A stretch of 60,780 nucleotides of DNA from Methanosarcina sp. (GTDB taxonomy: Archaea; Halobacteriota; Methanosarcinia; Methanosarcinales; Methanosarcinaceae): contig NZ_JAQUVZ010000020.1 of assembly GCF_028693135.1 (NCBI RefSeq), positions 1-60,780 of the forward strand, in the 5' to 3' direction. The notes below the pieces were generated by a model. That model searched no databases and had not been told where the DNA came from. It saw nothing but the letters and a program-made list of their open reading frames with translations. Made by a program: the position numbers and the translations under genes. This document shows positions 1 to 60,780 of the stretch, piece after piece. Positions within the stretch are counted from its first letter, which is position 1; each line of letters begins with the position of its first letter.

Positions 1-76
1 ATGGTGGTTTGGAATCTCTACCTGTATAGCGAGTCCGAGGGGCCTACCATCATCTTCTGTGCAGCATAGCTACAGT

Positions 77-120
77 TCATGCGACAGGAACTGTCGCATG
101 AGTGCGCTTTCGTGGCGCAC
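77..120. repeat. Two adjacent stem-loops at the RT breakpoint
   Basis: Two inverted repeats stand side by side where the reverse transcriptase loses similarity. The first has 11-bp arms (TCATGCGACAG, 77-87, and its complement 91-101) around a 3-nt loop. The second has 6-bp arms (GTGCGC, 102-107, and GCGCAC, 115-120) around a 7-nt loop. They could be the end of the element that truncated the RT or a degenerate intron RNA domain. I cannot decide between these. Confidence 0.5.
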
Positions 121-913
121 AATCATCTGCAAAACGTACAAGGTGCTCTACTGAGTCCCCTTCAACATTCTTGAGCCCGATTTCAGCCCACTGGTTGTCG
201 AACTGGTCCAGATAGAAGTTTACGAGAAGAGGTGAGATTATCCCACCCTGGAGCAGCCCTTTTTTCGAAGATTTTCCGGAACCGCTTTCAACTGATCCTT
301 TTTTAAGCCAGTCCTCGATAAGGGAAAGTATCAGTTTGTCTTCAATCCTTGTTTTGAGGACCTTCATGAGCTTATCATGGGGGATGCTGTCAAAACAGTT
401 CTCAACATCTCCTTTCAAATAATGAGTGCTTCCGGTCTCAAGCCATTTGTAAACTTCAAGGCTGGCAAGTTTTGCAGACCTGTAAGCCCGGTACCCATAA
501 GAACAGTCTTCAAAATCAGCTTCAAAAATAGGCTCAAGTATAAGTTTTACAGCTCCCTGCACCAGCCGGTCTTTTACGGTCAGGATTCCAAGTTGCCTTG
601 TCTCCCCGTTTCGTTTAGGGATTTCGACTCTTCGGACTTCGTCAGCAGCATACCGATTTTTTTCAAGCTCTTTCTTTACTGCCTGGATGAAATTTTCAAC
701 CCCAGAAGCCTCTACCTGCTGGATAGTAAGGGAATCCACACCTGTACCCTTTGTGTTTCTGTTGAGGTTCTTCCAGGCAGTGTACAGGACCTCGTCTTTC
801 AAAAGCAGTTTTTTAAGCTTCTTGAACCGTTTACCAGGGTTCCTTTTCGCTTTGTTGTACAGTTTCAGTTGAATCTTGGCTAGATTTTGGTTCTGAATAT
901 CAGATGCCTCCGT
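77..913 (-). pseudogene. Truncated group II intron-type reverse transcriptase
   Basis: Remnant of a retroelement reverse transcriptase. From the N-terminus it shows the RT entry region (GVDSLTIQQ), the fingers motif RQLGILTVKDRLVQGAVKLIL, a YGYRAYRSA block, a palm segment with YLKGDVENCFDSI, the QGGIISPLL motif, and FADD near its end. Directly after FADD the frame runs about a dozen unrelated codons into a stop, so the rest of the palm, the thumb/maturase domain and any endonuclease are missing. Translation stays open and family-like upstream of the first ATG (position 802) to an ACG codon at 913, which sits where a start is expected; the original ATG may have mutated. Intact intron RTs are about 400-600 residues against about 280 here. 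It is probably inactive. It lies about 80 bp from CRISPR array 1 but has no cas1 fusion. Confidence 0.8.
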
Positions 914-960
914 AAATGATTCTTAATTTTTAATCATCTACAGAACCTGATATACTTAGC

Positions 961-988
961 CGCGAAGAATTCGGCTTTTTTCCGAATT
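961..988. repeat. Hairpin at the distal edge of CRISPR array 1
   Basis: AATTCGG (968-974) pairs with CCGAATT (982-988) around a T-rich loop. The 14-mer CGCGAAGAATTCGG at 961-974 recurs as an exact inverted copy at 2418-2431, beyond the other end of the array, so a matched pair of hairpins brackets array 1 and its leader. Confidence 0.6.
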
Positions 989-993
989 TGAGG

Positions 994-1915
994 GTCTAGA
1001 TACTTGTTTTAGTGGAAGCTACTTCTCGATAAAAGAAAAAGAATTAGGAAGTGAGAACATTAATTACGTTTCAATCCTTGTTTTAGTGGAAGCTACTTCT
1101 CGATAATCAGTACAGTGGTGTGGAAATGCATGGATAACCGGTTTCAATCCTTGTTTTAGTGGAAGCTACTTCTCGATGTGTCATACATGACAATGTCCTG
1201 TAAAAAAGGTTTGTGTTTCAATCCTTGTTTTAGTGGAAGCTACTTCTCGATCGGTAGTCTGTCAGATATCGTAAACGTTGTTTATTGTTTCAATCCTTGT
1301 TTTAGTGGAAGCTACTTCTCGATTACTTCGAATCGTCATAGAAGCCACTCAAGGGTATGGAGGTTTCAATCCTTGTTTTAGTGGAAGCTACTTCTCGATA
1401 AGCTGGCATAAGGAGAATTGAAAAACTATATGGTTTCAATCCTTGTTTTAGTGGAAGCTACTTCTCGATACATACCTGACAATCTGATACAGCATGTTAA
1501 GACAATGGAGTTTCAATCCTTGTTTTAGTGGAAGCTACTTCTCGACTATAAAAGGGAGAAAGTTATATGGCAAAAGAAATATTGTTTCAATCCTTGTTTT
1601 AGTGGAAGCTACTTCTCGACAAAATGAGAAGAAACGATTATGATAGAACAATAATTAGTTTCAATCCTTGTTTTAGTGGAAGCTACTTCTCGACAAGAGT
1701 TTCCAGAGCCAGCTTCCTCGGAATCTTATCATGTTTCAATCCTTGTTTTAGTGGAAGCTACTTCTCGACTTATGGCCTGGATATGCAGCCGATGTAGTAA
1801 TCTATGGTTTCAATCCTTGTTTTAGTGGAAGCTACTTCTCGACAAGAAAGGCCCTCTCCAAATATAACAGGAGTGAAAGTTTCAATCCTTGTTTTAGTGG
1901 AAGCTACTTCTCGAC
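994..1915 (-). CRISPR. CRISPR array 1 (13 repeats, 12 spacers)
   Basis: A 37-bp repeat begins GTTTCAATCCTTG on the plus strand. Copies start at 994, 1068, 1141, 1215, 1287, 1363, 1433, 1510, 1584, 1658, 1733, 1807 and 1879, with unique spacers of about 33-40 bp. The copy at 994 is degenerate in its first 13 bases, as expected at a leader-distal end. The reverse complement ends in ATTGAAAC, the usual archaeal crRNA 5' handle, so transcription is inferred leftwards from a leader to the right. The last base of the repeat is T in copies 1-7 and C in copies 8-13, a single switch that also fits growth from the right. Short translated frames inside the array are artefacts. Confidence 0.97.
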
Positions 1916-2110
1916 AGGGTCGTTTTCCCTTATTTCCAGCTAATTTCTAAGCAATTTCGAATATGAGAATCAGCATCATGCAAATTGTTTTTTGCTTGAA
2001 CTGTATAATATTTGAAATTTACCTGTTTTCGTTTTGGTTAACAAAATTTGCTGGTCGACATATAGCTACAGGGTATATAAGGAGCAGCAAGTTATAAACT
2101 TTTGCATTTT
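1916..2110 (-). promoter_or_regulatory. Probable leader/promoter of CRISPR array 1
   Basis: AT-rich, gene-free DNA on the cas1 side of the array, next to its conserved repeats. On the minus strand there are TATA-like boxes at about 2091-2100 (AGTTTATAAC) and 2074-2083 (CCTTATATAC). The leader role is inferred from repeat orientation and from the degenerate copy at the opposite end. The transcription start is not determined. Confidence 0.5.
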
Positions 2111-2401
2111 TACCTGCCCGATATTGATATTATTTTTTTTATAATGAATACATATGGTCATTAGAAAGATATTATTAAGAGAGTGGAGGTGAGCAGCAAG
2201 TCTAAAATTTTATTTAAATGTTTTACTCTGCCTCTATAATGTGTTTTTCGATTATCAGGTCGAGCAGAAAAATGGAGGTTTCTTTTGTAGTAATTCAAAA
2301 CAGTAGTTTGTAATGTTGGTATTGATATCGTTTTTCTGTAAATTAGTTTGTAAAGTTGAGCTAAAGCGTGATTCCGGAGGAAAACGGGAGAACCAACTTC
2401 C

Positions 2402-2431
2402 AGAATTCGGATTTTTTCCGAATTCTTCGCG
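2402..2431. repeat. Hairpin between array 1 leader and cas1
   Basis: GAATTCGG (2403-2410) pairs with CCGAATTC (2418-2425) around a 7-nt loop. The right arm, extended to CCGAATTCTTCGCG (2418-2431), is the exact inverse of 961-974. It lies about 70 bp before the proposed cas1 start, so it could influence cas transcription or mark a rearrangement boundary. Confidence 0.6.
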
Positions 2432-2501
2432 AAATACTATTTGTAGGTTCGTAGGCTTAAAAGAATATGGAACAAATCAATACATAAGGGGGTAATTCTG
2501 G

Positions 2502-3521
2502 ATTCGCCTGATTGTTGATGAATACGGGACTTATATACATAAGAAGAGCAACCGATTTATCTTCGTGGACAAGACTGAAAAGCTGCTAAAAAAGGGGTTT
2601 TCGGCAGATAAGGTCTCACAGATCCTTATTTACACGGGAGCCGCGGTTACGGCTGATGCGATAGAGCTTGCGGTTAAAAAGGGGATAGACATAGTTTACC
2701 TTAACAGGATGGGGATGCCTTTTGCGAGAACTTACTCCTGTGAGCAGGAAAACTCTGCCTCAATCCAGCGCTGGCAGGTAAGGGCATATGATAACGAAAA
2801 GGGGGTTTTTCTTATGAGTTCTATGATCGGGGCCAAGATGAGGAACCAGGCTTATTTTTTAAAAAGCTTCGCAAGAAACAGAAGCAACGAGCCTTTGATG
2901 ATAAGTGCAGAAAGGATCATGTCCCTGTCCGAAAGAATAAAGGAGCTGGCTGAAGAATGGGGTTATATCGAGGAGGCAAGGAACAGCCTTTTCGGTATTG
3001 AGGGAGAGGCTTCAAGGGTTTATTTTCAGGCTCTTTCAAACATTATACCCGAAGCTGTGTACTCAGGAACACGCACAAAACAGCCCCCTGGAGACCTTTT
3101 CAACTCAATGCTCAGTTACGGGTACGGAATCCTCTATACCGAAGTGGAAAAAGCCTGCATACTCTCAGGCCTCAATCCTTACATGGGCTTTCTTCATACC
3201 GACATGCCGGGAAAACCTTCAATGGTCCTTGATTTGATAGAAGAATTCCGGCAGCCGGTTGTGGACAGGGCTGTACTCAACCTTGTCTCAAAAAAGATTG
3301 TCACAGAAAATTACCTCAAGCCTGTTGAAGGCGGTTTTTACCTGAACCGGTCCGGAAGGCACAAAACCCTGGAAGCAGTCTCGGAAAGGCTGGCAAAAGT
3401 CGTAAACTACCGGGACCTCAGGCACTCTTTTTCCAGCCTGATCCTGCAGCAGGCGAGAGGGGTTGCAAAATACCTGACCGGAGAAAGCAGCAACTATGCT
3501 CCTTTTGTGTACTGGAGGTAA
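2502..3521 (+). CDS. cas1: CRISPR-associated endonuclease Cas1
   Basis: Integrase of the spacer-acquisition complex; with Cas2 it inserts new spacers at the leader end. Counting from the GTG at 2565, the metal-binding residues are visible as E146 (GIEGEASRVYF), H211 (GFLHTDMPG) and D223/E226 (VLDLIEEFR), with the usual VVDR block after them. The frame is open upstream of that GTG and encodes RLIVDEYGTYIHKKSNRFIF, the typical Cas1 N-terminal beta-strand region. An in-frame TAA at 2493 leaves ATT at 2502 as the most likely start, about 10 nt after a G-rich ribosome site (2485-2491). If GTG 2565 were used instead, 21 conserved residues would be lost. The stop codon is one base from cas2. Confidence 0.95.
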   Translation: MRLIVDEYGTYIHKKSNRFIFVDKTEKLLKKGFSADKVSQILIYTGAAVTADAIELAVKKGIDIVYLNRMGMPFARTYSCEQENSASIQRWQVRAYDNEKGVFLMSSMIGAKMRNQAYFLKSFARNRSNEPLMISAERIMSLSERIKELAEEWGYIEEARNSLFGIEGEASRVYFQALSNIIPEAVYSGTRTKQPPGDLFNSMLSYGYGILYTEVEKACILSGLNPYMGFLHTDMPGKPSMVLDLIEEFRQPVVDRAVLNLVSKKIVTENYLKPVEGGFYLNRSGRHKTLEAVSERLAKVVNYRDLRHSFSSLILQQARGVAKYLTGESSNYAPFVYWR

Positions 3522-3522
3522 T

Positions 3523-3828
3523 ATGTTTTTGTGGCTCGTCTACGATATAACCGATAACAACCTCCGGAACAAAGTCTCGGAAAAGTGCCTGGATTTTGGG
3601 CTCTACAGGTTCCAGAAAAGCGTATTTTTCGGGGAACTGGACCCGGAAAAGATGAGTGATCTGGCAGAAGAAATCGAACAGGTTCTGGACCATGAAGAAG
3701 GGACTGAAGAAGATTCTGTTCTCCTTTCACCGGTTTGCACAACCTGTCTGGAAAAAAGGCTTGTAATTGGGAAAAACTTCAACATTCAAACGTACGCAGA
3801 AAAAGAATGCTTATTTATTGCTGAATGA
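3523..3828 (+). CDS. cas2: CRISPR-associated protein Cas2
   Basis: Small structural partner of Cas1; two Cas1 dimers bridge a Cas2 dimer to capture and integrate spacers. The 101-residue product opens with FLWLVYDITDNNLRNKV, the family's first beta-strand with its conserved Asp, and continues with a G.YR.Q.SVF segment. A strong GGAGG (3514-3518) in the last codons of cas1 selects ATG 3523 rather than the longer frame beginning at 3496. It overlaps nothing and is translationally coupled to cas1. No cas4 is present. Confidence 0.95.
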   Translation: MFLWLVYDITDNNLRNKVSEKCLDFGLYRFQKSVFFGELDPEKMSDLAEEIEQVLDHEEGTEEDSVLLSPVCTTCLEKRLVIGKNFNIQTYAEKECLFIAE

Positions 3829-3888
3829 CCTGGACTGTATGAGAAAAAGTAACAGGAAAGAAGAAGGAAAAGCGAGGAAAGAAAAACT

Positions 3889-4659
3889 ATGGCAGTAATG
3901 ATCGCAACTCTTGGAGGGTCGGGAGACATCGTAAAACTGGGAGTCCGGCTGATGGAAAATGTAGATAAGGTCCTGCTAGTTGCCGGAAAGCCCTTAAACA
4001 GGCTTTATCCGGAATCTGAAATCAAAGAAGGTACGGAAATTGTAAATCCTCCTGAAAAAGCTTTAGAACTTGAAAAACTTCTTGACGGTTTTGGTATAAG
4101 CGTCGAAACCTGCGAAGTAGACCCTTTTAATTTCAAAGAATGCCTCATAACGATAATCGAGTTGATCTATGCCCAGCCCGAAGATGTTGAAGTTGTTTTA
4201 AACGTCACAGGCGGCACAAAAATCCTCTCTCTTGCAGCCATGAGTGCTGCTGGCATGTGCCGGTGCAAAGCTTTCGTTATCCAGGAAAAAGGAAACTGGA
4301 GCATCAAACTTGAACTCCCCATGCCAGACTCCGGCTATTTCGAAAAAATAGGGAAACAGGGAAAAAAGATCCTCTCCTACCTGATGCAGGAAGAAAAGAA
4401 GCTGAACAAACCCCTCGAACAATGCGACGATGAAAAATTAAGGCCCTTCATAAGCAAAAACATAGCAAACCACCTCGGAGTAACACCTCAGACCATTACT
4501 CCAAACCTCAAGACCCTGGAATTTTCCGGGCTTCTTTCCAGCCGGAGAGGAGCAATAAAGAGGGGAGAACCTGCCGGTGGAAAATGCGGAGTAAAAATCT
4601 GGACCCTGACTGACGAAGGAAAAATCTACGCTGCCTATTTCAGCAAAGAAAAACTTTGA
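3889..4659 (+). CDS. CARF-HTH CRISPR regulator, Csa3-like
   Basis: Probable transcription factor of the CRISPR locus. Residues 1 to about 135 have the look of a CARF (Rossmann-like) ligand domain: an opening IATLGGSGDIVKLG strand and a VLNVTGGTKILSLAAMSAA loop like that which binds cyclic oligoadenylate in this family. The C-terminal 90 residues form a winged helix, with NIANHLGVTPQTITPNLKTL as the recognition helix. It follows cas2 by 60 bp with its own purine-rich ribosome site (GCGAGGAAAG). Csa3 proteins are known to control adaptation genes and arrays; that role here is inference. No HEPN ribonuclease motif is seen, so it is less likely to be Csm6/Csx1. Confidence 0.85.
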   Translation: MAVMIATLGGSGDIVKLGVRLMENVDKVLLVAGKPLNRLYPESEIKEGTEIVNPPEKALELEKLLDGFGISVETCEVDPFNFKECLITIIELIYAQPEDVEVVLNVTGGTKILSLAAMSAAGMCRCKAFVIQEKGNWSIKLELPMPDSGYFEKIGKQGKKILSYLMQEEKKLNKPLEQCDDEKLRPFISKNIANHLGVTPQTITPNLKTLEFSGLLSSRRGAIKRGEPAGGKCGVKIWTLTDEGKIYAAYFSKEKL

Positions 4660-4798
4660 AAAATGCAAGAATCCTTTTGTCCTAATGTTTTTAAGAAAAT
4701 CATTCAATTCCTGACTCAAACAACTAAAAGAGAAAGATCGTGATTTTTATTAAGGGTTATTGTATGAAGTTCAGAGTCCGGAATTATAGAGTTCAAGC

Positions 4799-4945
4799 TT
4801 AAAACCTGTTTTTCTCATTTATTTCCTTTGCACGCTTGAACATACCTACCAGTTTCTTTGAAACTACAGGATTTTTTTCGTTCCTGAAGAACTCCTTTGC
4901 ATCTTCTCCTTCAAGAACAAGCCCGAGCTCGATGGGTTTTGCCAT
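4799..4945 (-). CDS. Small charged protein, 48 aa
   Basis: A short frame between the cas regulator and array 2, transcribed towards the cas genes. It begins MAKPIELGLVLEGEDAKEFF and ends MFKRAKEINEKNRF, with an AGAAGG ribosome site about 7 nt before the ATG. The start with I.LGLVLEGEDA followed by a basic tail resembles small antitoxin-like proteins common in archaea, but no toxin gene is adjacent. The function is unknown. Good codon structure and the ribosome site argue that it is real. Confidence 0.55.
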   Translation of the reverse strand: MAKPIELGLVLEGEDAKEFFRNEKNPVVSKKLVGMFKRAKEINEKNRF

Positions 4946-5086
4946 ATTAAATACCTTCTTTTCTATGATTTAGTAATCTATGTTAGAGTTATATATTTTT
5001 ATTGGAGGCTTCGGAGTTCTTAGCTCCAGTATATAGCAAAATCATTTGCAACATTATTTCTTTGACTTGCCTGCACTTCATGTTAA

Positions 5087-7677
5087 GTTTAAATTCTGGT
5101 TTTAGTGGATCTTGCTCGCGAATAAGTCTAGTTTATACATAAAACATTCTGATTTATAGTTTCAATCCTTGTTTTAGTGGATCTTGCTCGCGAATTCCCA
5201 GGGGAGAACATAATAAAATCAGATGAATTTGGTTTCAATCCTTGTTTTAGTGGATCTTGCTCGCGAATCAGATGGAATGACATTACGCATTTATATGGGT
5301 TAGTTTCAATCCTTGTTTTAGTGGATTTTGCTCGCGAATGCGAAGTGTTCGTGAAGGTGTGATTATGAACACTAGTTTCAATCCTTGTTTTAGTGGATCT
5401 TGCTCGCGAATTACTGATTGAACGAATACTCATACATTGAATAAAAAGTTTCAATCCTTGTTTTAGTGGATCTTGCTCGCGAATAAGTTGTCTTAGAAGT
5501 CCACCACGAGGTTTTATTATGGTTTCAATCCTTGTTTTAGTGGATCTTGCTCGCGAATATTTAGAGACAGAAAAGCTTTTTAGCGTTAGAATAGGTTTCA
5601 ATCCTTGTTTTAGTGGATCTTGCTCGCGAATAAAAGATGTTCGACTCTACGTTCCTGCGCTTTTAAGTTTCAATCCTTGTTTTAGTGGATCTTGCTCGCG
5701 AATCCTCGGTTTTTTTCAGGAGTCGCGGTCCTGAACTTCCGTTTCAATCCTTGTTTTAGTGGATCTTGCTCGCGAATAGGAATTATATTTCTCGTTATAT
5801 TCCTGAAAATAGTTTCAATCCTTGTTTTAGTGGATCTTGCTCGCGAATGTTCCTGGTTATTTTTCTGTTTTGCTGTATCGGTGGTTTCAATCCTTGTTTT
5901 AGTGGATCTTGCTCGCGAATATTTAAAGATCAACACGAATTTGAATACGAAATATAGTTTCAATCCTTGTTTTAGTGGATCTTGCTCGCGAATTCATAAG
6001 GGACTGCCTGCCGATTCTCACAATCAAACGTTTCAATCCTTGTTTTAGTGGATCTTGCTCGCGAATGATTACGAGACTGAATTAGGAATCCTGAACTTAA
6101 AGTTTCAATCCTTGTTTTAGTGGATCTTGCTCGCGAATTTCCATTGCCCAGGTCAATGATTGCGTGGCAACGTTTCAATCCTTGTTTTAGTGGATCTTGC
6201 TCGCGAATACGTTTGTAGATGAGGATAATAGATACCGCTTTTTGTTTCAATCCTTGTTTTAGTGGATCTTGCTCGCGAATAATCTGGATTATCATGCAAG
6301 CGTTGAAGCTCTACAGTTTCAATCCTTGTTTTAGTGGATCTTGCTCGCGAATAAATAAGCCCGATAGGAAAGCGATCAAGAGACAGAAGTTTCAATCCTT
6401 GTTTTAGTGGATCTTGCTCGCGAATTAGATGCGACGGCGACGAAGAAATGCCTCTCATTGTAGTTTCAATCCTTGTTTTAGTGGATCTTGCTCGCGAATT
6501 TTTGGAAAGTGGAGCGAGCGAACAGATTGAAAAAAGTTTCAATCCTTGTTTTAGTGGATCTTGCTCGCGAATTTTATATGTAATGCGTTACGTATGACGT
6601 GTATACAGGTTTCAATCCTTGTTTTAGTGGATCTTGCTCGCGAATTTAGGACTATTTGTAATAATTTGATATGAAGGGTATGGTTTCAATCCTTGTTTTA
6701 GTGGATCTTGCTCGCGAATATAGCTAATGCACTTTAGGGGTGAACATATGCAAAAGTTTCAATCCTTGTTTTAGTGGATCTTGCTCGCGAATTTTTGATG
6801 ATATGATTTATATGCCAATTCATCAGTTTCAATCCTTGTTTTAGTGGATCTTGCTCGCGAATTATAATACCAGAGAATTTGTTGAAGCTTTAGGATTGTT
6901 TCAATCCTTGTTTTAGTGGATCTTGCTCGCGAATTTTTTAACAAGTGTGTATTATAGGAGAGCAATAGTTTCAATCCTTGTTTTAGTGGATCTTGCTCGC
7001 GAATGTGTCAAATTACAAAACAGACTAAAAAGCAATCGGGGTTTCAATCCTTGTTTTAGTGGATCTTGCTCGCGAATATCCATATGGACATTTCTCACAG
7101 TCGTACGGGCATGTTTCAATCCTTGTTTTAGTGGATCTTGCTCGCGAATTCTACCGGGAATCTCCTTCCATTCATCTTGATCCAAGTTTCAATCCTTGTT
7201 TTAGTGGATCTTGCTCGCGAATATGAAAACGTTAAACGAAACATTCACTGACGACGAATTTGAGTTTCAATCCTTGTTTTAGTGGATCTTGCTCGCGAAT
7301 TTAGGGGAGCCGATGTCGATTCTATTCCAAAATTGATGTTTCAATCCTTGTTTTAGTGGATCTTGCTCGCGAATGTGGTTTGGATGATATCTATGGTTAA
7401 TCACCTTCTAAAACTATATGAGGGTTTCAATCCTTGTTTTAGTGGATCTTGCTCGCGAATAAAAGTTTTTGAACGCCCTGGATACATGTTTAGCGTTTCA
7501 ATCCTTGTTTTAGTGGATCTTGCTCGCGAATAAATCCCTCAATACCCCGTACAATGTAAGTTTTGTATGTTTCAATCCTTGTTTTAGTGGATCTTGCTCG
7601 CGAATAGTATCCACACTTGCAGGTCTTTGCGAAGTCATAAGTTTCAATCCTTGTTTTAGTGGATCTTGCTCGCGAAT
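5087..7677 (-). CRISPR. CRISPR array 2 (36 repeats, 35 spacers)
   Basis: The 37-bp repeat shares its first 23 bases with the array 1 repeat but ends TCTTGCTCGCGAAT instead. There are 36 copies from 5087 to 7641, at intervals of 70-74 bp for most spacers. The leftmost copy (5087-5123) is degenerate, and the copy at 5303 has one C-to-T change. The spacer at 7375-7423 is 49 bp and that at 7223-7263 is 41 bp, against a usual 33-37. The reverse-complement repeat ends ATTGAAAC, so transcription is inferred leftwards from a leader right of 7677. No effector genes adjoin it, and the subtype cannot be assigned from this window. Confidence 0.98.
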
Positions 7678-7931
7678 AGGGCAAAAATTTCCGGCGTTTG
7701 GCCAGAAAAGGCTTAAAATGAGCCCTTTTTCGGGGCTAAAATTCTTGCTGGAAAATTATCAAACCCTTTATAAATACAAGAAAATCAGGGTTTTTGATGG
7801 TTTGGAAACATCTGGACATATGCTTTTCTTCCTATTAAACTTTTGTTTTTAAAACTGTTAAAGTAGATATCTAATTCAGGCGCTTTCGTGGTCAATATTG
7901 GTTTGCATGTGACCTGTTTCAATAGCATACA
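7678..7931 (-). promoter_or_regulatory. Probable leader and promoter of CRISPR array 2
   Basis: AT-rich sequence next to the least-degenerate end of the array. A minus-strand TATA box, ATTTATAAA, lies at 7767-7775, which would place transcription start near 7742 and leave about 65 nt of leader RNA before the first repeat. There is also a palindrome-rich stretch, GGGCTAAAATTC and GAGCCCTTTTTCGGGGCT, at about 7720-7745. The TATA spacing is inferred from archaeal norms. Confidence 0.6.
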
Positions 7932-8028
7932 GTTTCAATCTTTGTTTCAATGAATCCTGCTCGCAAATATCACAAAGCAAATCACTGAAATTGTACAGCC
8001 AGATTTCAATCCCTGTTTCACTGGATCT
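7932..8028. repeat. Two decayed CRISPR repeats beyond the leader
   Basis: Positions 7932-7968 match the array 2 repeat with scattered substitutions (for example TGAATCCTGCTCGCAAAT), and 8003-8028 matches its first 26 bases. They start 71 bp apart, the normal repeat-spacer period, with an unrelated 34-bp sequence between. They look like a fossil array segment on the leader side of the active array. Confidence 0.75.
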
Positions 8029-8045
8029 CAGAAAACTTCAAATTA

Positions 8046-8417
8046 ATGATATTGCATAGCATACTTATCATGCAAGGAAGTAAAGTCAAAGATACGGACT
8101 TCACGGGAACCTGGCTCATTTATGAGATGGAACTATGGGATGAGGACTATTTCAATATGGAAGTTCAGGCTCATATAAAGCTAGAGCCAGACAACAACGG
8201 GTTTTTTCAATTTTGTCTTGTTTGTGGGGAAATAGATGGGAAGATCGTTGATTATGCTGATGGCAAACGATTTGAATTCACCTGGGAAGGAAATGATGAA
8301 TGCGACCCTGTCTTTGGCAGTGGTTGGGTCAGAATAAAAGAAAAAGGTGAACTCGAAGGCGAGTTTAGAATTCATCGGGGAGACAGTTCTACCTTTTCAG
8401 CAAAGAAAGTAGAGTAA
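8046..8417 (+). CDS. Conserved hypothetical protein, 123 aa
   Basis: A soluble, acidic protein of unknown function. The core begins at DFTGTWLIYEMELWDEDYF and ends with a GSGWVRIKEKGELEGEFRIHRGD strand pattern, suggesting a small beta-rich fold in which aromatic residues recur. The true start may be ATG 8070 (MQGSKVKD), since the first eight residues are not family-like; neither ATG has a clear ribosome site. It begins 18 bp after a decayed CRISPR repeat and reads towards the minus-strand SEC-C gene. I recognise the family only as widespread and uncharacterised. Confidence 0.75.
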   Translation: MILHSILIMQGSKVKDTDFTGTWLIYEMELWDEDYFNMEVQAHIKLEPDNNGFFQFCLVCGEIDGKIVDYADGKRFEFTWEGNDECDPVFGSGWVRIKEKGELEGEFRIHRGDSSTFSAKKVE

Positions 8418-8449
8418 TAATCGCAGAAATTGTTCGGAAACTACTTAAT

Positions 8450-9340
8450 TTATCCCTGGGATAGTTTTTTTGCTGTTTCCAGATCTCCAAGCTTAGTATA
8501 GGATTCAGCTTCTGCGCTGAGCATATTTTTTATAATTGACTTATCTGAATCAGGGAAAATCCGGCAGAAATCCTGGCAGTATTTTATCCTCTTCATATGA
8601 AAAGAGTCATCTTCCACCGCTGCTTTAGCTAACTCCATTCCAAAATACTTACACCAATTAAAAATACTTTGTGATAGGCCGGAAATGAATTTATCAGCAT
8701 CCTTAACGGATTTTATATGAGGGGGAACAATACTCATTATCATGTTCCACGCTTTTTCCCACTTTTCTATTCCACTTCTGGAATCCTGCTTATCAAAGTC
8801 TTCATAGCCATCTTGAATAAAATCATCAATCATTTCAATATTGAATTTTTCCGGAATAATCCGGTTCCATAATTCCATTATTGCTAACCAGATGAAATCT
8901 TCATCCTGGCCCGGTGCCTGAAAATTCTGTGTGTAATAATGATCTTCTGCTAACTGAATTGCGGAGATATAATTTTGAGCCTGTTTTTTGAAGCGTTCTA
9001 TTTCGAAATCGATATTCATTGATTCCAATTTTTCAATTATATCCGAAGTGCTCATCTTTCTTACTTTTTTAAGAGTCCAGCCTCCTAGAATGAAATCCTT
9101 GAAGCATATATCCTTGTCATTAGAATATTTTCCAATTTCTTTGCCAATTTTTTCCAATTCTTCAGGCTTCTCTTGTAATTTCTGTTGAAATTTCATAATT
9201 GCTAACCGACTAACACCTGGTTTTTCGGGTTTTGAAGTGATTTGATTTGTAGTGGCTACTTTGCGACCTAAACAACAATTTTTATATTTTTTGCCTGAAC
9301 CACATGGGCACGGATCATTTCTACCAATTTTCTTTGACAT
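8450..9340 (-). CDS. SEC-C motif protein
   Basis: The N-terminus, KIGRNDPCPCGSGKKYKNCC, is a SEC-C zinc-binding motif (CxC...CC), the type found at the end of SecA and in many accessory proteins. The rest, about 265 residues, is alpha-helical with several Trp/Phe-rich helices (for example EDFIWLAIMELWNRIIPEKF) and no recognised catalytic motif. SEC-C proteins of this layout are often encoded in accessory regions; a specific function is unknown. The gene points towards array 2, is convergent with the 123-aa gene, and is followed upstream by another minus-strand accessory gene. Confidence 0.85.
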   Translation of the reverse strand: MSKKIGRNDPCPCGSGKKYKNCCLGRKVATTNQITSKPEKPGVSRLAIMKFQQKLQEKPEELEKIGKEIGKYSNDKDICFKDFILGGWTLKKVRKMSTSDIIEKLESMNIDFEIERFKKQAQNYISAIQLAEDHYYTQNFQAPGQDEDFIWLAIMELWNRIIPEKFNIEMIDDFIQDGYEDFDKQDSRSGIEKWEKAWNMIMSIVPPHIKSVKDADKFISGLSQSIFNWCKYFGMELAKAAVEDDSFHMKRIKYCQDFCRIFPDSDKSIIKNMLSAEAESYTKLGDLETAKKLSQG

Positions 9341-9440
9341 TTTGGTCAGTTCCTTTGTTTTATGAGGAGTAATTCAGAATCGACATTTTGTCCTTTTTTA
9401 GAATTATATATTTTTATTGGAAGCTTCGAAGTTCTCAGCT

Positions 9441-10013
9441 TCAGAACGAAACATCCTTTGGATCAAAGTATTCGGGATCAAAATCTTCCCCCAGCCATGC
9501 CACGTTGTCTTCATATTCCTCATGGTCCGGGTCCTTCAGGATCTCCAGTATATCTTCATAGCCCCATATCCCTCCGATGTCTTCAGGAACACCTGCTCTT
9601 TTTCCGGCAGTGCAGACAGGATACTCCACCCCTTCTGCTCTCGGGAGGATTTTTTCAAGCCGGACTTTTACCTGCCAGTCATCTCCGAAATCGTAGGTGT
9701 ACAGAGCAGCCTTATTTTCCAGTGTGAATAATTTAGAGAGTTTAACTTTCTCCTCGGGCAAAAGCAGCAACGTATCACTGAAATGTTCGTAACCTTCATC
9801 TTCAGCCCCAATTTTTACAGGCGCTCCTGTCTTTGGATTTTTCATTTCGAATTCGTGCAAATGGTAGTCGTCCCAATTCATTACAGCCTGAATAGCATTA
9901 TGAAGGTCCAGGAAAGTATAATTTTCCGGCACCTGGATTCTCCGCCAGATCTGAGGGACAATACCCTTCATTGAAAGCTTTATCTGGTAAACCTTCTTGA
10001 AAGTGTCTTCCAT
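9441..10013 (-). CDS. Plasmid pRiA4b ORF-3-like protein
   Basis: A 190-residue protein with the family hallmarks: YQIKLSMKGIVPQIWRRIQVPENYTFLDLH near the N-terminus, AIQAVMNWDDYHLHEF, and YTYDFGDDWQVKV in the centre, ending with PDHEEYEDNVAWLGEDFDPEYFD. Members are found on plasmids and next to mobile elements, and their biochemical role is not established. The minus strand is shared with its neighbours on both sides, but gaps of 100-140 bp make an operon uncertain. Confidence 0.9.
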   Translation of the reverse strand: MEDTFKKVYQIKLSMKGIVPQIWRRIQVPENYTFLDLHNAIQAVMNWDDYHLHEFEMKNPKTGAPVKIGAEDEGYEHFSDTLLLLPEEKVKLSKLFTLENKAALYTYDFGDDWQVKVRLEKILPRAEGVEYPVCTAGKRAGVPEDIGGIWGYEDILEILKDPDHEEYEDNVAWLGEDFDPEYFDPKDVSF

Positions 10014-10152
10014 AAATTATTCACCACTGAATATACTTTAATCACCCTATTTCAGGTTTTGGGGTTTTTGTCCAGAAATCAACTGGTAAATCAACTGGTA
10101 ACACACAGGCAAGAAACTTCCTTAACCGATGAGCAGTGGAAGAACCTTTACT

Positions 10153-10566
10153 TCATGGCAGGAAGTGGGGAAAATCCCTGATCGTCTCTAAACATTCATC
10201 TACGGATAAGCCTTGAAAAATTTCAAACCATTTCTTTGTGTGTCTCATATATGAAAGATTGAAAAGACCATCTCCGACATATTCCATGCGGGCAAACTTT
10301 ATTTCAAAAAATGGGGACACAGCCAGTGGGTCCGGACAAGCGTACTTCGCACAAAAGTAAAAGGAACTGTGGTACCACTTCGTATAAATGTCCACAACAT
10401 AATTGAAACGCATATCCTCAGGTGGAGGCTTGATGTGTTCAGGCTTTAGAAACGATTCAACAAGTTCATTAGCTTTCGTTTCCACCTCTTCCTTTACATT
10501 TTCAGGCACCCTGGGTTTTGGAGAATTTTGTGAACAAAATGTCCAGGCTTTTTGTCCTCTTTTCAT
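10153..10566 (-). CDS. DUF3024-like hypothetical protein
   Basis: A 137-residue soluble protein. The central part, NYVVDIYTKWYHSSFYFCAKYACPD, then FFEIKFARMEYVGDGLFNLSYMRHTKKWFEIFQGL, resembles DUF3024-type proteins, in which a beta-sheet with an RHT.KW segment is conserved. No catalytic motif is visible. The family assignment is from memory of pattern and is moderate. It lies in the accessory block next to the arrays. Confidence 0.75.
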   Translation of the reverse strand: MKRGQKAWTFCSQNSPKPRVPENVKEEVETKANELVESFLKPEHIKPPPEDMRFNYVVDIYTKWYHSSFYFCAKYACPDPLAVSPFFEIKFARMEYVGDGLFNLSYMRHTKKWFEIFQGLSVDECLETIRDFPHFLP

Positions 10567-10684
10567 GGTATCTCATATGTATAATATCCTGAAACTCTTT
10601 TTCATACTAAATATTTTTAGATTTATTTATGGCTAAAAAAGAAGAAGGCTCAAATTAATCCTCTATCGGTCTTATGCCGACTAG

Positions 10685-10716
10685 CAAACCTTTTTAAGTG
10701 GATCTTGCTCGCGAAT
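10685..10716. repeat. Solo decayed CRISPR repeat (left of the 99-aa gene)
   Basis: The last 20 bases (10697-10716) are identical to the 3' part of the array 2 repeat, and the first part is degraded. It abuts the stop codon of the 99-aa minus-strand gene (10717-10719) and lies 3 kb beyond the active array. Confidence 0.8.
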
Positions 10717-11016
10717 TTAGTGTTTTTTGTGCTTTTCGTGGCCCTGCTTCGGGTCCGGGATTCCTTTGCTGGTTCCGGGCTGGGTTATAAGGTTCCAAAG
10801 CCGGTCCGCTTCCAGCCGGTCTTCCTCTGTGATCGGAGGGGCATCGGTAAATATGGCGCCTTCGCTTCCTACCCAGAACCGGCTTTTATCGCTCATGTCC
10901 GGGTCTTTTTGCTTGGCCGTGTAATATTTCCGGCCGTCCCTGTCTATGTGCTCCTCGTCCTCGATTTCGTTCTTCGGCATCCTGGGTTCCTCCAAATAAT
11001 CGTTATTATATACCAT
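10717..11016 (-). CDS. Small acidic hypothetical protein, 99 aa
   Basis: A hydrophilic protein rich in Asp, Glu and Lys: the N-terminus is MVYNNDYLEEPRMPKNEIED, the centre is KSRFWVGSEGAIFTDAPPITEEDRLEADRLW, and the tail is His/Lys-rich (HEKHKKH). No recognised domain and no membrane segment. A second Met (residue 13) is an alternative start. The gene sits between two solo CRISPR repeats, and its stop codon begins at the base after the left one. Function unknown. Confidence 0.65.
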   Translation of the reverse strand: MVYNNDYLEEPRMPKNEIEDEEHIDRDGRKYYTAKQKDPDMSDKSRFWVGSEGAIFTDAPPITEEDRLEADRLWNLITQPGTSKGIPDPKQGHEKHKKH

Positions 11017-11078
11017 TACGCATTTCCTTTATACATATTTTCGGCTGCATACGCCTTCATTTAACCCTATTTTGCTAA

Positions 11079-11113
11079 GTATCACCCTTGCTTTAGTGGA
11101 TATGCTCGCGAAT
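11079..11113. repeat. Solo decayed CRISPR repeat (right of the 99-aa gene)
   Basis: A 35-bp sequence aligning with the full array 2 repeat apart from several substitutions and a 2-bp deletion; CTTTAGTGGAT and GCTCGCGAAT are kept. It has the same orientation as array 2. Confidence 0.75.
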
Positions 11114-11488
11114 TTTGTTTTTGTTATTAACTGCGAAAATATTCAGGCGTTTGAGTTCCAATCCTTTTTTTGATTGCCTGAATTTCTACTTATTTTCAGC
11201 ATCCGATGTCCACAGCTAATTAAAAACCCATGAAAAGAATGAACCCTCATATTTGGTAATACTAAATTGTATATAACAAATATCTTAGTAACACATTTTT
11301 TTAGAAACGTATTTATAGTAAAATAGTTTTATTCAACTAATCATACTTATAACTTAAAAAGTAACACATTAGCGGTATATTTAGCTATATGCGTATTATT
11401 CAAAAAGGATCTTTCCAGTCATTACAATACTGGTTCAGGAATTTATGTCAAAAGAATTCCTGGCTCTAATAACAATCGAGGAGGAGTT
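11114..11488 (+). promoter_or_regulatory. AT-rich upstream region of the ABC operon
   Basis: 375 bp without a gene. TATA-like stretches lie at about 11270 (TTGTATATAAC), 11312 (TTTATAGTAAAAT) and 11375 (GTATATTTAGC). The decamer AGTAACACAT occurs at about 11287 and 11359, a possible pair of regulator half-sites. A strong GAGGAGG precedes the first binding protein. The true promoter cannot be chosen from sequence alone. Confidence 0.4.
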
Positions 11489-13189
11489 TTGATTAAGAAA
11501 AACCAGCAATATTTGCTCATAGGCTCAATAATCATAATTATGGCGGCTGTTGTTGTTGTAAGTTCGATGTCCAGCCCTGCTTCAGATCCTGCTTCAGATC
11601 CTGCATCATCTGATCCGGCTTCCCGGGTTTCTGAGGAAATGGTATTCAGGGGGTCTGAAGAACCGGTAAGTTCCCGGGGGTCTGATGAACTGATAACAGC
11701 CGTAGGGACTCACGGTGGAGAACCGGAAGCTGGCTTTAACCCGATTACCGGCTGGGGTTATAACCGTGAACCTCTGGTCCAGAGCACTCTTTTCAAAAAG
11801 GACAGCAGTGCAAATCTGATCAACGATTTAGCTACAAATTATACGGTTAGCAGTGATGGATTAACGTGGACCGTAACAATAAGGGACGACGTAAAGTTCC
11901 ATGACGGAGTGCCTTTAACAGCTAAGGATGTGGCATTTACCTTTAACACGGCAGCAGATGCCAGTGGGAGTGTGGATTTATCCATGCTGGAAAAGGCTGC
12001 TGCAATCGATGATTATACCGTTGAATTCGAATTAAATGACCCGCAGGCTACCTTCATCAATAAACTCGCAGTTATTGGCATTGTTCCTGAACATGCTTAC
12101 GATGAATCTTATGGTCAAAATCCAATAGGGTCGGGCCCTTACAGGTTCGTGCAGTGGGATAAAGGGCAGCAGGTAATCTTTGAAGCAAATCCGGATTATT
12201 ATGGGCAGGAACCGTACTTTAAAAAGATAACCATGCTTTTTATGGCATCTGATGCTGCTTTTGCGGCAGCTCGGTCCGGACAGATTGATCTGGCTGAAAT
12301 TCCTGCTTCATTTGCCAAACAAACAGTCGATGGGATGAAAATAGTATCTCTTGACTCTATTGATGCTCGAGGGATAAGCTTCCCGATGCAGGCAAATACA
12401 GGTGAGAAAACTGAAAATGGCTACGCAATTGGAAACAATGTAACTTCTGATATTGCAATAAGAAAAGCCCTGAATATCGGGATAGACAGGCAGGCGTTAA
12501 TCGATGGAGCATTAAACGGGCAGGGGAAAGAGGAATTTACAGGTGTGGATAAATTGCCCTGGGGAAATAAGGAAGCTATTTTTGAGGATGGAAATCTCGA
12601 AGCAGCAAAGAAAATCTTAACTGAAGGTGGCTGGGAAGATGCTGACGGCGACGGCATTGTTGAAAAGAATGGATTAAAAGCCGAATTTACTTTGTTATAT
12701 TCTTCCAGTGCACAGGAAAGACAGGCATTAGCTGTTTCTATCTCCGAAGAAGCCCGAAAGCTGGGGATAAACATTAAAGTCGAGGGTAAAAGCTGGAATG
12801 AAATTGACACCCTTGTTCATTCAACTCCGGTAGTCTTCGGTTATGGTTCGCTGGACCCGACTGACATATACTTAAGATACTACAGCAAGAGCTACGATCC
12901 TTCGAGTTACAACAACGTAATAATGTACAATAATTCTGCTGTGGACAACTACTTGAGAACGGCTATAACCAGTTTTGATCCGGACACTGCTAATGAAAAC
13001 TGGCAGCTGGCTGCCTGGGATGGGACTACAGGCTTTTCCGAAAAAGGAGATGCTGCATGGCTGTGGATGGCAACCATTAATTATGTCTACATTATGGATG
13101 ACGACCTGGATATAGGAACTCCCAGAATACAGCCTCACGGTGCAGATATTTTCGGCAGCATTCTGGAATGGAAACGTACAGGAAATTAA
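11489..13189 (+). CDS. Nickel/peptide ABC transporter binding protein (family 5), copy 1
   Basis: Extracellular solute receptor of the ABC system encoded downstream. Residues 1-27 form a membrane anchor or signal (LLIGSIIIIMAAVVVV), followed by a low-complexity linker with repeats of SDPA (residues about 30-45). The family 5 body then begins with LIQSTLF-like and LTWTVTIRDDVKFHDGVPLTAKDVAFTFN motifs and continues with IGSGPYRFVQWDKGQ. No lipobox Cys is visible; archaeal receptors are often held by the N-terminal helix. The TTG start is supported by GAGGAGG at the right spacing. Substrate is nickel or a short peptide by family; the sequence does not settle which. Copy 2 follows with about 60% similarity. 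Confidence 0.9.
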   Translation: MIKKNQQYLLIGSIIIIMAAVVVVSSMSSPASDPASDPASSDPASRVSEEMVFRGSEEPVSSRGSDELITAVGTHGGEPEAGFNPITGWGYNREPLVQSTLFKKDSSANLINDLATNYTVSSDGLTWTVTIRDDVKFHDGVPLTAKDVAFTFNTAADASGSVDLSMLEKAAAIDDYTVEFELNDPQATFINKLAVIGIVPEHAYDESYGQNPIGSGPYRFVQWDKGQQVIFEANPDYYGQEPYFKKITMLFMASDAAFAAARSGQIDLAEIPASFAKQTVDGMKIVSLDSIDARGISFPMQANTGEKTENGYAIGNNVTSDIAIRKALNIGIDRQALIDGALNGQGKEEFTGVDKLPWGNKEAIFEDGNLEAAKKILTEGGWEDADGDGIVEKNGLKAEFTLLYSSSAQERQALAVSISEEARKLGINIKVEGKSWNEIDTLVHSTPVVFGYGSLDPTDIYLRYYSKSYDPSSYNNVIMYNNSAVDNYLRTAITSFDPDTANENWQLAAWDGTTGFSEKGDAAWLWMATINYVYIMDDDLDIGTPRIQPHGADIFGSILEWKRTGN

Positions 13190-13277
13190 ACAGGGAGCTG
13201 AGTTTTGACTTCAAATCCCATTTTTTTCTTTTGAATAGCGTGTGAAACTGAGCATAAAGAAAAGAGGAGGAGTTTAA

Positions 13278-14912
13278 ATTAAGAAAAGCCAATCCTATTT
13301 CCTGATGGGGGCAGTAGTTGTATTTATAGCAGTTATTTTTATTTCCATGTCAGCCAGTAAGCCGGTTAGCTCGGCTCCCCAGGCTTCTGATGAATTAGTC
13401 GTGAATGTGTATTCGCATACCGGAGAACCAAAAGCAGGATTTGACCCGCTTCTGGGATGGGGATGCGGTCATGTGAATTTTGAACCGTTGATACAGAGCA
13501 CTCTTTTTAAGTCAGCTGATGATGGCAGTATAATAGATGACCTTGCTACAGCTTACTCGGTTAGTCCTGATGGGAAGACCTGGACTGTACATATAAGAGA
13601 TGATGTTAAATTCACGGATGGGGAGAAATTAACAGCGGAAGACGTAGCATTTACATTTAATACCGCAGTTGGAAGTAATTCAGAGCTGGATATGAGCAAT
13701 CTTGAAAATGCTGCCGCAATAAATGATACTGCAGTTGAATTCAAATTAAAGGAACCCCAGTCCAGCTTCATCTGGAGACTCAGATACGTTGGAATTGTGC
13801 CAGAACATGCGTATAAAGAAGAAACCTATGGGTCCAATCCGATCGGATCGGGACCTTATAAATTGGTACAGTGGGACAAGGGTCAACAGGCAATATTTAA
13901 TTTAAACGAAGATTACTATGGGAAAAAACCATTCTTCAAAAAAATAACTTTGTTATTCCTGGATAAAGAAACGGCATTTGCAGCTGCAAGGTCCGGGGAA
14001 GTAGACCTGGCTGAAATCGACATTAACCATGCAAATCAAACCGTAGATGGATATAATTTAAGGTCTCTTCCCTCCTCAAGAGCATTCGGAGTTTCATTCC
14101 CCATGCAGAATAATACCGGGGAATTAAGTCTGCAGGGAGATCCCATAGGCAATAATGTAACAGCAGATCTGGCAATTCGAAAAGCCTTAAACACAGGGAT
14201 CGACAGAAAAGCTATACTTGACGGAGTAATCTATGGAAAGGGGGATGTAGAATACACAGGAGTAGATCAACGAGACTTTGGGAACCCTGAAGCTAAAATA
14301 AACGATTCAAATCTCGAAGACGCCAAAATAATGTTAGAAAACGCAGGATGGAAAGACAATGATGGCGATGGGATTCGAGAAAAAGATGGAACTAAAGCAG
14401 AATTTAAACTCTACTATTCTTCAGCAGATCAAACAAGGCAAGCTCTTTCTGTAGCTGTAAGCGAACAAGCCAGAAAATTAGGCATAAAAATAGACCTTGT
14501 CGGCACAAACTGGGATGAAATATATGCCAATCAATACAGTTCAGCCGTTTTATACGCTTACAGCAGCATAGATACCTTCAATTTATACATGCAGTACCAC
14601 AGTAAAGAAGCAGATGATACCTACAAGAATCCGGGACTTTACAATAATCCTGTTGTAGATGGATATTTAGAATCAGCTTTAAGATCTGCGGACCAGGACC
14701 AGGCTACAAAATACTGGCAATTAGCTGCGTATGACGGAAAGACCGGTTACGGGCCTGCAGGAGATGCAACGTGGTTATGGCTGGTGACAATGGATTATCT
14801 GTATACTGTGGATGAAACCCTGGACATAGGAACTCCACAAAAAAACGCTGGGTCTGATATTTTAGGAAATATCTACGAATGGACAAGGACAGATGCAACC
14901 AGCTCGACTTGA
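13278..14912 (+). CDS. Nickel/peptide ABC transporter binding protein (family 5), copy 2
   Basis: Paralogue of the preceding receptor with the same parts: N-terminal membrane anchor, TWTVHIRDDVKFTDGEKLTAEDVAFTFN, and IGSGPYKLVQWDKGQ. The linker repeat of copy 1 is absent. GAGGAGG (13264-13270) is seven bases before ATT 13278. From there the frame reads KKSQSYFLMG, matching KKNQQYLLIG of copy 1, whereas the first ATG (13305) lies 34 nt from the ribosome site. An in-frame TAA directly precedes the ATT. I therefore place the start at ATT, with ATG 13305 as the fallback. Two receptors feeding one permease would widen substrate range. Confidence 0.88.
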   Translation: MKKSQSYFLMGAVVVFIAVIFISMSASKPVSSAPQASDELVVNVYSHTGEPKAGFDPLLGWGCGHVNFEPLIQSTLFKSADDGSIIDDLATAYSVSPDGKTWTVHIRDDVKFTDGEKLTAEDVAFTFNTAVGSNSELDMSNLENAAAINDTAVEFKLKEPQSSFIWRLRYVGIVPEHAYKEETYGSNPIGSGPYKLVQWDKGQQAIFNLNEDYYGKKPFFKKITLLFLDKETAFAAARSGEVDLAEIDINHANQTVDGYNLRSLPSSRAFGVSFPMQNNTGELSLQGDPIGNNVTADLAIRKALNTGIDRKAILDGVIYGKGDVEYTGVDQRDFGNPEAKINDSNLEDAKIMLENAGWKDNDGDGIREKDGTKAEFKLYYSSADQTRQALSVAVSEQARKLGIKIDLVGTNWDEIYANQYSSAVLYAYSSIDTFNLYMQYHSKEADDTYKNPGLYNNPVVDGYLESALRSADQDQATKYWQLAAYDGKTGYGPAGDATWLWLVTMDYLYTVDETLDIGTPQKNAGSDILGNIYEWTRTDATSST

Positions 14913-14934
14913 AGATGCAACCAGCTTGACTTGA
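14891..14934. repeat. 22-bp tandem duplication across the stop codon of SBP copy 2
   Basis: Two 22-bp units (14891-14912 and 14913-14934) differ at one base. The first ends with the TGA stop of the binding protein and the second lies entirely in the 3' UTR. Confidence 0.9.
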
Positions 14935-15062
14935 AATGAGTGATATTAACATCGTAATAAAATGATGTTGTAAATATTACTCCTTTTACCTTTTTTATCC
15001 GGGACTGGAATTTGAGGGAAGATTACTGAGAAATATGGTACAGCCTATTTCGGCTTAAAATA

Positions 15063-15110
15063 GTATGAAAATTTGTCATATTATTCATAATTATTCATAC
15101 ATATTCGTAG
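15063..15110. promoter_or_regulatory. Helically phased TCATA repeats before the permease genes
   Basis: TCATA occurs at 15076, 15085 and 15095, with TCGTA at 15105, at 9-10 bp steps. GTATGA (15063-15068) and TCATAC (15095-15100) form an inverted pair 26 bp apart. NikR operators in proteobacteria are GTATGA-N16-TCATAC; here the gap is 10 bp longer, so NikR binding is only a possibility. The site lies 60-110 bp before the first permease gene and suggests a second, regulated promoter in the operon. Confidence 0.45.
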
Positions 15111-15169
15111 TATTTGTCTCTAAGTTAAAATTGATTCATTATAAAATAATTCCGAGATGAGGAGATAGT

Positions 15170-16162
15170 GTGTTAGACAAGGACAAAATAGCGGGCTTCA
15201 TAGGAAATAAAATACTTCGGTTGCTAAGTCTCTTGATTGTAGTTTGCTTTGTAAGTTTCATGCTTATTCAATACTCGCCCATAGACCCTGTTAGAGCATA
15301 TATTGGAGAAATGCCAGTGAGTGCAGAGCACAAAGCCAATCTTGAGGAATATTGGGGAGTTAACACGCCTCCGCAGGAAAAATTCCTGAACTGGGCGGGA
15401 GATGCGCTTAAAGGAAACTTTGGAATATCATTGATATATAGAATGCCTGTTACTGATGTAATCAAAGAAAGATTCACAGCTTCCCTTGTTCTTATGGCGG
15501 CTTCATGGCTGTTTTCAGGAATTTTAGGTTTCATTTTAGGGATAATAGCGGGAATGAAGAAAGGGACGTGGATAGATAAGACAATAAAAATTTATTGTTA
15601 TGTTTTAGCTGCCACACCAACTTTCTGGCTGGCACTAATTCTATTAATGGTATTTTCTGTGTATTTAGGCTGGTTCCCTATAGGTTTAAGTGTACCAATA
15701 GGGGTCACTGCGGAAAATGTGACCTTTTTGGATTGGTTTTTGCGTTTAATTCTTCCTGCACTAACTTTGAGTTTATTAGGAGTTGCACAAATTGCGCTGT
15801 TTACCCGGGAAAAATTAATAGAAGTTCTATCCAGTGATTATGTCTTATTTGCAAAGGCAAGAGGGGAAAAAGGACTGGATCTAGTATTAAGGCATGGAAT
15901 CAGAAACGTTGCACTTCCAGCTATTACACTACAGTTTTTAGGGTTCAGTGAATTGTTTGGAGGAACAGTTCTGGTTGAACAGGTATTTTCCTATCCCGGA
16001 ATTGGACAGGCTGCAGTAGCAGCAGGATTGAGATCTGACGTACCACTGCTTTTGGGAATAGTTATTGTTAGTGCTTGCTTTGTCTTTTTTGGAAACGCAA
16101 TTGCTGATCTTATATACCAGTTTGTTGACCCCAGGATAAAACAACAGGAGGCATCAATATGA
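15170..16162 (+). CDS. ABC transporter permease, NikB/DppB type
   Basis: One of two membrane subunits of the uptake system. It has an N-terminal helix (LSLLIVVCFVSFMLIQYSP), the periplasmic segment PIDPVRAYIGE typical of this family, five further hydrophobic segments, and a cytoplasmic EAA-like loop (LSSDYVLFAKARGEKGLDLVLRHGIRNVALP) that contacts the ATPases. The 330-residue length is normal. The start is GTG 15170 after GAGGAGA. The last four bases overlap the next permease (ATGA), indicating translational coupling. Confidence 0.92.
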   Translation: MLDKDKIAGFIGNKILRLLSLLIVVCFVSFMLIQYSPIDPVRAYIGEMPVSAEHKANLEEYWGVNTPPQEKFLNWAGDALKGNFGISLIYRMPVTDVIKERFTASLVLMAASWLFSGILGFILGIIAGMKKGTWIDKTIKIYCYVLAATPTFWLALILLMVFSVYLGWFPIGLSVPIGVTAENVTFLDWFLRLILPALTLSLLGVAQIALFTREKLIEVLSSDYVLFAKARGEKGLDLVLRHGIRNVALPAITLQFLGFSELFGGTVLVEQVFSYPGIGQAAVAAGLRSDVPLLLGIVIVSACFVFFGNAIADLIYQFVDPRIKQQEASI

Positions 16163-17016
16163 GTACTGCTGTTGTAACAGTTAACAAAGGAGTGTTCAGA
16201 GGATTTAATTTAAGACAGAAGACCCTTTTAATTATAGGCTTCACGTCCCTTTTATTGCTTGCAATTGTGATTTCTAGCGTGGAGTTCGGCGACGAATCCT
16301 TACATACTAATTTTGGCTCTAAAAACCTTAACCCTTCCCCGGAACATCCCTTTGGGACAGATTGGATGGGAAGGGACATGTTCATAAGAACTCTAAAGGG
16401 ACTTGGTTCAAGCATAATGATTGGAGCTTTTGCTTCTACAATCAGTACTATACTGGCTATAATTTTAGGCTTGCTCTCAAGTACAGGAAAGATCGCAGAC
16501 TCCTTTATCGCCTGGTTAGTGGATTTATTCCTTTCAATCCCCCACCTTCTTTTGATAATCCTTATTTCCATAGGATTCGGAGGGGGAGCAACAGGAGTCA
16601 TTATTGGAGTTGCATTAACGCATTGGACAGGCTTAACAAGAGTTGTAAGGGCAGAAATAAAGCAGTTAAAAACCCAGGAATACATCCATATCTCCAGAAA
16701 TCTTGGGAAATCAAAATGGTGGATAGCTACAAAACATATCTTTCCCCATTTAATTCCTCAGATATTCTTAGGCACGATTTTAATGTTTCCACATGCCATT
16801 TTGCATGAAGCTTCAGCCACATTCCTGGGATTTGGACTTTCACCTCACGAACCGGCAATTGGTATAATTTTATCAGAGTCTATGAAGTACCTCTCGGCAG
16901 GGTACTGGTGGCTTGCATTCTTCCCGGGATTATCCCTGTTAATTGTAGTCCTGGCATTTGATATGATCGGAGAAAATTTAGGAAAGCTGATTGACCCAAA
17001 AAATGCTCACGAGTAA
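16159..17016 (+). CDS. ABC transporter permease, NikC/DppC type
   Basis: The second membrane subunit, 285 residues. Family features are PEHPFGTDWMGRDMFIRTLKG after the first helix, repeated hydrophobic segments, and an EAA-like loop (YIHISRNLGKSKWWIATKHIFPHLIP). It ends with the typical IGENLGKLIDP. It overlaps its partner by 4 bp and precedes the ATPase genes by about 90 bp. The stop codon sits in a 15-bp tandem duplication. Confidence 0.92.
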   Translation: MSTAVVTVNKGVFRGFNLRQKTLLIIGFTSLLLLAIVISSVEFGDESLHTNFGSKNLNPSPEHPFGTDWMGRDMFIRTLKGLGSSIMIGAFASTISTILAIILGLLSSTGKIADSFIAWLVDLFLSIPHLLLIILISIGFGGGATGVIIGVALTHWTGLTRVVRAEIKQLKTQEYIHISRNLGKSKWWIATKHIFPHLIPQIFLGTILMFPHAILHEASATFLGFGLSPHEPAIGIILSESMKYLSAGYWWLAFFPGLSLLIVVLAFDMIGENLGKLIDPKNAHE

Positions 17017-17037
17017 ATATCACACGAGTAAATATCA
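17008..17037. repeat. 15-bp tandem duplication across the stop codon of the NikC-type permease
   Basis: CACGAGTAAATATCA occurs twice in succession (17008-17022 and 17023-17037) with no mismatch. The TAA stop (17014-17016) lies in the first unit. Confidence 0.93.
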
Positions 17038-17106
17038 CTGGTCATCGGTTGAGATATTTTTTGCCTGAAGGGTAAGTACAAATATTAGATTTAGAAGGTG
17101 TGGACT

Positions 17107-18147
17107 ATGGGATATATGGAAAATATGGGAAATATGGGAAATATGGAAAATATGGAAAATATGGGAAATATGGAAAATAAAACTAAAACAACTGCTAAAG
17201 AAAAGAAGAAAACTGAAGCTCTATTAAAAGTAGAAAACATTTCCCTTTCGTTCATTCAATATGCTTCCGGACTTAGACAAACTGAGTTAAAAGTAATCTC
17301 CAATTTGAGTATAGAAGCTCACAGCGGCGAAATTTTAGCTGTTGTTGGCTCGAGCGGGTCTGGTAAAAGTCTTCTGGCTCATGCGATTTTAGGAATTTTA
17401 CCTTCAAATGCGAAACTTGATGGGAAAATGGAATATAACGGCCAGCAACTTACTCCGGAGAAAAAAGAAGAAATCAGGGGTAAAGAAATAGCTCTGGTTC
17501 CTCAATCTACAAACTATCTGGACCCTTTAATGAGGATCTCCAACCAGGTAATAGGATGTGTTGAAGAGAAAAATGAAGGCTTAATGAAGAAGGTCCAGAG
17601 AGACATTTTCCAGAAATACGATTTAAAACCAGATGTTGACAGAATGTTCCCCCATGAGTTATCAGGGGGCATGACCAGAAGAGTTCTGGTTTCTACTGCC
17701 GTAATGAGCTCTGCAAAGCTCATAATTGCCGATGAACCAACTCCGGGCCTGGATGAAAAAACTTTGAATGAAACCCTGAGTTATTTCAAAGACATGGCAA
17801 ACAGAGGCTGTGCAGTGATACTGATAACTCATGATATCGAAGCTGCCTTAAAAATCTCTGATAAAATTGCAGTGTTCTATGCAGGTACGGTTTTAGAAGT
17901 AGCCAATGTTGAGGACTTCAAAAACAACGGAGAAAATTTAAGGCACCCATACACCAGAGCACTCTGGAATGCCCTTCCCCAGAACAAATTCCAGGCAATT
18001 AAAGGCCATCAACCAATGCAGGATGAAGTCATTGACGGATGTATTTTTTATGAAAGGTGCTCTAAAAAGAATGAGCTTTGTTCGAAAGGCATCCCTCAAC
18101 TTAAAAGCGTCAATGGAGGAGTTGTGAGGTGTAATAATGTGTCTTAA
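17107..18147 (+). CDS. ABC transporter ATPase, NikD/DppD type
   Basis: Energises the nickel/peptide uptake system. Motifs are Walker A GSSGSGKS, Q-loop VPQSTNY, signature LSGGMTRR, Walker B LIIADEP followed by TPGLDEK, and H-loop ITHD. The C-terminal oligopeptide-transporter extension with CSKKNELC is the Cys-rich tail typical of this family. The start is probably ATG 17107, nine bases after AGAAGG, rather than GTG 17098. Residues about 3-23 consist of NMG/NME repeats encoded by seven copies of a 9-bp unit, a tail not usual for the family that could vary in length by slippage. Confidence 0.93.
   Translation: MGYMENMGNMGNMENMENMGNMENKTKTTAKEKKKTEALLKVENISLSFIQYASGLRQTELKVISNLSIEAHSGEILAVVGSSGSGKSLLAHAILGILPSNAKLDGKMEYNGQQLTPEKKEEIRGKEIALVPQSTNYLDPLMRISNQVIGCVEEKNEGLMKKVQRDIFQKYDLKPDVDRMFPHELSGGMTRRVLVSTAVMSSAKLIIADEPTPGLDEKTLNETLSYFKDMANRGCAVILITHDIEAALKISDKIAVFYAGTVLEVANVEDFKNNGENLRHPYTRALWNALPQNKFQAIKGHQPMQDEVIDGCIFYERCSKKNELCSKGIPQLKSVNGGVVRCNNVS
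17114..17176. repeat. 9-bp satellite in the N-terminal codons of the NikD-type ATPase
   Basis: Seven units of ATATGGRAA. The 9-bp period keeps the reading frame, so unit gain or loss would change only tail length. Each unit contains an ATG, so internal restarts are also possible. Confidence 0.92.
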
Positions 18148-18748
18148 ATGTGAGAATATAAGTTTCGGATATAAAAAAAACAATTTGATTTTAAATAATG
18201 TGAATCTATCTCTGGGTAGTGGAGAGGTACTGGGGCTAATCGGGGACAGTGGAAGCGGTAAATCAACCCTGTGTAAAATCCTGGCCGGCTACGAAAATAA
18301 TTATCAGGGAAATGTAAGTATCGACGGAAAAGCAATCCCCTCAAAAGGATATAATCCAGTCCAGCTCGTCTTTCAACACCCGGAAAAAGCTGTAAACCCT
18401 AAATGGAAAATGAAAGACATTTTAAATGAAGGACATATTGTTCCACAGGATATTTTAGATTCCTTCGGAATAAAAAAGAGCTGGTTTAACCGGTGGCCCA
18501 ATGAGCTTTCCGGAGGGGAACTTCAAAGGTTTGCCCTTGCAAGAGCTTTAAGCCCTGAAACTAAATTTTTAATCGCTGATGAAATAACTACAATGGTAGA
18601 TGCTATTACCCAGGCTCAAATCTGGAATATCGTTCTGGATATAGTCAAAGAGCTGAATATCGGAGTACTGGTTGTAAGTCATGAAAAAAAGTTAATTAGT
18701 AAATTATGTCACGATGTTGTTTATCTGGATGATATCAATACAGTTTGA
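18137..18748 (+). CDS. ABC transporter ATPase, NikE/DppF type
   Basis: The second ATPase subunit, 203 residues, shorter than the usual 260-320 because the C-terminal oligopeptide extension is missing. Walker A is GDSGSGKST, signature LSGGELQR, Walker B LIADEI, and the H-loop VVSHE. The D-loop reads TTMVDAIT, like nickel importers (NikE has TTDLD or similar). It overlaps the preceding ATPase by 11 bp. Its stop codon sits in a 16-bp imperfect tandem duplication. It is the last gene of the operon. Confidence 0.9.
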   Translation: MCLKCENISFGYKKNNLILNNVNLSLGSGEVLGLIGDSGSGKSTLCKILAGYENNYQGNVSIDGKAIPSKGYNPVQLVFQHPEKAVNPKWKMKDILNEGHIVPQDILDSFGIKKSWFNRWPNELSGGELQRFALARALSPETKFLIADEITTMVDAITQAQIWNIVLDIVKELNIGVLVVSHEKKLISKLCHDVVYLDDINTV

Positions 18749-18764
18749 ATAAAATACAGTTTGA
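18737..18764. repeat. 16-bp tandem duplication across the stop codon of the NikE-type ATPase
   Basis: AATACAGTTTGA begins at 18737 and again at 18753. The first copy contains the TGA stop (18746-18748). The second is in the 3' UTR, and the unit tails differ slightly. Confidence 0.85.
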
Positions 18765-18826
18765 AAATAATACTTGACTCCAAAACTATACAAATATTTA
18801 TACATCTGTGGTTTCAATAAATCTCT

Positions 18827-20479
18827 ATGAAAAAGTACCTGGGGATTATTGTTGACGCCGTTTCCAGGCGGCAGTTTAAAGGTGAGATTACCGTTGAAAA
18901 CGGGAAGATCATTCGTGTTGAAGAAAAGGAACACGATACCGATCAGTACATCCTGCCAGGGCTGGTGGATGCTCATGTGCACATAGAAAGTTCTATGACC
19001 GTGCCTTCGGTTTTTGCCCGGATGGCTGTTGCAAAAGGCACGGTTGCAGTTGTCAGTGACCCGCATGAGATTGCAAACGTTATGGGGGAAGAAGGCATTG
19101 ATTACATGCTTGAGGATTCAAAAAAAGCCCCCCTTAAAATCTTTTTTGGGGTGCCCTCGTGTGTGCCGGCTACACCTTTCGAATCAGCAGGAGCGGTGCT
19201 GGATGCGGCGGCTGTGGACCGACTACTGGCAAGAAAGGACCTGTATTATCTTTCCGAGATGATGAATTTCCCGGGCGTGATCTCAGAATTTCCCGAGGTA
19301 ATGGCGAAACTGGAATCAGCTAAAAAGTACGGCAAAGTTGTTGACGGGCACGCACCCGGCTTAAGAGGAACCGCCTTGCAGAAATACATTGGAGCAGGAA
19401 TTTCCACAGACCACGAGTGTTTTACTTATGAAGAAGCAGCTGAGAAAATAAAGCTAGGGATGAAGGTCCTGATACGGGAAGGGAGTTCAGCCCGAAATTT
19501 TGAAGCCCTGTATACCCTGATAGATGAATACCCTGAAGCGGTTATGCTCTGCACCGATGACTCCCACCCTGATACTCTGATCCATGAAGGGCATATCGAT
19601 AAACTGATCCGGCGCGGACAGGAAAAAGGACTTGACATATATAACCTGATAAGGGCAGCGGTGATCAATCCTGTAGAACATTACGGGCTCAATGTCGGAC
19701 TGCTGCGCGAAGGAGACCCTGCTGATTTCATCCTCGTAGACAATCTTAAATCATTCAATGTGCTGAGCACCTTCATCAATGGAGAATGCGTTTACGAGAA
19801 CGGGAAAGTTCTTTTTCCAATGGGACAAATTTCTGCAAAAAATGTTTTTAACAGAAACAAAATTTCAATTGACGACGTGAAACTGGCTGTGCCGGCAGGA
19901 GACCCCGGGGAACCGAGGAGAAAAATCAGGGTGATCGTTGCCAGGGACGGAGAACTTATAACAGGCCAGGAACTGGCTCTGCCAAAAATAGAAAACGGAA
20001 ACCTGGTTTCAGACCCGGCACGGGATATTTTGAAAATGGTTGTCCTTAGCAGGTATGCAGATGACCCTGCTCAGATCGGTTTCATAAAGAACATAGGCCT
20101 GAAAAAAGGTGCTATTGCAAGCAGCATTGCCCACGACAGCCACAATATTATTGCAGTCGGAGCCACCGATAAAGATATAGTCGAAGCTGTCAACCACCTG
20201 GTGGAAAACAAGGGAGGAATCGTTGTAGGCACCGCAGAAAATCTTCTAGATCTTCCACTTGGGGTTGCGGGCCTTATGAGCACCCGGGATGGGGAATATG
20301 TGGCTTCCCGGTATCTGCTGCTGAATGCAGAAGCCCGAAAACTGGGAACATCGCTCAAGTCGCCTTTTATGACTCTTGCATTTATGTCGCTTCTGGTTAT
20401 TCCTGAGCTTAAACTGGGAGATAAGGGCCTCTTTGATGTGACGAAATTCGAATTTGTCGAGCTTTTCGTAAATGAATGA
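18827..20479 (+). CDS. ade: Adenine deaminase
   Basis: Converts adenine to hypoxanthine and ammonia in purine salvage. It is an amidohydrolase-fold metalloenzyme: the metal-binding HxH is in LPGLVDAHVHIESS, followed by DPHEIANVMG, VVDGHAPGL, GISTDHE and MLCTDDSHPD, all characteristic of the AdeC family. The 550-residue length is standard, including the C-terminal domain with GLKKGAIASSIAHDSHNIIAVG. A TATA-like box (AAATATTTATAC, about 18790-18801) precedes the ATG by about 30 bp, so a short leader is likely. It is convergent with DUF2121 across a 200-bp satellite. Confidence 0.96.
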   Translation: MKKYLGIIVDAVSRRQFKGEITVENGKIIRVEEKEHDTDQYILPGLVDAHVHIESSMTVPSVFARMAVAKGTVAVVSDPHEIANVMGEEGIDYMLEDSKKAPLKIFFGVPSCVPATPFESAGAVLDAAAVDRLLARKDLYYLSEMMNFPGVISEFPEVMAKLESAKKYGKVVDGHAPGLRGTALQKYIGAGISTDHECFTYEEAAEKIKLGMKVLIREGSSARNFEALYTLIDEYPEAVMLCTDDSHPDTLIHEGHIDKLIRRGQEKGLDIYNLIRAAVINPVEHYGLNVGLLREGDPADFILVDNLKSFNVLSTFINGECVYENGKVLFPMGQISAKNVFNRNKISIDDVKLAVPAGDPGEPRRKIRVIVARDGELITGQELALPKIENGNLVSDPARDILKMVVLSRYADDPAQIGFIKNIGLKKGAIASSIAHDSHNIIAVGATDKDIVEAVNHLVENKGGIVVGTAENLLDLPLGVAGLMSTRDGEYVASRYLLLNAEARKLGTSLKSPFMTLAFMSLLVIPELKLGDKGLFDVTKFEFVELFVNE

Positions 20480-20516
20480 ACAGAAAAAGGTGGGGCGATT
20501 CCCCCAGCTTTTTCTC

Positions 20517-20702
20517 CTTTTTCCGCCTTTTTCCGCCTTTTTCCGCCTTTTTCCGCCTTTTTCCGCCTTTTTCCGCCTTTTCCGCCTTTTCAGCCCTTTC
20601 AGCCTTTTCCGCCTTTTCAGCCCTTTCAGCCTTTTCAGCCTATTCAGCCCTTTCAGCCCTTTCAGCCCTTTCAGCCTTTTCAGCCTTTTCAGCCTTTTCA
20701 GC
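20517..20702. repeat. Pyrimidine-rich minisatellite between convergent genes
   Basis: Six 10-bp units CTTTTTCCGC (20517-20576) pass directly into fourteen 9-bp units of the CYTTTCMGC type (20577-20702). The plus strand is almost wholly pyrimidine. The stop codon of the DUF2121 gene (20698-20700) lies in the last unit. On the plus strand the T-rich units could end adenine deaminase transcription. Reading frames through it are artefacts of repetition. Confidence 0.95.
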
Positions 20703-21279
20703 CTTTTCTGTCCTGTTCCACAACTTTCAAAACATCAAAATTCGATGCGGTCTGCACGATAAAGAACTGCTTGCTCACGGAAGCCGTTTTTTTTGCTGCG
20801 GTCTCCATACAGAGCATAAGGATTTTTACTGCATCCTGAAGTTTACTCTTTTTCGTCCAGTTATCCTTGAAACATTTGTTGGCTACCTGCTTTGTAACCT
20901 CGTTTCCGAAAGCTATGAAATTGCTTCCTTTACCCTGAGAAGTTAGTGTCATCTCAGCATCCCTGAGTTCAACAATTGCATAGTTCCCTGCCGAGGCGTA
21001 CAGCCTCCTTTTTTTAACGACACCTCCTTCAACTGAAGATACTTCCCCTACCAGAATGCCATTTCTCTCCGAAACTTTACTCTTGCAGTCCGTGACCGTT
21101 ATTTTTACCCCCAACTCCTCTGCCTTTTTTGCCAGCTCCTCGTCCGTAACTATTGCACCGTTGTAAAGCTCTTTTTCAAGTGTTTCCCTGTTGGACTTTT
21201 CCCCTTCAAAAGTAATTTCCCTCATGTCTCCGGCCATTACTGCACCATTTTTTCCGATAAAAGCAATAACTAAAGTCAT
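20698..21279 (-). CDS. DUF2121 family protein
   Basis: A protein restricted largely to methanogens, function unknown. The 193-residue product begins MTLVIAFIGKNGAVMAGDMREITFEG, similar to the start of proteasome-like Ntn hydrolases, and continues with TLEKELYNGAIVTDEELAKKAEELGVKITV and a C-terminal KLQDAVKILMLCMETAAKKTASVS helix. The resemblance to Ntn folds is inference. The final codons and stop fall in the adjoining 9-bp satellite, so its C-terminus has been shaped by the repeat. The start has a GGAGAT ribosome site. Confidence 0.85.
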   Translation of the reverse strand: MTLVIAFIGKNGAVMAGDMREITFEGEKSNRETLEKELYNGAIVTDEELAKKAEELGVKITVTDCKSKVSERNGILVGEVSSVEGGVVKKRRLYASAGNYAIVELRDAEMTLTSQGKGSNFIAFGNEVTKQVANKCFKDNWTKKSKLQDAVKILMLCMETAAKKTASVSKQFFIVQTASNFDVLKVVEQDRKG

Positions 21280-22528
21280 CTTTATATCTCCATAACCATC
21301 TTAAAGTGCCCTTCAATCTTTAAAGTGCCTATTTCTTATTACTTTAGCTCTACAGAGAGCCCTCAAGTGATGTAATTTGTTTATTCTGCGATTCCAGGTA
21401 GAGTAACTAAAAAAACACCTTTGCTTTTCCGAGAAATACTTCCCTTTACTCCCCAGAAACCGGTATTAAATCCATACATTAAAGGATGCTTTGCCAGCTT
21501 GCCTGGCGGTCTGTCGAAAGAAACAGAATGAAGAAAAAGAATGAAAATTAAGAAAGTCATCGTTTTCCCTGGTCACTTTTATATGCCAGTTTATTACAGA
21601 TGTACTCAGTCGTTTTTACTTTCTGAGTTTTATCAGGGTTTTTCTATTTTTTTCTTTGTAAGGCCGCTCTCCTGCGTCGAGCGTGACAAAAACGACACTG
21701 TACGGCGAATAAGGTTGTACGGGTTAAAGAAATCGTAATTTAGTTCTCTTGAGCTAAACTCACTGCTAAAATCTATAACTCAGTCCTCTTGAGCGCAGCG
21801 AAAAGGACCGCGTACTCCCGAGGCGCAATTCGGGTGCCGAAGCGAAACTCGGGCGTGACAAATTACCAGGATGTTTAAATTTTGTTTTTATCCTTCACGG
21901 CACTTTCCAGGGCTTTTAATCAATTAGTATGTGACTTCAATAGAGTTTCCCTCATTATCTGTAGCCTTTATCCTTATCATGGAATGCAAATAAAAAGCTA
22001 CAGTTTTGCGCACTACAGTATCGTAATGTTCTTTTTGAGGGATTTTTGAATCAAGCGTCTTATTTTTGGTGGAAATCGAATTTTTTTCCTCTGAAACCGG
22101 TCTGCTCCGAATCAGTCGTGAAAGGAAACATATTCTTGATACAGGCCTTAACCGAGAACATGCATTACGTTTAATATTTGTTATTCTGGTGCTGGAAAGA
22201 TGATTTCTTGTCATGAGTCCCCACTCTTTGTTTACTCTCTTATTTTTACATGCCACCGCAATGTAGTATATCTGATACTGTATGATATGCCTCCACTGTA
22301 TATAGTTCTTTTGATTTATCGACACGTTTTACTTCAAAAAATAACCGTTTAATTATTTTACACTAGCTTTATTAATCCAGGCTTCTATTCGGTTTTCTGG
22401 AAACCTTATATATGAAATGGATGAGCGGGGCTCATTAATCAAAAATTAAACTATTTAAAAAAAAACAAAAAGTAATTATCTGGACTTTTGTCTTGACTTT
22501 TCAGAATGTATGCCTGGAATTTTAAAAG
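21280..22528. other. Gene-poor region with palindromes
   Basis: No convincing gene in about 1.25 kb. Positions 21777-21860 hold nested hairpins (CCCGAG with CTCGGG; GTCCT with AGGAC). At 21493-21509 the 17-mer GCCAGCTTGCCTGGCGG forms a hairpin that recurs at 59418. A 65-aa plus-strand frame at 21541 and a 133-aa minus-strand frame at 21924 lack ribosome sites and family-like sequence, though the last 50 residues of the latter might be a fragment of a lost gene. Confidence 0.5.
21491..21510. repeat. Dispersed hairpin repeat, copy A
   Basis: GCCAGCTTGCCTGGCGG (21493-21509) folds through CCAG and CTGG. The identical 17-mer occurs at 59418-59434, 38 kb away and outside any gene in both places, so it is probably a small dispersed intergenic element. 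Confidence 0.7.
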
Positions 22529-22759
22529 TTAGTTTCTGTGTTCAAAATGTTTTTTTTCGGCATTTCTAATCCCGATCACCAGGTCTCTTGAAATTCTCTC
22601 CGAATCCAGGCCTTTCAAATCAAAATGATGTTCCTGTCCGTCTGCCGTTGTGATTAAAAATATGGGTTTTCGGGAGAACAAAAAAGCAATAAAGAAAAAT
22701 CCAGCGGATACTAAGAGAACTAAGCCTACTGTTATAATTACATGATAAACTGTGCCGTT
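22529..22759 (-). pseudogene. C-terminal fragment of a membrane protein
   Basis: An open minus-strand frame of 76 codons without a start codon. It reads VIITVGLVLLVSAGFFFIAF (one membrane helix) and then ITTADGQEHHFDLKGLDSERISRDLVIGIRNAEKK. This is the pattern seen at the end of small archaeal membrane proteins of the DUF6232 kind: helix, short beta unit, helix. An in-frame TAA at 22760 cuts it off from any N-terminal half. It is best read as a decayed gene end. Confidence 0.5.
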
Positions 22760-22856
22760 TTAAAATGGTACTATTAAAAAACGACCTCTCACCATAGCTA
22801 TTTGTCTTACCCAAAGTTATTTATTTGAACAGTTTAATGAAAGATAGGGATTAACT

Positions 22857-23105
22857 GTGCAAAAAATACAATCAAAAGAATATTTTGATGCAGTACAGGC
22901 TTATTTTATCATCCATAAAGATCCTGCCAGGGTATATACGTTCCTTTTGAATACTCTATGGACAGATAAGTATAAACTATCTGAGAAGATGTATTACCAG
23001 CGTGTTGATGTGCTTGAAATGACGGACAATTGCGCCAGCTTCTACACCGGTACAGAGTGTACTCTTGTGTTATGTTCAAACCCGGAAAACCAGAACTCTA
23101 ATTGA
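22857..23105 (+). CDS. Hypothetical protein, 82 aa
   Basis: A short frame beginning at GTG: MQKIQSKEYFDAVQAYFIIH, with KDPARVYTFLLNTLWTDKYKL in the centre. It is amphipathic and soluble; no known domain. The upstream GATAGGGATT is a weak ribosome site. Codon choice resembles nearby genes, but no homologue is recalled. Confidence 0.5.
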   Translation: MQKIQSKEYFDAVQAYFIIHKDPARVYTFLLNTLWTDKYKLSEKMYYQRVDVLEMTDNCASFYTGTECTLVLCSNPENQNSN

Positions 23106-23570
23106 ATTACTTCTTTTTTGAGGATAAATATAAATTATTCTATCCTGATCCTTAACCACACACATATACCTGAAAGTCATGTACAATACCTGAAAACCAT
23201 GTACAAAGGCTAAAGCTCTCGCTCAGGATAAGGATAGATATTTATATTTGGCTTGAAGACCTTGTCTTAGTACCCGCAACGAAATTACCTATGCAACTTA
23301 TTATTTATTGTAACTTTGATTGGCGACCTTGATCTTGAAAATCAAGATGTCAAATCGGAAAGATGCAGAGGTTATTCTGTGACGAGTCCTTAGTCTCACC
23401 CATAGGATGACAAACTCTTCAGGCACAGGATGACTTTCTGAGGATCCGATGCGAAATAACGTATGTCCATTTTAACACTGTGCTTAACTATTTTCGTAAG
23501 CACCTCATTGATTTTGTTCCAAAATAATATGTGTTGCCGAAGTTATTTCGTAACGAGCCCCAGGTATTTT
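23106..23570. other. Intergenic region with possible structured RNA
   Basis: 465 bp without a gene. It contains a TATA-like box (ATATTTATATTTGG, about 23236-23249), a hairpin CTTGAT/ATCAAG near 23332, and two related 21-bp segments that include GTTATTCTGTGACGAG (about 23372) and GTTATTTCGTAACGAG (about 23541). GGATGAC boxes also occur twice, followed by CTGA. These could mark a small RNA, but the boxes do not fit a clean C/D layout. Confidence 0.3.
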
Positions 23571-24182
23571 TCAGTCCAAACGTACAATTTTTACAAGAGA
23601 CTGAATTGGAACATTAGAGATTGTATCTGCACCCTTTTTGTCGACCAGTACCGCTACAACTCTTGGTTTTGCATCCATTTCACCTAGCTGTTCAATCACT
23701 TCCATACTGGTTGAACCGGTGGTAATAACATCATCCACGATAACGCAGTTTTTACCGGCAACGGATCCAAAATTTCTGCTTATGGTCCCTCTGTGGGCTG
23801 TATGAACGATATCCTGTCCTTTACGATGATAAATCGCTAAATCTGCACCCAGTTCATATGCCATCATGCTTGCCAGGGGAATACCATTGCCAGCAATGCC
23901 AACAACCACTTCTACCTCGGTGTTTGTCTTTTCCAGGGTCTCAAGCACCATGTCGCAGAGTGCAAGCGAGATGTTGTGGAGACGTTTAGCACTTTTCCCT
24001 ATACTGTTCAAGTTTACAGCAATATCTTTTGGAGCAGGGGTTATTTCTTCTTTTTTCGAACGGGTTAAAAGCCAGGTAACCGTTTCTCTAGAAACGTTGA
24101 GTTCATCGGCTATCTGGGCGGTAATAAGCCCGTTACTCTGCAGTTCCACAGCTTTCTGGATTAAATCTTCTATATCCTTCAT
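23571..24182 (-). CDS. gfcR: GfcR/PyrE-like regulator (HTH plus phosphoribosyltransferase domain)
   Basis: An archaeal transcription regulator family earlier called orotate phosphoribosyltransferase-like. Residues 1-60 form a helix-turn-helix ([25 protein letters not shown]). Residues 80-200 form a type I phosphoribosyltransferase fold with the PRPP-binding loop [21 protein letters not shown]. In haloarchaea GfcR regulates central sugar metabolism; its role in methanogens is not clear to me. True PyrE lacks the HTH, so the regulator call is favoured. A minus-strand zinc-ribbon frame lies upstream. Confidence 0.88.
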
Positions 24183-24253
24183 GCTTTCATTCCCACCTGA
24201 AATTTTTATCCTGCTGTATTTCCGGGGTCTCTAAATTAAGACAGTATATACTA

Positions 24254-24406
24254 TCAAGCATTATATCTTTTTTTCAGCTTAAGATTGACTCTTTTATAAT
24301 TTCCTCTTTTTTTAAGAGGAAAGCCACAGATGAGGCAGGTTTCCCTTTTATCAAAAGTTTTTCTGCAGTTCATACATTTATTTTCCCAGATAATGAGGTC
24401 CTTAAT
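24254..24406 (-). CDS. Possible small zinc-ribbon protein
   Basis: An open frame of 50 codons with two CxxC knuckles: CMNC, then eight residues, then CLIC, in KCMNCRKTFDKRETCLICGF, followed by a basic tail ending LKKRYNA. It lies upstream of gfcR on the same strand. There is no ATG ahead of the first Cys and no ribosome site, so the start (ATT 24406 is shown) is uncertain and it may be a fragment. The paired knuckles make a chance frame unlikely. Confidence 0.4.
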   Translation of the reverse strand: MKDLIIWENKCMNCRKTFDKRETCLICGFPLKKRGNYKRVNLKLKKRYNA

Positions 24407-24845
24407 CTTTTTTATTTGGATTCAGTTAAGATACGAAACTTCTAAAAGGGCTAATTTTATTCCATAATTTAACATTTAGTCGTCCCCTGCTATATGATTG
24501 ATGTTTTGGTATTAAAGTTCCAGTACGGCTATTGATTTCGTTTTGATCTACTGTACGCAGACGGGATCAAGACTTGCGCGGCGCGTGAAAAGAAAGAGCG
24601 AAATATGCAATTTGAAGTCATTTCGGAAAAATATTAACTAATTAATCGGGGAGCACCTAACATTTATTTGTCAGTAAATATACCTGAAATAAGATCTTCT
24701 TTGTCTTGTACCGTCTTTGAAAGTTCTGCTGTTAGATAAATAATCTTTTATTCAGATACTTTAAAAAATAGGTTAAAATGAAAATATTTTTATGCTAGTG
24801 GGTTTAAACATTTGGTAAAAGTTGTGTGTCTCCTAAGCTCACTTA

Positions 24846-25250
24846 AAGCCTATCTGAAAAGTAGAAGAATTGCGATGCAAGATAATGTTTAGTAGTGGCA
24901 ACACGAAAAAACGGACACTACACTATTACTAGATCTCTGACGAATTCTGGGACCAAATCGAACCATTACTGTTATTCCCTAAGCCAAAAAAGAAGCCTGG
25001 AAGATCTAGAAAAGATGATAGAGAAAAGATGATAGAAAAATACTGAATGGTATTTTTTATCTCCTTTGTTGGCTGCCAATGGAAAGCATTGTCAAGATGT
25101 TATGGAGCTTCAGGTAATGTACATGACAGATTTCAGGAATGGCAAAAAAGGCTTATTTGAGAAAATGTGGAAATCCGGTCTACTGGAATACGATAAATTT
25201 AGCGTGCGCATGGATAACATTCGGAGCAGCGGGACTTTTCGGATAGGCTT
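24846..25250 (+). mobile_element. Internally deleted IS5-family insertion sequence
   Basis: Ends carry 17-bp inverted repeats with one mismatch (AAGCCTATCTGAAAAGT at 24846-24862; the complement at 25234-25250) and are flanked by TTA target duplications (24843-24845, 25251-25253). At 405 bp it is far shorter than an active IS5 element. Inside is a broken transposase, including a 14-bp tandem duplication (AAAAGATGATAGAG/A) that shifts the frame. Confidence 0.85.
24936..25215 (+). pseudogene. Transposase remnant (IS5 family)
   Basis: Fragments in different frames read DEFWDQIEPLLLFPKPKKKPG, CQWKALSRCYGA, VHDRFQEWQK, and GLFEKMWKSGLLEYDK. These are the N-terminal helix-turn-helix and following segment of IS5-type transposases. 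The DDE catalytic core is absent. Several stops and frameshifts make it non-functional. Confidence 0.85.
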
Positions 25251-25317
25251 TTATTCAAATATAATGTAAATTTTCAGAAAAAACAATTTCAACGTAAATA
25301 ATATTTGGGTGTCTGTT

Positions 25318-26496
25318 ATGCGGTTCCCCCACAGCATTTCTGGGATTAAATTTGTAGGATTGTTAGCCATTATTATTTTATTTGTTTATACTCTGGGATT
25401 TACGAGTTTAGACTCAGATACGAATATTTTAAGCTCCAGTCCAAATACAAAGGTGATACCTCCAACACCTGAAGCAAATATTACATTTGTTACTACTGGT
25501 TCATCATTTTCACCAATCATCACAGTTACAGGTAATCCTAAAATTCAATGGGTATTTGGTGATGGTTCGACATCTGATTCTCCTTCTCCGACTGTAAATT
25601 TTGGGTCAGAGGGGACAAGAACAAACACTTTGGTAGTAACACCATGGAGTGCAGTAACTAAAATCAATATAGGTTATGATGGTTCAGATGGTGGAGTAAC
25701 TCCAGGTCCCAGTACAATAGAATATTTAGAACGACAGAATGTAATAGCTGTTACTGGTTTAGAAAATGTTGCACCATCCCTCCAGGTATGGGCTTCGAGT
25801 TATAATCCAATAACTGTGCTGGATTTCAGTAACTTCACGGCACTGCATACGATTGAGTGTTTTTATTGTACATCATTGGCTACCATCAGACTCAGTCACG
25901 TTCCAGCTCTGACCAGGCTTTGCCTCGAAAATTGCAATATTTCTTATCTTGATCTATCAGAAGCTCCTTCTCTGGCTGATCTTCGTGGAGCATCTCAGAA
26001 AAGTTCAACATATACAATAAATTGGGGTAATACAGGGGCTCATATGTGGCATATATGTGTTAGAGATAACCCACAGATGACCAGCACGTTCCCTGTCAAT
26101 CAGTTTCCAATTCTTAAAGACTTTTATATCTGGAACGATAGTCAAAGCGGTACTTTGCACCTGACTTCTACAAATTTGAAAAGTGTTCTCTCAGCCAATA
26201 ATCATTATACTTCTGCGAATTTTTCTGGTTGTTTCCCTGCTGGTAGAGACGGTACTGTGTATATTTATAATAATAACCTCACAAGTTTGGATATTTCCAA
26301 TGACCCTGGTTTACTTAATTTAAATGCCAGTAATAATTTATTAAATCAAGAAGCAGTAGATGGTGTGCTCCAAACACTGGATTCTTATGATACTACTGAT
26401 GGGTCTCTGGATCTAACTGGAAATGCTGCACCGTCAAGAACAGGAATAGCACATGCAAATAATTTAACTGCCAGGGGATGGAAGGTTCAAAGTTGA
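25318..26496 (+). CDS. Surface protein with PKD-like and leucine-rich repeats
   Basis: An N-terminal hydrophobic segment (FVGLLAIIILFVYTLGF) is probably a signal or anchor. A short PKD-like region follows, with IQWVFGDGSTSDSPSPTVNF, then LRR-like repeats (ITVLDFSNFTALHTIECFYC, ISYLDLSEAPSLADLRG, LTSLDISNDPGLLNLNASNN). The protein is Asn/Ser/Thr-rich as expected outside the cell. A GTG nine bases earlier is an alternative start. There is no C-terminal anchor. Likely role is adhesion or envelope; it lies just beyond the IS5 remnant and is AT-rich, suggesting transfer. Confidence 0.8.
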   Translation: MRFPHSISGIKFVGLLAIIILFVYTLGFTSLDSDTNILSSSPNTKVIPPTPEANITFVTTGSSFSPIITVTGNPKIQWVFGDGSTSDSPSPTVNFGSEGTRTNTLVVTPWSAVTKINIGYDGSDGGVTPGPSTIEYLERQNVIAVTGLENVAPSLQVWASSYNPITVLDFSNFTALHTIECFYCTSLATIRLSHVPALTRLCLENCNISYLDLSEAPSLADLRGASQKSSTYTINWGNTGAHMWHICVRDNPQMTSTFPVNQFPILKDFYIWNDSQSGTLHLTSTNLKSVLSANNHYTSANFSGCFPAGRDGTVYIYNNNLTSLDISNDPGLLNLNASNNLLNQEAVDGVLQTLDSYDTTDGSLDLTGNAAPSRTGIAHANNLTARGWKVQS

Positions 26497-26637
26497 AAAA
26501 ATCCACCAGCTACAAATTTAACAAGTATTATAGGGATCTAACAAGCATTATTGATCCTAAAAAATCTCCTGGAACAACAAATTGCATAAATATTTTATAT
26601 TTAGAGAGGGCGGGAAGTCAATAACCCATCCTAAAAA

Positions 26638-26670
26638 GCTGTCCGACAATTTAATTTCAGGACAAAAAGA
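26638..26670. repeat. Solo end of an insertion element
   Basis: GCTGTCCGACAATT starts at 26638, continuing into a sequence that resembles 39312-39344. The same 14-mer forms the left terminal repeat of the MITE-like element at 39312. No inverted partner is found here, so this is probably a truncated copy. Confidence 0.6.
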
Positions 26671-26797
26671 TGACAGGCGTGAAGGCCTTGCCTGTCAAAG
26701 GACCAGCTGCACATTAAGGATGAGAAAATAGAAAAGTTAAATGAGATGTGGATAAGCAAGCTGTCCATATTCAAAGCTTGATCCAGGAACATGCCGT

Positions 26798-26935
26798 TTA
26801 TCTGCGCTTTTTACTTTCAGTCGGTTCCTCTTCGATGTCTATTTGCTCTATTGTATCTTCTTCCTTTTCTATTGGTTCTAGCTTTTCCATTAATTCTTTT
26901 TCTTTATTATCATTCTTTACTTTTCTTGCTGGCAT
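26798..26935 (-). CDS. Small acidic protein, 45 aa
   Basis: A short frame with a GAGGTG ribosome site six bases before the ATG. It begins MPARKVKNDNKEKELMEKLE and continues with an acidic stretch (IEKEEDTIEQIDIEEEPTE), ending SKKRR. It has no recognised domain. Highly charged and probably disordered. The ribosome site supports translation. Confidence 0.5.
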   Translation of the reverse strand: MPARKVKNDNKEKELMEKLEPIEKEEDTIEQIDIEEEPTESKKRR

Positions 26936-27134
26936 TTGTTCACCTCAATAGTTTGATGTCTGCTGAAGTAGTGAACTCCCCCTCCCTAAAATCTTCGCGT
27001 GACGGTTCAGATTTTTGAGGAAGGGGCTTCCTGCTTTATTCCCCGGAGCAATCCCCACAAGTCCACAGGCTCTTCCCCACGTTCCGTAGGTGTTAAGTTA
27101 CGAAGTGAACTTATTACAGGTATATTATTTTTCA

Positions 27135-27635
27135 TTATTTCAGCAATTTGATCATTTCCCTTCCAAAAGCAAAAAGGTCTCCGGGGTTTCTTGATGATAC
27201 CAAATTTCCGTCCACTACAACCTCATTGTCTTCGTAAAGCGCGCCTGCAGCTATTATGTCGTCCCTTATCCCTATCCAGCAGGTGGCTTTCCTGCCTTTT
27301 ATAACGCCTGCCGAAACAAGAACCTGGGGACCGTGGCAGATTGCAGCAACGGGTTTGTTTTCCTTGAAAAAGTGTTTTACGATCTCAAGGGCATCTTTAT
27401 CGAGCCTCATTTTTTCGGGCCCTTTTCCACCGGATATCACAAGGATGTCATAATCTGCAGGGTTTACATCCTTAAAGGCGATGTCAGCATTGATTTCATA
27501 CCCGTGCTTTCCTGTTATCGGTCCCCTCTTCATAGAGGCAACATGTGTGGTTATTCCTTCTTCTTTCAAACGGTGGTAAGGGTAGAAAAGTTCCGTATCT
27601 TCAAAACCATCGGCTCCGAATACAAGTGCTTTCAT
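27135..27635 (-). CDS. DJ-1/PfpI family protein
   Basis: A 166-residue class I glutamine amidotransferase-like protein. It opens MKALVFGADGFEDTELFYP (the conserved Glu of the family), and the nucleophile elbow is AAICHGPQVLVSAG with Cys followed by His. GRKATCWIGIRDDIIAAGA and DGNLVSSRNPGDL are the remaining family blocks. Members act as intracellular peptidases, glyoxalases or deglycases; which applies is not readable. It is a monocistronic unit with a strong ATG context. Confidence 0.92.
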   Translation of the reverse strand: MKALVFGADGFEDTELFYPYHRLKEEGITTHVASMKRGPITGKHGYEINADIAFKDVNPADYDILVISGGKGPEKMRLDKDALEIVKHFFKENKPVAAICHGPQVLVSAGVIKGRKATCWIGIRDDIIAAGALYEDNEVVVDGNLVSSRNPGDLFAFGREMIKLLK

Positions 27636-27821
27636 ATGAAATTCCCCCCGGATTTCAATTTACGGTTTTATTCTTGCGGTTCTCAGTCTTTTGACTTAGC
27701 TTAAGGTTTGTCTGGTCTTGTTTAATTCTCTTAATGTTGCAGCTAATAGATTACTCCAGCGGCAAATATACCTTGTCGGGTTCCAAAAATAAAACAGGTG
27801 AAATCCTCTTCCTGTCCAGCA

Positions 27822-29006
27822 TTAAGTTTTTGAAAGGGCCTGTTCAAGGTCTGCAATTATATCCTCAGGGTCCTCAATTCCCACAGACAGCCTGACAAGT
27901 CCGTCTTTAATTCCGACCTTATTTCTTATTTGACTGGGGATACAGGCATGGGTCATGGAAGCAGGATGCTGGATAAGGGTATCAGTTGCCCCGAGACTGA
28001 CTGCAAGGGAACAGAGCCTGACGCTGTTCATAAGCCTGCGCCCGGCTTCAATTCCGCCCCGGATCTCAAAAGAGAGCATTCCCCCGTATCCGCTCATCTG
28101 TTTTTTTACGACCTCGTGCTGGGGGTGGCTTGAAAGCCCGGGATACCTTACCCATACTACTGCGGGGTGGGACTCGAGGAAGCTCGCAACCTTCATGGCG
28201 TTTTCAGCATGCCTTTCCATCCGGATGTGCAGGGTCTTAAGCCCTCTGATGCAGAGCCAGGCTTCGTGCGGGCCCATGATCCCGCCTGTATATCCGACAA
28301 CCTTTGCCAGGCTTTTCATAAAATCCCTGCTTCCTACAACGACCCCGCCAAGCAGATCTGCGTGCCCGCCTATGTATTTTGTACAGCTGCTGAGGGAAAC
28401 GTCCGCCCCGAGTAGAAGAGGCTTCTGGAAATAAGGCGTGGCAAAGGTATTGTCTGCGACGCAGATGGCTCCCTGTGCTCTTGCAAGCCTGGCAATTTCC
28501 CTGATGTCACAGACAGTTATTGTGGGATTGGCAGGTGTTTCCAGAAAGACCATTTTAGTTTCCGGTTTAAAGGCTGCCCTCACATTTTCTATATCGGATG
28601 TATCAACAAAACTGACATCTATCCCGAGCCCGGGCAGAACCTCTGAAAAAAGGCTGTAGGTGCAGCCGTACACTACATCCGTTGAGATCAGGTGGTCTCC
28701 CTGTTTAAGGGTAGTGAGCACAACTGCAGTTATTGCAGCCATTCCCGAAGCAAAGGTCTGTCCCGCCTCCCCGCCCTCAAGCACAGCAACCTTTTCGGCA
28801 AGGACCGCATGTGTAGGTGTGTTCGGAGGAATTCTTGCGTATACATACCCGACTTCCTCTCCTGCAAATCTGGCAGCCCCCTGTTCAACATTCTCAAAAA
28901 TAAAGGTTGAAGTCTGAAAGATAGGAGTCGTGTGCGCCCCGAAGACCCGGTCTGGCTTTTCTCCTGCATGCACGCATTTAGTTGCGAACTTAAGTTCTCT
29001 TTCCAT
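27822..29006 (-). CDS. PLP-dependent Cys/Met metabolism enzyme, methionine gamma-lyase-like
   Basis: Family of cystathionine gamma-synthase, methionine gamma-lyase and O-acetylhomoserine sulfhydrylase. The Schiff-base Lys is in SSCTKYIGGHADLLGG, with YARIPPNTPTHAVLAEKVAVLEGGE and FASGMAA near the N-terminus. DVVYGCTYSLF contains the active-site Cys associated with methionine gamma-lyases, which release methanethiol, ammonia and 2-oxobutyrate. In a methanogen, methanethiol could feed methyl-sulfide metabolism (inference). The 394-residue length is typical. YARIPPNTPT differs from the usual YxRxxNPT in having a Pro and an extra residue. Confidence 0.9.
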   Translation of the reverse strand: MERELKFATKCVHAGEKPDRVFGAHTTPIFQTSTFIFENVEQGAARFAGEEVGYVYARIPPNTPTHAVLAEKVAVLEGGEAGQTFASGMAAITAVVLTTLKQGDHLISTDVVYGCTYSLFSEVLPGLGIDVSFVDTSDIENVRAAFKPETKMVFLETPANPTITVCDIREIARLARAQGAICVADNTFATPYFQKPLLLGADVSLSSCTKYIGGHADLLGGVVVGSRDFMKSLAKVVGYTGGIMGPHEAWLCIRGLKTLHIRMERHAENAMKVASFLESHPAVVWVRYPGLSSHPQHEVVKKQMSGYGGMLSFEIRGGIEAGRRLMNSVRLCSLAVSLGATDTLIQHPASMTHACIPSQIRNKVGIKDGLVRLSVGIEDPEDIIADLEQALSKT

Positions 29007-29014
29007 TTCTCCAT

Positions 29015-30574
29015 AAACCCCTGTTAAAATTAATTTTCTGAATAATTATCTGTCTTTCCGGTAATTATTTGTTTGGAGGGAAAGAACGGAAAAATGTAGC
29101 CTATGTTTAGCAGGTACACGTAATTGTAGTTAAGCACTGTATGTATAAAACTAAAAAATATATGTTCAGTTTTATGGGCGGCAAAGAAATATCCTTGTTA
29201 AAAAATATCTCCTATATAACGAGTTCGATTCTGTTCCAAAATCTAGTGATTTTTGCATTTCTTGATTGAAATTCTGAATTCGCAAGAAGAATCCGATCTT
29301 TAATCAAAATCAATATTCGAGATCTAAAGACTTCGATCCAAAAATCTTATCACAAGAATTATAATCAATTATAAAATTCAGTGATTTTTAATATTACATT
29401 CATCACTGGATTTTGGTACTGAGTCACGAGTATTTAATAATATAAAATCAGAAAAGGAAGCTAAAATCCTAACGAGATTACTCTTTATAATATATCCTTA
29501 TAATCGTATAGGTGTCGAAGATGCATCTAATCGTGTAGAGATATCAAAATCCATTGTATGCACCTGTTTGAAGATAAGGGACGAAGAATCCCAGAATTCA
29601 TTTGATTATTAAGAAAGTCATTTCAAAAAATTCATAGTAGACAAGAAACAAATTAGGGCTTCAATAAATAGAAGTTTTAGGGGTTTATCTTCAAGACTCA
29701 GCTTTTCAAAGAGATGGATTGAAAACTTGCAGACGATGGGTTTAAGTTAAATTTTCTAGGCACTTAACTATAGTTAAGAAATGTGAGAAATATTCAGTAC
29801 TATTAGTGGATACTGTAAAACTGAGTTATTAACTATTGTGATAAAATGGAAAACTTTATAGCTATAATTAATAGTTTCTTAAATTAATTGGAAAATTATG
29901 ATAACTGCAAAGGTTTTCTAAACTATCCGATAGATTCAATCCAATGGATTTATTCTTGTCCCTCCAAATAGACTTTGTTTCAAAATGTATTGATAGACGT
30001 AAAATTAAAAATCACTCTATTTTGGAACTGATTACAAACCTCTGAACATTGAAGTTAACAAGTTCTTCAATAAATCACTTATCTATGAAAAAATCAGTTT
30101 TCTTGTAGCCTCAAATTTTGTGGAAAGCGATGAAGGAATGTGTTGTCTAGGTCTGGGGAAAGGACTTGACTTCGCAGTTGTGGCTTATGAAATTTAATCT
30201 AGCCGGAGATCAAATCGACTATATCTGACAAATCATCTAGATTGCATTGGGATGTATATTTGGCCAAGAGAATATTTCTCGCGCGAACTTCAAGGTCTTT
30301 GAAGGTCAAATAACGTTTAATAGATTATTAAAAGAAAATCTGAATCATAGAGGCATCAGAATCTATAAAATATTCATAAATCTTATTCCTGAGACTTCGA
30401 AAGGAAGCTTCTAAAAAATGAAGATTTATACTCGCCAGATGTGGTTTTAAAAATTATGTCGGGTTATTACTTTGCATTATGAGGCAAAAATTCTTGATTT
30501 TAAAGCTTGATGAGTATAATTTGAATATCCATTTTAGTGTCATTCACTTTAAGCACGATTCAATCATGTGGTCA
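29015..30574. other. Gene-poor AT-rich flank of the island with decayed transposase DNA
   Basis: Nearly 1.6 kb without an intact gene. A frame at about 29450-29720 reads EAKILTRLLFIIYPYNRIGV, then EISKSIVCTCLKIRDEESQ, resembling the N-terminal helix-turn-helix of IS630-type transposases, broken by stops. Nothing else could be recognised. The composition is markedly more AT-rich than the genes to the left. Confidence 0.45.
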
Positions 30575-30662
30575 CTAGTGTCGTGTCAACAGTAAAATCT
30601 CGTATAAAATCGGCTACAACTATTTAGAATTGTTCAATCCTTGAGGATTGACACGACACTAG
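30575..30662. mobile_element. MITE-like element, 88 bp
   Basis: TGTCGTGTCAA and TTGACACGACA form perfect inverted ends, each flanked by CTAG (30575-30578 and 30659-30662), a likely target duplication. There is no coding capacity. It lies 200 bp before the STAND NTPase gene. One related end occurs at about 39700-39716. Confidence 0.75.
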
Positions 30663-30861
30663 GGCGCTGAAATTTATGATTTCATTTGCAACTTTATGGA
30701 TAAAGGTATTGAAATTTTAGGGTTAAGTTCTGTTTGACCTAGTTTTTCCTCATTTCAAATGATTCACCAAGAGTCTAAATGTTTCTTAGGAAAAAAAATA
30801 GAACCTTTAAGCTGTAACTAATAGAGAGTCTATAGATCCAAATTTTCAGGTGGAATCGTAA

Positions 30862-33513
30862 ATGTCTACATATCAGAGAAAATGTAGGATTGGTATTTTT
30901 GGCACAAAAGATGATCAAGAAAATTTAGATAAGATCATAAAATCCATAGATCTAGGTGGAAACGTAGATATTCTCCGTTTTACTAAAACAGCTGACTTTG
31001 GGATAGATGAAGCTCACACGCATAAAACGTGTGTATATGCCTTATCTACCTGCAACATTGCGATTTTTTTTATAAATCGCCGGTATGGTGGTAAATTTCA
31101 ACCCGATGTTTGTTGGGAAATAAGTTCGGAAAATGACTGGTGTTTCGAAATTTCAGTCACTCATGCCGAATATAGAACTGCTAAAGAACTATGTATTCCA
31201 ACTATTGTATTTATTGATTATAATACATATAAAGAATATGGATATAACATTCGTGAACGTCATTTTCGAGTTGTTTCTCAAAATGGGGAAAATAAAGAAT
31301 CCATCAAAAAGAATATGGATTATATTGAGAAACACTGGGAAAAAAGCAACCATGTTCAAGATCCTAAACTATTCTTTTTCATAAATGAAATCACCACCGG
31401 CATGAAAAAGGACACAGGCATGAACAAGAAAGAACTCTACCAAAATTGGAAAGGGGAAAAATATGTTTATGATGATTTAGATGATGAAAAAGGTGAAGAA
31501 GAACTTAAACAAAAAATAATTAATGCAATAAAAGGTTTAACACCTATTTTCTTGAGGCAACTTGCCGAAAAACAAGCTTCGAAATTGCAAGAAGAACTCA
31601 GGGTTGGACCACAGATAAGTTATAAGTTTATGGATGGTCGCGGGCTTTTAGTTGAAAGAGAATTTAAAGACGATTCAGGAAAGATAGTAAAGCAGGATCA
31701 AATTTACGAGGAAAAGAAAGTACTGATAATTGGATCAGGAAGTGACGGAAAAACGTTCACAATGGTCGATTTATTCAGCAAACATGTTGCAAAATGTATT
31801 GACAACAATAGTCTAGAAAATAATCGAGATATTCCTTTATTCATTAGTTTAAAAAACAAAATCGCAACGTTGGACAATGTTTTAGACGTTGATAGTTTAG
31901 TCTGGGATGAAATGGTTGCGAATGATATACATGCACCGACAGATTTGTTTAACCTACATAACACTAATATTACTCTTTATCTTGATGGTCTCGATCAAGG
32001 AAATCAAAAAGATCTTGCCAAATTGGAACTTCTATTTCAAAAGATCAGAAGGTATCCTGGAAATCTGAAATTAATTATTTCAGTGCGCAAAGAATGGCAC
32101 GAACTCTATTATTCAAATTCTCACTTAATATATTTAGAAGAATTTACGAGATACACTCTATTACCTATTAATATAGAAGCGGGAAAAAACCTATTTGAAA
32201 ACTTATTGGGGGCGCTGTTAAAAGAGCGAAATGGGGTGCAATTTGATACTCTGATTTTATCTTTGAAAGACGAAATTATGGAAACATTGTTAAATGGGAC
32301 TATGGATTGTACAATATCCGCATGTGTTTTAGATGCAATGCTGAAACAAAGAGAAAAGTCTGAAAATAAAGAATTATGTATTGTAGATTTCTGTGATCGT
32401 TATTTGGAGTTCGTTGCTCAACATGAAATCAGAGGTAAATTCAGTGATACATACGAAAGCAGATCTGTGGAAAAAAGTGAGTTAGATCAATTACTTGCTT
32501 CCTGGATGGATCTTGCGTACTTAATTGCCTATAAAATAACTAAAGGAGAGAAAGCCACTTATGAGTATTTAATAAAGGAATTAAAAGAGTTAGAACACAT
32601 TTCAGATTATTTGGAAAAAACGTATGGAAGTATCATTTACGGAGAAAAGGCTGATATCTTATTTAAGCATGATCTCTATAAGGAAGTACTTTTATCAAAA
32701 AGAATTGTTGGGTATTTGTCGGATGAAAAAGGTAACTCAAGATTATTGGCTGTAAATAATTGTGCTGGACGACAAATTATGCTCCAGTATCGCTTTAGAG
32801 CATTGGAATCCGACAAGTTTGACAAAATTTATGATAATTTAGTCAAGATTATTTACCGCAATATTTTTAAAATTGATGAAGATTGTGTAAGAATAACCTC
32901 AAACTGTATTTATTTGCTCGGCCAATTAGAAAAGAGTCGAATGAAAGATGTTGATCGAACTAAAAAGTTGATTCGTGCATTCAGAAATCTCACAACAGAT
33001 AGCTTTGTTGACGTTTGTGCTCTCTACGCTCTTACAGAGCTGGGTGATGAGGAAAGTGCGTTAGAATTAGCGGAAGGACACAAGAATATCGAAATTCTGA
33101 ACACAGACACCTCTTTTCACTTAATGTACTATGGAGTTGCTAGTTCGAAATATCTTCCTTCAAAAAACTCTTCCCAAAAAGAGGTAATAAACTGTAATAC
33201 AATGTTTGATGAATTTAAAAATTATTTTGAAAACGTCAACAAAGAAGAAGAAGAACATTTGAGAATAATAAAAATTTTAAGGGTTAAGATTTATGCTGAA
33301 ATCATTTGTGATGCTTTGTTCCGATATCATAGCAAATATTCACCAAACGAAGCTTTAGAGTGGATCGAAGGATTTATAGAATTAACCTTCAAAATTGATG
33401 TTCTCACTCTGGATAAAGAAGGGACTCTAGAAAAATCAATTATTGAATCACTTTATTTATTTTATAAGACCAAAAGGCAGATCCAGATTCAATATAAAAT
33501 TTCTAGCTCCTGA
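30862..33513 (+). CDS. STAND NTPase: DUF4062-NACHT defence-type protein
   Basis: Signal-transducing ATPase with a probable immune role. Residues about 10-115 match DUF4062: ALSTCNIAIFFINRRYGGKF and SVTHAEYRTAKELCIPTIVFI. A NACHT-type P-loop follows, GSGSDGKTFTMVDLF (about residue 290), Walker B TLYLDGLDQ (about 373), and sensor segment LKLIISVRKEW. The remaining 450 residues are helical with repeat character, the usual target-sensing region. Known bacterial and archaeal NACHT and Avs proteins trigger abortive defence; that is the family inference. No ribosome site is clear. DUF4062 as an N-terminal effector is seen in other STAND proteins. The gene is AT-rich, in keeping with transfer. Confidence 0.85.
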   Translation: MSTYQRKCRIGIFGTKDDQENLDKIIKSIDLGGNVDILRFTKTADFGIDEAHTHKTCVYALSTCNIAIFFINRRYGGKFQPDVCWEISSENDWCFEISVTHAEYRTAKELCIPTIVFIDYNTYKEYGYNIRERHFRVVSQNGENKESIKKNMDYIEKHWEKSNHVQDPKLFFFINEITTGMKKDTGMNKKELYQNWKGEKYVYDDLDDEKGEEELKQKIINAIKGLTPIFLRQLAEKQASKLQEELRVGPQISYKFMDGRGLLVEREFKDDSGKIVKQDQIYEEKKVLIIGSGSDGKTFTMVDLFSKHVAKCIDNNSLENNRDIPLFISLKNKIATLDNVLDVDSLVWDEMVANDIHAPTDLFNLHNTNITLYLDGLDQGNQKDLAKLELLFQKIRRYPGNLKLIISVRKEWHELYYSNSHLIYLEEFTRYTLLPINIEAGKNLFENLLGALLKERNGVQFDTLILSLKDEIMETLLNGTMDCTISACVLDAMLKQREKSENKELCIVDFCDRYLEFVAQHEIRGKFSDTYESRSVEKSELDQLLASWMDLAYLIAYKITKGEKATYEYLIKELKELEHISDYLEKTYGSIIYGEKADILFKHDLYKEVLLSKRIVGYLSDEKGNSRLLAVNNCAGRQIMLQYRFRALESDKFDKIYDNLVKIIYRNIFKIDEDCVRITSNCIYLLGQLEKSRMKDVDRTKKLIRAFRNLTTDSFVDVCALYALTELGDEESALELAEGHKNIEILNTDTSFHLMYYGVASSKYLPSKNSSQKEVINCNTMFDEFKNYFENVNKEEEEHLRIIKILRVKIYAEIICDALFRYHSKYSPNEALEWIEGFIELTFKIDVLTLDKEGTLEKSIIESLYLFYKTKRQIQIQYKISSS

Positions 33514-33586
33514 CTTAATAAATTACACTCTTTATTTGTGGATGAAAAGTTTCACCAAATTCATTCCGATTGATAATTATTTTGAT

Positions 33587-33720
33587 ATTCAGGTAACCTT
33601 TGTTTCCAAATTTTGAAAGCATATGAGAAGCTTTGAAAAGATACTATGTCAATAGACCTCTATTTTGAGATTTTTCTTAGGAACAAGAAAAAAATGTAGT
33701 CTTTAAAAGGTTACCTGAAT
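33587..33720. mobile_element. MITE-like element, 134 bp
   Basis: Perfect 15-bp inverted ends, ATTCAGGTAACCTTT (33587-33601) and the complement (33706-33720). If the element begins at TTCAGG, it is flanked by TA on both sides, the target duplication of IS630/Tc1-type elements. No coding capacity. It sits between the STAND gene and the radical SAM operon and could have carried a promoter in or a boundary. Confidence 0.8.
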
Positions 33721-33838
33721 AATTAAGAAAAATCACTAGAGTAGGAATTTTGTCAAATAAAAACAGAGTTCATTTATATATGATGGCATATACATCTTTA
33801 AAATTGGAGTAAAAATCCAACAGTAAGAGGGAGGATGT

Positions 33839-36064
33839 TTGTTTCGACGATTGAATAACCAAAATACAGTTTTAGATAAATTGGAGGAAAGTAACCAAAT
33901 GGACAGGTTCAGAAACATACTTTCCAAGTTTTGGTTAAGTCCGGAAGAAATGGTCGATCTAATTGTAAATGATATCGAGAAACATACAAAGAATAATTCC
34001 TTAAAAGTGATTGTTTCTGGAGAGACTGAAAACATTTCACTATATATATTGGACAAAAATAATGTGTTTGTTTTTTCTCCTTTTTCCCCAATTGAAAACA
34101 ACGTCTTACTGAATGAAATTTATGATAAAGAGAAAATTCCATTAAATATAAATTCATATATATTTTCCCTTGATAATGAGATTCTGAATAGGCTAAAGAT
34201 GCCAAAAGTATTATTCGTAAATCCTTGTGTTAATGAAAACTTTCCAATCCCACGATTATGTTTGAGTATTGGAGTTCTAGCAGGTTACCTCCGAAAATAT
34301 CAAAAGGCCGAGGTACGCATAATCGATATGCAAATGAATTTTACCCTAAGTGACGTTGAAAAATGCGTTGAACTTTTTTCTCCAGATATGATATCGATAT
34401 CAATCTCCTTTGGACAAAAGGATTTAGCAATATCTATATTGGAAAAGGTGTATAAAAATAAATGCTCAAATAAAAAACCATTAATAGTTATAGGAAATAT
34501 TATTCCAGCTTCCTATCCTCAAGAATTCTTGGACTTGTATCCTAATATATTGATATCTCATGGGGAAGGAGAGATTACTCTTCTTAAGTTAATTGACTAT
34601 ATTAAAGGAAAATGCAAATTATCAGAAGTCCCCGGTCTTGTTTATTTGAATGAAATAAATATAATGAAAAGAACGGAAAACTCCTCAGTTTCTATGTCGG
34701 ATATTCCATTACCAGCTTTGGATACGATAAAAAGTATTTCAGACCTCCGTGGAGCTTTGACTCTAGAACTAAGTAGAGGGTGTCAATGGAATTCTTGTTC
34801 AATCTGTCCCCGTGAGCATAAGTCTTCTCTATGGAAAACATATAATCCAGAAGAAGTTTCAAGGTTGTTTTATCTTATTCATAAAGTGTGTGAGGAATTC
34901 AATTTAGAAAAACATATCTTTCTCGCTGATGAAGAATTCATTGGAGGTACAAGTGATGAAGAAACTGAAAGAATTCAAAACATATGTAATATTTTCATAA
35001 ATTGTAAACGCCATCTGAAATATGATGCTTCTACACGAGTAGACCAGATATATAATCCTAATAAAGATGATGAATGGCACATCAAAAGAGTGGAAATGTG
35101 GCACTTTTGCAAGAAATCGGGTCTCGAAAAACTATTTGTCGGAATAGAATCTGGCTCAGATAATCAATTGAAAAGGTACAATAAAGGAATCAAGAAAAGT
35201 GACTCAGTAATTGCAATTCGTATTCTAACTGCCCTTGGGATATCTCCTAGATTTGGGTTTATCACCTTTGACCCTCTAATGCAAGGTTTTAATGATCTTA
35301 AGGAAAATATTGAGTTTTTAAGCAGGACTGATGCCTTCATAAATAAAATTGATGTAGAAAAATATGGCTATAAAAAACTGTTTCATTTGTTGCAAGATGA
35401 ACGTTTTGTAGAAGCAAACAAAACAGGTATACCTATTTACGCTGGCGTTTCTTATATGTTAGCCAGTCTTGAAGTTTTAATAAACAGTCCTTATGTGGAA
35501 ATGATTAGAGAAGTTGAACAAAATAAAAGGAAAATGTTAATTTCAAACGACGTTCCTGATATAAATATGTGTAGATACAAAACCAAATATTTAGATGAAT
35601 TTATTCAAGATATAAGCGTATCTGCACAGAAATGGATTGACAGAAATTTTGCAGTTGCATACTGCATCAAAAGTTTGCACAAAGTTGCTCCACCTAGTGA
35701 AAAAAAAATATTAATGAATTGGATGATAACTTATAGAAAGATAAGTTTATTCCTTCTAAGAGCCCTAATTTATATCTTTGATGAAAATGAGAATGAATCA
35801 ATAATTGTCCCACTTGAGAATCCTCACATAATAAATAACATTAGAAACATAAGACTAAAATATAAACATGATAAGTCCCTTAATAGATTGACTTTGATTC
35901 TTAAATGCATGGACATATTTGAGGATTTAATTAAAAAGCAGAACGATGAAATGTTTCACTTATTAGAAATTGGGATGGTCTCAGATAATTCAAACAACGA
36001 TCTTTACACAATTTTGCATACTTGGAAAAATAACATGGGAATTTGGAAGCTAATAAATGGATGA
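33839..36064 (+). CDS. B12-binding-type radical SAM protein, 741 aa
   Basis: Enzyme that would use a [4Fe-4S] cluster and S-adenosylmethionine. Residues about 115-290 look like the cobalamin-binding Rossmann domain of B12-radical SAM proteins (LFVNPCVNENFPIPRLCLSI, then VRIIDMQ and HGEGEITLLKLIDYI). The cluster motif is SRGCQWNSCSICPRE, C-x4-C-x2-C, followed by a TIM-barrel (LADEEFIGG, GIESGSDNQLKRYNKG). About 220 C-terminal residues are unlike known families. The TTG start at 33839 follows GAGGGAGGA; ATG 33899, with GGAGG before it, is an alternative. First gene of a four-gene run. Confidence 0.85.
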   Translation: MFRRLNNQNTVLDKLEESNQMDRFRNILSKFWLSPEEMVDLIVNDIEKHTKNNSLKVIVSGETENISLYILDKNNVFVFSPFSPIENNVLLNEIYDKEKIPLNINSYIFSLDNEILNRLKMPKVLFVNPCVNENFPIPRLCLSIGVLAGYLRKYQKAEVRIIDMQMNFTLSDVEKCVELFSPDMISISISFGQKDLAISILEKVYKNKCSNKKPLIVIGNIIPASYPQEFLDLYPNILISHGEGEITLLKLIDYIKGKCKLSEVPGLVYLNEINIMKRTENSSVSMSDIPLPALDTIKSISDLRGALTLELSRGCQWNSCSICPREHKSSLWKTYNPEEVSRLFYLIHKVCEEFNLEKHIFLADEEFIGGTSDEETERIQNICNIFINCKRHLKYDASTRVDQIYNPNKDDEWHIKRVEMWHFCKKSGLEKLFVGIESGSDNQLKRYNKGIKKSDSVIAIRILTALGISPRFGFITFDPLMQGFNDLKENIEFLSRTDAFINKIDVEKYGYKKLFHLLQDERFVEANKTGIPIYAGVSYMLASLEVLINSPYVEMIREVEQNKRKMLISNDVPDINMCRYKTKYLDEFIQDISVSAQKWIDRNFAVAYCIKSLHKVAPPSEKKILMNWMITYRKISLFLLRALIYIFDENENESIIVPLENPHIINNIRNIRLKYKHDKSLNRLTLILKCMDIFEDLIKKQNDEMFHLLEIGMVSDNSNNDLYTILHTWKNNMGIWKLING

Positions 36065-36121
36065 AAACAGCTTTTTTAATTATCAAAATGAGCCTATGAA
36101 GTGGTTGAAGAGGCAGAAAAT

Positions 36122-37276
36122 ATGTCCGAGAGAATAACTAACAAAGAATTAACAATGATAAAATTACAACTTTTAGCTAATGGCATTAGTTTCGATTCAA
36201 ATTTTTTAAAAAATTACAATAATTCTGTATACATTGAAAAGAGATGGGCTTATGGAAATGGTGACGAGGAAGTATTTGCTTGTAAAATTCCCCAAGAAAT
36301 AAAGCTAAAAGACATCGTAGTAGCAGTCCATTATAGGAAAGATTCTAAATGGGTGCTTACATCTTCAGGGGATAAATACAGTTTGAATTATAATGATAGT
36401 TTTATTATAGACGTCACATTTCCTTTGCGCCCAAAATTCTATGATGAAAAACTAAAAAATGGTACTTATTGCAGATCTGTGGGCACACTTTATGGGGGAG
36501 GAGCACTTGGGATATTCTCACCCGGATCATGTTATAATTTTAAGCAAGGTTTGCCTTGCAAGTTTTGTTCCTTAGAGCCGACTCGTAACAAGCTAGGTGA
36601 CCATGTTAAAGATATTACTCCGGAACTAGCGGCTGAACTCGTTGAAGTTGCACTTACAAAAGATTCGAATTTGATCGGACAGATTATGTTAAATGGGGGT
36701 AACTATCCAAGCAATGATTATGGCTTTCTAAAACAAGTCAACACTGTAAAATTGATTCGTGAAAAAATGAGTGGGCTTGAATTAAAGGACAATATAGAGA
36801 TCCATTTAATTGGTATGCCACCCGATGATCTCAGTCTGTTAGATGAATTAAGCGACTTGGATGTCCAAGTTTCAATGAACATAGAAGTGTATTCTCCAGA
36901 AATCTTTGAAGATATAGCTCCAGGGAAACATAAATTTTATGGAAGAAACAAAATAATAAAAGGCTTAGAAAAAGCAGTAGATATATTGGGAAAAGGTAAT
37001 GTTTATACAGTGTTTTTGGGGGGTTTGGAACCGATGCAATCTCTTGAAAATGGACTTTACTTTATGGCACAAAAAGGAATAAATCCCGTGATTAATGTTT
37101 TTCATCCAGACCCAAAATCAGGTTTAGGAAATTATCCTCGTGTTTCCGTAGAGTCTATGGAAAAAATGGGAGAAATACTACAAGAAGTTTATACGAAATT
37201 CAATTTTAGGTCTCTTTTTCAAGGGTTTGGAAGGAATTCTTTGGATAACGAAGCTTATTTGGGATATTTTGGCTAA
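36122..37276 (+). CDS. Radical SAM protein with C-x8-C-x2-C motif
   Basis: The cluster-binding region reads GSCYNFKQGLPCKFCSLEPT, giving C-x8-C-x2-C in place of the usual C-x3-C-x2-C. After it come IMLNGGNYPSND and IEIHLIGMPPDDL (SAM-binding strand and Gly-rich loops of the barrel), then MNIEVYSPEIFEDIAPGKHK and TVFLGGLEPMQSLENG. The N-terminal 120 residues are an extra domain with beta character. ATG 36122 follows AAGAGGCAG; GTG 36101 is the longer option. The gene ends two bases before the HIT gene. The substrate is unknown; the close pairing with another radical SAM suggests consecutive steps. Confidence 0.85.
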   Translation: MSERITNKELTMIKLQLLANGISFDSNFLKNYNNSVYIEKRWAYGNGDEEVFACKIPQEIKLKDIVVAVHYRKDSKWVLTSSGDKYSLNYNDSFIIDVTFPLRPKFYDEKLKNGTYCRSVGTLYGGGALGIFSPGSCYNFKQGLPCKFCSLEPTRNKLGDHVKDITPELAAELVEVALTKDSNLIGQIMLNGGNYPSNDYGFLKQVNTVKLIREKMSGLELKDNIEIHLIGMPPDDLSLLDELSDLDVQVSMNIEVYSPEIFEDIAPGKHKFYGRNKIIKGLEKAVDILGKGNVYTVFLGGLEPMQSLENGLYFMAQKGINPVINVFHPDPKSGLGNYPRVSVESMEKMGEILQEVYTKFNFRSLFQGFGRNSLDNEAYLGYFG

Positions 37277-37975
37277 ATGGGAATGGATAATATGAATACA
37301 ATAGAATCTGAAGATGATCTTAGAAAAATTTGCACGTTTTGTGCAGAGATAAAAAAGCAGGAGCAGTATAACTTATATTGCGAAATGTTTGGGAAACAAA
37401 TAAATTATAGATATATTCTAAAAGAAACAGAACATTTTTTAGTAATACCTCCTGCCGGCTCTTTTGTTCCAGGTTATCTCGAAATAATACCCAAAGAACA
37501 TGTACCTTCTTTTGGAAAATTATCTAGTAAACTAGATGAAGAACTAACTTGTTTGCGTATTCTAGTTGAAGATTGGATTAAAAAATATTACAGCAAATAT
37601 GTAATATACTTTGAACACGGTTCGGCTAATTTCAAGAACAGAGGAGGGAGCACTTCAGATCATGCTCATTTGCATATAGTCCCTGTTCCAAAATATGTTG
37701 ACTTGGCTCCTAGTTTATTCAGGGACTTTAATCCCATAAAAATAATTGATTTTTCGGCAATTCACGAACAAGTAAAAAATGGAAATCCTTACCTATTATA
37801 TACACATCATGACAACATTATGTACATATGTGATGCTTCTAACGCGAAGTCCCAATATTTCCGGCGTGAAACATTAATTCAGTTAGGATTAGAAGAACTA
37901 TGGGATTGGAAAACAAATCTCGGAAGAGAAAATATAATGAAAACAATAGAAATGTCTGAAAAATATGCATTTTAA
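37277..37975 (+). CDS. HIT-superfamily protein
   Basis: Nucleotide hydrolase/transferase fold. The catalytic triad region is DHAHLHIVPVPKYVD (HxHxH), with upstream PPAGSFVPGYLEIIPKEHVPSFG that matches the HIT beta-strand entry. An N-terminal CTFC pair could bind zinc. C-terminal 60 residues extend beyond a minimal HIT domain, as in CwfJ or adenylyltransferase relatives. It starts at the base after the previous stop, so it is translated with the radical SAM gene. Likely action is on a nucleotide or nucleotidyl conjugate (family inference); several ATGs (37277, 37283, 37292) are possible starts. Confidence 0.85.
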   Translation: MGMDNMNTIESEDDLRKICTFCAEIKKQEQYNLYCEMFGKQINYRYILKETEHFLVIPPAGSFVPGYLEIIPKEHVPSFGKLSSKLDEELTCLRILVEDWIKKYYSKYVIYFEHGSANFKNRGGSTSDHAHLHIVPVPKYVDLAPSLFRDFNPIKIIDFSAIHEQVKNGNPYLLYTHHDNIMYICDASNAKSQYFRRETLIQLGLEELWDWKTNLGRENIMKTIEMSEKYAF

Positions 37976-38005
37976 TGAATAGAAAGTATCGCTGGGTACT
38001 ATAAC

Positions 38006-38920
38006 ATGACAATCAAACAATTTATAAAAGTGAAATGGGATGACAACGCAGATGCATATTTAGAATTTTTTGATTACAAAAAAAATACATTTGAATTTAT
38101 CCCAGCTAAAGAAAAAATGATAATAAAAAAGATGACTAAAAAATATTGTAAGGGACACTTCAATTTAGAAAAGATGCAGGAATTTCCTTGTGAAAAAAAG
38201 ACTGATTTAACAGAAAGTAATTACATTGTATGTAAAGAATGTAATGAACTAACAGGATTTAATTTATGCCTATTTTGTAAAGGTGATAAATGTTCATCAC
38301 AAAGTAAGAATGCAATTGAGTTTTGTAAGAAAAAACATGTTGTTTACTTGGCTTATTTTCCCGGTGATAGACTTAAAGTCGGCACAGCCGTTTATGAGCG
38401 AAGGTTCGAAAGACTTTTAGAGCAGGGCGCTTTATACTCAATTTTCATCGCAATTGCTGACGGCAGAACAGTGAGAGCTATAGAAACAAGTGTAGCAAAT
38501 TTAGGAATAAGTGATAAGGTAAGTAATAAATATAAAATTAAACATATTATTATTGATAAGTCTAGTGAAGAGATTAAAGATATACTAATTAGCAAACTAG
38601 ATGACATTAAACCCAATATCAGTCCCAGATTTAAGAATTTCTTAATCGATCCTGAATTTAATAACTTTGGAATTATATTCGATAAAGCAGCTCCTTTACT
38701 CAAATCAAAAACAACTCAATTGACATTACAATTCTTTGAAGAGACCGAGAATAATAAAATAATAGATCTCGATTACACAATTCAGAATGAGACAAATATC
38801 ATTGAAGGCATTATTTTAGCTTCAATAGGTAGTATAATATTAATTAAGCGAGATGGAACTGTATATGCCGTCGATTTAAAAAAACTCACTGGTTGGTTGG
38901 TAGACGTGGACATTAATTGA
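38006..38920 (+). CDS. DUF2797 family protein
   Basis: A 304-residue protein with a Cys-rich centre (CKGHF...PCEKK...VCKECNELTGFNLCLFCKGDKC), likely to bind zinc, and the DUF2797 core HVVYLAYFPGDRLKVGTAVYERRFERLLEQGA, whose VYLA...VGT pattern resembles a GIY-YIG nuclease fold. Arg in RRFERLLEQ and Glu in AIETSVANLGI could complete such a site; this is inference. Activity is unknown. It follows the HIT gene by 30 bp and completes the rSAM-rSAM-HIT operon. Confidence 0.85.
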   Translation: MTIKQFIKVKWDDNADAYLEFFDYKKNTFEFIPAKEKMIIKKMTKKYCKGHFNLEKMQEFPCEKKTDLTESNYIVCKECNELTGFNLCLFCKGDKCSSQSKNAIEFCKKKHVVYLAYFPGDRLKVGTAVYERRFERLLEQGALYSIFIAIADGRTVRAIETSVANLGISDKVSNKYKIKHIIIDKSSEEIKDILISKLDDIKPNISPRFKNFLIDPEFNNFGIIFDKAAPLLKSKTTQLTLQFFEETENNKIIDLDYTIQNETNIIEGIILASIGSIILIKRDGTVYAVDLKKLTGWLVDVDIN

Positions 38921-39992
38921 ATTAAGCCTAAGTTAAATCTTTTGTCAAATATAGTCACCCATGGATATCAAGTAACATGATTATACTTGAGACAAGTATA
39001 TTAATTCAGTTATGAGCTTGAATAGGTTACTATGGATAATATTGCTAAAGCAATTATTAACACCTATGATAAAAACAGATGAGACTTAAGCTTTATTATT
39101 GGTCAAAAATAGTTTGAGCCCAGCTAAAGTCGCAGAAGATTTTTTAGTTTATAGCTCAAACGGTTTACTGTTAGAGCTTATCCTAAAACTCAAATTTTGC
39201 TCATTTGAATATTTATTCCGAATAATAGTGGTGTTCCAGATCATGAAAGTAATCATTAAAACTTTTAATGACTAAAAATCAAACTGCGTGTGGCCACCCC
39301 AACCTAAACAGGCTGTCCGACAATTCAATTTAAGGGCAAAAACATGTAATAAATAAGGTGTATAAAGCCTCTAAATAGAAAAAGGAGGAAATTTAATAAT
39401 ACTTAGAGTAATTATCGGACAGCTTGTAAAGGACAGGGTATTCGTGACCCTTTGCACTCCCGAAGTAATAAAATGGCTTTTGGGATGAGTTATTGGATAA
39501 AGCTTACTGAAAAAATGTAGGTGCAAAAATTTCATTCTAGACCAAACTGGCAAAAATCAAAAAAGCAGAAGAGTTTTATCAAACAATAAAAATATGGCTG
39601 CAAACACTAGTGGCTAGGAAATTTAGTTCTGAGTCTTCATAATTAAGAAAGGGACCATGGATGAGGTATTGTCTAAGTATTAACGCCCAGTAATTAAATT
39701 GTCATGACACTAGTGCAGCGATTCCAAACTAAATCCCTTACTTAGTAGAAAATTCGTTAATCAATAGACAAACCAAAAACCAAGGTTTTATGAGCATACT
39801 TTGGAATTGCAACACTAGATTCTCATCCAATTGCTCCATAGGAACTCAATAGAGTATTGTTGGAGAACGACCCACAAACGTCAAGAACGATAAAGTAATG
39901 CAAACGTATTAAAGTATATGGAAAATCTAGATAAATTTTGGGAGAATGTATACTTATACATAAGACCCCTCATTATTTAAAATGGTGACTAT
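38921..39992. other. Gene-poor region with element remnants
   Basis: About 1.07 kb without a recognisable gene. It holds the 112-bp MITE-like element at 39312-39423 and a solo end of the 88-bp MITE family near 39700-39716. A fragmentary plus-strand frame near 39429 reads FVTLCTPEVIKW, possibly a broken transposase or regulator. AT-rich. Confidence 0.4.
39312..39423. mobile_element. MITE-like element, 112 bp
   Basis: GCTGTCCGACAATT (39312-39325) and AATTATCGGACAGC (39410-39423) form 14-bp inverted ends with one mismatch. A solo copy of the left end occurs at 26638. No coding capacity. Confidence 0.65.
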
Positions 39993-40853
39993 ATGGATGA
40001 AATTATTTTTTTTAATACCGAAGATGCAGAATCTCTAACATTATTATCACCTTTTAAATCTCATCGGAAAGTAAATGGTCTATTATCAGCATTGTTCTAC
40101 AAATTACCAGTTTCTAAAGAGGGGTTCTTGCTCATTAATCCTATTTCAAATATTGAAACTATTTTGAATGATCATAATTATGAAATAGTGATGTGTAGAC
40201 CAGATGCTCTAATAGGCGAAGGGAATTATTTACCAAGAGGTAGAGATTTACCACCAGAAAAAATAAACTCGTTTTTACTTGAAACGAAAAAAATCCATAA
40301 ATCAGGGATACTTTTGGGTTTTAGACATCCCTCCATAGAGTTAACTGAGAAATATATTCCAAGATACAAGACATCTGGAGCAATAGTTGTTATTTTTAAT
40401 GTTGGGGATTGTATCATATTTGAACATGTTGGACCTGGATTTGATGTTGGTGAGATTACACGGGGGAAAACAGTTCATAATAGTGTGATTATTCCATGGA
40501 ATGACAGGTTCGATAAACCATCTCAAATATTTAGACTAGCAAGAATGAAATTATATCAAAGATTTCACATAGATTACAAACAATATTTAGAGGTGAGGCA
40601 AAGTAGGATAAAAGAATTAGTTGAAAACTTAGGAGAAATTCTCATTGATGATATTAATTCATCAATTCCTTTAAAACCAACTGAGTTAGACTTTAAACTA
40701 TTTTTAAATGTATATGCAAATTGTATTGAAAAATTAATATATTCAGAAACAACATCGTTAGGTAATAAATTTGGTATAGTTCTGAATGTATACAATGAGA
40801 AAATACACATTTTCGAAATATGGAGAACTGAAAAGTTAAATAAGTTTAGCTGA
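39993..40853 (+). CDS. Hypothetical protein, 286 aa
   Basis: Soluble, no signal or membrane segment. The N-terminus is MDEIIFFNTEDAESLTLLSP; a central block, NYLPRGRDLPPEKINSFLLETKKIHKSG, then IVVIFNVGDCIIFEHVGPGFDVGEITRG, has several conserved-looking glycines and aromatic residues but no motif I recognise. It lies at the right edge of the AT-rich island, separated by 1 kb of element debris from the DUF2797 gene, so it may be unrelated to that operon. Confidence 0.6.
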   Translation: MDEIIFFNTEDAESLTLLSPFKSHRKVNGLLSALFYKLPVSKEGFLLINPISNIETILNDHNYEIVMCRPDALIGEGNYLPRGRDLPPEKINSFLLETKKIHKSGILLGFRHPSIELTEKYIPRYKTSGAIVVIFNVGDCIIFEHVGPGFDVGEITRGKTVHNSVIIPWNDRFDKPSQIFRLARMKLYQRFHIDYKQYLEVRQSRIKELVENLGEILIDDINSSIPLKPTELDFKLFLNVYANCIEKLIYSETTSLGNKFGIVLNVYNEKIHIFEIWRTEKLNKFS

Positions 40854-41563
40854 AAATTTAGTTTTATTCTAATGATCTCAAATTAACTCTGAAATACCTG
40901 ATTTAATGCGACAATTGTTTCTTTATAAACCTAAGATATATTCATTTGTATTCGGTCAGGATACGAAGCGCCCATAAAGTGTTATTTTTATACTAATATC
41001 TAAGAATTATATAGGAAAATAGCGATATGTGGTATTCGAAGTTGTGCATAAAAATCGTTAACCGATGACAAATGAGGATATAGTTATATGACCCTTTAAT
41101 CTCTCTACTTATTTGATTTATAACCTAAATTCAGCAGGTAAACGTAATAAGAGATCTATTTTCATATTTAGCTCTCATGAGGTTCCCATCCTTGCAGCAA
41201 GCTGCAAGGTATTCGACTGAAGAAAACTTGCTTTTATGTAGATATATCAGAAATTTTAAAAACATAACCGGCTATATATCCCTAATTTGACATATTCTGC
41301 TAATTAATACAGTATTTTATTACAAAAAACATGTTGTAACGACACATTACCTTTAGGTAAAATGAAAAATGTCAAATATCAATAAACACAAAATATAAAT
41401 TTGAATTGTATAAAGAAAACCGAAGCATGAAGCCCATTTATACATTACAAAATATATGATTCTGTCACACTAGGGATATATGTGAAGCAAAAAGCCACAA
41501 TATTAATAAGAAGTTACGGATGTTGCGCCAGAAGCAACCTAAAACGTTAAAGGAAGGCCTTCC
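40854..41563. other. Intergenic region before pncB
   Basis: 710 bp without a gene. A 9-bp stem (CCTTGCAGC/GCTGCAAGG, 41190-41209) with an AA loop lies in the middle. A hairpin GTTGC/GCAAC at about 41523-41538 precedes the ribosome site AAAGGAAGG of pncB. This stretch marks the change from the AT-rich island to normal composition. Confidence 0.4.
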
Positions 41564-42769
41564 GTGATAAAATCCATACTTGATAACGATCTTTACAAGT
41601 TTACCATGCAAATGGCTGTACTGGAATTATTTCCCAAAGCAGAAGCAGAATACCGTTTTACCAACCGGGGATCTCAGCGCTTTTCCGAAGAGTTTGTAGA
41701 CGAACTGAGAAGGGTCATAGACGAAGAAATAACCGGATTAAGGCTGACAGAAGACGAGTATCACTGGCTTGGTGAACACTGCTCTTTTCTGAAACCCATG
41801 TATCTTGAATACCTCAAGAATTTTCGTTTCAGACCCGAGGAAGTAAAAGTCTGCCTCACCGGAGAAAAAGAACTGGATATTCGGATAAAAGGGCCCTGGC
41901 ACAGCACGATTCTGTGGGAAATTGTCATTATGGCTGCGGTTTCAGAGCTCTATTTCACAACTATAGAGAAGGAATGGAACAGGAGCACGAAAGACCCGGA
42001 TACAGCCGAATCCGTACTTGCAGCTTATGGAGACAAAATCCTGGAACTCGGAAAGGATCTTGAGGAAAACGGCTGTCTTTTTGCTGAATTCGGGACTCGA
42101 CGACGGAGAAGCTTTGAACTCCACGACCATGTAATGAAAACCCTCCTGCAGATAAAAACCCTTACAGGGACAAGCAATGTCTATTTTGCAAAAAAATATG
42201 GTTTAAAACCTATAGGTACGGTAGGTCACGAATGGATCATGGGCACTTCTGCGCTTGTAGGGCTCAGGTACGCTAACCGCTTCGCTTTTGAAAACTGGGT
42301 GGAGGTCTACAAAGGGGACCTTGGAATTGCCCTTACGGATACCTTCGGCTCTGAGGCTTTTTTTAAGGATATGGACCTGAAGCTGTCTAAAATCTACGAT
42401 GGTTTCAGGCACGACAGTGGAGACCCCCTCATCTTTGTGGATAGGGTAATAGAGCATTACAGGAAAATGGGCATTGACCCCATGAAAAAGGTAATCGTTT
42501 TCAGTGACGCCCTCGACGCCGAAGCCGCAATTCGGCTCAAAAAGTATTGCCAGGACAAAATCAACTGCAGTTTCGGAATCGGCACAAGCCTTACCAACAA
42601 TTATGAGTTCTTCCGGGAAAGCCCTCCTCTGAATATGGTAATTAAACTCCACAGTGTTAACGGTATTCCGGTAGTGAAATTAAGCGATTCTCCCGAAAAA
42701 GAGACTGGGGAAAGGGACGCCCTCAGGGTTGCAAACTATATCGTAGGAAGAAAAGGGCTGGATGAATGA
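41564..42769 (+). CDS. pncB: Nicotinate phosphoribosyltransferase
   Basis: Forms nicotinate mononucleotide from nicotinate and PRPP in NAD salvage. The N-terminus, [21 protein letters not shown], and ATYRFTNRG-like block (AEYRFTNRG) are diagnostic, as are [30 protein letters not shown] and [11 protein letters not shown], which carry phosphoribosyl and base contacts. [13 protein letters not shown] and [10 protein letters not shown] complete the phosphate-binding barrel. Length is typical at 401. The GTG start follows a strong AAAGGAAGG. A polypurine tract follows the stop. Confidence 0.97.
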
Positions 42770-42774
42770 TTTAA

Positions 42775-42842
42775 CGAAGAAGAAATAGAAGAAGGAAAAG
42801 AAGAAGGAAAAGAAAGAAAAGAAAGAAAAGAAGGAAGAAATA
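42775..42842. repeat. Polypurine tract downstream of pncB
   Basis: Almost pure A/G repeat of GAAGGAAAAGAA type over about 68 bp, between convergent pncB and the LysE-type gene. Complementary minus-strand T-rich sequence could terminate the LysE-type transcript. Confidence 0.8.
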
Positions 42843-42875
42843 AATACTTCAAAATAAAACCGGGAGCCTTTCTTC

Positions 42876-43502
42876 TTACTTATGGGACAGAGCAAGTTTT
42901 ACCCCTATTGCAGTAAAGATGCTTGCTTTTCCCCATTTGATGTACTTCCCGATTCCGGGCTTTTGTGTAATTTTATCGCCAATAGTTCCGGCAAAGACCG
43001 AGATTGCAGAAAAGATCAGCCAGGCCTGTATCAGGAACACTATTCCCAAAAAAATCATTTGCATGGGGACACTGCCTGCTCCGGTATTTACAAACTGGGG
43101 AAGGAACGCAAGGAAGAAAAGGGCAACTTTAGGATTCAGGACATTCATGAAAATCCCGCGCCTGTAAAGGGCAAACGCATTATTTTCCCGGATAGGGGCA
43201 GAAGACACCAGCTGTTCATTCTCTTTTAAGGCATGCCAGGCAAGGTAAAGCAGGTAAGCTGCCCCGGCATATTTTACGATTTCAAAGGCAAGGGCAGATT
43301 TATACACAAGGGCGGAAATCCCGAAGGCAGCTGCACTGGTGTGGACAAGTATGCCTGTACACAAACCTGTTGCTGTTGCAATTCCTGCCGTTTTGCCCTG
43401 TGAAATGCTCTGAGTGAGCACGAATAGAATGTCGGGACCCGGAAGAAATGTAAGGGCTGCGGAGGCTGCAATGAAATAGATTAACTGGGATTGTTCGATC
43501 AA
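42876..43502 (-). CDS. LysE/RhtB family exporter
   Basis: Membrane protein of the LysE translocator superfamily, which exports amino acids or related solutes. The N-terminus, FIAASAALTFLPGPDILFVLTQSISQG, contains the family GPD motif, followed by GLCTGILVHTSAAAFGISAL, five or six membrane helices and NVLNPKVALFFLAFLPQFV, the second family signature. 208 residues, normal length. Substrate not predictable. It is preceded by a 19-bp tandem duplication in the gap to the next gene. Confidence 0.92.
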   Translation of the reverse strand: MIEQSQLIYFIAASAALTFLPGPDILFVLTQSISQGKTAGIATATGLCTGILVHTSAAAFGISALVYKSALAFEIVKYAGAAYLLYLAWHALKENEQLVSSAPIRENNAFALYRRGIFMNVLNPKVALFFLAFLPQFVNTGAGSVPMQMIFLGIVFLIQAWLIFSAISVFAGTIGDKITQKPGIGKYIKWGKASIFTAIGVKLALSHK

Positions 43503-43548
43503 GCTTTCTCACTTTTTCCTTTAAAAACTTACCAATATGCGCGGAGTA

Positions 43549-43586
43549 AAAAGTATACCTAATCTACAAAAGTATACCTAATCTAC
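43549..43586. repeat. 19-bp tandem duplication
   Basis: AAAAGTATACCTAATCTAC occurs twice in succession (43549-43567 and 43568-43586), between the LysE-type gene and the stop of the hydrolase gene. It could lie in the LysE promoter. Confidence 0.93.
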
Positions 43587-43598
43587 AAGCAATTTTAT

Positions 43599-44378
43599 TT
43601 AAATTTCTTTCTTTAATAAGTTGTAAAATTTTTCCTTTGCCTCTCTCTCAATCCAGGGCATATGCCCGCATTTTTCCAGCAAAATGAACCTGAAGTCCTT
43701 CAAAATCCCGAACAGGGGATCCCTTACTCCTTCAAAAGGGTGGGGGTCATAGTCCCCGTGAATTGCAACTACCGGGCACAGGATATTCTTCCCGAGTTCC
43801 AGGAGCTTACCGCTGCTCCTAAACTCGCTGGCTTCTTCCCAGACATTTTTATTGATATCGTAACGGCACTCAAGTAACTCATTATTGTGGGGAAGAGGGT
43901 CGTATGAGTCAGCAAGAGATATCAACTGCCCGAACCTTGCAAGGGATGCATTTTTGTCACCGGTGGAGAGGTCATTCAACACAAGCATCAGGGAAAAAGT
44001 TTCTTCCATCTCTACCTTGCTTAGCCGGCTAATCCGGGTTTTCATTATGTTTACAGCATACTTTTCTTCGTAGGGGCCGCTTCCGACAAGTATGAGTTTT
44101 TTTACGAATTCGGGGTGTCTGGCTGTGAAAATAAAGCTGAGCATTGCACCCCAGGAAGAGCCGATTAATGTGACCGGCAGGTCGGCGTGTTCTTCCAGCA
44201 CTGCTTTCAGTTCCCGAACCTGGCCTTCAAGGGTTGCTTTCGTCTGGAGAGGTTCAAGGACTCCCCTAATGATGGAGAGTTCCCTGGCAACGGGAGCCAT
44301 TTCTCCGGGGGTGCCGGGACCCCCATGAATGAGGGCTGCAGTAAAAGGTAGGTTTCCATATTTTCTCAGATTTTCCAT
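43599..44378 (-). CDS. Alpha/beta hydrolase, proline iminopeptidase-like
   Basis: Catalytic triad is visible: nucleophile Ser in GSSWGAMLSF, Asp in IHGDYDPHPFEGV, His in CGHMPWIERE. The oxyanion HGGPGTPGEM motif near the N-terminus is the proline iminopeptidase-type HGGPG. The lid region between the first Ser and Asp is short. It may be an aminopeptidase or an esterase; I cannot tell. ATG 44378 is chosen over the TTG at 44426 because the extra residues are not family-like. Confidence 0.88.
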   Translation of the reverse strand: MENLRKYGNLPFTAALIHGGPGTPGEMAPVARELSIIRGVLEPLQTKATLEGQVRELKAVLEEHADLPVTLIGSSWGAMLSFIFTARHPEFVKKLILVGSGPYEEKYAVNIMKTRISRLSKVEMEETFSLMLVLNDLSTGDKNASLARFGQLISLADSYDPLPHNNELLECRYDINKNVWEEASEFRSSGKLLELGKNILCPVVAIHGDYDPHPFEGVRDPLFGILKDFRFILLEKCGHMPWIEREAKEKFYNLLKKEI

Positions 44379-44565
44379 GTTTATCAGGTTTAAGCTTTTT
44401 TGATTTAATAACAAATGGGTTTTCAAATTTATTGGTTCTCATCTTTACTTTCGTCAATTTTATATACAACTTAATTCCTTCGGTACTCATCCTGATTAGT
44501 TACATGTGTAACCATCTTCTTGCTCAATAACCATTTACTGACCAAAAAAGACAAAGGACCTTGCT

Positions 44566-45780
44566 ATGGTTTTCCAACTAAAAACAGATAATTCCAATGA
44601 ATATTTAAAAAGAAATCTAAAAGGAACGGTGCCGCTTCTGGCCCTTCTGACTGCCTTTCCTCCTCTTTCCACGGACATGATCTTACCGGCCATCCCCTCC
44701 CTGGCCGAAACCTGGAACGTTTCTCTGTCGGTGATTAACCTGATCCTTGTCTGTTTCTTTGTGACCTACGGGTTTTTCCTGCTCTTTTACGGCCCGATTT
44801 CCGACAGATTTGGCCGCCGTCGTCCCCTTCTTTTCGGGCTTGCGGTGTACATAGTGGCAAGCCTGCTCTGCGCCTTTGCGTCCAGTGCTCCCATGCTGAT
44901 AGGTTTTCGTATACTGCAGGCTGCAGGAGCCGCTGCCAGTTCCTCCATCTCTATGGCCATGACCAAAGACATTTTCTCCGGACCGGAGCGGGAAAGGATT
45001 CTGGCTTATATAGCGGTTATAATGGCGCTTGCCCCGATGATTGCTCCGGTTGTTGGTGGCTGGATCCTTACAGATTTCTCCTGGCCCTGGATCTTTTTCA
45101 TACAGGCAGTTATGGGATTACTCGGGCTGATAGGGGTTCTCCGCTTTCCGGAAACGCTCTCCAAGGTATCCGATACTCCGCTTTCCCGGGTAATGCACAC
45201 CTACAGCCGGTTGCTGCTCAATCCTTCCTACATAGTCATGGTTCTGGTCATGTCAGCAAGCCTTTTTCCTCTGTACAGTTTCATTGCAGGCTCTTCTGAT
45301 ATCTACATTAACGGATTTGGTATGACTGAGCAGAAATACAGCTACTTCTTTGCCTTCAACGCCCTGGCCCTGATGATTGGTTCCTTCTCTTGCCTCCGGT
45401 TGATAAGAAGCATAAGTTCAAAGTATCTGATAACGGTTGGATTTGCAGGAATTTTCCTGGGAGGGGTTTTTCTTCTTCTTACCGGACAGCATGGTCCATG
45501 GAGTTTTGCGCTCCCGATGTTCCTGATCACATTTTCCCTGGGTCTGAGCCGTCCTCCGAGCAATAACCTTGTGCTCGAACAGGTTGACCGCGATGTAGGC
45601 TCGGCTTCTTCCCTGCTGATCTTCAGTTATTTCACTCTCGGGGCTGTTGGCATGTGGTTTATCTCCCTTGAATGGGCGGATAAGATCCCTGTGCTCGGAG
45701 CCATTGCTCTCGGCTGCGGAGCTCTCGTTCTGAGCGCATGGGTTGTTTTTCAGAGGAAAGACATCGGAAGGGTTGCTTGA
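44566..45780 (+). CDS. MFS transporter, Bcr/CflA type
   Basis: A 12-helix drug/proton antiporter. The Bcr/CflA subfamily is seen in FPPLSTDMILPAIPSLAETW near the N-terminus and the MFS motif A GPISDRFGRRRPLLFG between helices 2 and 3. FRILQAAGAAASSSISMAMTKDIF is the antiporter-type loop. The C-terminal helix pair is duplicated as a pseudogene fragment at 50324-50595. Length is 404, normal. Probable role is export of toxic compounds; known substrates in bacteria include bicyclomycin and chloramphenicol. Confidence 0.93.
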   Translation: MVFQLKTDNSNEYLKRNLKGTVPLLALLTAFPPLSTDMILPAIPSLAETWNVSLSVINLILVCFFVTYGFFLLFYGPISDRFGRRRPLLFGLAVYIVASLLCAFASSAPMLIGFRILQAAGAAASSSISMAMTKDIFSGPERERILAYIAVIMALAPMIAPVVGGWILTDFSWPWIFFIQAVMGLLGLIGVLRFPETLSKVSDTPLSRVMHTYSRLLLNPSYIVMVLVMSASLFPLYSFIAGSSDIYINGFGMTEQKYSYFFAFNALALMIGSFSCLRLIRSISSKYLITVGFAGIFLGGVFLLLTGQHGPWSFALPMFLITFSLGLSRPPSNNLVLEQVDRDVGSASSLLIFSYFTLGAVGMWFISLEWADKIPVLGAIALGCGALVLSAWVVFQRKDIGRVA

Positions 45781-45971
45781 ATTTTTTACTGGCAGCCGTG
45801 ACTAAATTTCAGAATAGAACAGGCTTTCATACGCTGGAGATATAATAAAATTCCAGGAAGCTCTGTGGTTTTCGGTTTGCGCGGCGAAGTTTATTGGAGA
45901 GTTGAGAACCGCGCCCCGGATTTTCCACAATAACTCTACAGATATTATGTGTTGTACATGCAGTTATAGTT

Positions 45972-46048
45972 GGGTTACATACAACCCTTACATTAGTCGG
46001 GTTACATACAACCTTTACATTAGTCGGGTTACATACAACCCTTACATT
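45972..46048. repeat. 27-bp tandem repeat across a stop codon
   Basis: Nearly three units of 27 bp, each holding the palindrome GGGTT/AACCC. On the minus strand each unit encodes CKGCM followed by TAA. The unit overlapping the gene (46026-46048) supplies its real C-terminus and stop; the others lie downstream and are not translated. Confidence 0.92.
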
Positions 46049-46985
46049 TGGAACAATCGCCACAGGGTGTTGCTTCCGTATAGTCACCGCCTGTGATTTT
46101 GAACATAGATTCAGATATCCTGTAGTCGGCTGCTCTGCTGCCGTCATCAATCGTTACAGTATCATCGCCAAAGAGCAATTTTATCGGCACTTTTTCATAT
46201 TCCTCCATCAGGCCCGGTTTTAGCTTTGGGAAAATAACTTTCTTTTCACCATTGCTTTTTCTGGCCATAATGATGTCAAAGGTAGCAAGAGAAGTTAATC
46301 TGCCGTTTCTGTCAAAACCCAGGGAGTTTTTATCCGCATCGATACCCAATGCATTCGTATCGTATGCATTTATCGAACCAATAGGGGTTTTAACAGGGAC
46401 CGGGACTGCTGGTTCTACGGATTCTATGCTGCCATCTTCAAAAAGTTTAAATCCTGTTCGGATGGGGATTTTTCCTGTCGGGGTATCAATTGTGATTCTT
46501 TCGGTAGGCCACAGAATCAGGCTTCTGACTTTTCCATCCGGATAAAAGCGCAAACCGATTATCCTTGCACTGAAGTTACCAAACGGAAAGGTAAAATCAT
46601 ATTTCTGTGCCAGTGCACCTTCTTCTTCTTCTGACCAGAAACCGCTGATTTGCCCGTTTAAAGGGAACAAACTATTGATGGAACCGTCTTCAAAAAAAGT
46701 GACCAGTTCAGCCGGAAATATTCCTATTGATGTGCTCACTTCAGTTTTCTGCTCTAAAGAAATGCTTTTAATTTGCCCGCTTTTATGGAAAGACAAAACT
46801 TTTAATTGCTTTGTTCTAACTCCGGGATTTCCGTACTGCGGAACAAAATTGCCGTATTTTGTGCTAATCAAATTGTAATCTTTAAGCTTACACTCCTTCA
46901 GTTCGCCGCCATCATATGTGGTAAAGCTTGTAATCCCTTGGATTCCACTTGTTTCAACAGTTAACATTATGTTCCTCCCTGACAA
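46029..46985 (-). CDS. Conserved hypothetical protein, 318 aa
   Basis: A protein built of repeating beta units of the type RTGFKLFEDGSIESVEP, FPLNGQISGF, GLRFYPDGKVRSLILWP. This suggests a beta-propeller or beta-solenoid. A C-terminal Cys cluster, CGDCSKCKGCM, could bind a metal. No signal peptide or membrane helix. I recall similar uncharacterised proteins annotated as cytoplasmic in many bacteria. ATG is preceded by GGAGGAAC, a strong ribosome site. Its last 27 bp are tandemly repeated after the stop. Confidence 0.8.
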   Translation of the reverse strand: MSGRNIMLTVETSGIQGITSFTTYDGGELKECKLKDYNLISTKYGNFVPQYGNPGVRTKQLKVLSFHKSGQIKSISLEQKTEVSTSIGIFPAELVTFFEDGSINSLFPLNGQISGFWSEEEEGALAQKYDFTFPFGNFSARIIGLRFYPDGKVRSLILWPTERITIDTPTGKIPIRTGFKLFEDGSIESVEPAVPVPVKTPIGSINAYDTNALGIDADKNSLGFDRNGRLTSLATFDIIMARKSNGEKKVIFPKLKPGLMEEYEKVPIKLLFGDDTVTIDDGSRAADYRISESMFKITGGDYTEATPCGDCSKCKGCM

Positions 46986-47006
46986 AAAAAATGAATCAAG
47001 TTCTTT

Positions 47007-47028
47007 GCTTTGCCAGAGATGGCAAAGC
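47007..47028. terminator. Stem-loop with T-rich tail
   Basis: GCTTTGCCA and TGGCAAAGC form a perfect 9-bp stem with loop GAGA, followed on the plus strand by CTTAATTTTTT. It lies 20 bp upstream of the 318-aa gene, so it may end an unannotated plus-strand transcript or affect the mRNA leader. Confidence 0.5.
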
Positions 47029-47385
47029 CTTAATTTTTTGCGTGCCCAACTTGACTTTCATTTTAAGTACAACTTCAAGACTCCGTTGTTGCAGTATTTT
47101 TTGTCGAACGCTTATTCCAATATACTACTCCAAATTAGAGGAATACAGAATCCTATTTCCTATTTAATAATATATATAACTTTCTTTTGAAGCTCCTATT
47201 AAGTACTCAGTAATGAAGGGAATTCCGAATTGAATACCTTCCAAAAAATATATTTCTACAGTGTATTTTTGTTTCTTTTGTGGAGTTATGGAGCTAACGC
47301 TCAAGATTGGCTTAATAGTTACAGGAGGAAATACAGGAGGAAACGGCTTTATGGTTCTTTTCGTGATATCTATCATTTATTGTTT

Positions 47386-48054
47386 TTAATTCTGTGTCTT
47401 TCCAGTTTTTTGTCGCTTTACGAACCTGGCCCCCATCTCAAAGGCTTTCTTACAGTCCTGAGGGAACACTTCTTCTCGCCTTTTTGCCTTTTCCTCGGGA
47501 TCAAACATGTCACCAACATACTTTGAATAATCATCGAACTGGTAGGTATCGGTGCAGCACAGAGATTCGGAGTATCCGAAGATTCTCTTCGCCATATATT
47601 CATTCACTTCAATAGTTTTCTTGAGCCCAAACATATCGAAGTATTCTTCCGTTACTCCCATTGTGTAGATAAAACCAACAGGGATATTTTTCGGATAGAG
47701 CGAGGGCAGGGTATTGGAGTAAACGAGGTATGGGAATACATAGCGTTCCATAAATGACCTCATCTCCCCCGTAGAGTTCCCAAGATAGATGGGCGATCCC
47801 AGGATTATTGCATCGGCATCTTTCAGCTTCTCCAGCACGGGTGTCAACTCGTCCTGCATTGCGCATTTCCCATAACTTTTTCCACCCTTCAATTTACATG
47901 CAAAACAACTTGTACAGCCTTTAAAATTGAGGTCATAGAGGTGGATTATTTCTGTTTCTGCACCCTCCGAAGCTGCACCTTCAAGAGCTTTTTCCAGCAG
48001 GGTTGCTGTATTCCATTTCTTTCTGGGACTTCCGTTTATTGCTATTACTTTCAT
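47386..48054 (-). CDS. Iron-sulfur flavoprotein (Isf family)
   Basis: FMN-binding flavodoxin-fold protein. The N-terminus, MKVIAINGSPRKKWNTATLL, is the FMN phosphate loop. The cluster motif C-x2-C-x2-C then C (CTSCFACKLKGGKSYGKCAM) binds a [4Fe-4S] cluster as in Methanosarcina Isf, which accepts electrons from ferredoxin and reduces oxygen or peroxide. LGSPIYLGNSTGEMRSFMERY is the FMN-ring contact. Length 222 is usual. The upstream region has a TGATCA operator-like palindrome, suggesting regulation by a stress regulator (inference). Confidence 0.92.
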   Translation of the reverse strand: MKVIAINGSPRKKWNTATLLEKALEGAASEGAETEIIHLYDLNFKGCTSCFACKLKGGKSYGKCAMQDELTPVLEKLKDADAIILGSPIYLGNSTGEMRSFMERYVFPYLVYSNTLPSLYPKNIPVGFIYTMGVTEEYFDMFGLKKTIEVNEYMAKRIFGYSESLCCTDTYQFDDYSKYVGDMFDPEEKAKRREEVFPQDCKKAFEMGARFVKRQKTGKTQN

Positions 48055-48082
48055 AATTTTACCTCCATATTTCCCGTTCGGA

Positions 48083-48114
48083 TTGATCAGTTAATCTGGA
48101 CCGACTGATCAGTC
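48083..48114. promoter_or_regulatory. Operator-like palindromes before the Isf gene
   Basis: GACTGATCAGTC (48103-48114) is a perfect 12-bp palindrome, with TTGATCAG (48083-48090) as a second half-copy about two helical turns away. The pair lies 30-60 bp before the ATG, the expected promoter zone. Confidence 0.6.
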
Positions 48115-48396
48115 TAATTGATGTTTCATTTAGTTATAAATCTTCGACAGGATGATTATATAACCTTAAGATCCGGTCTTAAAATTCAAACAATTTTCAC
48201 AATTGGATAATGAGTAACGTTAACTTCAGAAATTGATTGTAATTTTTTTGAAAAACAGGCTTTAAGTAAGCCTGATGCCGCAAAAAAGATCCAAAAAACA
48301 AGATCTGAGATCTATTTTTTGGGTTTTTGAACTCAGCTTTGCGGTGGAGAGGGTTTAAAGGGTCTGAAAACCGTCCCATGCGAAGAAAATATACTG

Positions 48397-48414
48397 CTGT
48401 GTATGCATACACAG
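48397..48414. promoter_or_regulatory. Perfect 18-bp palindrome before vapB
   Basis: CTGTGTATGCATACACAG is its own reverse complement and ends four bases before the vapB ATG. Its position and symmetry fit an autoregulatory operator for the VapBC complex, or overlap with a promoter element. Function is inferred. Confidence 0.75.
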
Positions 48415-48418
48415 ATAC

Positions 48419-48637
48419 ATGAGTACAAAGACGATCTCAATCCGGGACGACACATACGACCTGTTAAAAAATGCAAAACGGGATGGGGAAAGTTTCAGCG
48501 ACGTTATTGACCGCCTGCTGATGAAAGAAAAGGGGGACCTGTCGGTTTATTTTGGGGCATTGAAAAACGAAGAACTTCTGGAGGGGCTGGAAGAGGACTC
48601 CAGGAAAATAAGGGAACTTTCGAGGCTCAGGATATGA
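48419..48637 (+). CDS. vapB: VapB-type antitoxin
   Basis: A 72-residue protein beginning MSTKTISIRDDTYDLLKNAK, the ribbon-helix-helix DNA-binding form common to archaeal VapB antitoxins, with SFSDVIDRLL as the second helix. The C-terminal part (GDLSVYFGALKNEELLEGL) would wrap the toxin. It overlaps vapC by 4 bp (ATGA). The palindrome directly upstream is probably its operator. No separate ribosome site is visible, consistent with a leaderless mRNA. Confidence 0.9.
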   Translation: MSTKTISIRDDTYDLLKNAKRDGESFSDVIDRLLMKEKGDLSVYFGALKNEELLEGLEEDSRKIRELSRLRI

Positions 48638-49017
48638 TCGTACTTGACACCAGCACCCTTATCGACTTTTTCAGGGGTGTAGAAAAAACCCGGGAATTCA
48701 TGGACAAAGATGTGGCAACCACTGTCATAAGTTACTATGAAATCCTCTCAGGGGTCAAACACAGAAAAGCCAGGAAAGAAGAGCAGTTCTTCAGAAGGTT
48801 CTTCTCCGAAATCGAAGTCCTGGACTTCGACCGAAAAGCTGCGGAAGAAGCGAGCGAGATAATGGGCAGGCTGTTGAGCCTTTGCACTCCGGTAAACAGC
48901 ACGGATGTCCTGATAGCAGGCATAGCTATAGTGAGTGGGGCGGAAAAGATTGTTTCCAGGGATAGGGATTTTATCAGCATTGGGAAAGTTTCCGAGCTGG
49001 ATGTTTTAGTTTACTGA
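48634..49017 (+). CDS. vapC: VapC-type PIN-domain toxin
   Basis: Ribonuclease of the VapBC module. PIN acidic residues are visible: D in MIVLDTSTLIDFFRG, E in ISYYEILSGV, D in NSTDVLIAGIA and D in IVSRDRDF. Known VapC toxins cleave tRNA or rRNA. 127 residues, standard length. Its start overlaps the vapB stop, showing coupled translation. The toxin appears intact. Confidence 0.93.
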   Translation: MIVLDTSTLIDFFRGVEKTREFMDKDVATTVISYYEILSGVKHRKARKEEQFFRRFFSEIEVLDFDRKAAEEASEIMGRLLSLCTPVNSTDVLIAGIAIVSGAEKIVSRDRDFISIGKVSELDVLVY

Positions 49018-49212
49018 CTGGCATTTTTTGTGTAACTCTCCTATCATGTGCTGGATTTTTCATTTTCGATTTTTTGATTTTTACCGGGGTTTCGTTTTTG
49101 TAATCAATCCTCAACAACAGGCTAAGATAAAGGCATCCGTGAAAAAATAAGTTGATTTAAAAAAATTGCATAAGTGTTTAATATATTCAGGACTAAATAA
49201 CTTTTGATTAAA

Positions 49213-49806
49213 ATGGACTTTAGATTAATTTTTACAATTGGATTTGCAAGTTTTGTGGTTATTGTTATTGGACTGGCCCTTATTGTAACATATTCTCAGG
49301 AAAAAAAGCGTTCACAAAGTTTAGTAGATCAAGCTAAAGTACTCGGATTCAGGCCGGATACAAAAAACCTCGTTGAATCTTTACATCTTAAAGAAACGAG
49401 AATTGGAAACCGACAGAAGATTTACAACGTGTTTGCAGGCACATTCTGTGGGGTACCAGCAATTACTTTTGACATAGATATTTCAATTGGCAATTTAGGG
49501 CCTGCAAAAGGGACATCTCACGGGAACACGTTTAAGTCCTCATGTATAGTTTTTAAGCAAAATGCTCCGGTATTTTTATTACAGCCAAAATCACTTTTAT
49601 CCAGAAATGCATACAACGATGACTTTTCTCTGGATGGAGACGCATCTTTTCTAACTGATACTCTTGCCCAAAAAATTCAAAAAAAATATAAAATTGAATC
49701 TACCGGAACCCATGTATCATTTGTTCCTTCCGGAAAGCGGATTCAAAACATCAATGAGGCATTGGAAAATGCTTACAGCGTATTTAAACAGATATCTCCA
49801 CGATAA
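49213..49806 (+). CDS. Membrane-anchored hypothetical protein, 197 aa
   Basis: One N-terminal membrane helix (LIFTIGFASFVVIVIGLALIVTY) followed by about 165 soluble residues. The soluble part resembles DUF3137-like proteins in pattern: FAGTFCGVPAITFDID in the middle, then SSCIVFKQNAPVFLLQPKSLL. No catalytic motif. TTG 49204 is an alternative start. It is followed by a probable terminator hairpin. Confidence 0.65.
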   Translation: MDFRLIFTIGFASFVVIVIGLALIVTYSQEKKRSQSLVDQAKVLGFRPDTKNLVESLHLKETRIGNRQKIYNVFAGTFCGVPAITFDIDISIGNLGPAKGTSHGNTFKSSCIVFKQNAPVFLLQPKSLLSRNAYNDDFSLDGDASFLTDTLAQKIQKKYKIESTGTHVSFVPSGKRIQNINEALENAYSVFKQISPR

Positions 49807-49807
49807 G

Positions 49808-49843
49808 ACCTGAGTTTGATTTTAGGAGTTTTTTTACTCAGGT
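49808..49843 (+). terminator. Inverted repeat after the membrane protein
   Basis: ACCTGAGT (49808-49815) pairs with ACTCAGGT (49836-49843), and the loop contains TTTTTTT. It begins two bases after the stop codon of the 197-aa gene. Confidence 0.55.
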
Positions 49844-49927
49844 TGAGGTGGAGATAAAGATGGATGAATGGGGTATTTCACGGTTCTGGCATACATGAAA
49901 CCCCATCCACCTTCCATCCTGTACCAC

Positions 49928-50329
49928 TCAATCTTTAAACATTCTGCGTAGCCGAAAATCCATTTTCTTCAAACGACAACACTACCGGCTTGGGAAGATC
50001 CATGTCAAGTGCCTCTTTCAAGACTTCCTCAATGGTCTCTACAGGAACGAATTTAAGTTCGTTTCTGACGTCTTCGGGCACGTCCTCAAGGTCTCTCTCG
50101 TTTTCTTTTGGCAGGATTACCTTTTTTATGCCTGCCCTGTGGGCTGCCAGGATTTTCTCCTTCATGTCACCAACCGGCATTACTGCACCACTCAACGTGA
50201 TTTCCCCTGTCATGGCTATTTTTGGGTCAACTGCTTTTGCTTTGCCGGTAATCAGGGATGTAAGGGCTGTAAAGAGGGCCACACCTGCTAAAGGTCCTTT
50301 CTTTGGGGTTGCACCTGACTGCACATGGA
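49928..50329 (-). pseudogene. Lon C-terminal fragment, catalytic Ser lost
   Basis: A 5'-truncated, inactive duplicate of the Lon protease domain, about 130 residues. It matches the last part of the full gene at 51909, including [23 protein letters not shown] and its 3' flank. The catalytic Ser of DGPSAG is Leu here (KGPLAG), the GGIKEK Lys segment reads GDMKEK, and a 6-bp tandem insertion adds two residues (GKAKAVDP). The 5' end is fused to an MFS fragment at CATGGA (50324-50329). Confidence 0.93.
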
Positions 50330-50595
50330 GTTTTGCCCTGCTTATGTTCATGATTACGTTTTATCTGGGTCTAAGCCGGCTGCCGAGAAACAACCTTTTG
50401 CTGGAACAGGTCGATAGGGATGCGGGAGCGTCTTCTTCTCTTTTGATTTTCACATGTTTCACGCTGGGAGCCGCTGGCATGTGGCTGATTTCGTTGGACT
50501 GGCCAGATAAGATTCCTGTGCTCGGATCGATTGCTCTGGGCTGTGGGGCTCTCGTTCTGGGCGCATGGGTTGTTTTACAGAAAAGGGGTATTTGA
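50324..50595 (+). pseudogene. MFS transporter C-terminal fragment
   Basis: A duplicate of the last helices of the Bcr/CflA-type gene at 44566: [25 protein letters not shown] then FTLGAAGMWLISLDW, ending with ALVLGAWVVLQKRGI and a stop. The 5' end is fused back to back with the Lon fragment. Without a promoter or the first ten helices it is non-functional. Confidence 0.93.
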
Positions 50596-50757
50596 AGGAA
50601 GCGGGAGTTTGCACGAATGGCTCATTTTCCCCCATATGATAGGGCCTTCTGAATCCACGATATAAAGAGGATTCCTGGAAAGTAAAGAAAACCATTTTGT
50701 TTTATGAAAAATGAAGAGACGAGATGAAAGGAAAAAAGAAGTATTCCGATGAATCAG

Positions 50758-51093
50758 CTACTTTATAAATATTTCAGTAAGCTTATCCTCAACTTCCCTG
50801 ACCTTATCTGGCTTTAAGGAACCACGCTTGTAAAGGATAAGGGATGTGTCGGCAGTAAAGATTTTGTTTGTACGGATCAGGCTCCTGGGAGCAGGCAGGC
50901 TGCCTTCTTTGAAGTCATCTTTTGAAAGGAAGACTGCATATCCGTCTTTTCGGGTAGCTGTTGTGATCTGGCAGAGGATTAGGTCATCTCCCTGCAGGTC
51001 CGCTATAACAAGTGCAGGCCGTTTTTTCGAAGAGCTAAGGTCTGAAAATGGGAATGGTAAGACCACAACGTCGCCTTTCACAAATCTTTCCAT
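50758..51093 (-). CDS. mazF: MazF/PemK-type toxin
   Basis: mRNA-cleaving toxin of the MazEF type, 111 residues. The N-terminal FVKGDVVVLPFPFSDLSSSKKRPALVI is the family strand with the GDVV and RPALV motifs; LCQITT and SLIRTNKIFTAD are the remaining blocks. The start at ATG 51093 (MERFVKG) is preferred over the longer frame since family proteins begin there. It overlaps the antitoxin gene by 16 bp. Confidence 0.92.
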   Translation of the reverse strand: MERFVKGDVVVLPFPFSDLSSSKKRPALVIADLQGDDLILCQITTATRKDGYAVFLSKDDFKEGSLPAPRSLIRTNKIFTADTSLILYKRGSLKPDKVREVEDKLTEIFIK

Positions 51094-51323
51094 GCCTCGT
51101 CTTCCTCCAGGCTTTCCCAATTTTTGGCAAGGGATTTTTCCGAGGCAAAGGCTGTCCCCAATTTCTCGCTGACGTAAGAGATGGGCCGGATCTCTATCCT
51201 GTCTTCATAAGCCAATAAAGCAACCCTATTGCCTTCCTTAAACTTCTCATCCCGCAGGTCCCTGGGGATTGCGATCTGGCCCTTGCTGGTTATTTTTAAA
51301 CTTTTAATGTCTAAGAGTGTCAT
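51078..51323 (-). CDS. mazE: AbrB/MazE-type antitoxin
   Basis: Swapped-hairpin DNA-binding antitoxin, 81 residues from ATG 51323: LKITSKGQIAIPRDLRDEKFKEGNRVALL is the AbrB core. The C-terminal acidic tail (SLEEDEAWKDL) would bind the toxin. GAGGTGAG precedes the ATG at about 8 nt, which favours it over GTG 51335. It probably represses its own operon. Confidence 0.92.
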   Translation of the reverse strand: MTLLDIKSLKITSKGQIAIPRDLRDEKFKEGNRVALLAYEDRIEIRPISYVSEKLGTAFASEKSLAKNWESLEEDEAWKDL

Positions 51324-51908
51324 TTTTATGCTCACCTCGTGTGAGAGGTTTTTGTGAAATATTATATGTAAGAAATATAAGAAATGTAAGCTTTATGCAT
51401 GTAAGAAATGTAAGAATTACATATAAACATATTGCCTTAGATGGATTTTTTTTATTTTCGGTTTTTTGATCCTTACCGGTTGTGATTTCGTAGCCCAACC
51501 CCATGTCCACCACAGTTGCGAAGCAACCGGCTTGCCCTTAAATTAAATGAATAATACAAAGAAATTAAGACAGCAGTTACATTTTTTGTTTTCGAATACA
51601 CATCGTCTCAAAGGCCTGGTGACTGCATGCTGCACATTGATTTTGTTCTGTCCGTGTGTTCATTTTTTGGCGTTTTTTCATTCTGGCAGTTGCTTTGGGC
51701 AGGCCTCGCTGACGCTCGGGACAAAAACGACGTGAGATTCCATTACGGTTGTTTCGACCAAGTTCACCAAGCTTCTCACTTGCAAAAAATAAAAATAGAT
51801 TACTCAAAAAAAGCCGCAGTGTTCCTAAAATATTTAGGGACAAATCTCAGGATGGGTATGCCACAGTTCCGCCAAACCATAACAGCCCCATCCCTCACTC
51901 ATCAATCT

Positions 51909-54296
51909 TTAAATATTCTGCGTAGCCGTAAACCCATTTTCTGGAAACGACAGCATCGGCTTTGGAAGATCCATGTCAAGTGCCTCTTTCAAGACTTCCT
52001 CAATGGTCTCTACCGGTACGAATTTAAGTTCGTTTCTGACATCTTCAGGCACGTCCTCAAGGTCTCTCTCGTTTTCTTTTGGCAGGATTACCTTTTTTAT
52101 GCCTGCCCTGTGGGCTGCCAGGATTTTCTCCTTTATGCCGCCCACAGGCATTACTGCACCACTCAACGTGATTTCCCCTGTCATGGCAATTTTTGGATCA
52201 ACTGCTTTGCCGGTTATCAGGGATGTAAGGGCAGTAAAGAGGGTCACACCTGCGGACGGGCCGTCCTTTGGAGTTGCACCTGAAGGCACATGGATATGAA
52301 TGTCGCTTGAAGTGAAGTTAAAGCTGTTCGCAGTGTTTGCAAGCCTGGACCTGACAAGGCTCAAAGAGATCTGTGCAGACTCTTTCATCACGTCCCCGAG
52401 CTGGCCTGTAAGGGTGAGCTTTCCTTTTCCGGGCATGAATGTGCCTTCAATGAAGAGGATTTCTCCTCCTACAGGGGTCCAGGCAAGGCCGGTGACCACG
52501 CCGGGAACGTTCTCTTTTCTGGCCTCTTCCTGCCTGACCAGTTCTTTTCCGATGATCTCCTTGAGCATCTCCGGTTTTACCACGTAAGGCAGGTCAGCCT
52601 TGCCTGAGACTATCTTCTCAGAAACAAACCTCGCAGTCTTTGCAAGCTGTTTTTGGAGCTGCCTGACTCCTGCTTCACGGGTGTATTTTTCGATGATAAC
52701 TTTCAGGGCTTCATCTTCAATTTTGAGTTTATCCGCATCAAGACCGTGTTCTTCCAGGGTGCTGGGGAGCAGGTGGTCTTTTGCAATTGCAAACTTCTCG
52801 TTTTTCGTGTAGCTCGAAATCTCTATCAGCTCCATCCTGTCAAGGAGTGGCGCCGGAATCGTTGCCAGGGAGTTGGCAGTGGCAATGAACAATACCTCTG
52901 ACAGGTCATATGGAACTTCAAGGTAGTGGTCCGAAAAGCTGCTGTTCTGTTCGGGGTCAAGGACTTCCAGAAGGGCACTTGACGGATCTCCTGCATAGGA
53001 AGTTGAAAGCTTATCGACTTCGTCGAGGATAAAGACCGGGTTTTTAGTGCCTGCTTTTTTCATGCCCTGTATAATCCTTCCGGGCAGAGCCCCTACGTAT
53101 GTTCGGCGGTGCCCCCTGATCTCGGATTCATCTTTGACGCCTCCGAGGCTGGCACGGACATATTCTCTGCCAAGGGCATCTGCAATGCTCTTTCCAAGGC
53201 TTGTTTTGCCGGTGCCCGGCGGGCCTATGAAGAGCAGGATCGAGCCCTGTTTCTCCTTTTTCAATTTCATTACTGCCAGGTGCTGGATTATTCTCTCCTT
53301 GACTTTTTCAAGCCCGTTATGGTTATTCTCAAGCACACGGCGGGCTTCGGCAATATCGATGTTCTTTTTCTCTTCCGTTACCCAGGGAAGGTCGAGCATT
53401 AGGTCCAGATAGTTTCGGATAACAGGGCTTTCAGGATTATGGCTGCCTCCGGTTTCGAGTTTCTTTAGCTCTGAGAGCGCTTTCTTTCTGACCTCGTCAG
53501 GCATCTTCGAATTCTCAATTCTTTCCCGGTATCCTCCTTCCCCTGATACGGAATCTTCATTTTCATTGAGTTCTTCCTGGATTACCTTCAACTGCTCCCG
53601 AAGCATCGCCTCTCTATGCGATTTGCTGATCTTATCTGTAACTTTTTTTGCTATTTCCATCTGGAAATTGATATTCTCTTTGTGCTCCATCAGAATGTCA
53701 ACAAACTTAAGATATCGTTCTCTAACAGAAACGATCTCCAGAAGGGCCTGCTTTTCTTCAAGTTTTATCGGCATGAATGGCATGACATATCCCATTATCT
53801 GGTCAATGGAAACCATCTTCTCGATTGGCCGGGTAAACTTCTCAGAACCCTGAAAACGGCTGCTTATCTCATTAACTGTCGTTTTTACATTCTCTATCAT
53901 TTCTGCCTGAACATCTTCATCAAGGTCCTGAAGGTCCATGACAGGCTCATATGTGGCATAGAACAGTCCGTCCTTCCGGTAAAGAGAGACGACCTCTACC
54001 CTCTGGACAGCCTTTGCAACAACAAGATATCCTTCATCAGCAGGCTGTACAAACACAATCTTAAGCAGATTTCCTGTTTTATACAGATCGTCTTCTGACA
54101 GGTCTGAAGGTATTGTGCCGCTCTTTACTGTCAGCCCAACAGCGTACACAGGCTCGGCGTTTTTCATCTCAGTTGATAGTATTTCCCCTGTGGCTTTGTC
54201 AGCCAGGAATTTTGCCCGGCTTTTCGGGTAAACCACTACTTCAAAGAGAGGCATTACGATGTTTTCTATATTTTCATCAGTGTTTTTCGTGTACAT
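51909..54296 (-). CDS. lon: ATP-dependent Lon protease (bacterial type)
   Basis: Soluble LonA-type protease, 795 residues from ATG 54296 (AGGA nine bases before). Domains in order: N-terminal substrate domain (LFEVVVYPKSRAKFLAD), a coiled region, AAA+ with Walker A GPPGTGKTSLGKS, Walker B VFILDEVDKL, and a Ser-Lys protease domain ([24 protein letters not shown]). Archaea normally have membrane LonB; this type is bacterial and suggests transfer. It degrades misfolded and regulatory proteins. The promoter holds two satellite repeats, so expression may be variable. A dead duplicate of the C-terminus lies 1.6 kb away. Confidence 0.95.
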   Translation of the reverse strand: MYTKNTDENIENIVMPLFEVVVYPKSRAKFLADKATGEILSTEMKNAEPVYAVGLTVKSGTIPSDLSEDDLYKTGNLLKIVFVQPADEGYLVVAKAVQRVEVVSLYRKDGLFYATYEPVMDLQDLDEDVQAEMIENVKTTVNEISSRFQGSEKFTRPIEKMVSIDQIMGYVMPFMPIKLEEKQALLEIVSVRERYLKFVDILMEHKENINFQMEIAKKVTDKISKSHREAMLREQLKVIQEELNENEDSVSGEGGYRERIENSKMPDEVRKKALSELKKLETGGSHNPESPVIRNYLDLMLDLPWVTEEKKNIDIAEARRVLENNHNGLEKVKERIIQHLAVMKLKKEKQGSILLFIGPPGTGKTSLGKSIADALGREYVRASLGGVKDESEIRGHRRTYVGALPGRIIQGMKKAGTKNPVFILDEVDKLSTSYAGDPSSALLEVLDPEQNSSFSDHYLEVPYDLSEVLFIATANSLATIPAPLLDRMELIEISSYTKNEKFAIAKDHLLPSTLEEHGLDADKLKIEDEALKVIIEKYTREAGVRQLQKQLAKTARFVSEKIVSGKADLPYVVKPEMLKEIIGKELVRQEEARKENVPGVVTGLAWTPVGGEILFIEGTFMPGKGKLTLTGQLGDVMKESAQISLSLVRSRLANTANSFNFTSSDIHIHVPSGATPKDGPSAGVTLFTALTSLITGKAVDPKIAMTGEITLSGAVMPVGGIKEKILAAHRAGIKKVILPKENERDLEDVPEDVRNELKFVPVETIEEVLKEALDMDLPKPMLSFPENGFTATQNI

Positions 54297-54324
54297 TGTC
54301 AATAGTCCTAATTATTATGAAGTT

Positions 54325-54435
54325 GTTATCTCAGTTATCGCAATTATCTCAGTTATCGTAAGTATCGCAGTTATTTTCAGTATTTTCAGTATTTTCAGTA
54401 TTTTCAGTATTTTCAGTATTTTCAGTATTTTCAGT
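54325..54435. repeat. Satellites in the lon promoter
   Basis: Seven 9-bp units ATTTTCAGT (54373-54435) and two 18-bp units that contain ATCTCAGTTATCG (about 54325-54360). They lie 30-140 bp upstream of the lon start, so changes in copy number would move promoter elements. Confidence 0.93.
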
Positions 54436-54497
54436 TGTCCTGGGTATTTCAGTTACTTAGTTTGAATTAACCTAACTTTTTCGCCGGACAAAAAAAA

Positions 54498-54917
54498 TTA
54501 CCACACCTTTTCCAGGAGGTTGATAAGCGTGTCAATTTCTTTCTCGTCCAGAGAATCTGCCATTTTTTCAATGACTTTCAACAAAGCATTTTCTTCGGCA
54601 CGAGCTATTCTCCGCCCTTTTTCAGTCAGGCGAATGTAAAAGATTCTCCCGTCATCTGAGGACTTTTCTTTGTACACGCAGTCCATTTTTAAGAATTTGT
54701 TTACCATCTCTGTGATGGTTGGCTTTGAGTTTCGGGTGATTTTAGCAAGCCTGCTAAATGTCACTTCCCCATGTTCATCTATGACCCTCAGATATCCGAT
54801 CTGCTTTACAGTAATATCCGATAACCCGCATTCAGAAAAGGTCTCACAAGAGCACTCGCTTTTGATTTTGACCAGGTTTTCAAAGACTATGAACAAATGC
54901 TCTTTTTTCTCAGTCAT
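54498..54917 (-). CDS. MarR family transcription regulator
   Basis: Winged-helix regulator, 139 residues. The DNA-binding part is VTFSRLAKITRNSKPTITEMVNKFLKMDCVYKEKSSDDGRIFYIRLTEKGR, with the beta-wing DDGR of MarR proteins. An N-terminal Cys-rich stretch (SECSCETFSECGLSD) may sense oxidants or metals (inference). It is likely self-repressing through the palindrome just upstream. It may also act on the neighbouring lon or Fic genes. Confidence 0.9.
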   Translation of the reverse strand: MTEKKEHLFIVFENLVKIKSECSCETFSECGLSDITVKQIGYLRVIDEHGEVTFSRLAKITRNSKPTITEMVNKFLKMDCVYKEKSSDDGRIFYIRLTEKGRRIARAEENALLKVIEKMADSLDEKEIDTLINLLEKVW

Positions 54918-54937
54918 ATCTTGATCAGTGCAGTTAG

Positions 54938-54952
54938 TTAGGCTTTGCCTAA
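54938..54952. promoter_or_regulatory. MarR promoter palindrome
   Basis: TTAGGC and GCCTAA form a 6-bp inverted repeat with a TTT loop, 20-35 bp before the marR ATG. On the minus strand it directly follows a TATA-like box (CTATATAAT, about 54952-54960), so bound repressor would block initiation. Confidence 0.6.
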
Positions 54953-55049
54953 TTATATAGTTTTTGGTCTTGGGAAGTTTAATTTTTACTTTCTATAAAT
55001 TTGCTTCATTTTGATAGATTATGATAAAAAGTATCCGGAAAAGAGGAAT

Positions 55050-56342
55050 TCAATCAACCTTCTTAAAAATAAAAATAAACTCTTTTCCAGCCTTCCTTTT
55101 CTCAACATACCCCAGTTTTTCAAGCTGGAACAGGTCACTTCTGGCTGTAGCGTATGCAACACTGTAAGTGGTCACTATTTCTTTAATCGTGACGGGTTTC
55201 TCAGGCTGCTTTAAGAACTGTTTGAGGATTTCTGCCTGCCTTAATGTCAGATTTCCTGATTCGGTTATGATTTTCAGGGCTTGAAACTGCTCTTTTTGTT
55301 TTCTTTCCAGATATTCAAGGATGTCATCAAGGGCTTTTTTGATGCAGTCGAGGTTATATTTGAGGAAATATGTAAGGTCGCCTGAATCATTCGGGGTTCG
55401 GTCTGATTCGGTATAGAGGTAGGCATTTCTATACTGCTTTTTTGAGTTATTTATTACTCTTGAGACCGCCATGTACTCGAAAAGCCAGTAGTCGTTTTTG
55501 AGAAGATACCAGTAGAAAAGAGCTCTTGCAGTCCTGCCGTTGCCGTCGTTGAAGGGATGGATGTATCCGACCAGGAAATGGATGATTATTCCCTTTATTA
55601 TAGGGTGAATGAAATTCTCATCCTTGCTGTTGGCAAAATCACACAATTCATCAATTAATTTTGGAACTTCGGGATATTCCACAGGTTTATGAAGCAGTGT
55701 CCCGTCATGGGAATAAACTGCAATCTCGTTGTTTTCCCTGAAATTGCCTTCGTATTCGGTTTTTTCAAGGGTACCGTTTGTAATCATCCTGTGGATTTCA
55801 AGGATTTTTTCAGGGGTGATGGCTTCGTTTTTTAAATCCACTATATGCTTCACTGTATCGTAATTGTTTACAATCATTTTTTCATCTTTATTTTTAGGCT
55901 TCCTGTTCTCCTGCAGCATCCTTTTTGCAATTTCCCTTGTAGTTGCTGCTCCTTCTATCTGGCTTGAAGCTATTGCTTCCTCCATTAAGGAGTTGATAAT
56001 GTATTTTCTTCTATTGTCCTGCAGGGCATCAAGACTGCTGAGAAGATTTCCTGCTGCGGATTTATCCAGAATGTGGAGTTTTTCCTGAAATTCATCTATT
56101 AAGTTATACTTGAAAATCCAGTCCCCAAATTCCAAAGATTTTGCTTTTAATTCTCTGGACACTTTCATCAGGTTCCACACAATAACAGGGTTAAGGGGAA
56201 GTTTCCTGTGTTTTAACTCCTCCCAGTGCAGATACCTCTCATTGTACCTGTGGGCTAACTCTGCAATTTTATCCTCATGAAGAAATTTTCCAGCTTCTTC
56301 AAAGGCTTCTTTTGAATATTCAGGAACCGCCGGGAGTTTCAT
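55050..56342 (-). CDS. Fic family protein (AMPylase type)
   Basis: Transfers AMP or other nucleotidyl groups to target proteins. The Fic core motif HPFNDGNGRTARALFYW is intact. The inhibitory helix ASSQIEGAATT fits SxxxEG, so it is a class II (N-terminally self-inhibited) Fic. The N-terminal 100 residues are helical. The C-terminal 80 residues form a winged helix (TLRQAEILKQFLKQPEKPVTIKEIV) as in many archaeal and bacterial Fic-HTH proteins. The 430-residue length is typical. Upstream DNA has three operator-like repeats, suggesting that the HTH regulates its own gene. Confidence 0.94.
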   Translation of the reverse strand: MKLPAVPEYSKEAFEEAGKFLHEDKIAELAHRYNERYLHWEELKHRKLPLNPVIVWNLMKVSRELKAKSLEFGDWIFKYNLIDEFQEKLHILDKSAAGNLLSSLDALQDNRRKYIINSLMEEAIASSQIEGAATTREIAKRMLQENRKPKNKDEKMIVNNYDTVKHIVDLKNEAITPEKILEIHRMITNGTLEKTEYEGNFRENNEIAVYSHDGTLLHKPVEYPEVPKLIDELCDFANSKDENFIHPIIKGIIIHFLVGYIHPFNDGNGRTARALFYWYLLKNDYWLFEYMAVSRVINNSKKQYRNAYLYTESDRTPNDSGDLTYFLKYNLDCIKKALDDILEYLERKQKEQFQALKIITESGNLTLRQAEILKQFLKQPEKPVTIKEIVTTYSVAYATARSDLFQLEKLGYVEKRKAGKEFIFIFKKVD

Positions 56343-56360
56343 ATTATCATTTTCTACCTT

Positions 56361-56571
56361 TTTCTATCAATTTGATTGATTTTGATAGATATTGATAGTT
56401 TCTTGCCTATATTTCTTTCTATCAATTTGATACATTTTGATAGATACTGATAGTTCTAAATAATAGTCCTCAATATCAACACTACCGATTGACAGTGTTT
56501 TTAATTAGTTTTCTGTTTTTTCCTATCAATTTGATATATTTTGATATATTTTGATAGATATTGATAGGAAA
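56361..56571. promoter_or_regulatory. Three operator-like repeats upstream of the Fic gene
   Basis: Copies at 56361-56402, 56416-56457 and about 56521-56571. Each has arms CTATCAAT and ATTGATAG (one mismatch in copy 2) around an AT core with TTTGAT at about 10-bp steps. The third has an extra 10-11 bp. They lie 20-230 bp before the ATG, a typical arrangement for cooperative binding of an autoregulator, probably the C-terminal HTH of Fic. Confidence 0.75.
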
Positions 56572-56739
56572 ATTGAAGATAGACGGCTCTACATCAACCA
56601 ATAAGAACGATTCAGAGAGATAAATAAAAAATAATGTTGATTCTTCAATTTCAAAAAGAGTTTAGTGTATAGCCAAGTAACTTACTTTACTATACACCTA
56701 TTTTCTATCTTTTTCTGTTTTCTATTGCCTGTTTTTCAC

Positions 56740-56946
56740 TCAGGCATTATAGGCATCATAAATCTGCCAGACCCATATAATCAACCATATTGAAATTCCA
56801 GTCCCGACAATATGCATGGCTCCAGTAACAATGAAGGCTATCCAGATTCCGAGTGCCTTGAAAAGATGTCCCTTTACAAGCTGGCCCAGACCGGGTACGA
56901 AAAAAGAAAATAGGGCGGGAACTCCGTGTGTTCTCCTACAGTCCAT
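56740..56946 (-). CDS. Small membrane protein, TM2-like
   Basis: 68 residues, mainly two membrane helices. FSFFVPGLGQLVKGHLFKAL is the Gly-rich turn and first helix of TM2-like proteins, and ISIWLIIWVWQIYDAYNA the second helix with its terminal D-YN. Function unknown; such proteins occur alone or as parts of larger ones. A 17-bp triple tandem repeat lies directly upstream, in the promoter. Confidence 0.7.
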   Translation of the reverse strand: MDCRRTHGVPALFSFFVPGLGQLVKGHLFKALGIWIAFIVTGAMHIVGTGISIWLIIWVWQIYDAYNA

Positions 56947-56956
56947 AAAACTTACC

Positions 56957-57007
56957 TTTTTTAAGAATTTATCTTTTTTAAGAACTTATCTTTTTTAAGA
57001 ACTTATC
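56957..57007. repeat. 17-bp triple tandem repeat upstream of the TM2-like gene
   Basis: Three 17-bp copies of TTTTTTAAGAACTTATC (the first with one mismatch) stand end to end, beginning 10 bp before the ATG on the minus strand. Confidence 0.92.
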
Positions 57008-57139
57008 TTATTAAAACACTTAATAAGAGGACGGATATATATAAATTAACCTGGCTGAGTTTTTCCCTTTTAAATGATTTTTTAATTTAAATTCAGAAAA
57101 TGAATTTCTTAACCTGTAATCAGCAGATCGGCATTGTTA

Positions 57140-57187
57140 GAGTTTAAACAGATTCTATGATGGGAGTTTAAACAGATTCTATGATAA
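57140..57187. repeat. 24-bp tandem repeat upstream of the M3 peptidase
   Basis: GAGTTTAAACAGATTCTATG starts at 57140 and again at 57164 with no mismatch across 22 bases. It lies about 110 bp before the M3 peptidase start. Confidence 0.9.
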
Positions 57188-57291
57188 TATTTTTTAAACA
57201 GCAGGTTCATATTCGTTAGTCCTGATATATTCTCAGTCAGATGTATGTGTTTTCAGTTACAGGCTAATAGCAACCGGAGGGTAGCAATTTT

Positions 57292-59262
57292 ATGGGACGA
57301 AAGTTAATTAAACGGTTCAGTTCTCTCGGAGTATTATTGATTTTTTCCGTATTTTCGGGACGTGGGGATTCAGAAAAAGTAAAGAAGTCTTCCGGAAACA
57401 GAGGTGAGAGTCATATGTTAAAAGAGCTTAACCTCGATGAGGTTACCACGGAATGGAACAATTCCTATCTTTTCAGCAGCAGAGAAGATGCCTTAGAAAA
57501 GCTTGGAGCATTAAAAAAGAGTTCGGAAGAAATTAACGAAACTTATCGTCCGGAATTTGAAAACCTGTCCGGGACTGCTTTAATTAAGTATCTGAAAGCC
57601 GAAAAAGAGTTTTCAAGATCTATTGACATTCTCTACACATATGCATACACTCAGCTTACCAAGAACGTGAATGATAAGTTCTTCATTTCTCTTCTATCGG
57701 ATTCTCAGGACCTGATTACCGAATATAAAAAGGTTAACGCCTTTGCAACTGTGAAACTGACCTCGCTCAATAAAGGGGATTGGGACAGGCTTTTTTCCGA
57801 AGAGCCCAAACTTGAGGTATACAGGCCTTATCTTGAAGCTGCATATATCAGGTTTGCAGAGCACAGGCCAGCGGACGAAGCTCAGGCTGTCTATCTTGCA
57901 GAGCTCGAAAATCAACGTATGAAACTGGAGACTGATGCCCTTTCTAAAATCACCAATAAAGTCACCATGGCAGGAAGTATAACTCTTGAGAGCGGGGAAG
58001 AGTTCTCCGTAAATTCCCAGTCCTACAGTACTCTGCTTTCAACAGACCAGAGCCGGGAAAACAGAAGAAGATGTTATGATAAGAGGTTTTACCATCTGAT
58101 TAACGAGTCCGATTCAATGGCTTCTCTATATGCGGAAAAAGCCCGCCTTGATGACCTTGCTGCAGGACAGCTAAACTACCCGGACTCTTACGAAGCCAGC
58201 CTGTACGGCCTTTATCTCACAAAGAATCAGGTTGATGACATGAATACGGTGTTTAAGGAGAGAAAACCCGTATTTGAAGCTTATAATGAGTTTCTGAGGA
58301 AAAAGCTCGGGCTTGAAACGCTCAGGCCGTATGACCTTATGTTGCAGTTGACGGGTCAACCTGATAATAATGACAATAATTATACATATACAGCTGCTTT
58401 GCAGGAGATCCAGAAATCCTATTCCGGGATGGATTCCCGTTTCAACGAAATTTTCTTAAAAACGGTAACCGGAAGTTTCGTAGACGTGTATCCTGCCCCC
58501 GAAAATGGAAAACAGCCCGGGGGTTACTGTTACGGCCTCTTTGCTCTGAAGGCTCCTGCCCTGATTTTTATGAACTATAACGGAATTATCAGTGACCAGA
58601 AGACTCTTACTCATGAGCTCGGGCACGGAATTAATTTCTATCTGATGGGCAATTCCGTAGATTATCTCTACTGCACAGGCCAGATCTATGAAATGGAGGT
58701 CCCGTCCACTTTCAACGAAGAACTCTTTGTTGATTATGTGGTCGAAAACTCGGATAAAGAAACTGCAGTTGCCGTGCTTGCCCAGCATATAGGGGAATAC
58801 CAGAACTACTTTACCCGCCAGCCCATGATTACCGAATTCGAATATAAGGCCCACCAGTTATGTACTGAAAAACGCAATGAAAACGGAACTGTCAGTGGAA
58901 CAGAACTCAATGCCCTCTGGACAGCCCTCTCTAAAGAATACAGGAGCGACTCAGTAGAATATTACGCTGAAGATTCTGCGGAATGGACCTACATTAACCA
59001 CATTTACCTGACAAACAATTACTATACATTCAACTACGCGATTTCAAAAGCAATAACTCTCGCCCTCTTCAAACAGTACAGGAAAGCCCCGGAAACCTTC
59101 AACAAAAACTACATTGCCTACCTCTCAGCCGGCGCAACACTGCCCCCTGAAGAAAAACTCAAGAAATATTTTGGGATTGAAATCAACAGGCAACTCTTTG
59201 AAGACGCCATGGACGTCGTGGAGCTGAGAATTCAGGAACTGAATAAACTGGAAAACGACTGA
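57292..59262 (+). CDS. pepF: M3 family oligopeptidase (PepF-like)
   Basis: Zinc metallopeptidase that degrades short peptides. The active site is LTHELGHGINFYL (HExxH), with the third ligand Glu probably in STFNEELFVDYVVE. FALKAPALIFMNYNG precedes the active site as in PepF/M3B. The 656-residue length includes an N-terminal helix (SLGVLLIFSVFSG) that resembles a lipoprotein signal, but the Cys expected after SG is Arg (SGRGDSE). An internal ATG 57415 (MLKELNLDE) would give a cytoplasmic enzyme of normal PepF length. Confidence 0.92.
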   Translation: MGRKLIKRFSSLGVLLIFSVFSGRGDSEKVKKSSGNRGESHMLKELNLDEVTTEWNNSYLFSSREDALEKLGALKKSSEEINETYRPEFENLSGTALIKYLKAEKEFSRSIDILYTYAYTQLTKNVNDKFFISLLSDSQDLITEYKKVNAFATVKLTSLNKGDWDRLFSEEPKLEVYRPYLEAAYIRFAEHRPADEAQAVYLAELENQRMKLETDALSKITNKVTMAGSITLESGEEFSVNSQSYSTLLSTDQSRENRRRCYDKRFYHLINESDSMASLYAEKARLDDLAAGQLNYPDSYEASLYGLYLTKNQVDDMNTVFKERKPVFEAYNEFLRKKLGLETLRPYDLMLQLTGQPDNNDNNYTYTAALQEIQKSYSGMDSRFNEIFLKTVTGSFVDVYPAPENGKQPGGYCYGLFALKAPALIFMNYNGIISDQKTLTHELGHGINFYLMGNSVDYLYCTGQIYEMEVPSTFNEELFVDYVVENSDKETAVAVLAQHIGEYQNYFTRQPMITEFEYKAHQLCTEKRNENGTVSGTELNALWTALSKEYRSDSVEYYAEDSAEWTYINHIYLTNNYYTFNYAISKAITLALFKQYRKAPETFNKNYIAYLSAGATLPPEEKLKKYFGIEINRQLFEDAMDVVELRIQELNKLEND

Positions 59263-59414
59263 TGAACCTGGATTTCTCTTAAACCTTTTTTCCCCTAACT
59301 TATTTTTCGGTGGATCGCCAGGAGAAACTGAATTCATAACCGTCCTCCATGTCCGAAGGACACTTTTCTTAACCCGGGGAACCTCATTTAAATTCAAAGA
59401 TAAATATAAGCGCC

Positions 59415-59434
59415 TCCGCCAGCTTGCCTGGCGG
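59415..59434. repeat. Dispersed hairpin repeat, copy B
   Basis: CCGCCAG pairs with CTGGCGG around a short loop. The internal 17-mer (59418-59434) is identical to 21493-21509. It lies between the M3 peptidase and the iscB gene. Confidence 0.75.
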
Positions 59435-59515
59435 CCCTACAAAAAAAGCAGAAAAGAGAAGCCCGAATAAAAAATAGACTCGAAAAAGTATTTTTCAGGT
59501 AGAATTTGATTTTGT

Positions 59516-60780
59516 TCATAAACCCTCAGCAGGAAACCCCTGAGTCTTTAGCTCAGGGGAGGAATGCGTCAACTTCCCCATCCTGCTCTGTTGAATTAGT
59601 GTTGTTGTCCTGGCCCTCAATCGTTCACAAATTTTCTTCACGTTAACACTATCTGATATTTTGTTTCCAAACAGATCCGAAATAGCAAAGAATCCGGAAG
59701 ATCTTTTGCCTTTGACAAACCCTATTCCCTTACTCGTTTTTACAAGATCGAATTTTCTCAGGTTGAACAGTTTTCCCGTAGGTATTTTCTTTTCGGATCT
59801 TTTTCCTGTCCTTTGCTGATAATCCCCCTTGCTAACGTTTCTTTTTAGAAAAACCGAATCTTCTACCTCTACTTTCTGGTCGTCCCTGCAACAAATAGCA
59901 ACAGCATCAAAGTAATGTGTTTTTATCAACTTCAATATCTGCTCTCTCCTGTACTTGGTTTCGTACCCGAAAGTCTCTGCAAAATTCCAGCCGGATTTCC
60001 GGATTTGGGATTTGAGAATCCCAATTTCAGTTGCATGTTTTGTTTTTGACTTGCTTCCTGAGAGTTTGAATTCTCCATTGTGCAGGGCTTTGTGGCAGGT
60101 TTCACAGAGCGTTATCAGGTTTTCCGGTGCATCTGATCCATGGTTTGACCTGAAAACAATGTGATGGCAATGTAGCCGTGAATCCTTTGACTTCCCCCTG
60201 CAATGCTGGCAGGTGTAGCCGTCCCGATCCAGAACGTAAGCTTTGACATTGTAGAAACCTTTAAGGTCCCCTTCCTGATATCCTATCCCGGAAACTTCCG
60301 GATTTGTTATTTTGTGAATATCAAAGGAAGCAAGCTCTACCTTCCACCCGGTTACAGGAAGCAGGGATTCCAAAAACATCTTTTCCCGGAAATGAGCTTC
60401 AAGTTTGCTTCGGAGAGAAGGAACTAATTTCCCTTCTTTCCTTGAATTTCCCCGGTTAGCAAATCTTGCAGGTCTATACCTTGTTTTTCTACCTCTTCTG
60501 GTTCTCCGGTACATCTTCCGTTGTTCCATCTTTTTCGAAACGTTTTCTCTCAGGTAAATTTCGGATTGATACAACACTTTTCCGTTAGCAATAGCTGCAC
60601 AGCCCACGACCTTAGAGCCGGTATCCATCCCTGCAATTACAGGTTGAGTATACCCACTGCTTCCGAAAAGTAACTTGATTGTGAATGGAGTATTTCGGAC
60701 CACTTTTGCCTTGCCTGCTTGCAGTAGCTTTCTGGCTTTTGAAGGTTTACAGGGCATTAGTGGTTTTTTGTTTTGATTGA
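59516..60780 (-). CDS. iscB: IscB-type RNA-guided nuclease (RuvC-HNH), 5' end outside window
   Basis: Homologue of the IscB family, ancestors of Cas9. The frame has no start inside the window: codons before the apparent ATG 60757 read NQNKKPL, matching the usual IscB N-terminus, so the gene runs past 60780. Domains in order: PLMP region, RuvC-I Asp (AGMDTGSKVVG), RRTRRGRKTRYR bridge helix (RRXRR), RuvC-II Glu (KVELASFD), HNH (CHHIVFRSNHGSDAPENLITLCETCHKALH), RuvC-III Asp (HYFDAVAICC). All catalytic residues are present. Known IscB proteins use an omega RNA encoded 5' of the gene, here beyond the window. Confidence 0.95.
   Translation of the reverse strand, partial: NQNKKPLMPCKPSKARKLLQAGKAKVVRNTPFTIKLLFGSSGYTQPVIAGMDTGSKVVGCAAIANGKVLYQSEIYLRENVSKKMEQRKMYRRTRRGRKTRYRPARFANRGNSRKEGKLVPSLRSKLEAHFREKMFLESLLPVTGWKVELASFDIHKITNPEVSGIGYQEGDLKGFYNVKAYVLDRDGYTCQHCRGKSKDSRLHCHHIVFRSNHGSDAPENLITLCETCHKALHNGEFKLSGSKSKTKHATEIGILKSQIRKSGWNFAETFGYETKYRREQILKLIKTHYFDAVAICCRDDQKVEVEDSVFLKRNVSKGDYQQRTGKRSEKKIPTGKLFNLRKFDLVKTSKGIGFVKGKRSSGFFAISDLFGNKISDSVNVKKICERLRARTTTLIQQSRMGKLTHSSPELKTQGFPAEGL
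59537..59559. mobile_element. Hairpin at the right end of the iscB element
   Basis: CCCCTGAG and CTCAGGGG form a stem with a 7-nt loop, overlapping the last codons of iscB. Such imperfect or perfect hairpins mark the ends of IS200/IS605-type elements. The transposase gene (tnpA) is not visible in the window. Confidence 0.7.

Follow-up and report, generated by a model that had tools for sequence, protein, structure and literature searches.

Two oxetane nucleosides are known, both of bacterial origin, and the group includes antiviral, antibacterial, and herbicidal activities (PMC7074753, PMC13331322). In the albucidin pathway of Streptomyces, albA and albB (alsA and alsB) suffice for production in a Streptomyces host, and in a heterologous Streptomyces host every gene of the cluster but albA, albB, and gene 12 can be deleted, including gene 9 (PMC7074753). 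Gene 12 is the only further gene whose single deletion abolished production; its function was left unassigned by the authors, who suggested that it acts through regulation, given that a strong promoter placed before albA–C made it dispensable (PMC7074753). Oxetanocin A is produced through oxsA and oxsB, carried on a Bacillus megaterium plasmid. OxsB and AlsB, with preferred substrates of dATP and dAMP, respectively, yield one common bicyclic product, and either can stand in for the other when given the right substrate (PMC13331322).

A genome of 4.2 Mb from the archaeal genus Methanosarcina contains what is likely an acquired operon for the biosynthesis of an albucidin-type oxetane nucleotide. 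The window analyzed here (60,780 nucleotides of contig NZ_JAQUVZ010000020.1) carries four co-directional genes, separated by 36, 0, and 30 bp, for two radical SAM enzymes (rSAM1 and rSAM2), a HIT-domain protein, and a DUF2797 protein (Table 1). A preliminary description had reported these consecutive, closely spaced genes together with their families and motifs (C-x4-C-x2-C, C-x8-C-x2-C, HxHxH, and DUF2797), all of which were recovered here. Its statement that no described pathway contains this set is contradicted by the radical SAM pair, which is the AlsB/OxsB plus AlsA pair of oxetane-nucleoside synthesis.

Table 1. Features of the Methanosarcina window and, in the last three lines, of the albucidin producer locus (L073, own numbering).
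Feature	Position	Strand	Remarks
metC	27822-29006	-	left flank of island
Island	29097-41220		between metC and nicotinate phosphoribosyltransferase gene
STAND-like NTPase	30862-33513	+	DUF4062-like N-terminal domain; neighbor, outside conserved set
Inverted repeat ATTCAGGTAACCT ... AGGTTACCTGAAT	33587-33721		5' of rSAM1; read from sequence
rSAM1	33839-36064	+	TTG start after GGAGG; alternative ATG at 33899
rSAM2	36101-37276	+	AlsA-type radical SAM enzyme
HIT-domain protein	37277-37975	+	CwfJ-like, HxHxH
DUF2797 protein	38006-38920	+	predicted GIY-YIG-like core with Cys motifs
ORF286	39993-40853	+	fifth conserved gene; probable ATP-grasp (PPDK/rifampin-phosphotransferase type)
MITE-like 208-bp element	41274-41481		42-nt terminal inverted repeats; absent from relatives
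Nicotinate phosphoribosyltransferase gene	41564-42769	+	right flank of island
L073 HIT homologue	1815-2531	opposite	within 7 kb of alsA/alsB
L073 DUF2797 homologue	5430-6551	opposite	within 7 kb of alsA/alsB
L073 albA (AlsA)	8259-9566		'biotin synthase-like'

rSAM1 aligns with OxsB (5ul2) over residues 21-740 in a phmmer search (E=1.4e-169) and is 41.4% identical to OxsB and 28.7% identical to AlsB; its matches to the B12-binding and Radical_SAM domains fall slightly below the Pfam cut-offs. The C-x4-C-x2-C spacing of its cluster motif (SRGCQWNSCSIC) occurs in only 3 of 71 sequences, namely rSAM1, OxsB, and a Gemmatimonadota sequence (L042), and the same three form one clade with support of 100/100. 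AlsB and the remaining AlsA-paired enzymes fall outside this clade, rSAM1 does not group with AlsB, and forcing all AlsA-paired ring-contracting enzymes into a single clade costs 294 log-likelihood units and is rejected (p-AU 1.6e-7). Judged from these comparisons, rSAM1 is a predicted ring-contracting enzyme of the B12-dependent radical SAM type, placed in the OxsB/AlsB family and there in the OxsB clade, and it would represent a pathway variant rather than an AlsB orthologue. The preliminary description had suggested either a modified nucleotide or a natural product, which still stands, and had added a methyl-transfer or tRNA role; the latter was rejected, as OxsB is the best specific match of rSAM1 and its scores against NCBIfam methylase models fall far short of the cut-offs. 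A scan of viral contigs with rSAM1 returned one Nocardia-like contig and one fragment; a scan with rSAM2 returned no match.

rSAM2 is a member of the variant radical SAM family (NF045502 'variant_rSAM', E=5e-72) and shares the C-x8-C-x2-C cluster motif of AlsA (CYNFKQGLPCKFC). The cluster-binding cysteines are intact in both enzymes, with OxsB-like spacing in rSAM1 and AlsA-like spacing in rSAM2. The protein shares 39.5% identity with the AlsA found in the albucidin producer (E=3.7e-81), and in a phylogeny built from 49 sequences of the variant radical SAM group it forms one clade with six AlsA-type sequences (100/98). These data identify rSAM2, at the level of sequence, as the orthologue of AlsA and the putative second radical SAM enzyme of an albucidin-like synthesis. 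Assignment as a general archaeal 'variant rSAM' was also considered and was discarded, the archaeal relatives falling in other clades and in other gene contexts. The earlier proposal that the locus serves nucleotide chemistry, with a radical SAM pair acting on a difficult step, fits well with a pair that matches OxsB and AlsA (C-C/C-H).

The island shares features with both bacterial pathways. It resembles the oxetanocin A system in its OxsB-clade enzyme and C-x4-C-x2-C motif but differs from it in having an AlsA-type second radical SAM enzyme; additionally, no HD-domain match, as expected for an OxsA-type phosphohydrolase, is present among the six larger island proteins. When the AlsA tree is rooted with other variant radical SAM sequences, rSAM2 branches off first, in agreement with the rSAM1 tree. 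The occurrence of an OxsB-clade enzyme paired with AlsA implies that the AlsA pairing may predate the split between OxsB and AlsB and that oxetanocin may be the derived branch. In the simplest reading of the sequences, the pairing would be older than this split, with oxetanocin producers having lost AlsA and using OxsA instead. Partner exchange may alternatively account for the pattern, the trees containing few sequences and several long branches.

The strength of association between these genes was assessed in a wider set of genomes. A tblastn survey of plasmids detected OxsB-like genes and one clear rSAM1 plus rSAM2 pair, on an Agrobacterium plasmid, and an alignment of the OxsB-like sequences from this survey served as the query against 84,980 species genomes. 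The 71 loci obtained include the published albucidin producer, Streptomyces albus subsp. chlorinus NRRL B-24108 (L073). AlsA directly adjoins the OxsB/AlsB gene in all seven clusters in which it occurs. The Treponema locus (L095) has the order rSAM1-rSAM2-HIT-DUF2797-ORF286, identical to that of the archaeal island and tightly spaced. The order is rSAM1-rSAM2-nucleotidyltransferase-like-DUF2797 in Pedobacter (L099), nucleotidyltransferase-rSAM1-rSAM2-kinase-MFS in Herbaspirillum (L047), and rSAM1-rSAM2-NUDIX-GalE in Agrobacterium (L032), where an MFS gene is also present. Because six of the seven AlsA genes were found via OxsB-like queries, AlsA-centered genome surveys provide a stronger test of co-occurrence. 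In these surveys AlsA-type genes appear in 1/395, 1/395, and 1/350 sampled genomes of three bacterial classes (the true frequency may be lower still because the counted genome is the search center in each sample), and 294 genomes of the Treponema order contain one true AlsA and one distant relative. Aside from one distant relative (L139), no AlsA without an OxsB/AlsB gene beside it was found in the surveys. The preliminary description had named rare co-occurrence as the mark of a chance neighborhood. AlsA being rare (about 1 in 300-400 genomes) and yet always beside OxsB/AlsB, chance is excluded for the radical SAM pair, and the genome survey refutes, with next to no residual probability, the view that the genes are unrelated neighbors; the shared order in Treponema and the presence of DUF2797 as a single-copy, in-cluster gene in four genomes from four phyla argue against it as well. 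The other genes follow the pair less strictly, with HIT in three, DUF2797 in four, and ORF286 in two of the seven clusters, an association that is recurrent and not universal.

In the albucidin producer, the order of genes in the locus (HIT, thymidylate kinase, PPDK, DUF2797, nucleotidyltransferase, a small gene, albA, albB, and albC) matches the published table, and by gene order and annotation HIT corresponds to gene 9, the PPDK-like gene to gene 11, and DUF2797 to gene 12. The archaeal and albucidin loci share an OxsB/AlsB-family enzyme, an AlsA orthologue, and HIT and DUF2797 homologues. The present locus is unlike that of the producer in its archaeal host, in its OxsB-clade rSAM1 with C-x4-C-x2-C, in the placement of rSAM1 before rSAM2, and in having HIT and DUF2797 within the same operon. 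It carries ORF286 in place of the PPDK-like gene 11, the two having no detectable sequence similarity, and the island is without genes for ribonucleotide reductase (albC), thymidylate kinase, and nucleotidyltransferase.

The HIT protein retains its HxHxH motif (SDHAHLHIV), which is kept in eight homologues. Homologues occur in the Treponema operon and, at 37%, in the producer's albucidin region, where gene order makes it gene 9; its closest solved relatives are CwfJ/Cwf19-like proteins and HIT hydrolases. The DUF2797 protein (PF10977, E=3e-13) shares a VYxAxF-like motif, KVG, R132, E160, and Cys positions with its homologues. Its predicted core resembles the GIY-YIG domains of Slx1, I-TevI, and UvrC with Z-scores of 2.7-4.2, in a model with a mean pLDDT of 47. 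The nuclease-like pattern noted earlier is upheld in the form of GIY-YIG-like motifs; the fold itself is a prediction from this low-confidence model. Four other genomes with oxs/als-type genes contain no DUF2797. A published survey counts DUF2797, as a Zn-ribbon gene, among the core genes of flavobacteria (PMC9425974), and the family overall is for this reason not specific to the pathway. ORF286 starts 1,072 bp 3' of the DUF2797 gene, beyond non-coding DNA with an inverted repeat, and its homologue in the Treponema operon lies directly 3' of DUF2797 (E=2.7e-36). The protein has no sequence match among the family libraries and none in the plasmid search. The 50 structural matches listed for its low-confidence model (pLDDT 46) are all ATP-grasp-like, the best being rifampin phosphotransferase and PPDK (top match 5fbs, Z 7.4), so that ORF286 is a probable ATP-grasp protein of the PPDK/rifampin-phosphotransferase type. 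The preliminary description had passed over ORF286, as well as the identities of rSAM1 with OxsB and rSAM2 with AlsA. HIT, DUF2797, and ORF286 make up a recurrent accessory module whose link to the oxetane pathway was previously unrecognized.

The operon resides on a 12.1-kb island whose two flanking genes are direct neighbors in the relatives, where the empty site is seen. The distance from metC to the nicotinate phosphoribosyltransferase gene is 263-355 bp in close Methanosarcina relatives and 12.5 kb here, with similarity to the relatives ending at window positions 29094-29097 and restarting at 41220. The GC content of the island is 0.318, compared with 0.406 and 0.426 in the flanks, and among 31 Methanosarcina genomes rSAM1 is found at high similarity only in the present one. 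The operon was probably acquired horizontally. The island is accessory DNA, as the preliminary description had supposed. The inverted repeat 5' of rSAM1 is possibly an operator or a mobile-element remnant.

The protein families suggest a substrate, a product, and roles for HIT, DUF2797, and ORF286. In this scheme, rSAM1 would use cobalamin and two SAM-derived radicals to contract the deoxyribose ring of either dATP or dAMP into a [2.1.0] bicyclic intermediate, from which rSAM2 would then eliminate one carbon to give an adenine-bearing oxetane with a single hydroxymethyl phosphate (5'-phosphate). The resulting oxetane nucleotide would lack an equivalent of the 3'-hydroxyl and, as the triphosphate, would be an obligate DNA chain terminator. 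The HIT protein may cleave or transfer nucleotide phosphates, in product release or self-protection, a place taken in Agrobacterium by NUDIX. DUF2797 probably controls expression, its low-confidence GIY-YIG-like core being suited to a nucleic-acid-binding regulator, and ORF286 probably phosphorylates or ligates, an ATP-grasp-like model being compatible with a kinase or ligase. Two observations count against the scheme: several AlsA clusters lack HIT and ORF286-type genes, and in the heterologous Streptomyces host only albA, albB, and gene 12 resisted deletion, gene 12 itself becoming dispensable under a strong promoter (PMC7074753). Additionally, the 28.7% identity of rSAM1 to AlsB and the separation of AlsA-paired enzymes in the tree mean that the substrate or product could differ. 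A new oxetane or other ring-contracted nucleotide, distinct from albucidin, is accordingly conceivable and somewhat improbable: an OxsB-clade enzyme, or extra proteins such as HIT and the predicted ATP-grasp protein conserved with Treponema, might alter or conjugate the product, but rSAM2 retains both the orthology and the motif of AlsA, and the intermediate made by OxsB is also that of AlsB (PMC13331322).

An albucidin-type oxetane nucleotide could be put to use in more than one way. There is about an even chance that the product is dephosphorylated, by HIT or a host phosphatase, leaves the cell, and inhibits competitors as a nucleoside antibiotic, a role compatible with the proposed operon. 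Both characterized relatives, in Streptomyces and Bacillus, make secreted nucleosides (PMC7074753, PMC13331322), and the AlsA clusters of Herbaspirillum, Agrobacterium, and Duganella carry exporters together with NUDIX or kinase genes, with HIT occupying the position of NUDIX in Agrobacterium. Against this stand the lack of an exporter gene in the island or adjoining the operon in the window, the lack of an evident one at the Treponema and Pedobacter loci, and the dispensability of the HIT gene for the pathway in the producer (PMC7074753).

A chain terminator could also be retained in the cell. The preliminary description had placed the operon next to a STAND sensor and raised its membership in the conserved set as a point to check. 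The STAND-like NTPase, in which a P-loop can be read from the sequence and which matches DUF4062 below the cut-off (E=2e-4), does lie 325 bp upstream of the operon. This gene was rejected as a system component because homologues are missing from the other oxs/als loci, from 30 further genomes of Methanosarcina, and from the plasmids searched.

Viperins make ddhNTPs, and prokaryotic viperins resemble the present system in how they would work, in that a chain-terminating nucleotide (predicted here) is formed by radical SAM chemistry, but differ from it in that ring contraction and a predicted deoxynucleotide substrate are involved here. No match to the viperin family was obtained among the libraries searched. 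An intracellular antiviral defense, in which a chain-terminating oxetane analogue of dATP is kept in the cell and STAND or DUF2797 acts as the switch, is an unlikely use of the product. It would suit an obligate chain terminator encoded, with a STAND-like NTPase gene close by, on an exporter-free accessory island in 1 of 31 genomes, and the preference of OxsB-type enzymes for dATP could give the active triphosphate directly (PMC13331322), but MFS or ABC exporters accompany AlsA in several bacterial clusters, the known oxetane products are secreted, and the STAND-like gene is not conserved with the operon. PADLOC returned no match for five of the six island proteins and only a weak AriB match for DUF2797 (E=0.0015). 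The site between metC and the nicotinate phosphoribosyltransferase gene was likewise rejected as a defense hotspot, the other insertions there having, by inspection, no recognizable defense genes; one of these, a 14-kb insertion in another Methanosarcina (L161), was seen by inspection to encode surface and repeat proteins.

The core chemistry proposed for this operon was already known. What is new is its archaeal setting, the combination of an OxsB-clade enzyme with AlsA, and the recurrent HIT-DUF2797-ORF286 module; no earlier report of an archaeal oxetane-nucleoside pathway was found in the literature searched, outside of which most subscription papers fall. DUF2797 gives an identity, matched by gene order, to the unexplained gene 12 that is needed for albucidin production. 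Were the product to act inside the cell, which we consider improbable, the operon would represent an archaeal antiviral chain-terminator strategy parallel to viperin, built on sugar-ring contraction, with HIT and DUF2797 in control and self-protection. The oxetane-nucleoside pathway is now placed in a genetically tractable archaeal genus, and an anaerobic host offers a natural setting for its oxygen-sensitive radical SAM enzymes.

The repeats and small elements of the window are listed with the other features in the table. The 13-bp inverted repeat upstream of the B12 radical SAM gene rSAM1 may represent an operator or the remnant of an element. Translation of open reading frames in another part of the window yields the tandem peptide SRARSTKTRIET, and the underlying repeat array looks CRISPR-like; a gene for a Csa3-like regulator lies nearby. 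The Lon-type protease fragment repeats the C-terminal part of the protease encoded at 51909-54302 and is probably a partial duplication.

Coordinates of features in the window and at loci from other genomes
Feature	Location	Details
Csa3-like regulator gene	window 3889-4659	
CRISPR-like repeat array	window 5128-6542	
Inverted repeat	window 33587-33721	STAND-rSAM1 interval; perfect, 13 bp, arms ~110 bp apart
MITE-like element	window 41274-41481	42-nt terminal inverted repeats; not present in close relatives
Lon-type protease fragment	window 49935-50351	
Lon-type protease	window 51909-54302	
DUF2797 gene	L073 5430-6551	albucidin producer
Distant AlsA relative, locus	L139 9671-13486	Treponema-order genome; 245 bits
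OxsB-like gene, locus	L044 6085-11830	alphaproteobacterial genome, 0.9 Mb

Going by gene order, the product of gene 12, a previously unexplained gene that albucidin production requires, appears to be the DUF2797 protein. Next to the distant AlsA relative, L139 has an adenylation-type gene as well as another gene of B12-radical SAM-like type, and the locus may belong to a different pathway. A distinct recurring pairing is seen in two other Treponema-order genomes (L140, L141), where several 'variant rSAM' genes stand in tandem with genes for ABC substrate-binding proteins of the NMT1-like type. In L044, an OxsB-like gene directly follows ribonucleotide reductase-like genes.

OxsB-like enzymes are present and AlsA is absent at ~60 loci, actinobacterial almost throughout (genome contigs L043-L111; plasmids L033-L035), with a CX3CX2C motif in most. 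The three plasmid loci examined contain aminotransferase, formyltransferase, aldo/keto reductase, phosphatase, and NUDIX genes. These AlsA-free loci probably constitute an unexplored group of nucleotide natural-product clusters.
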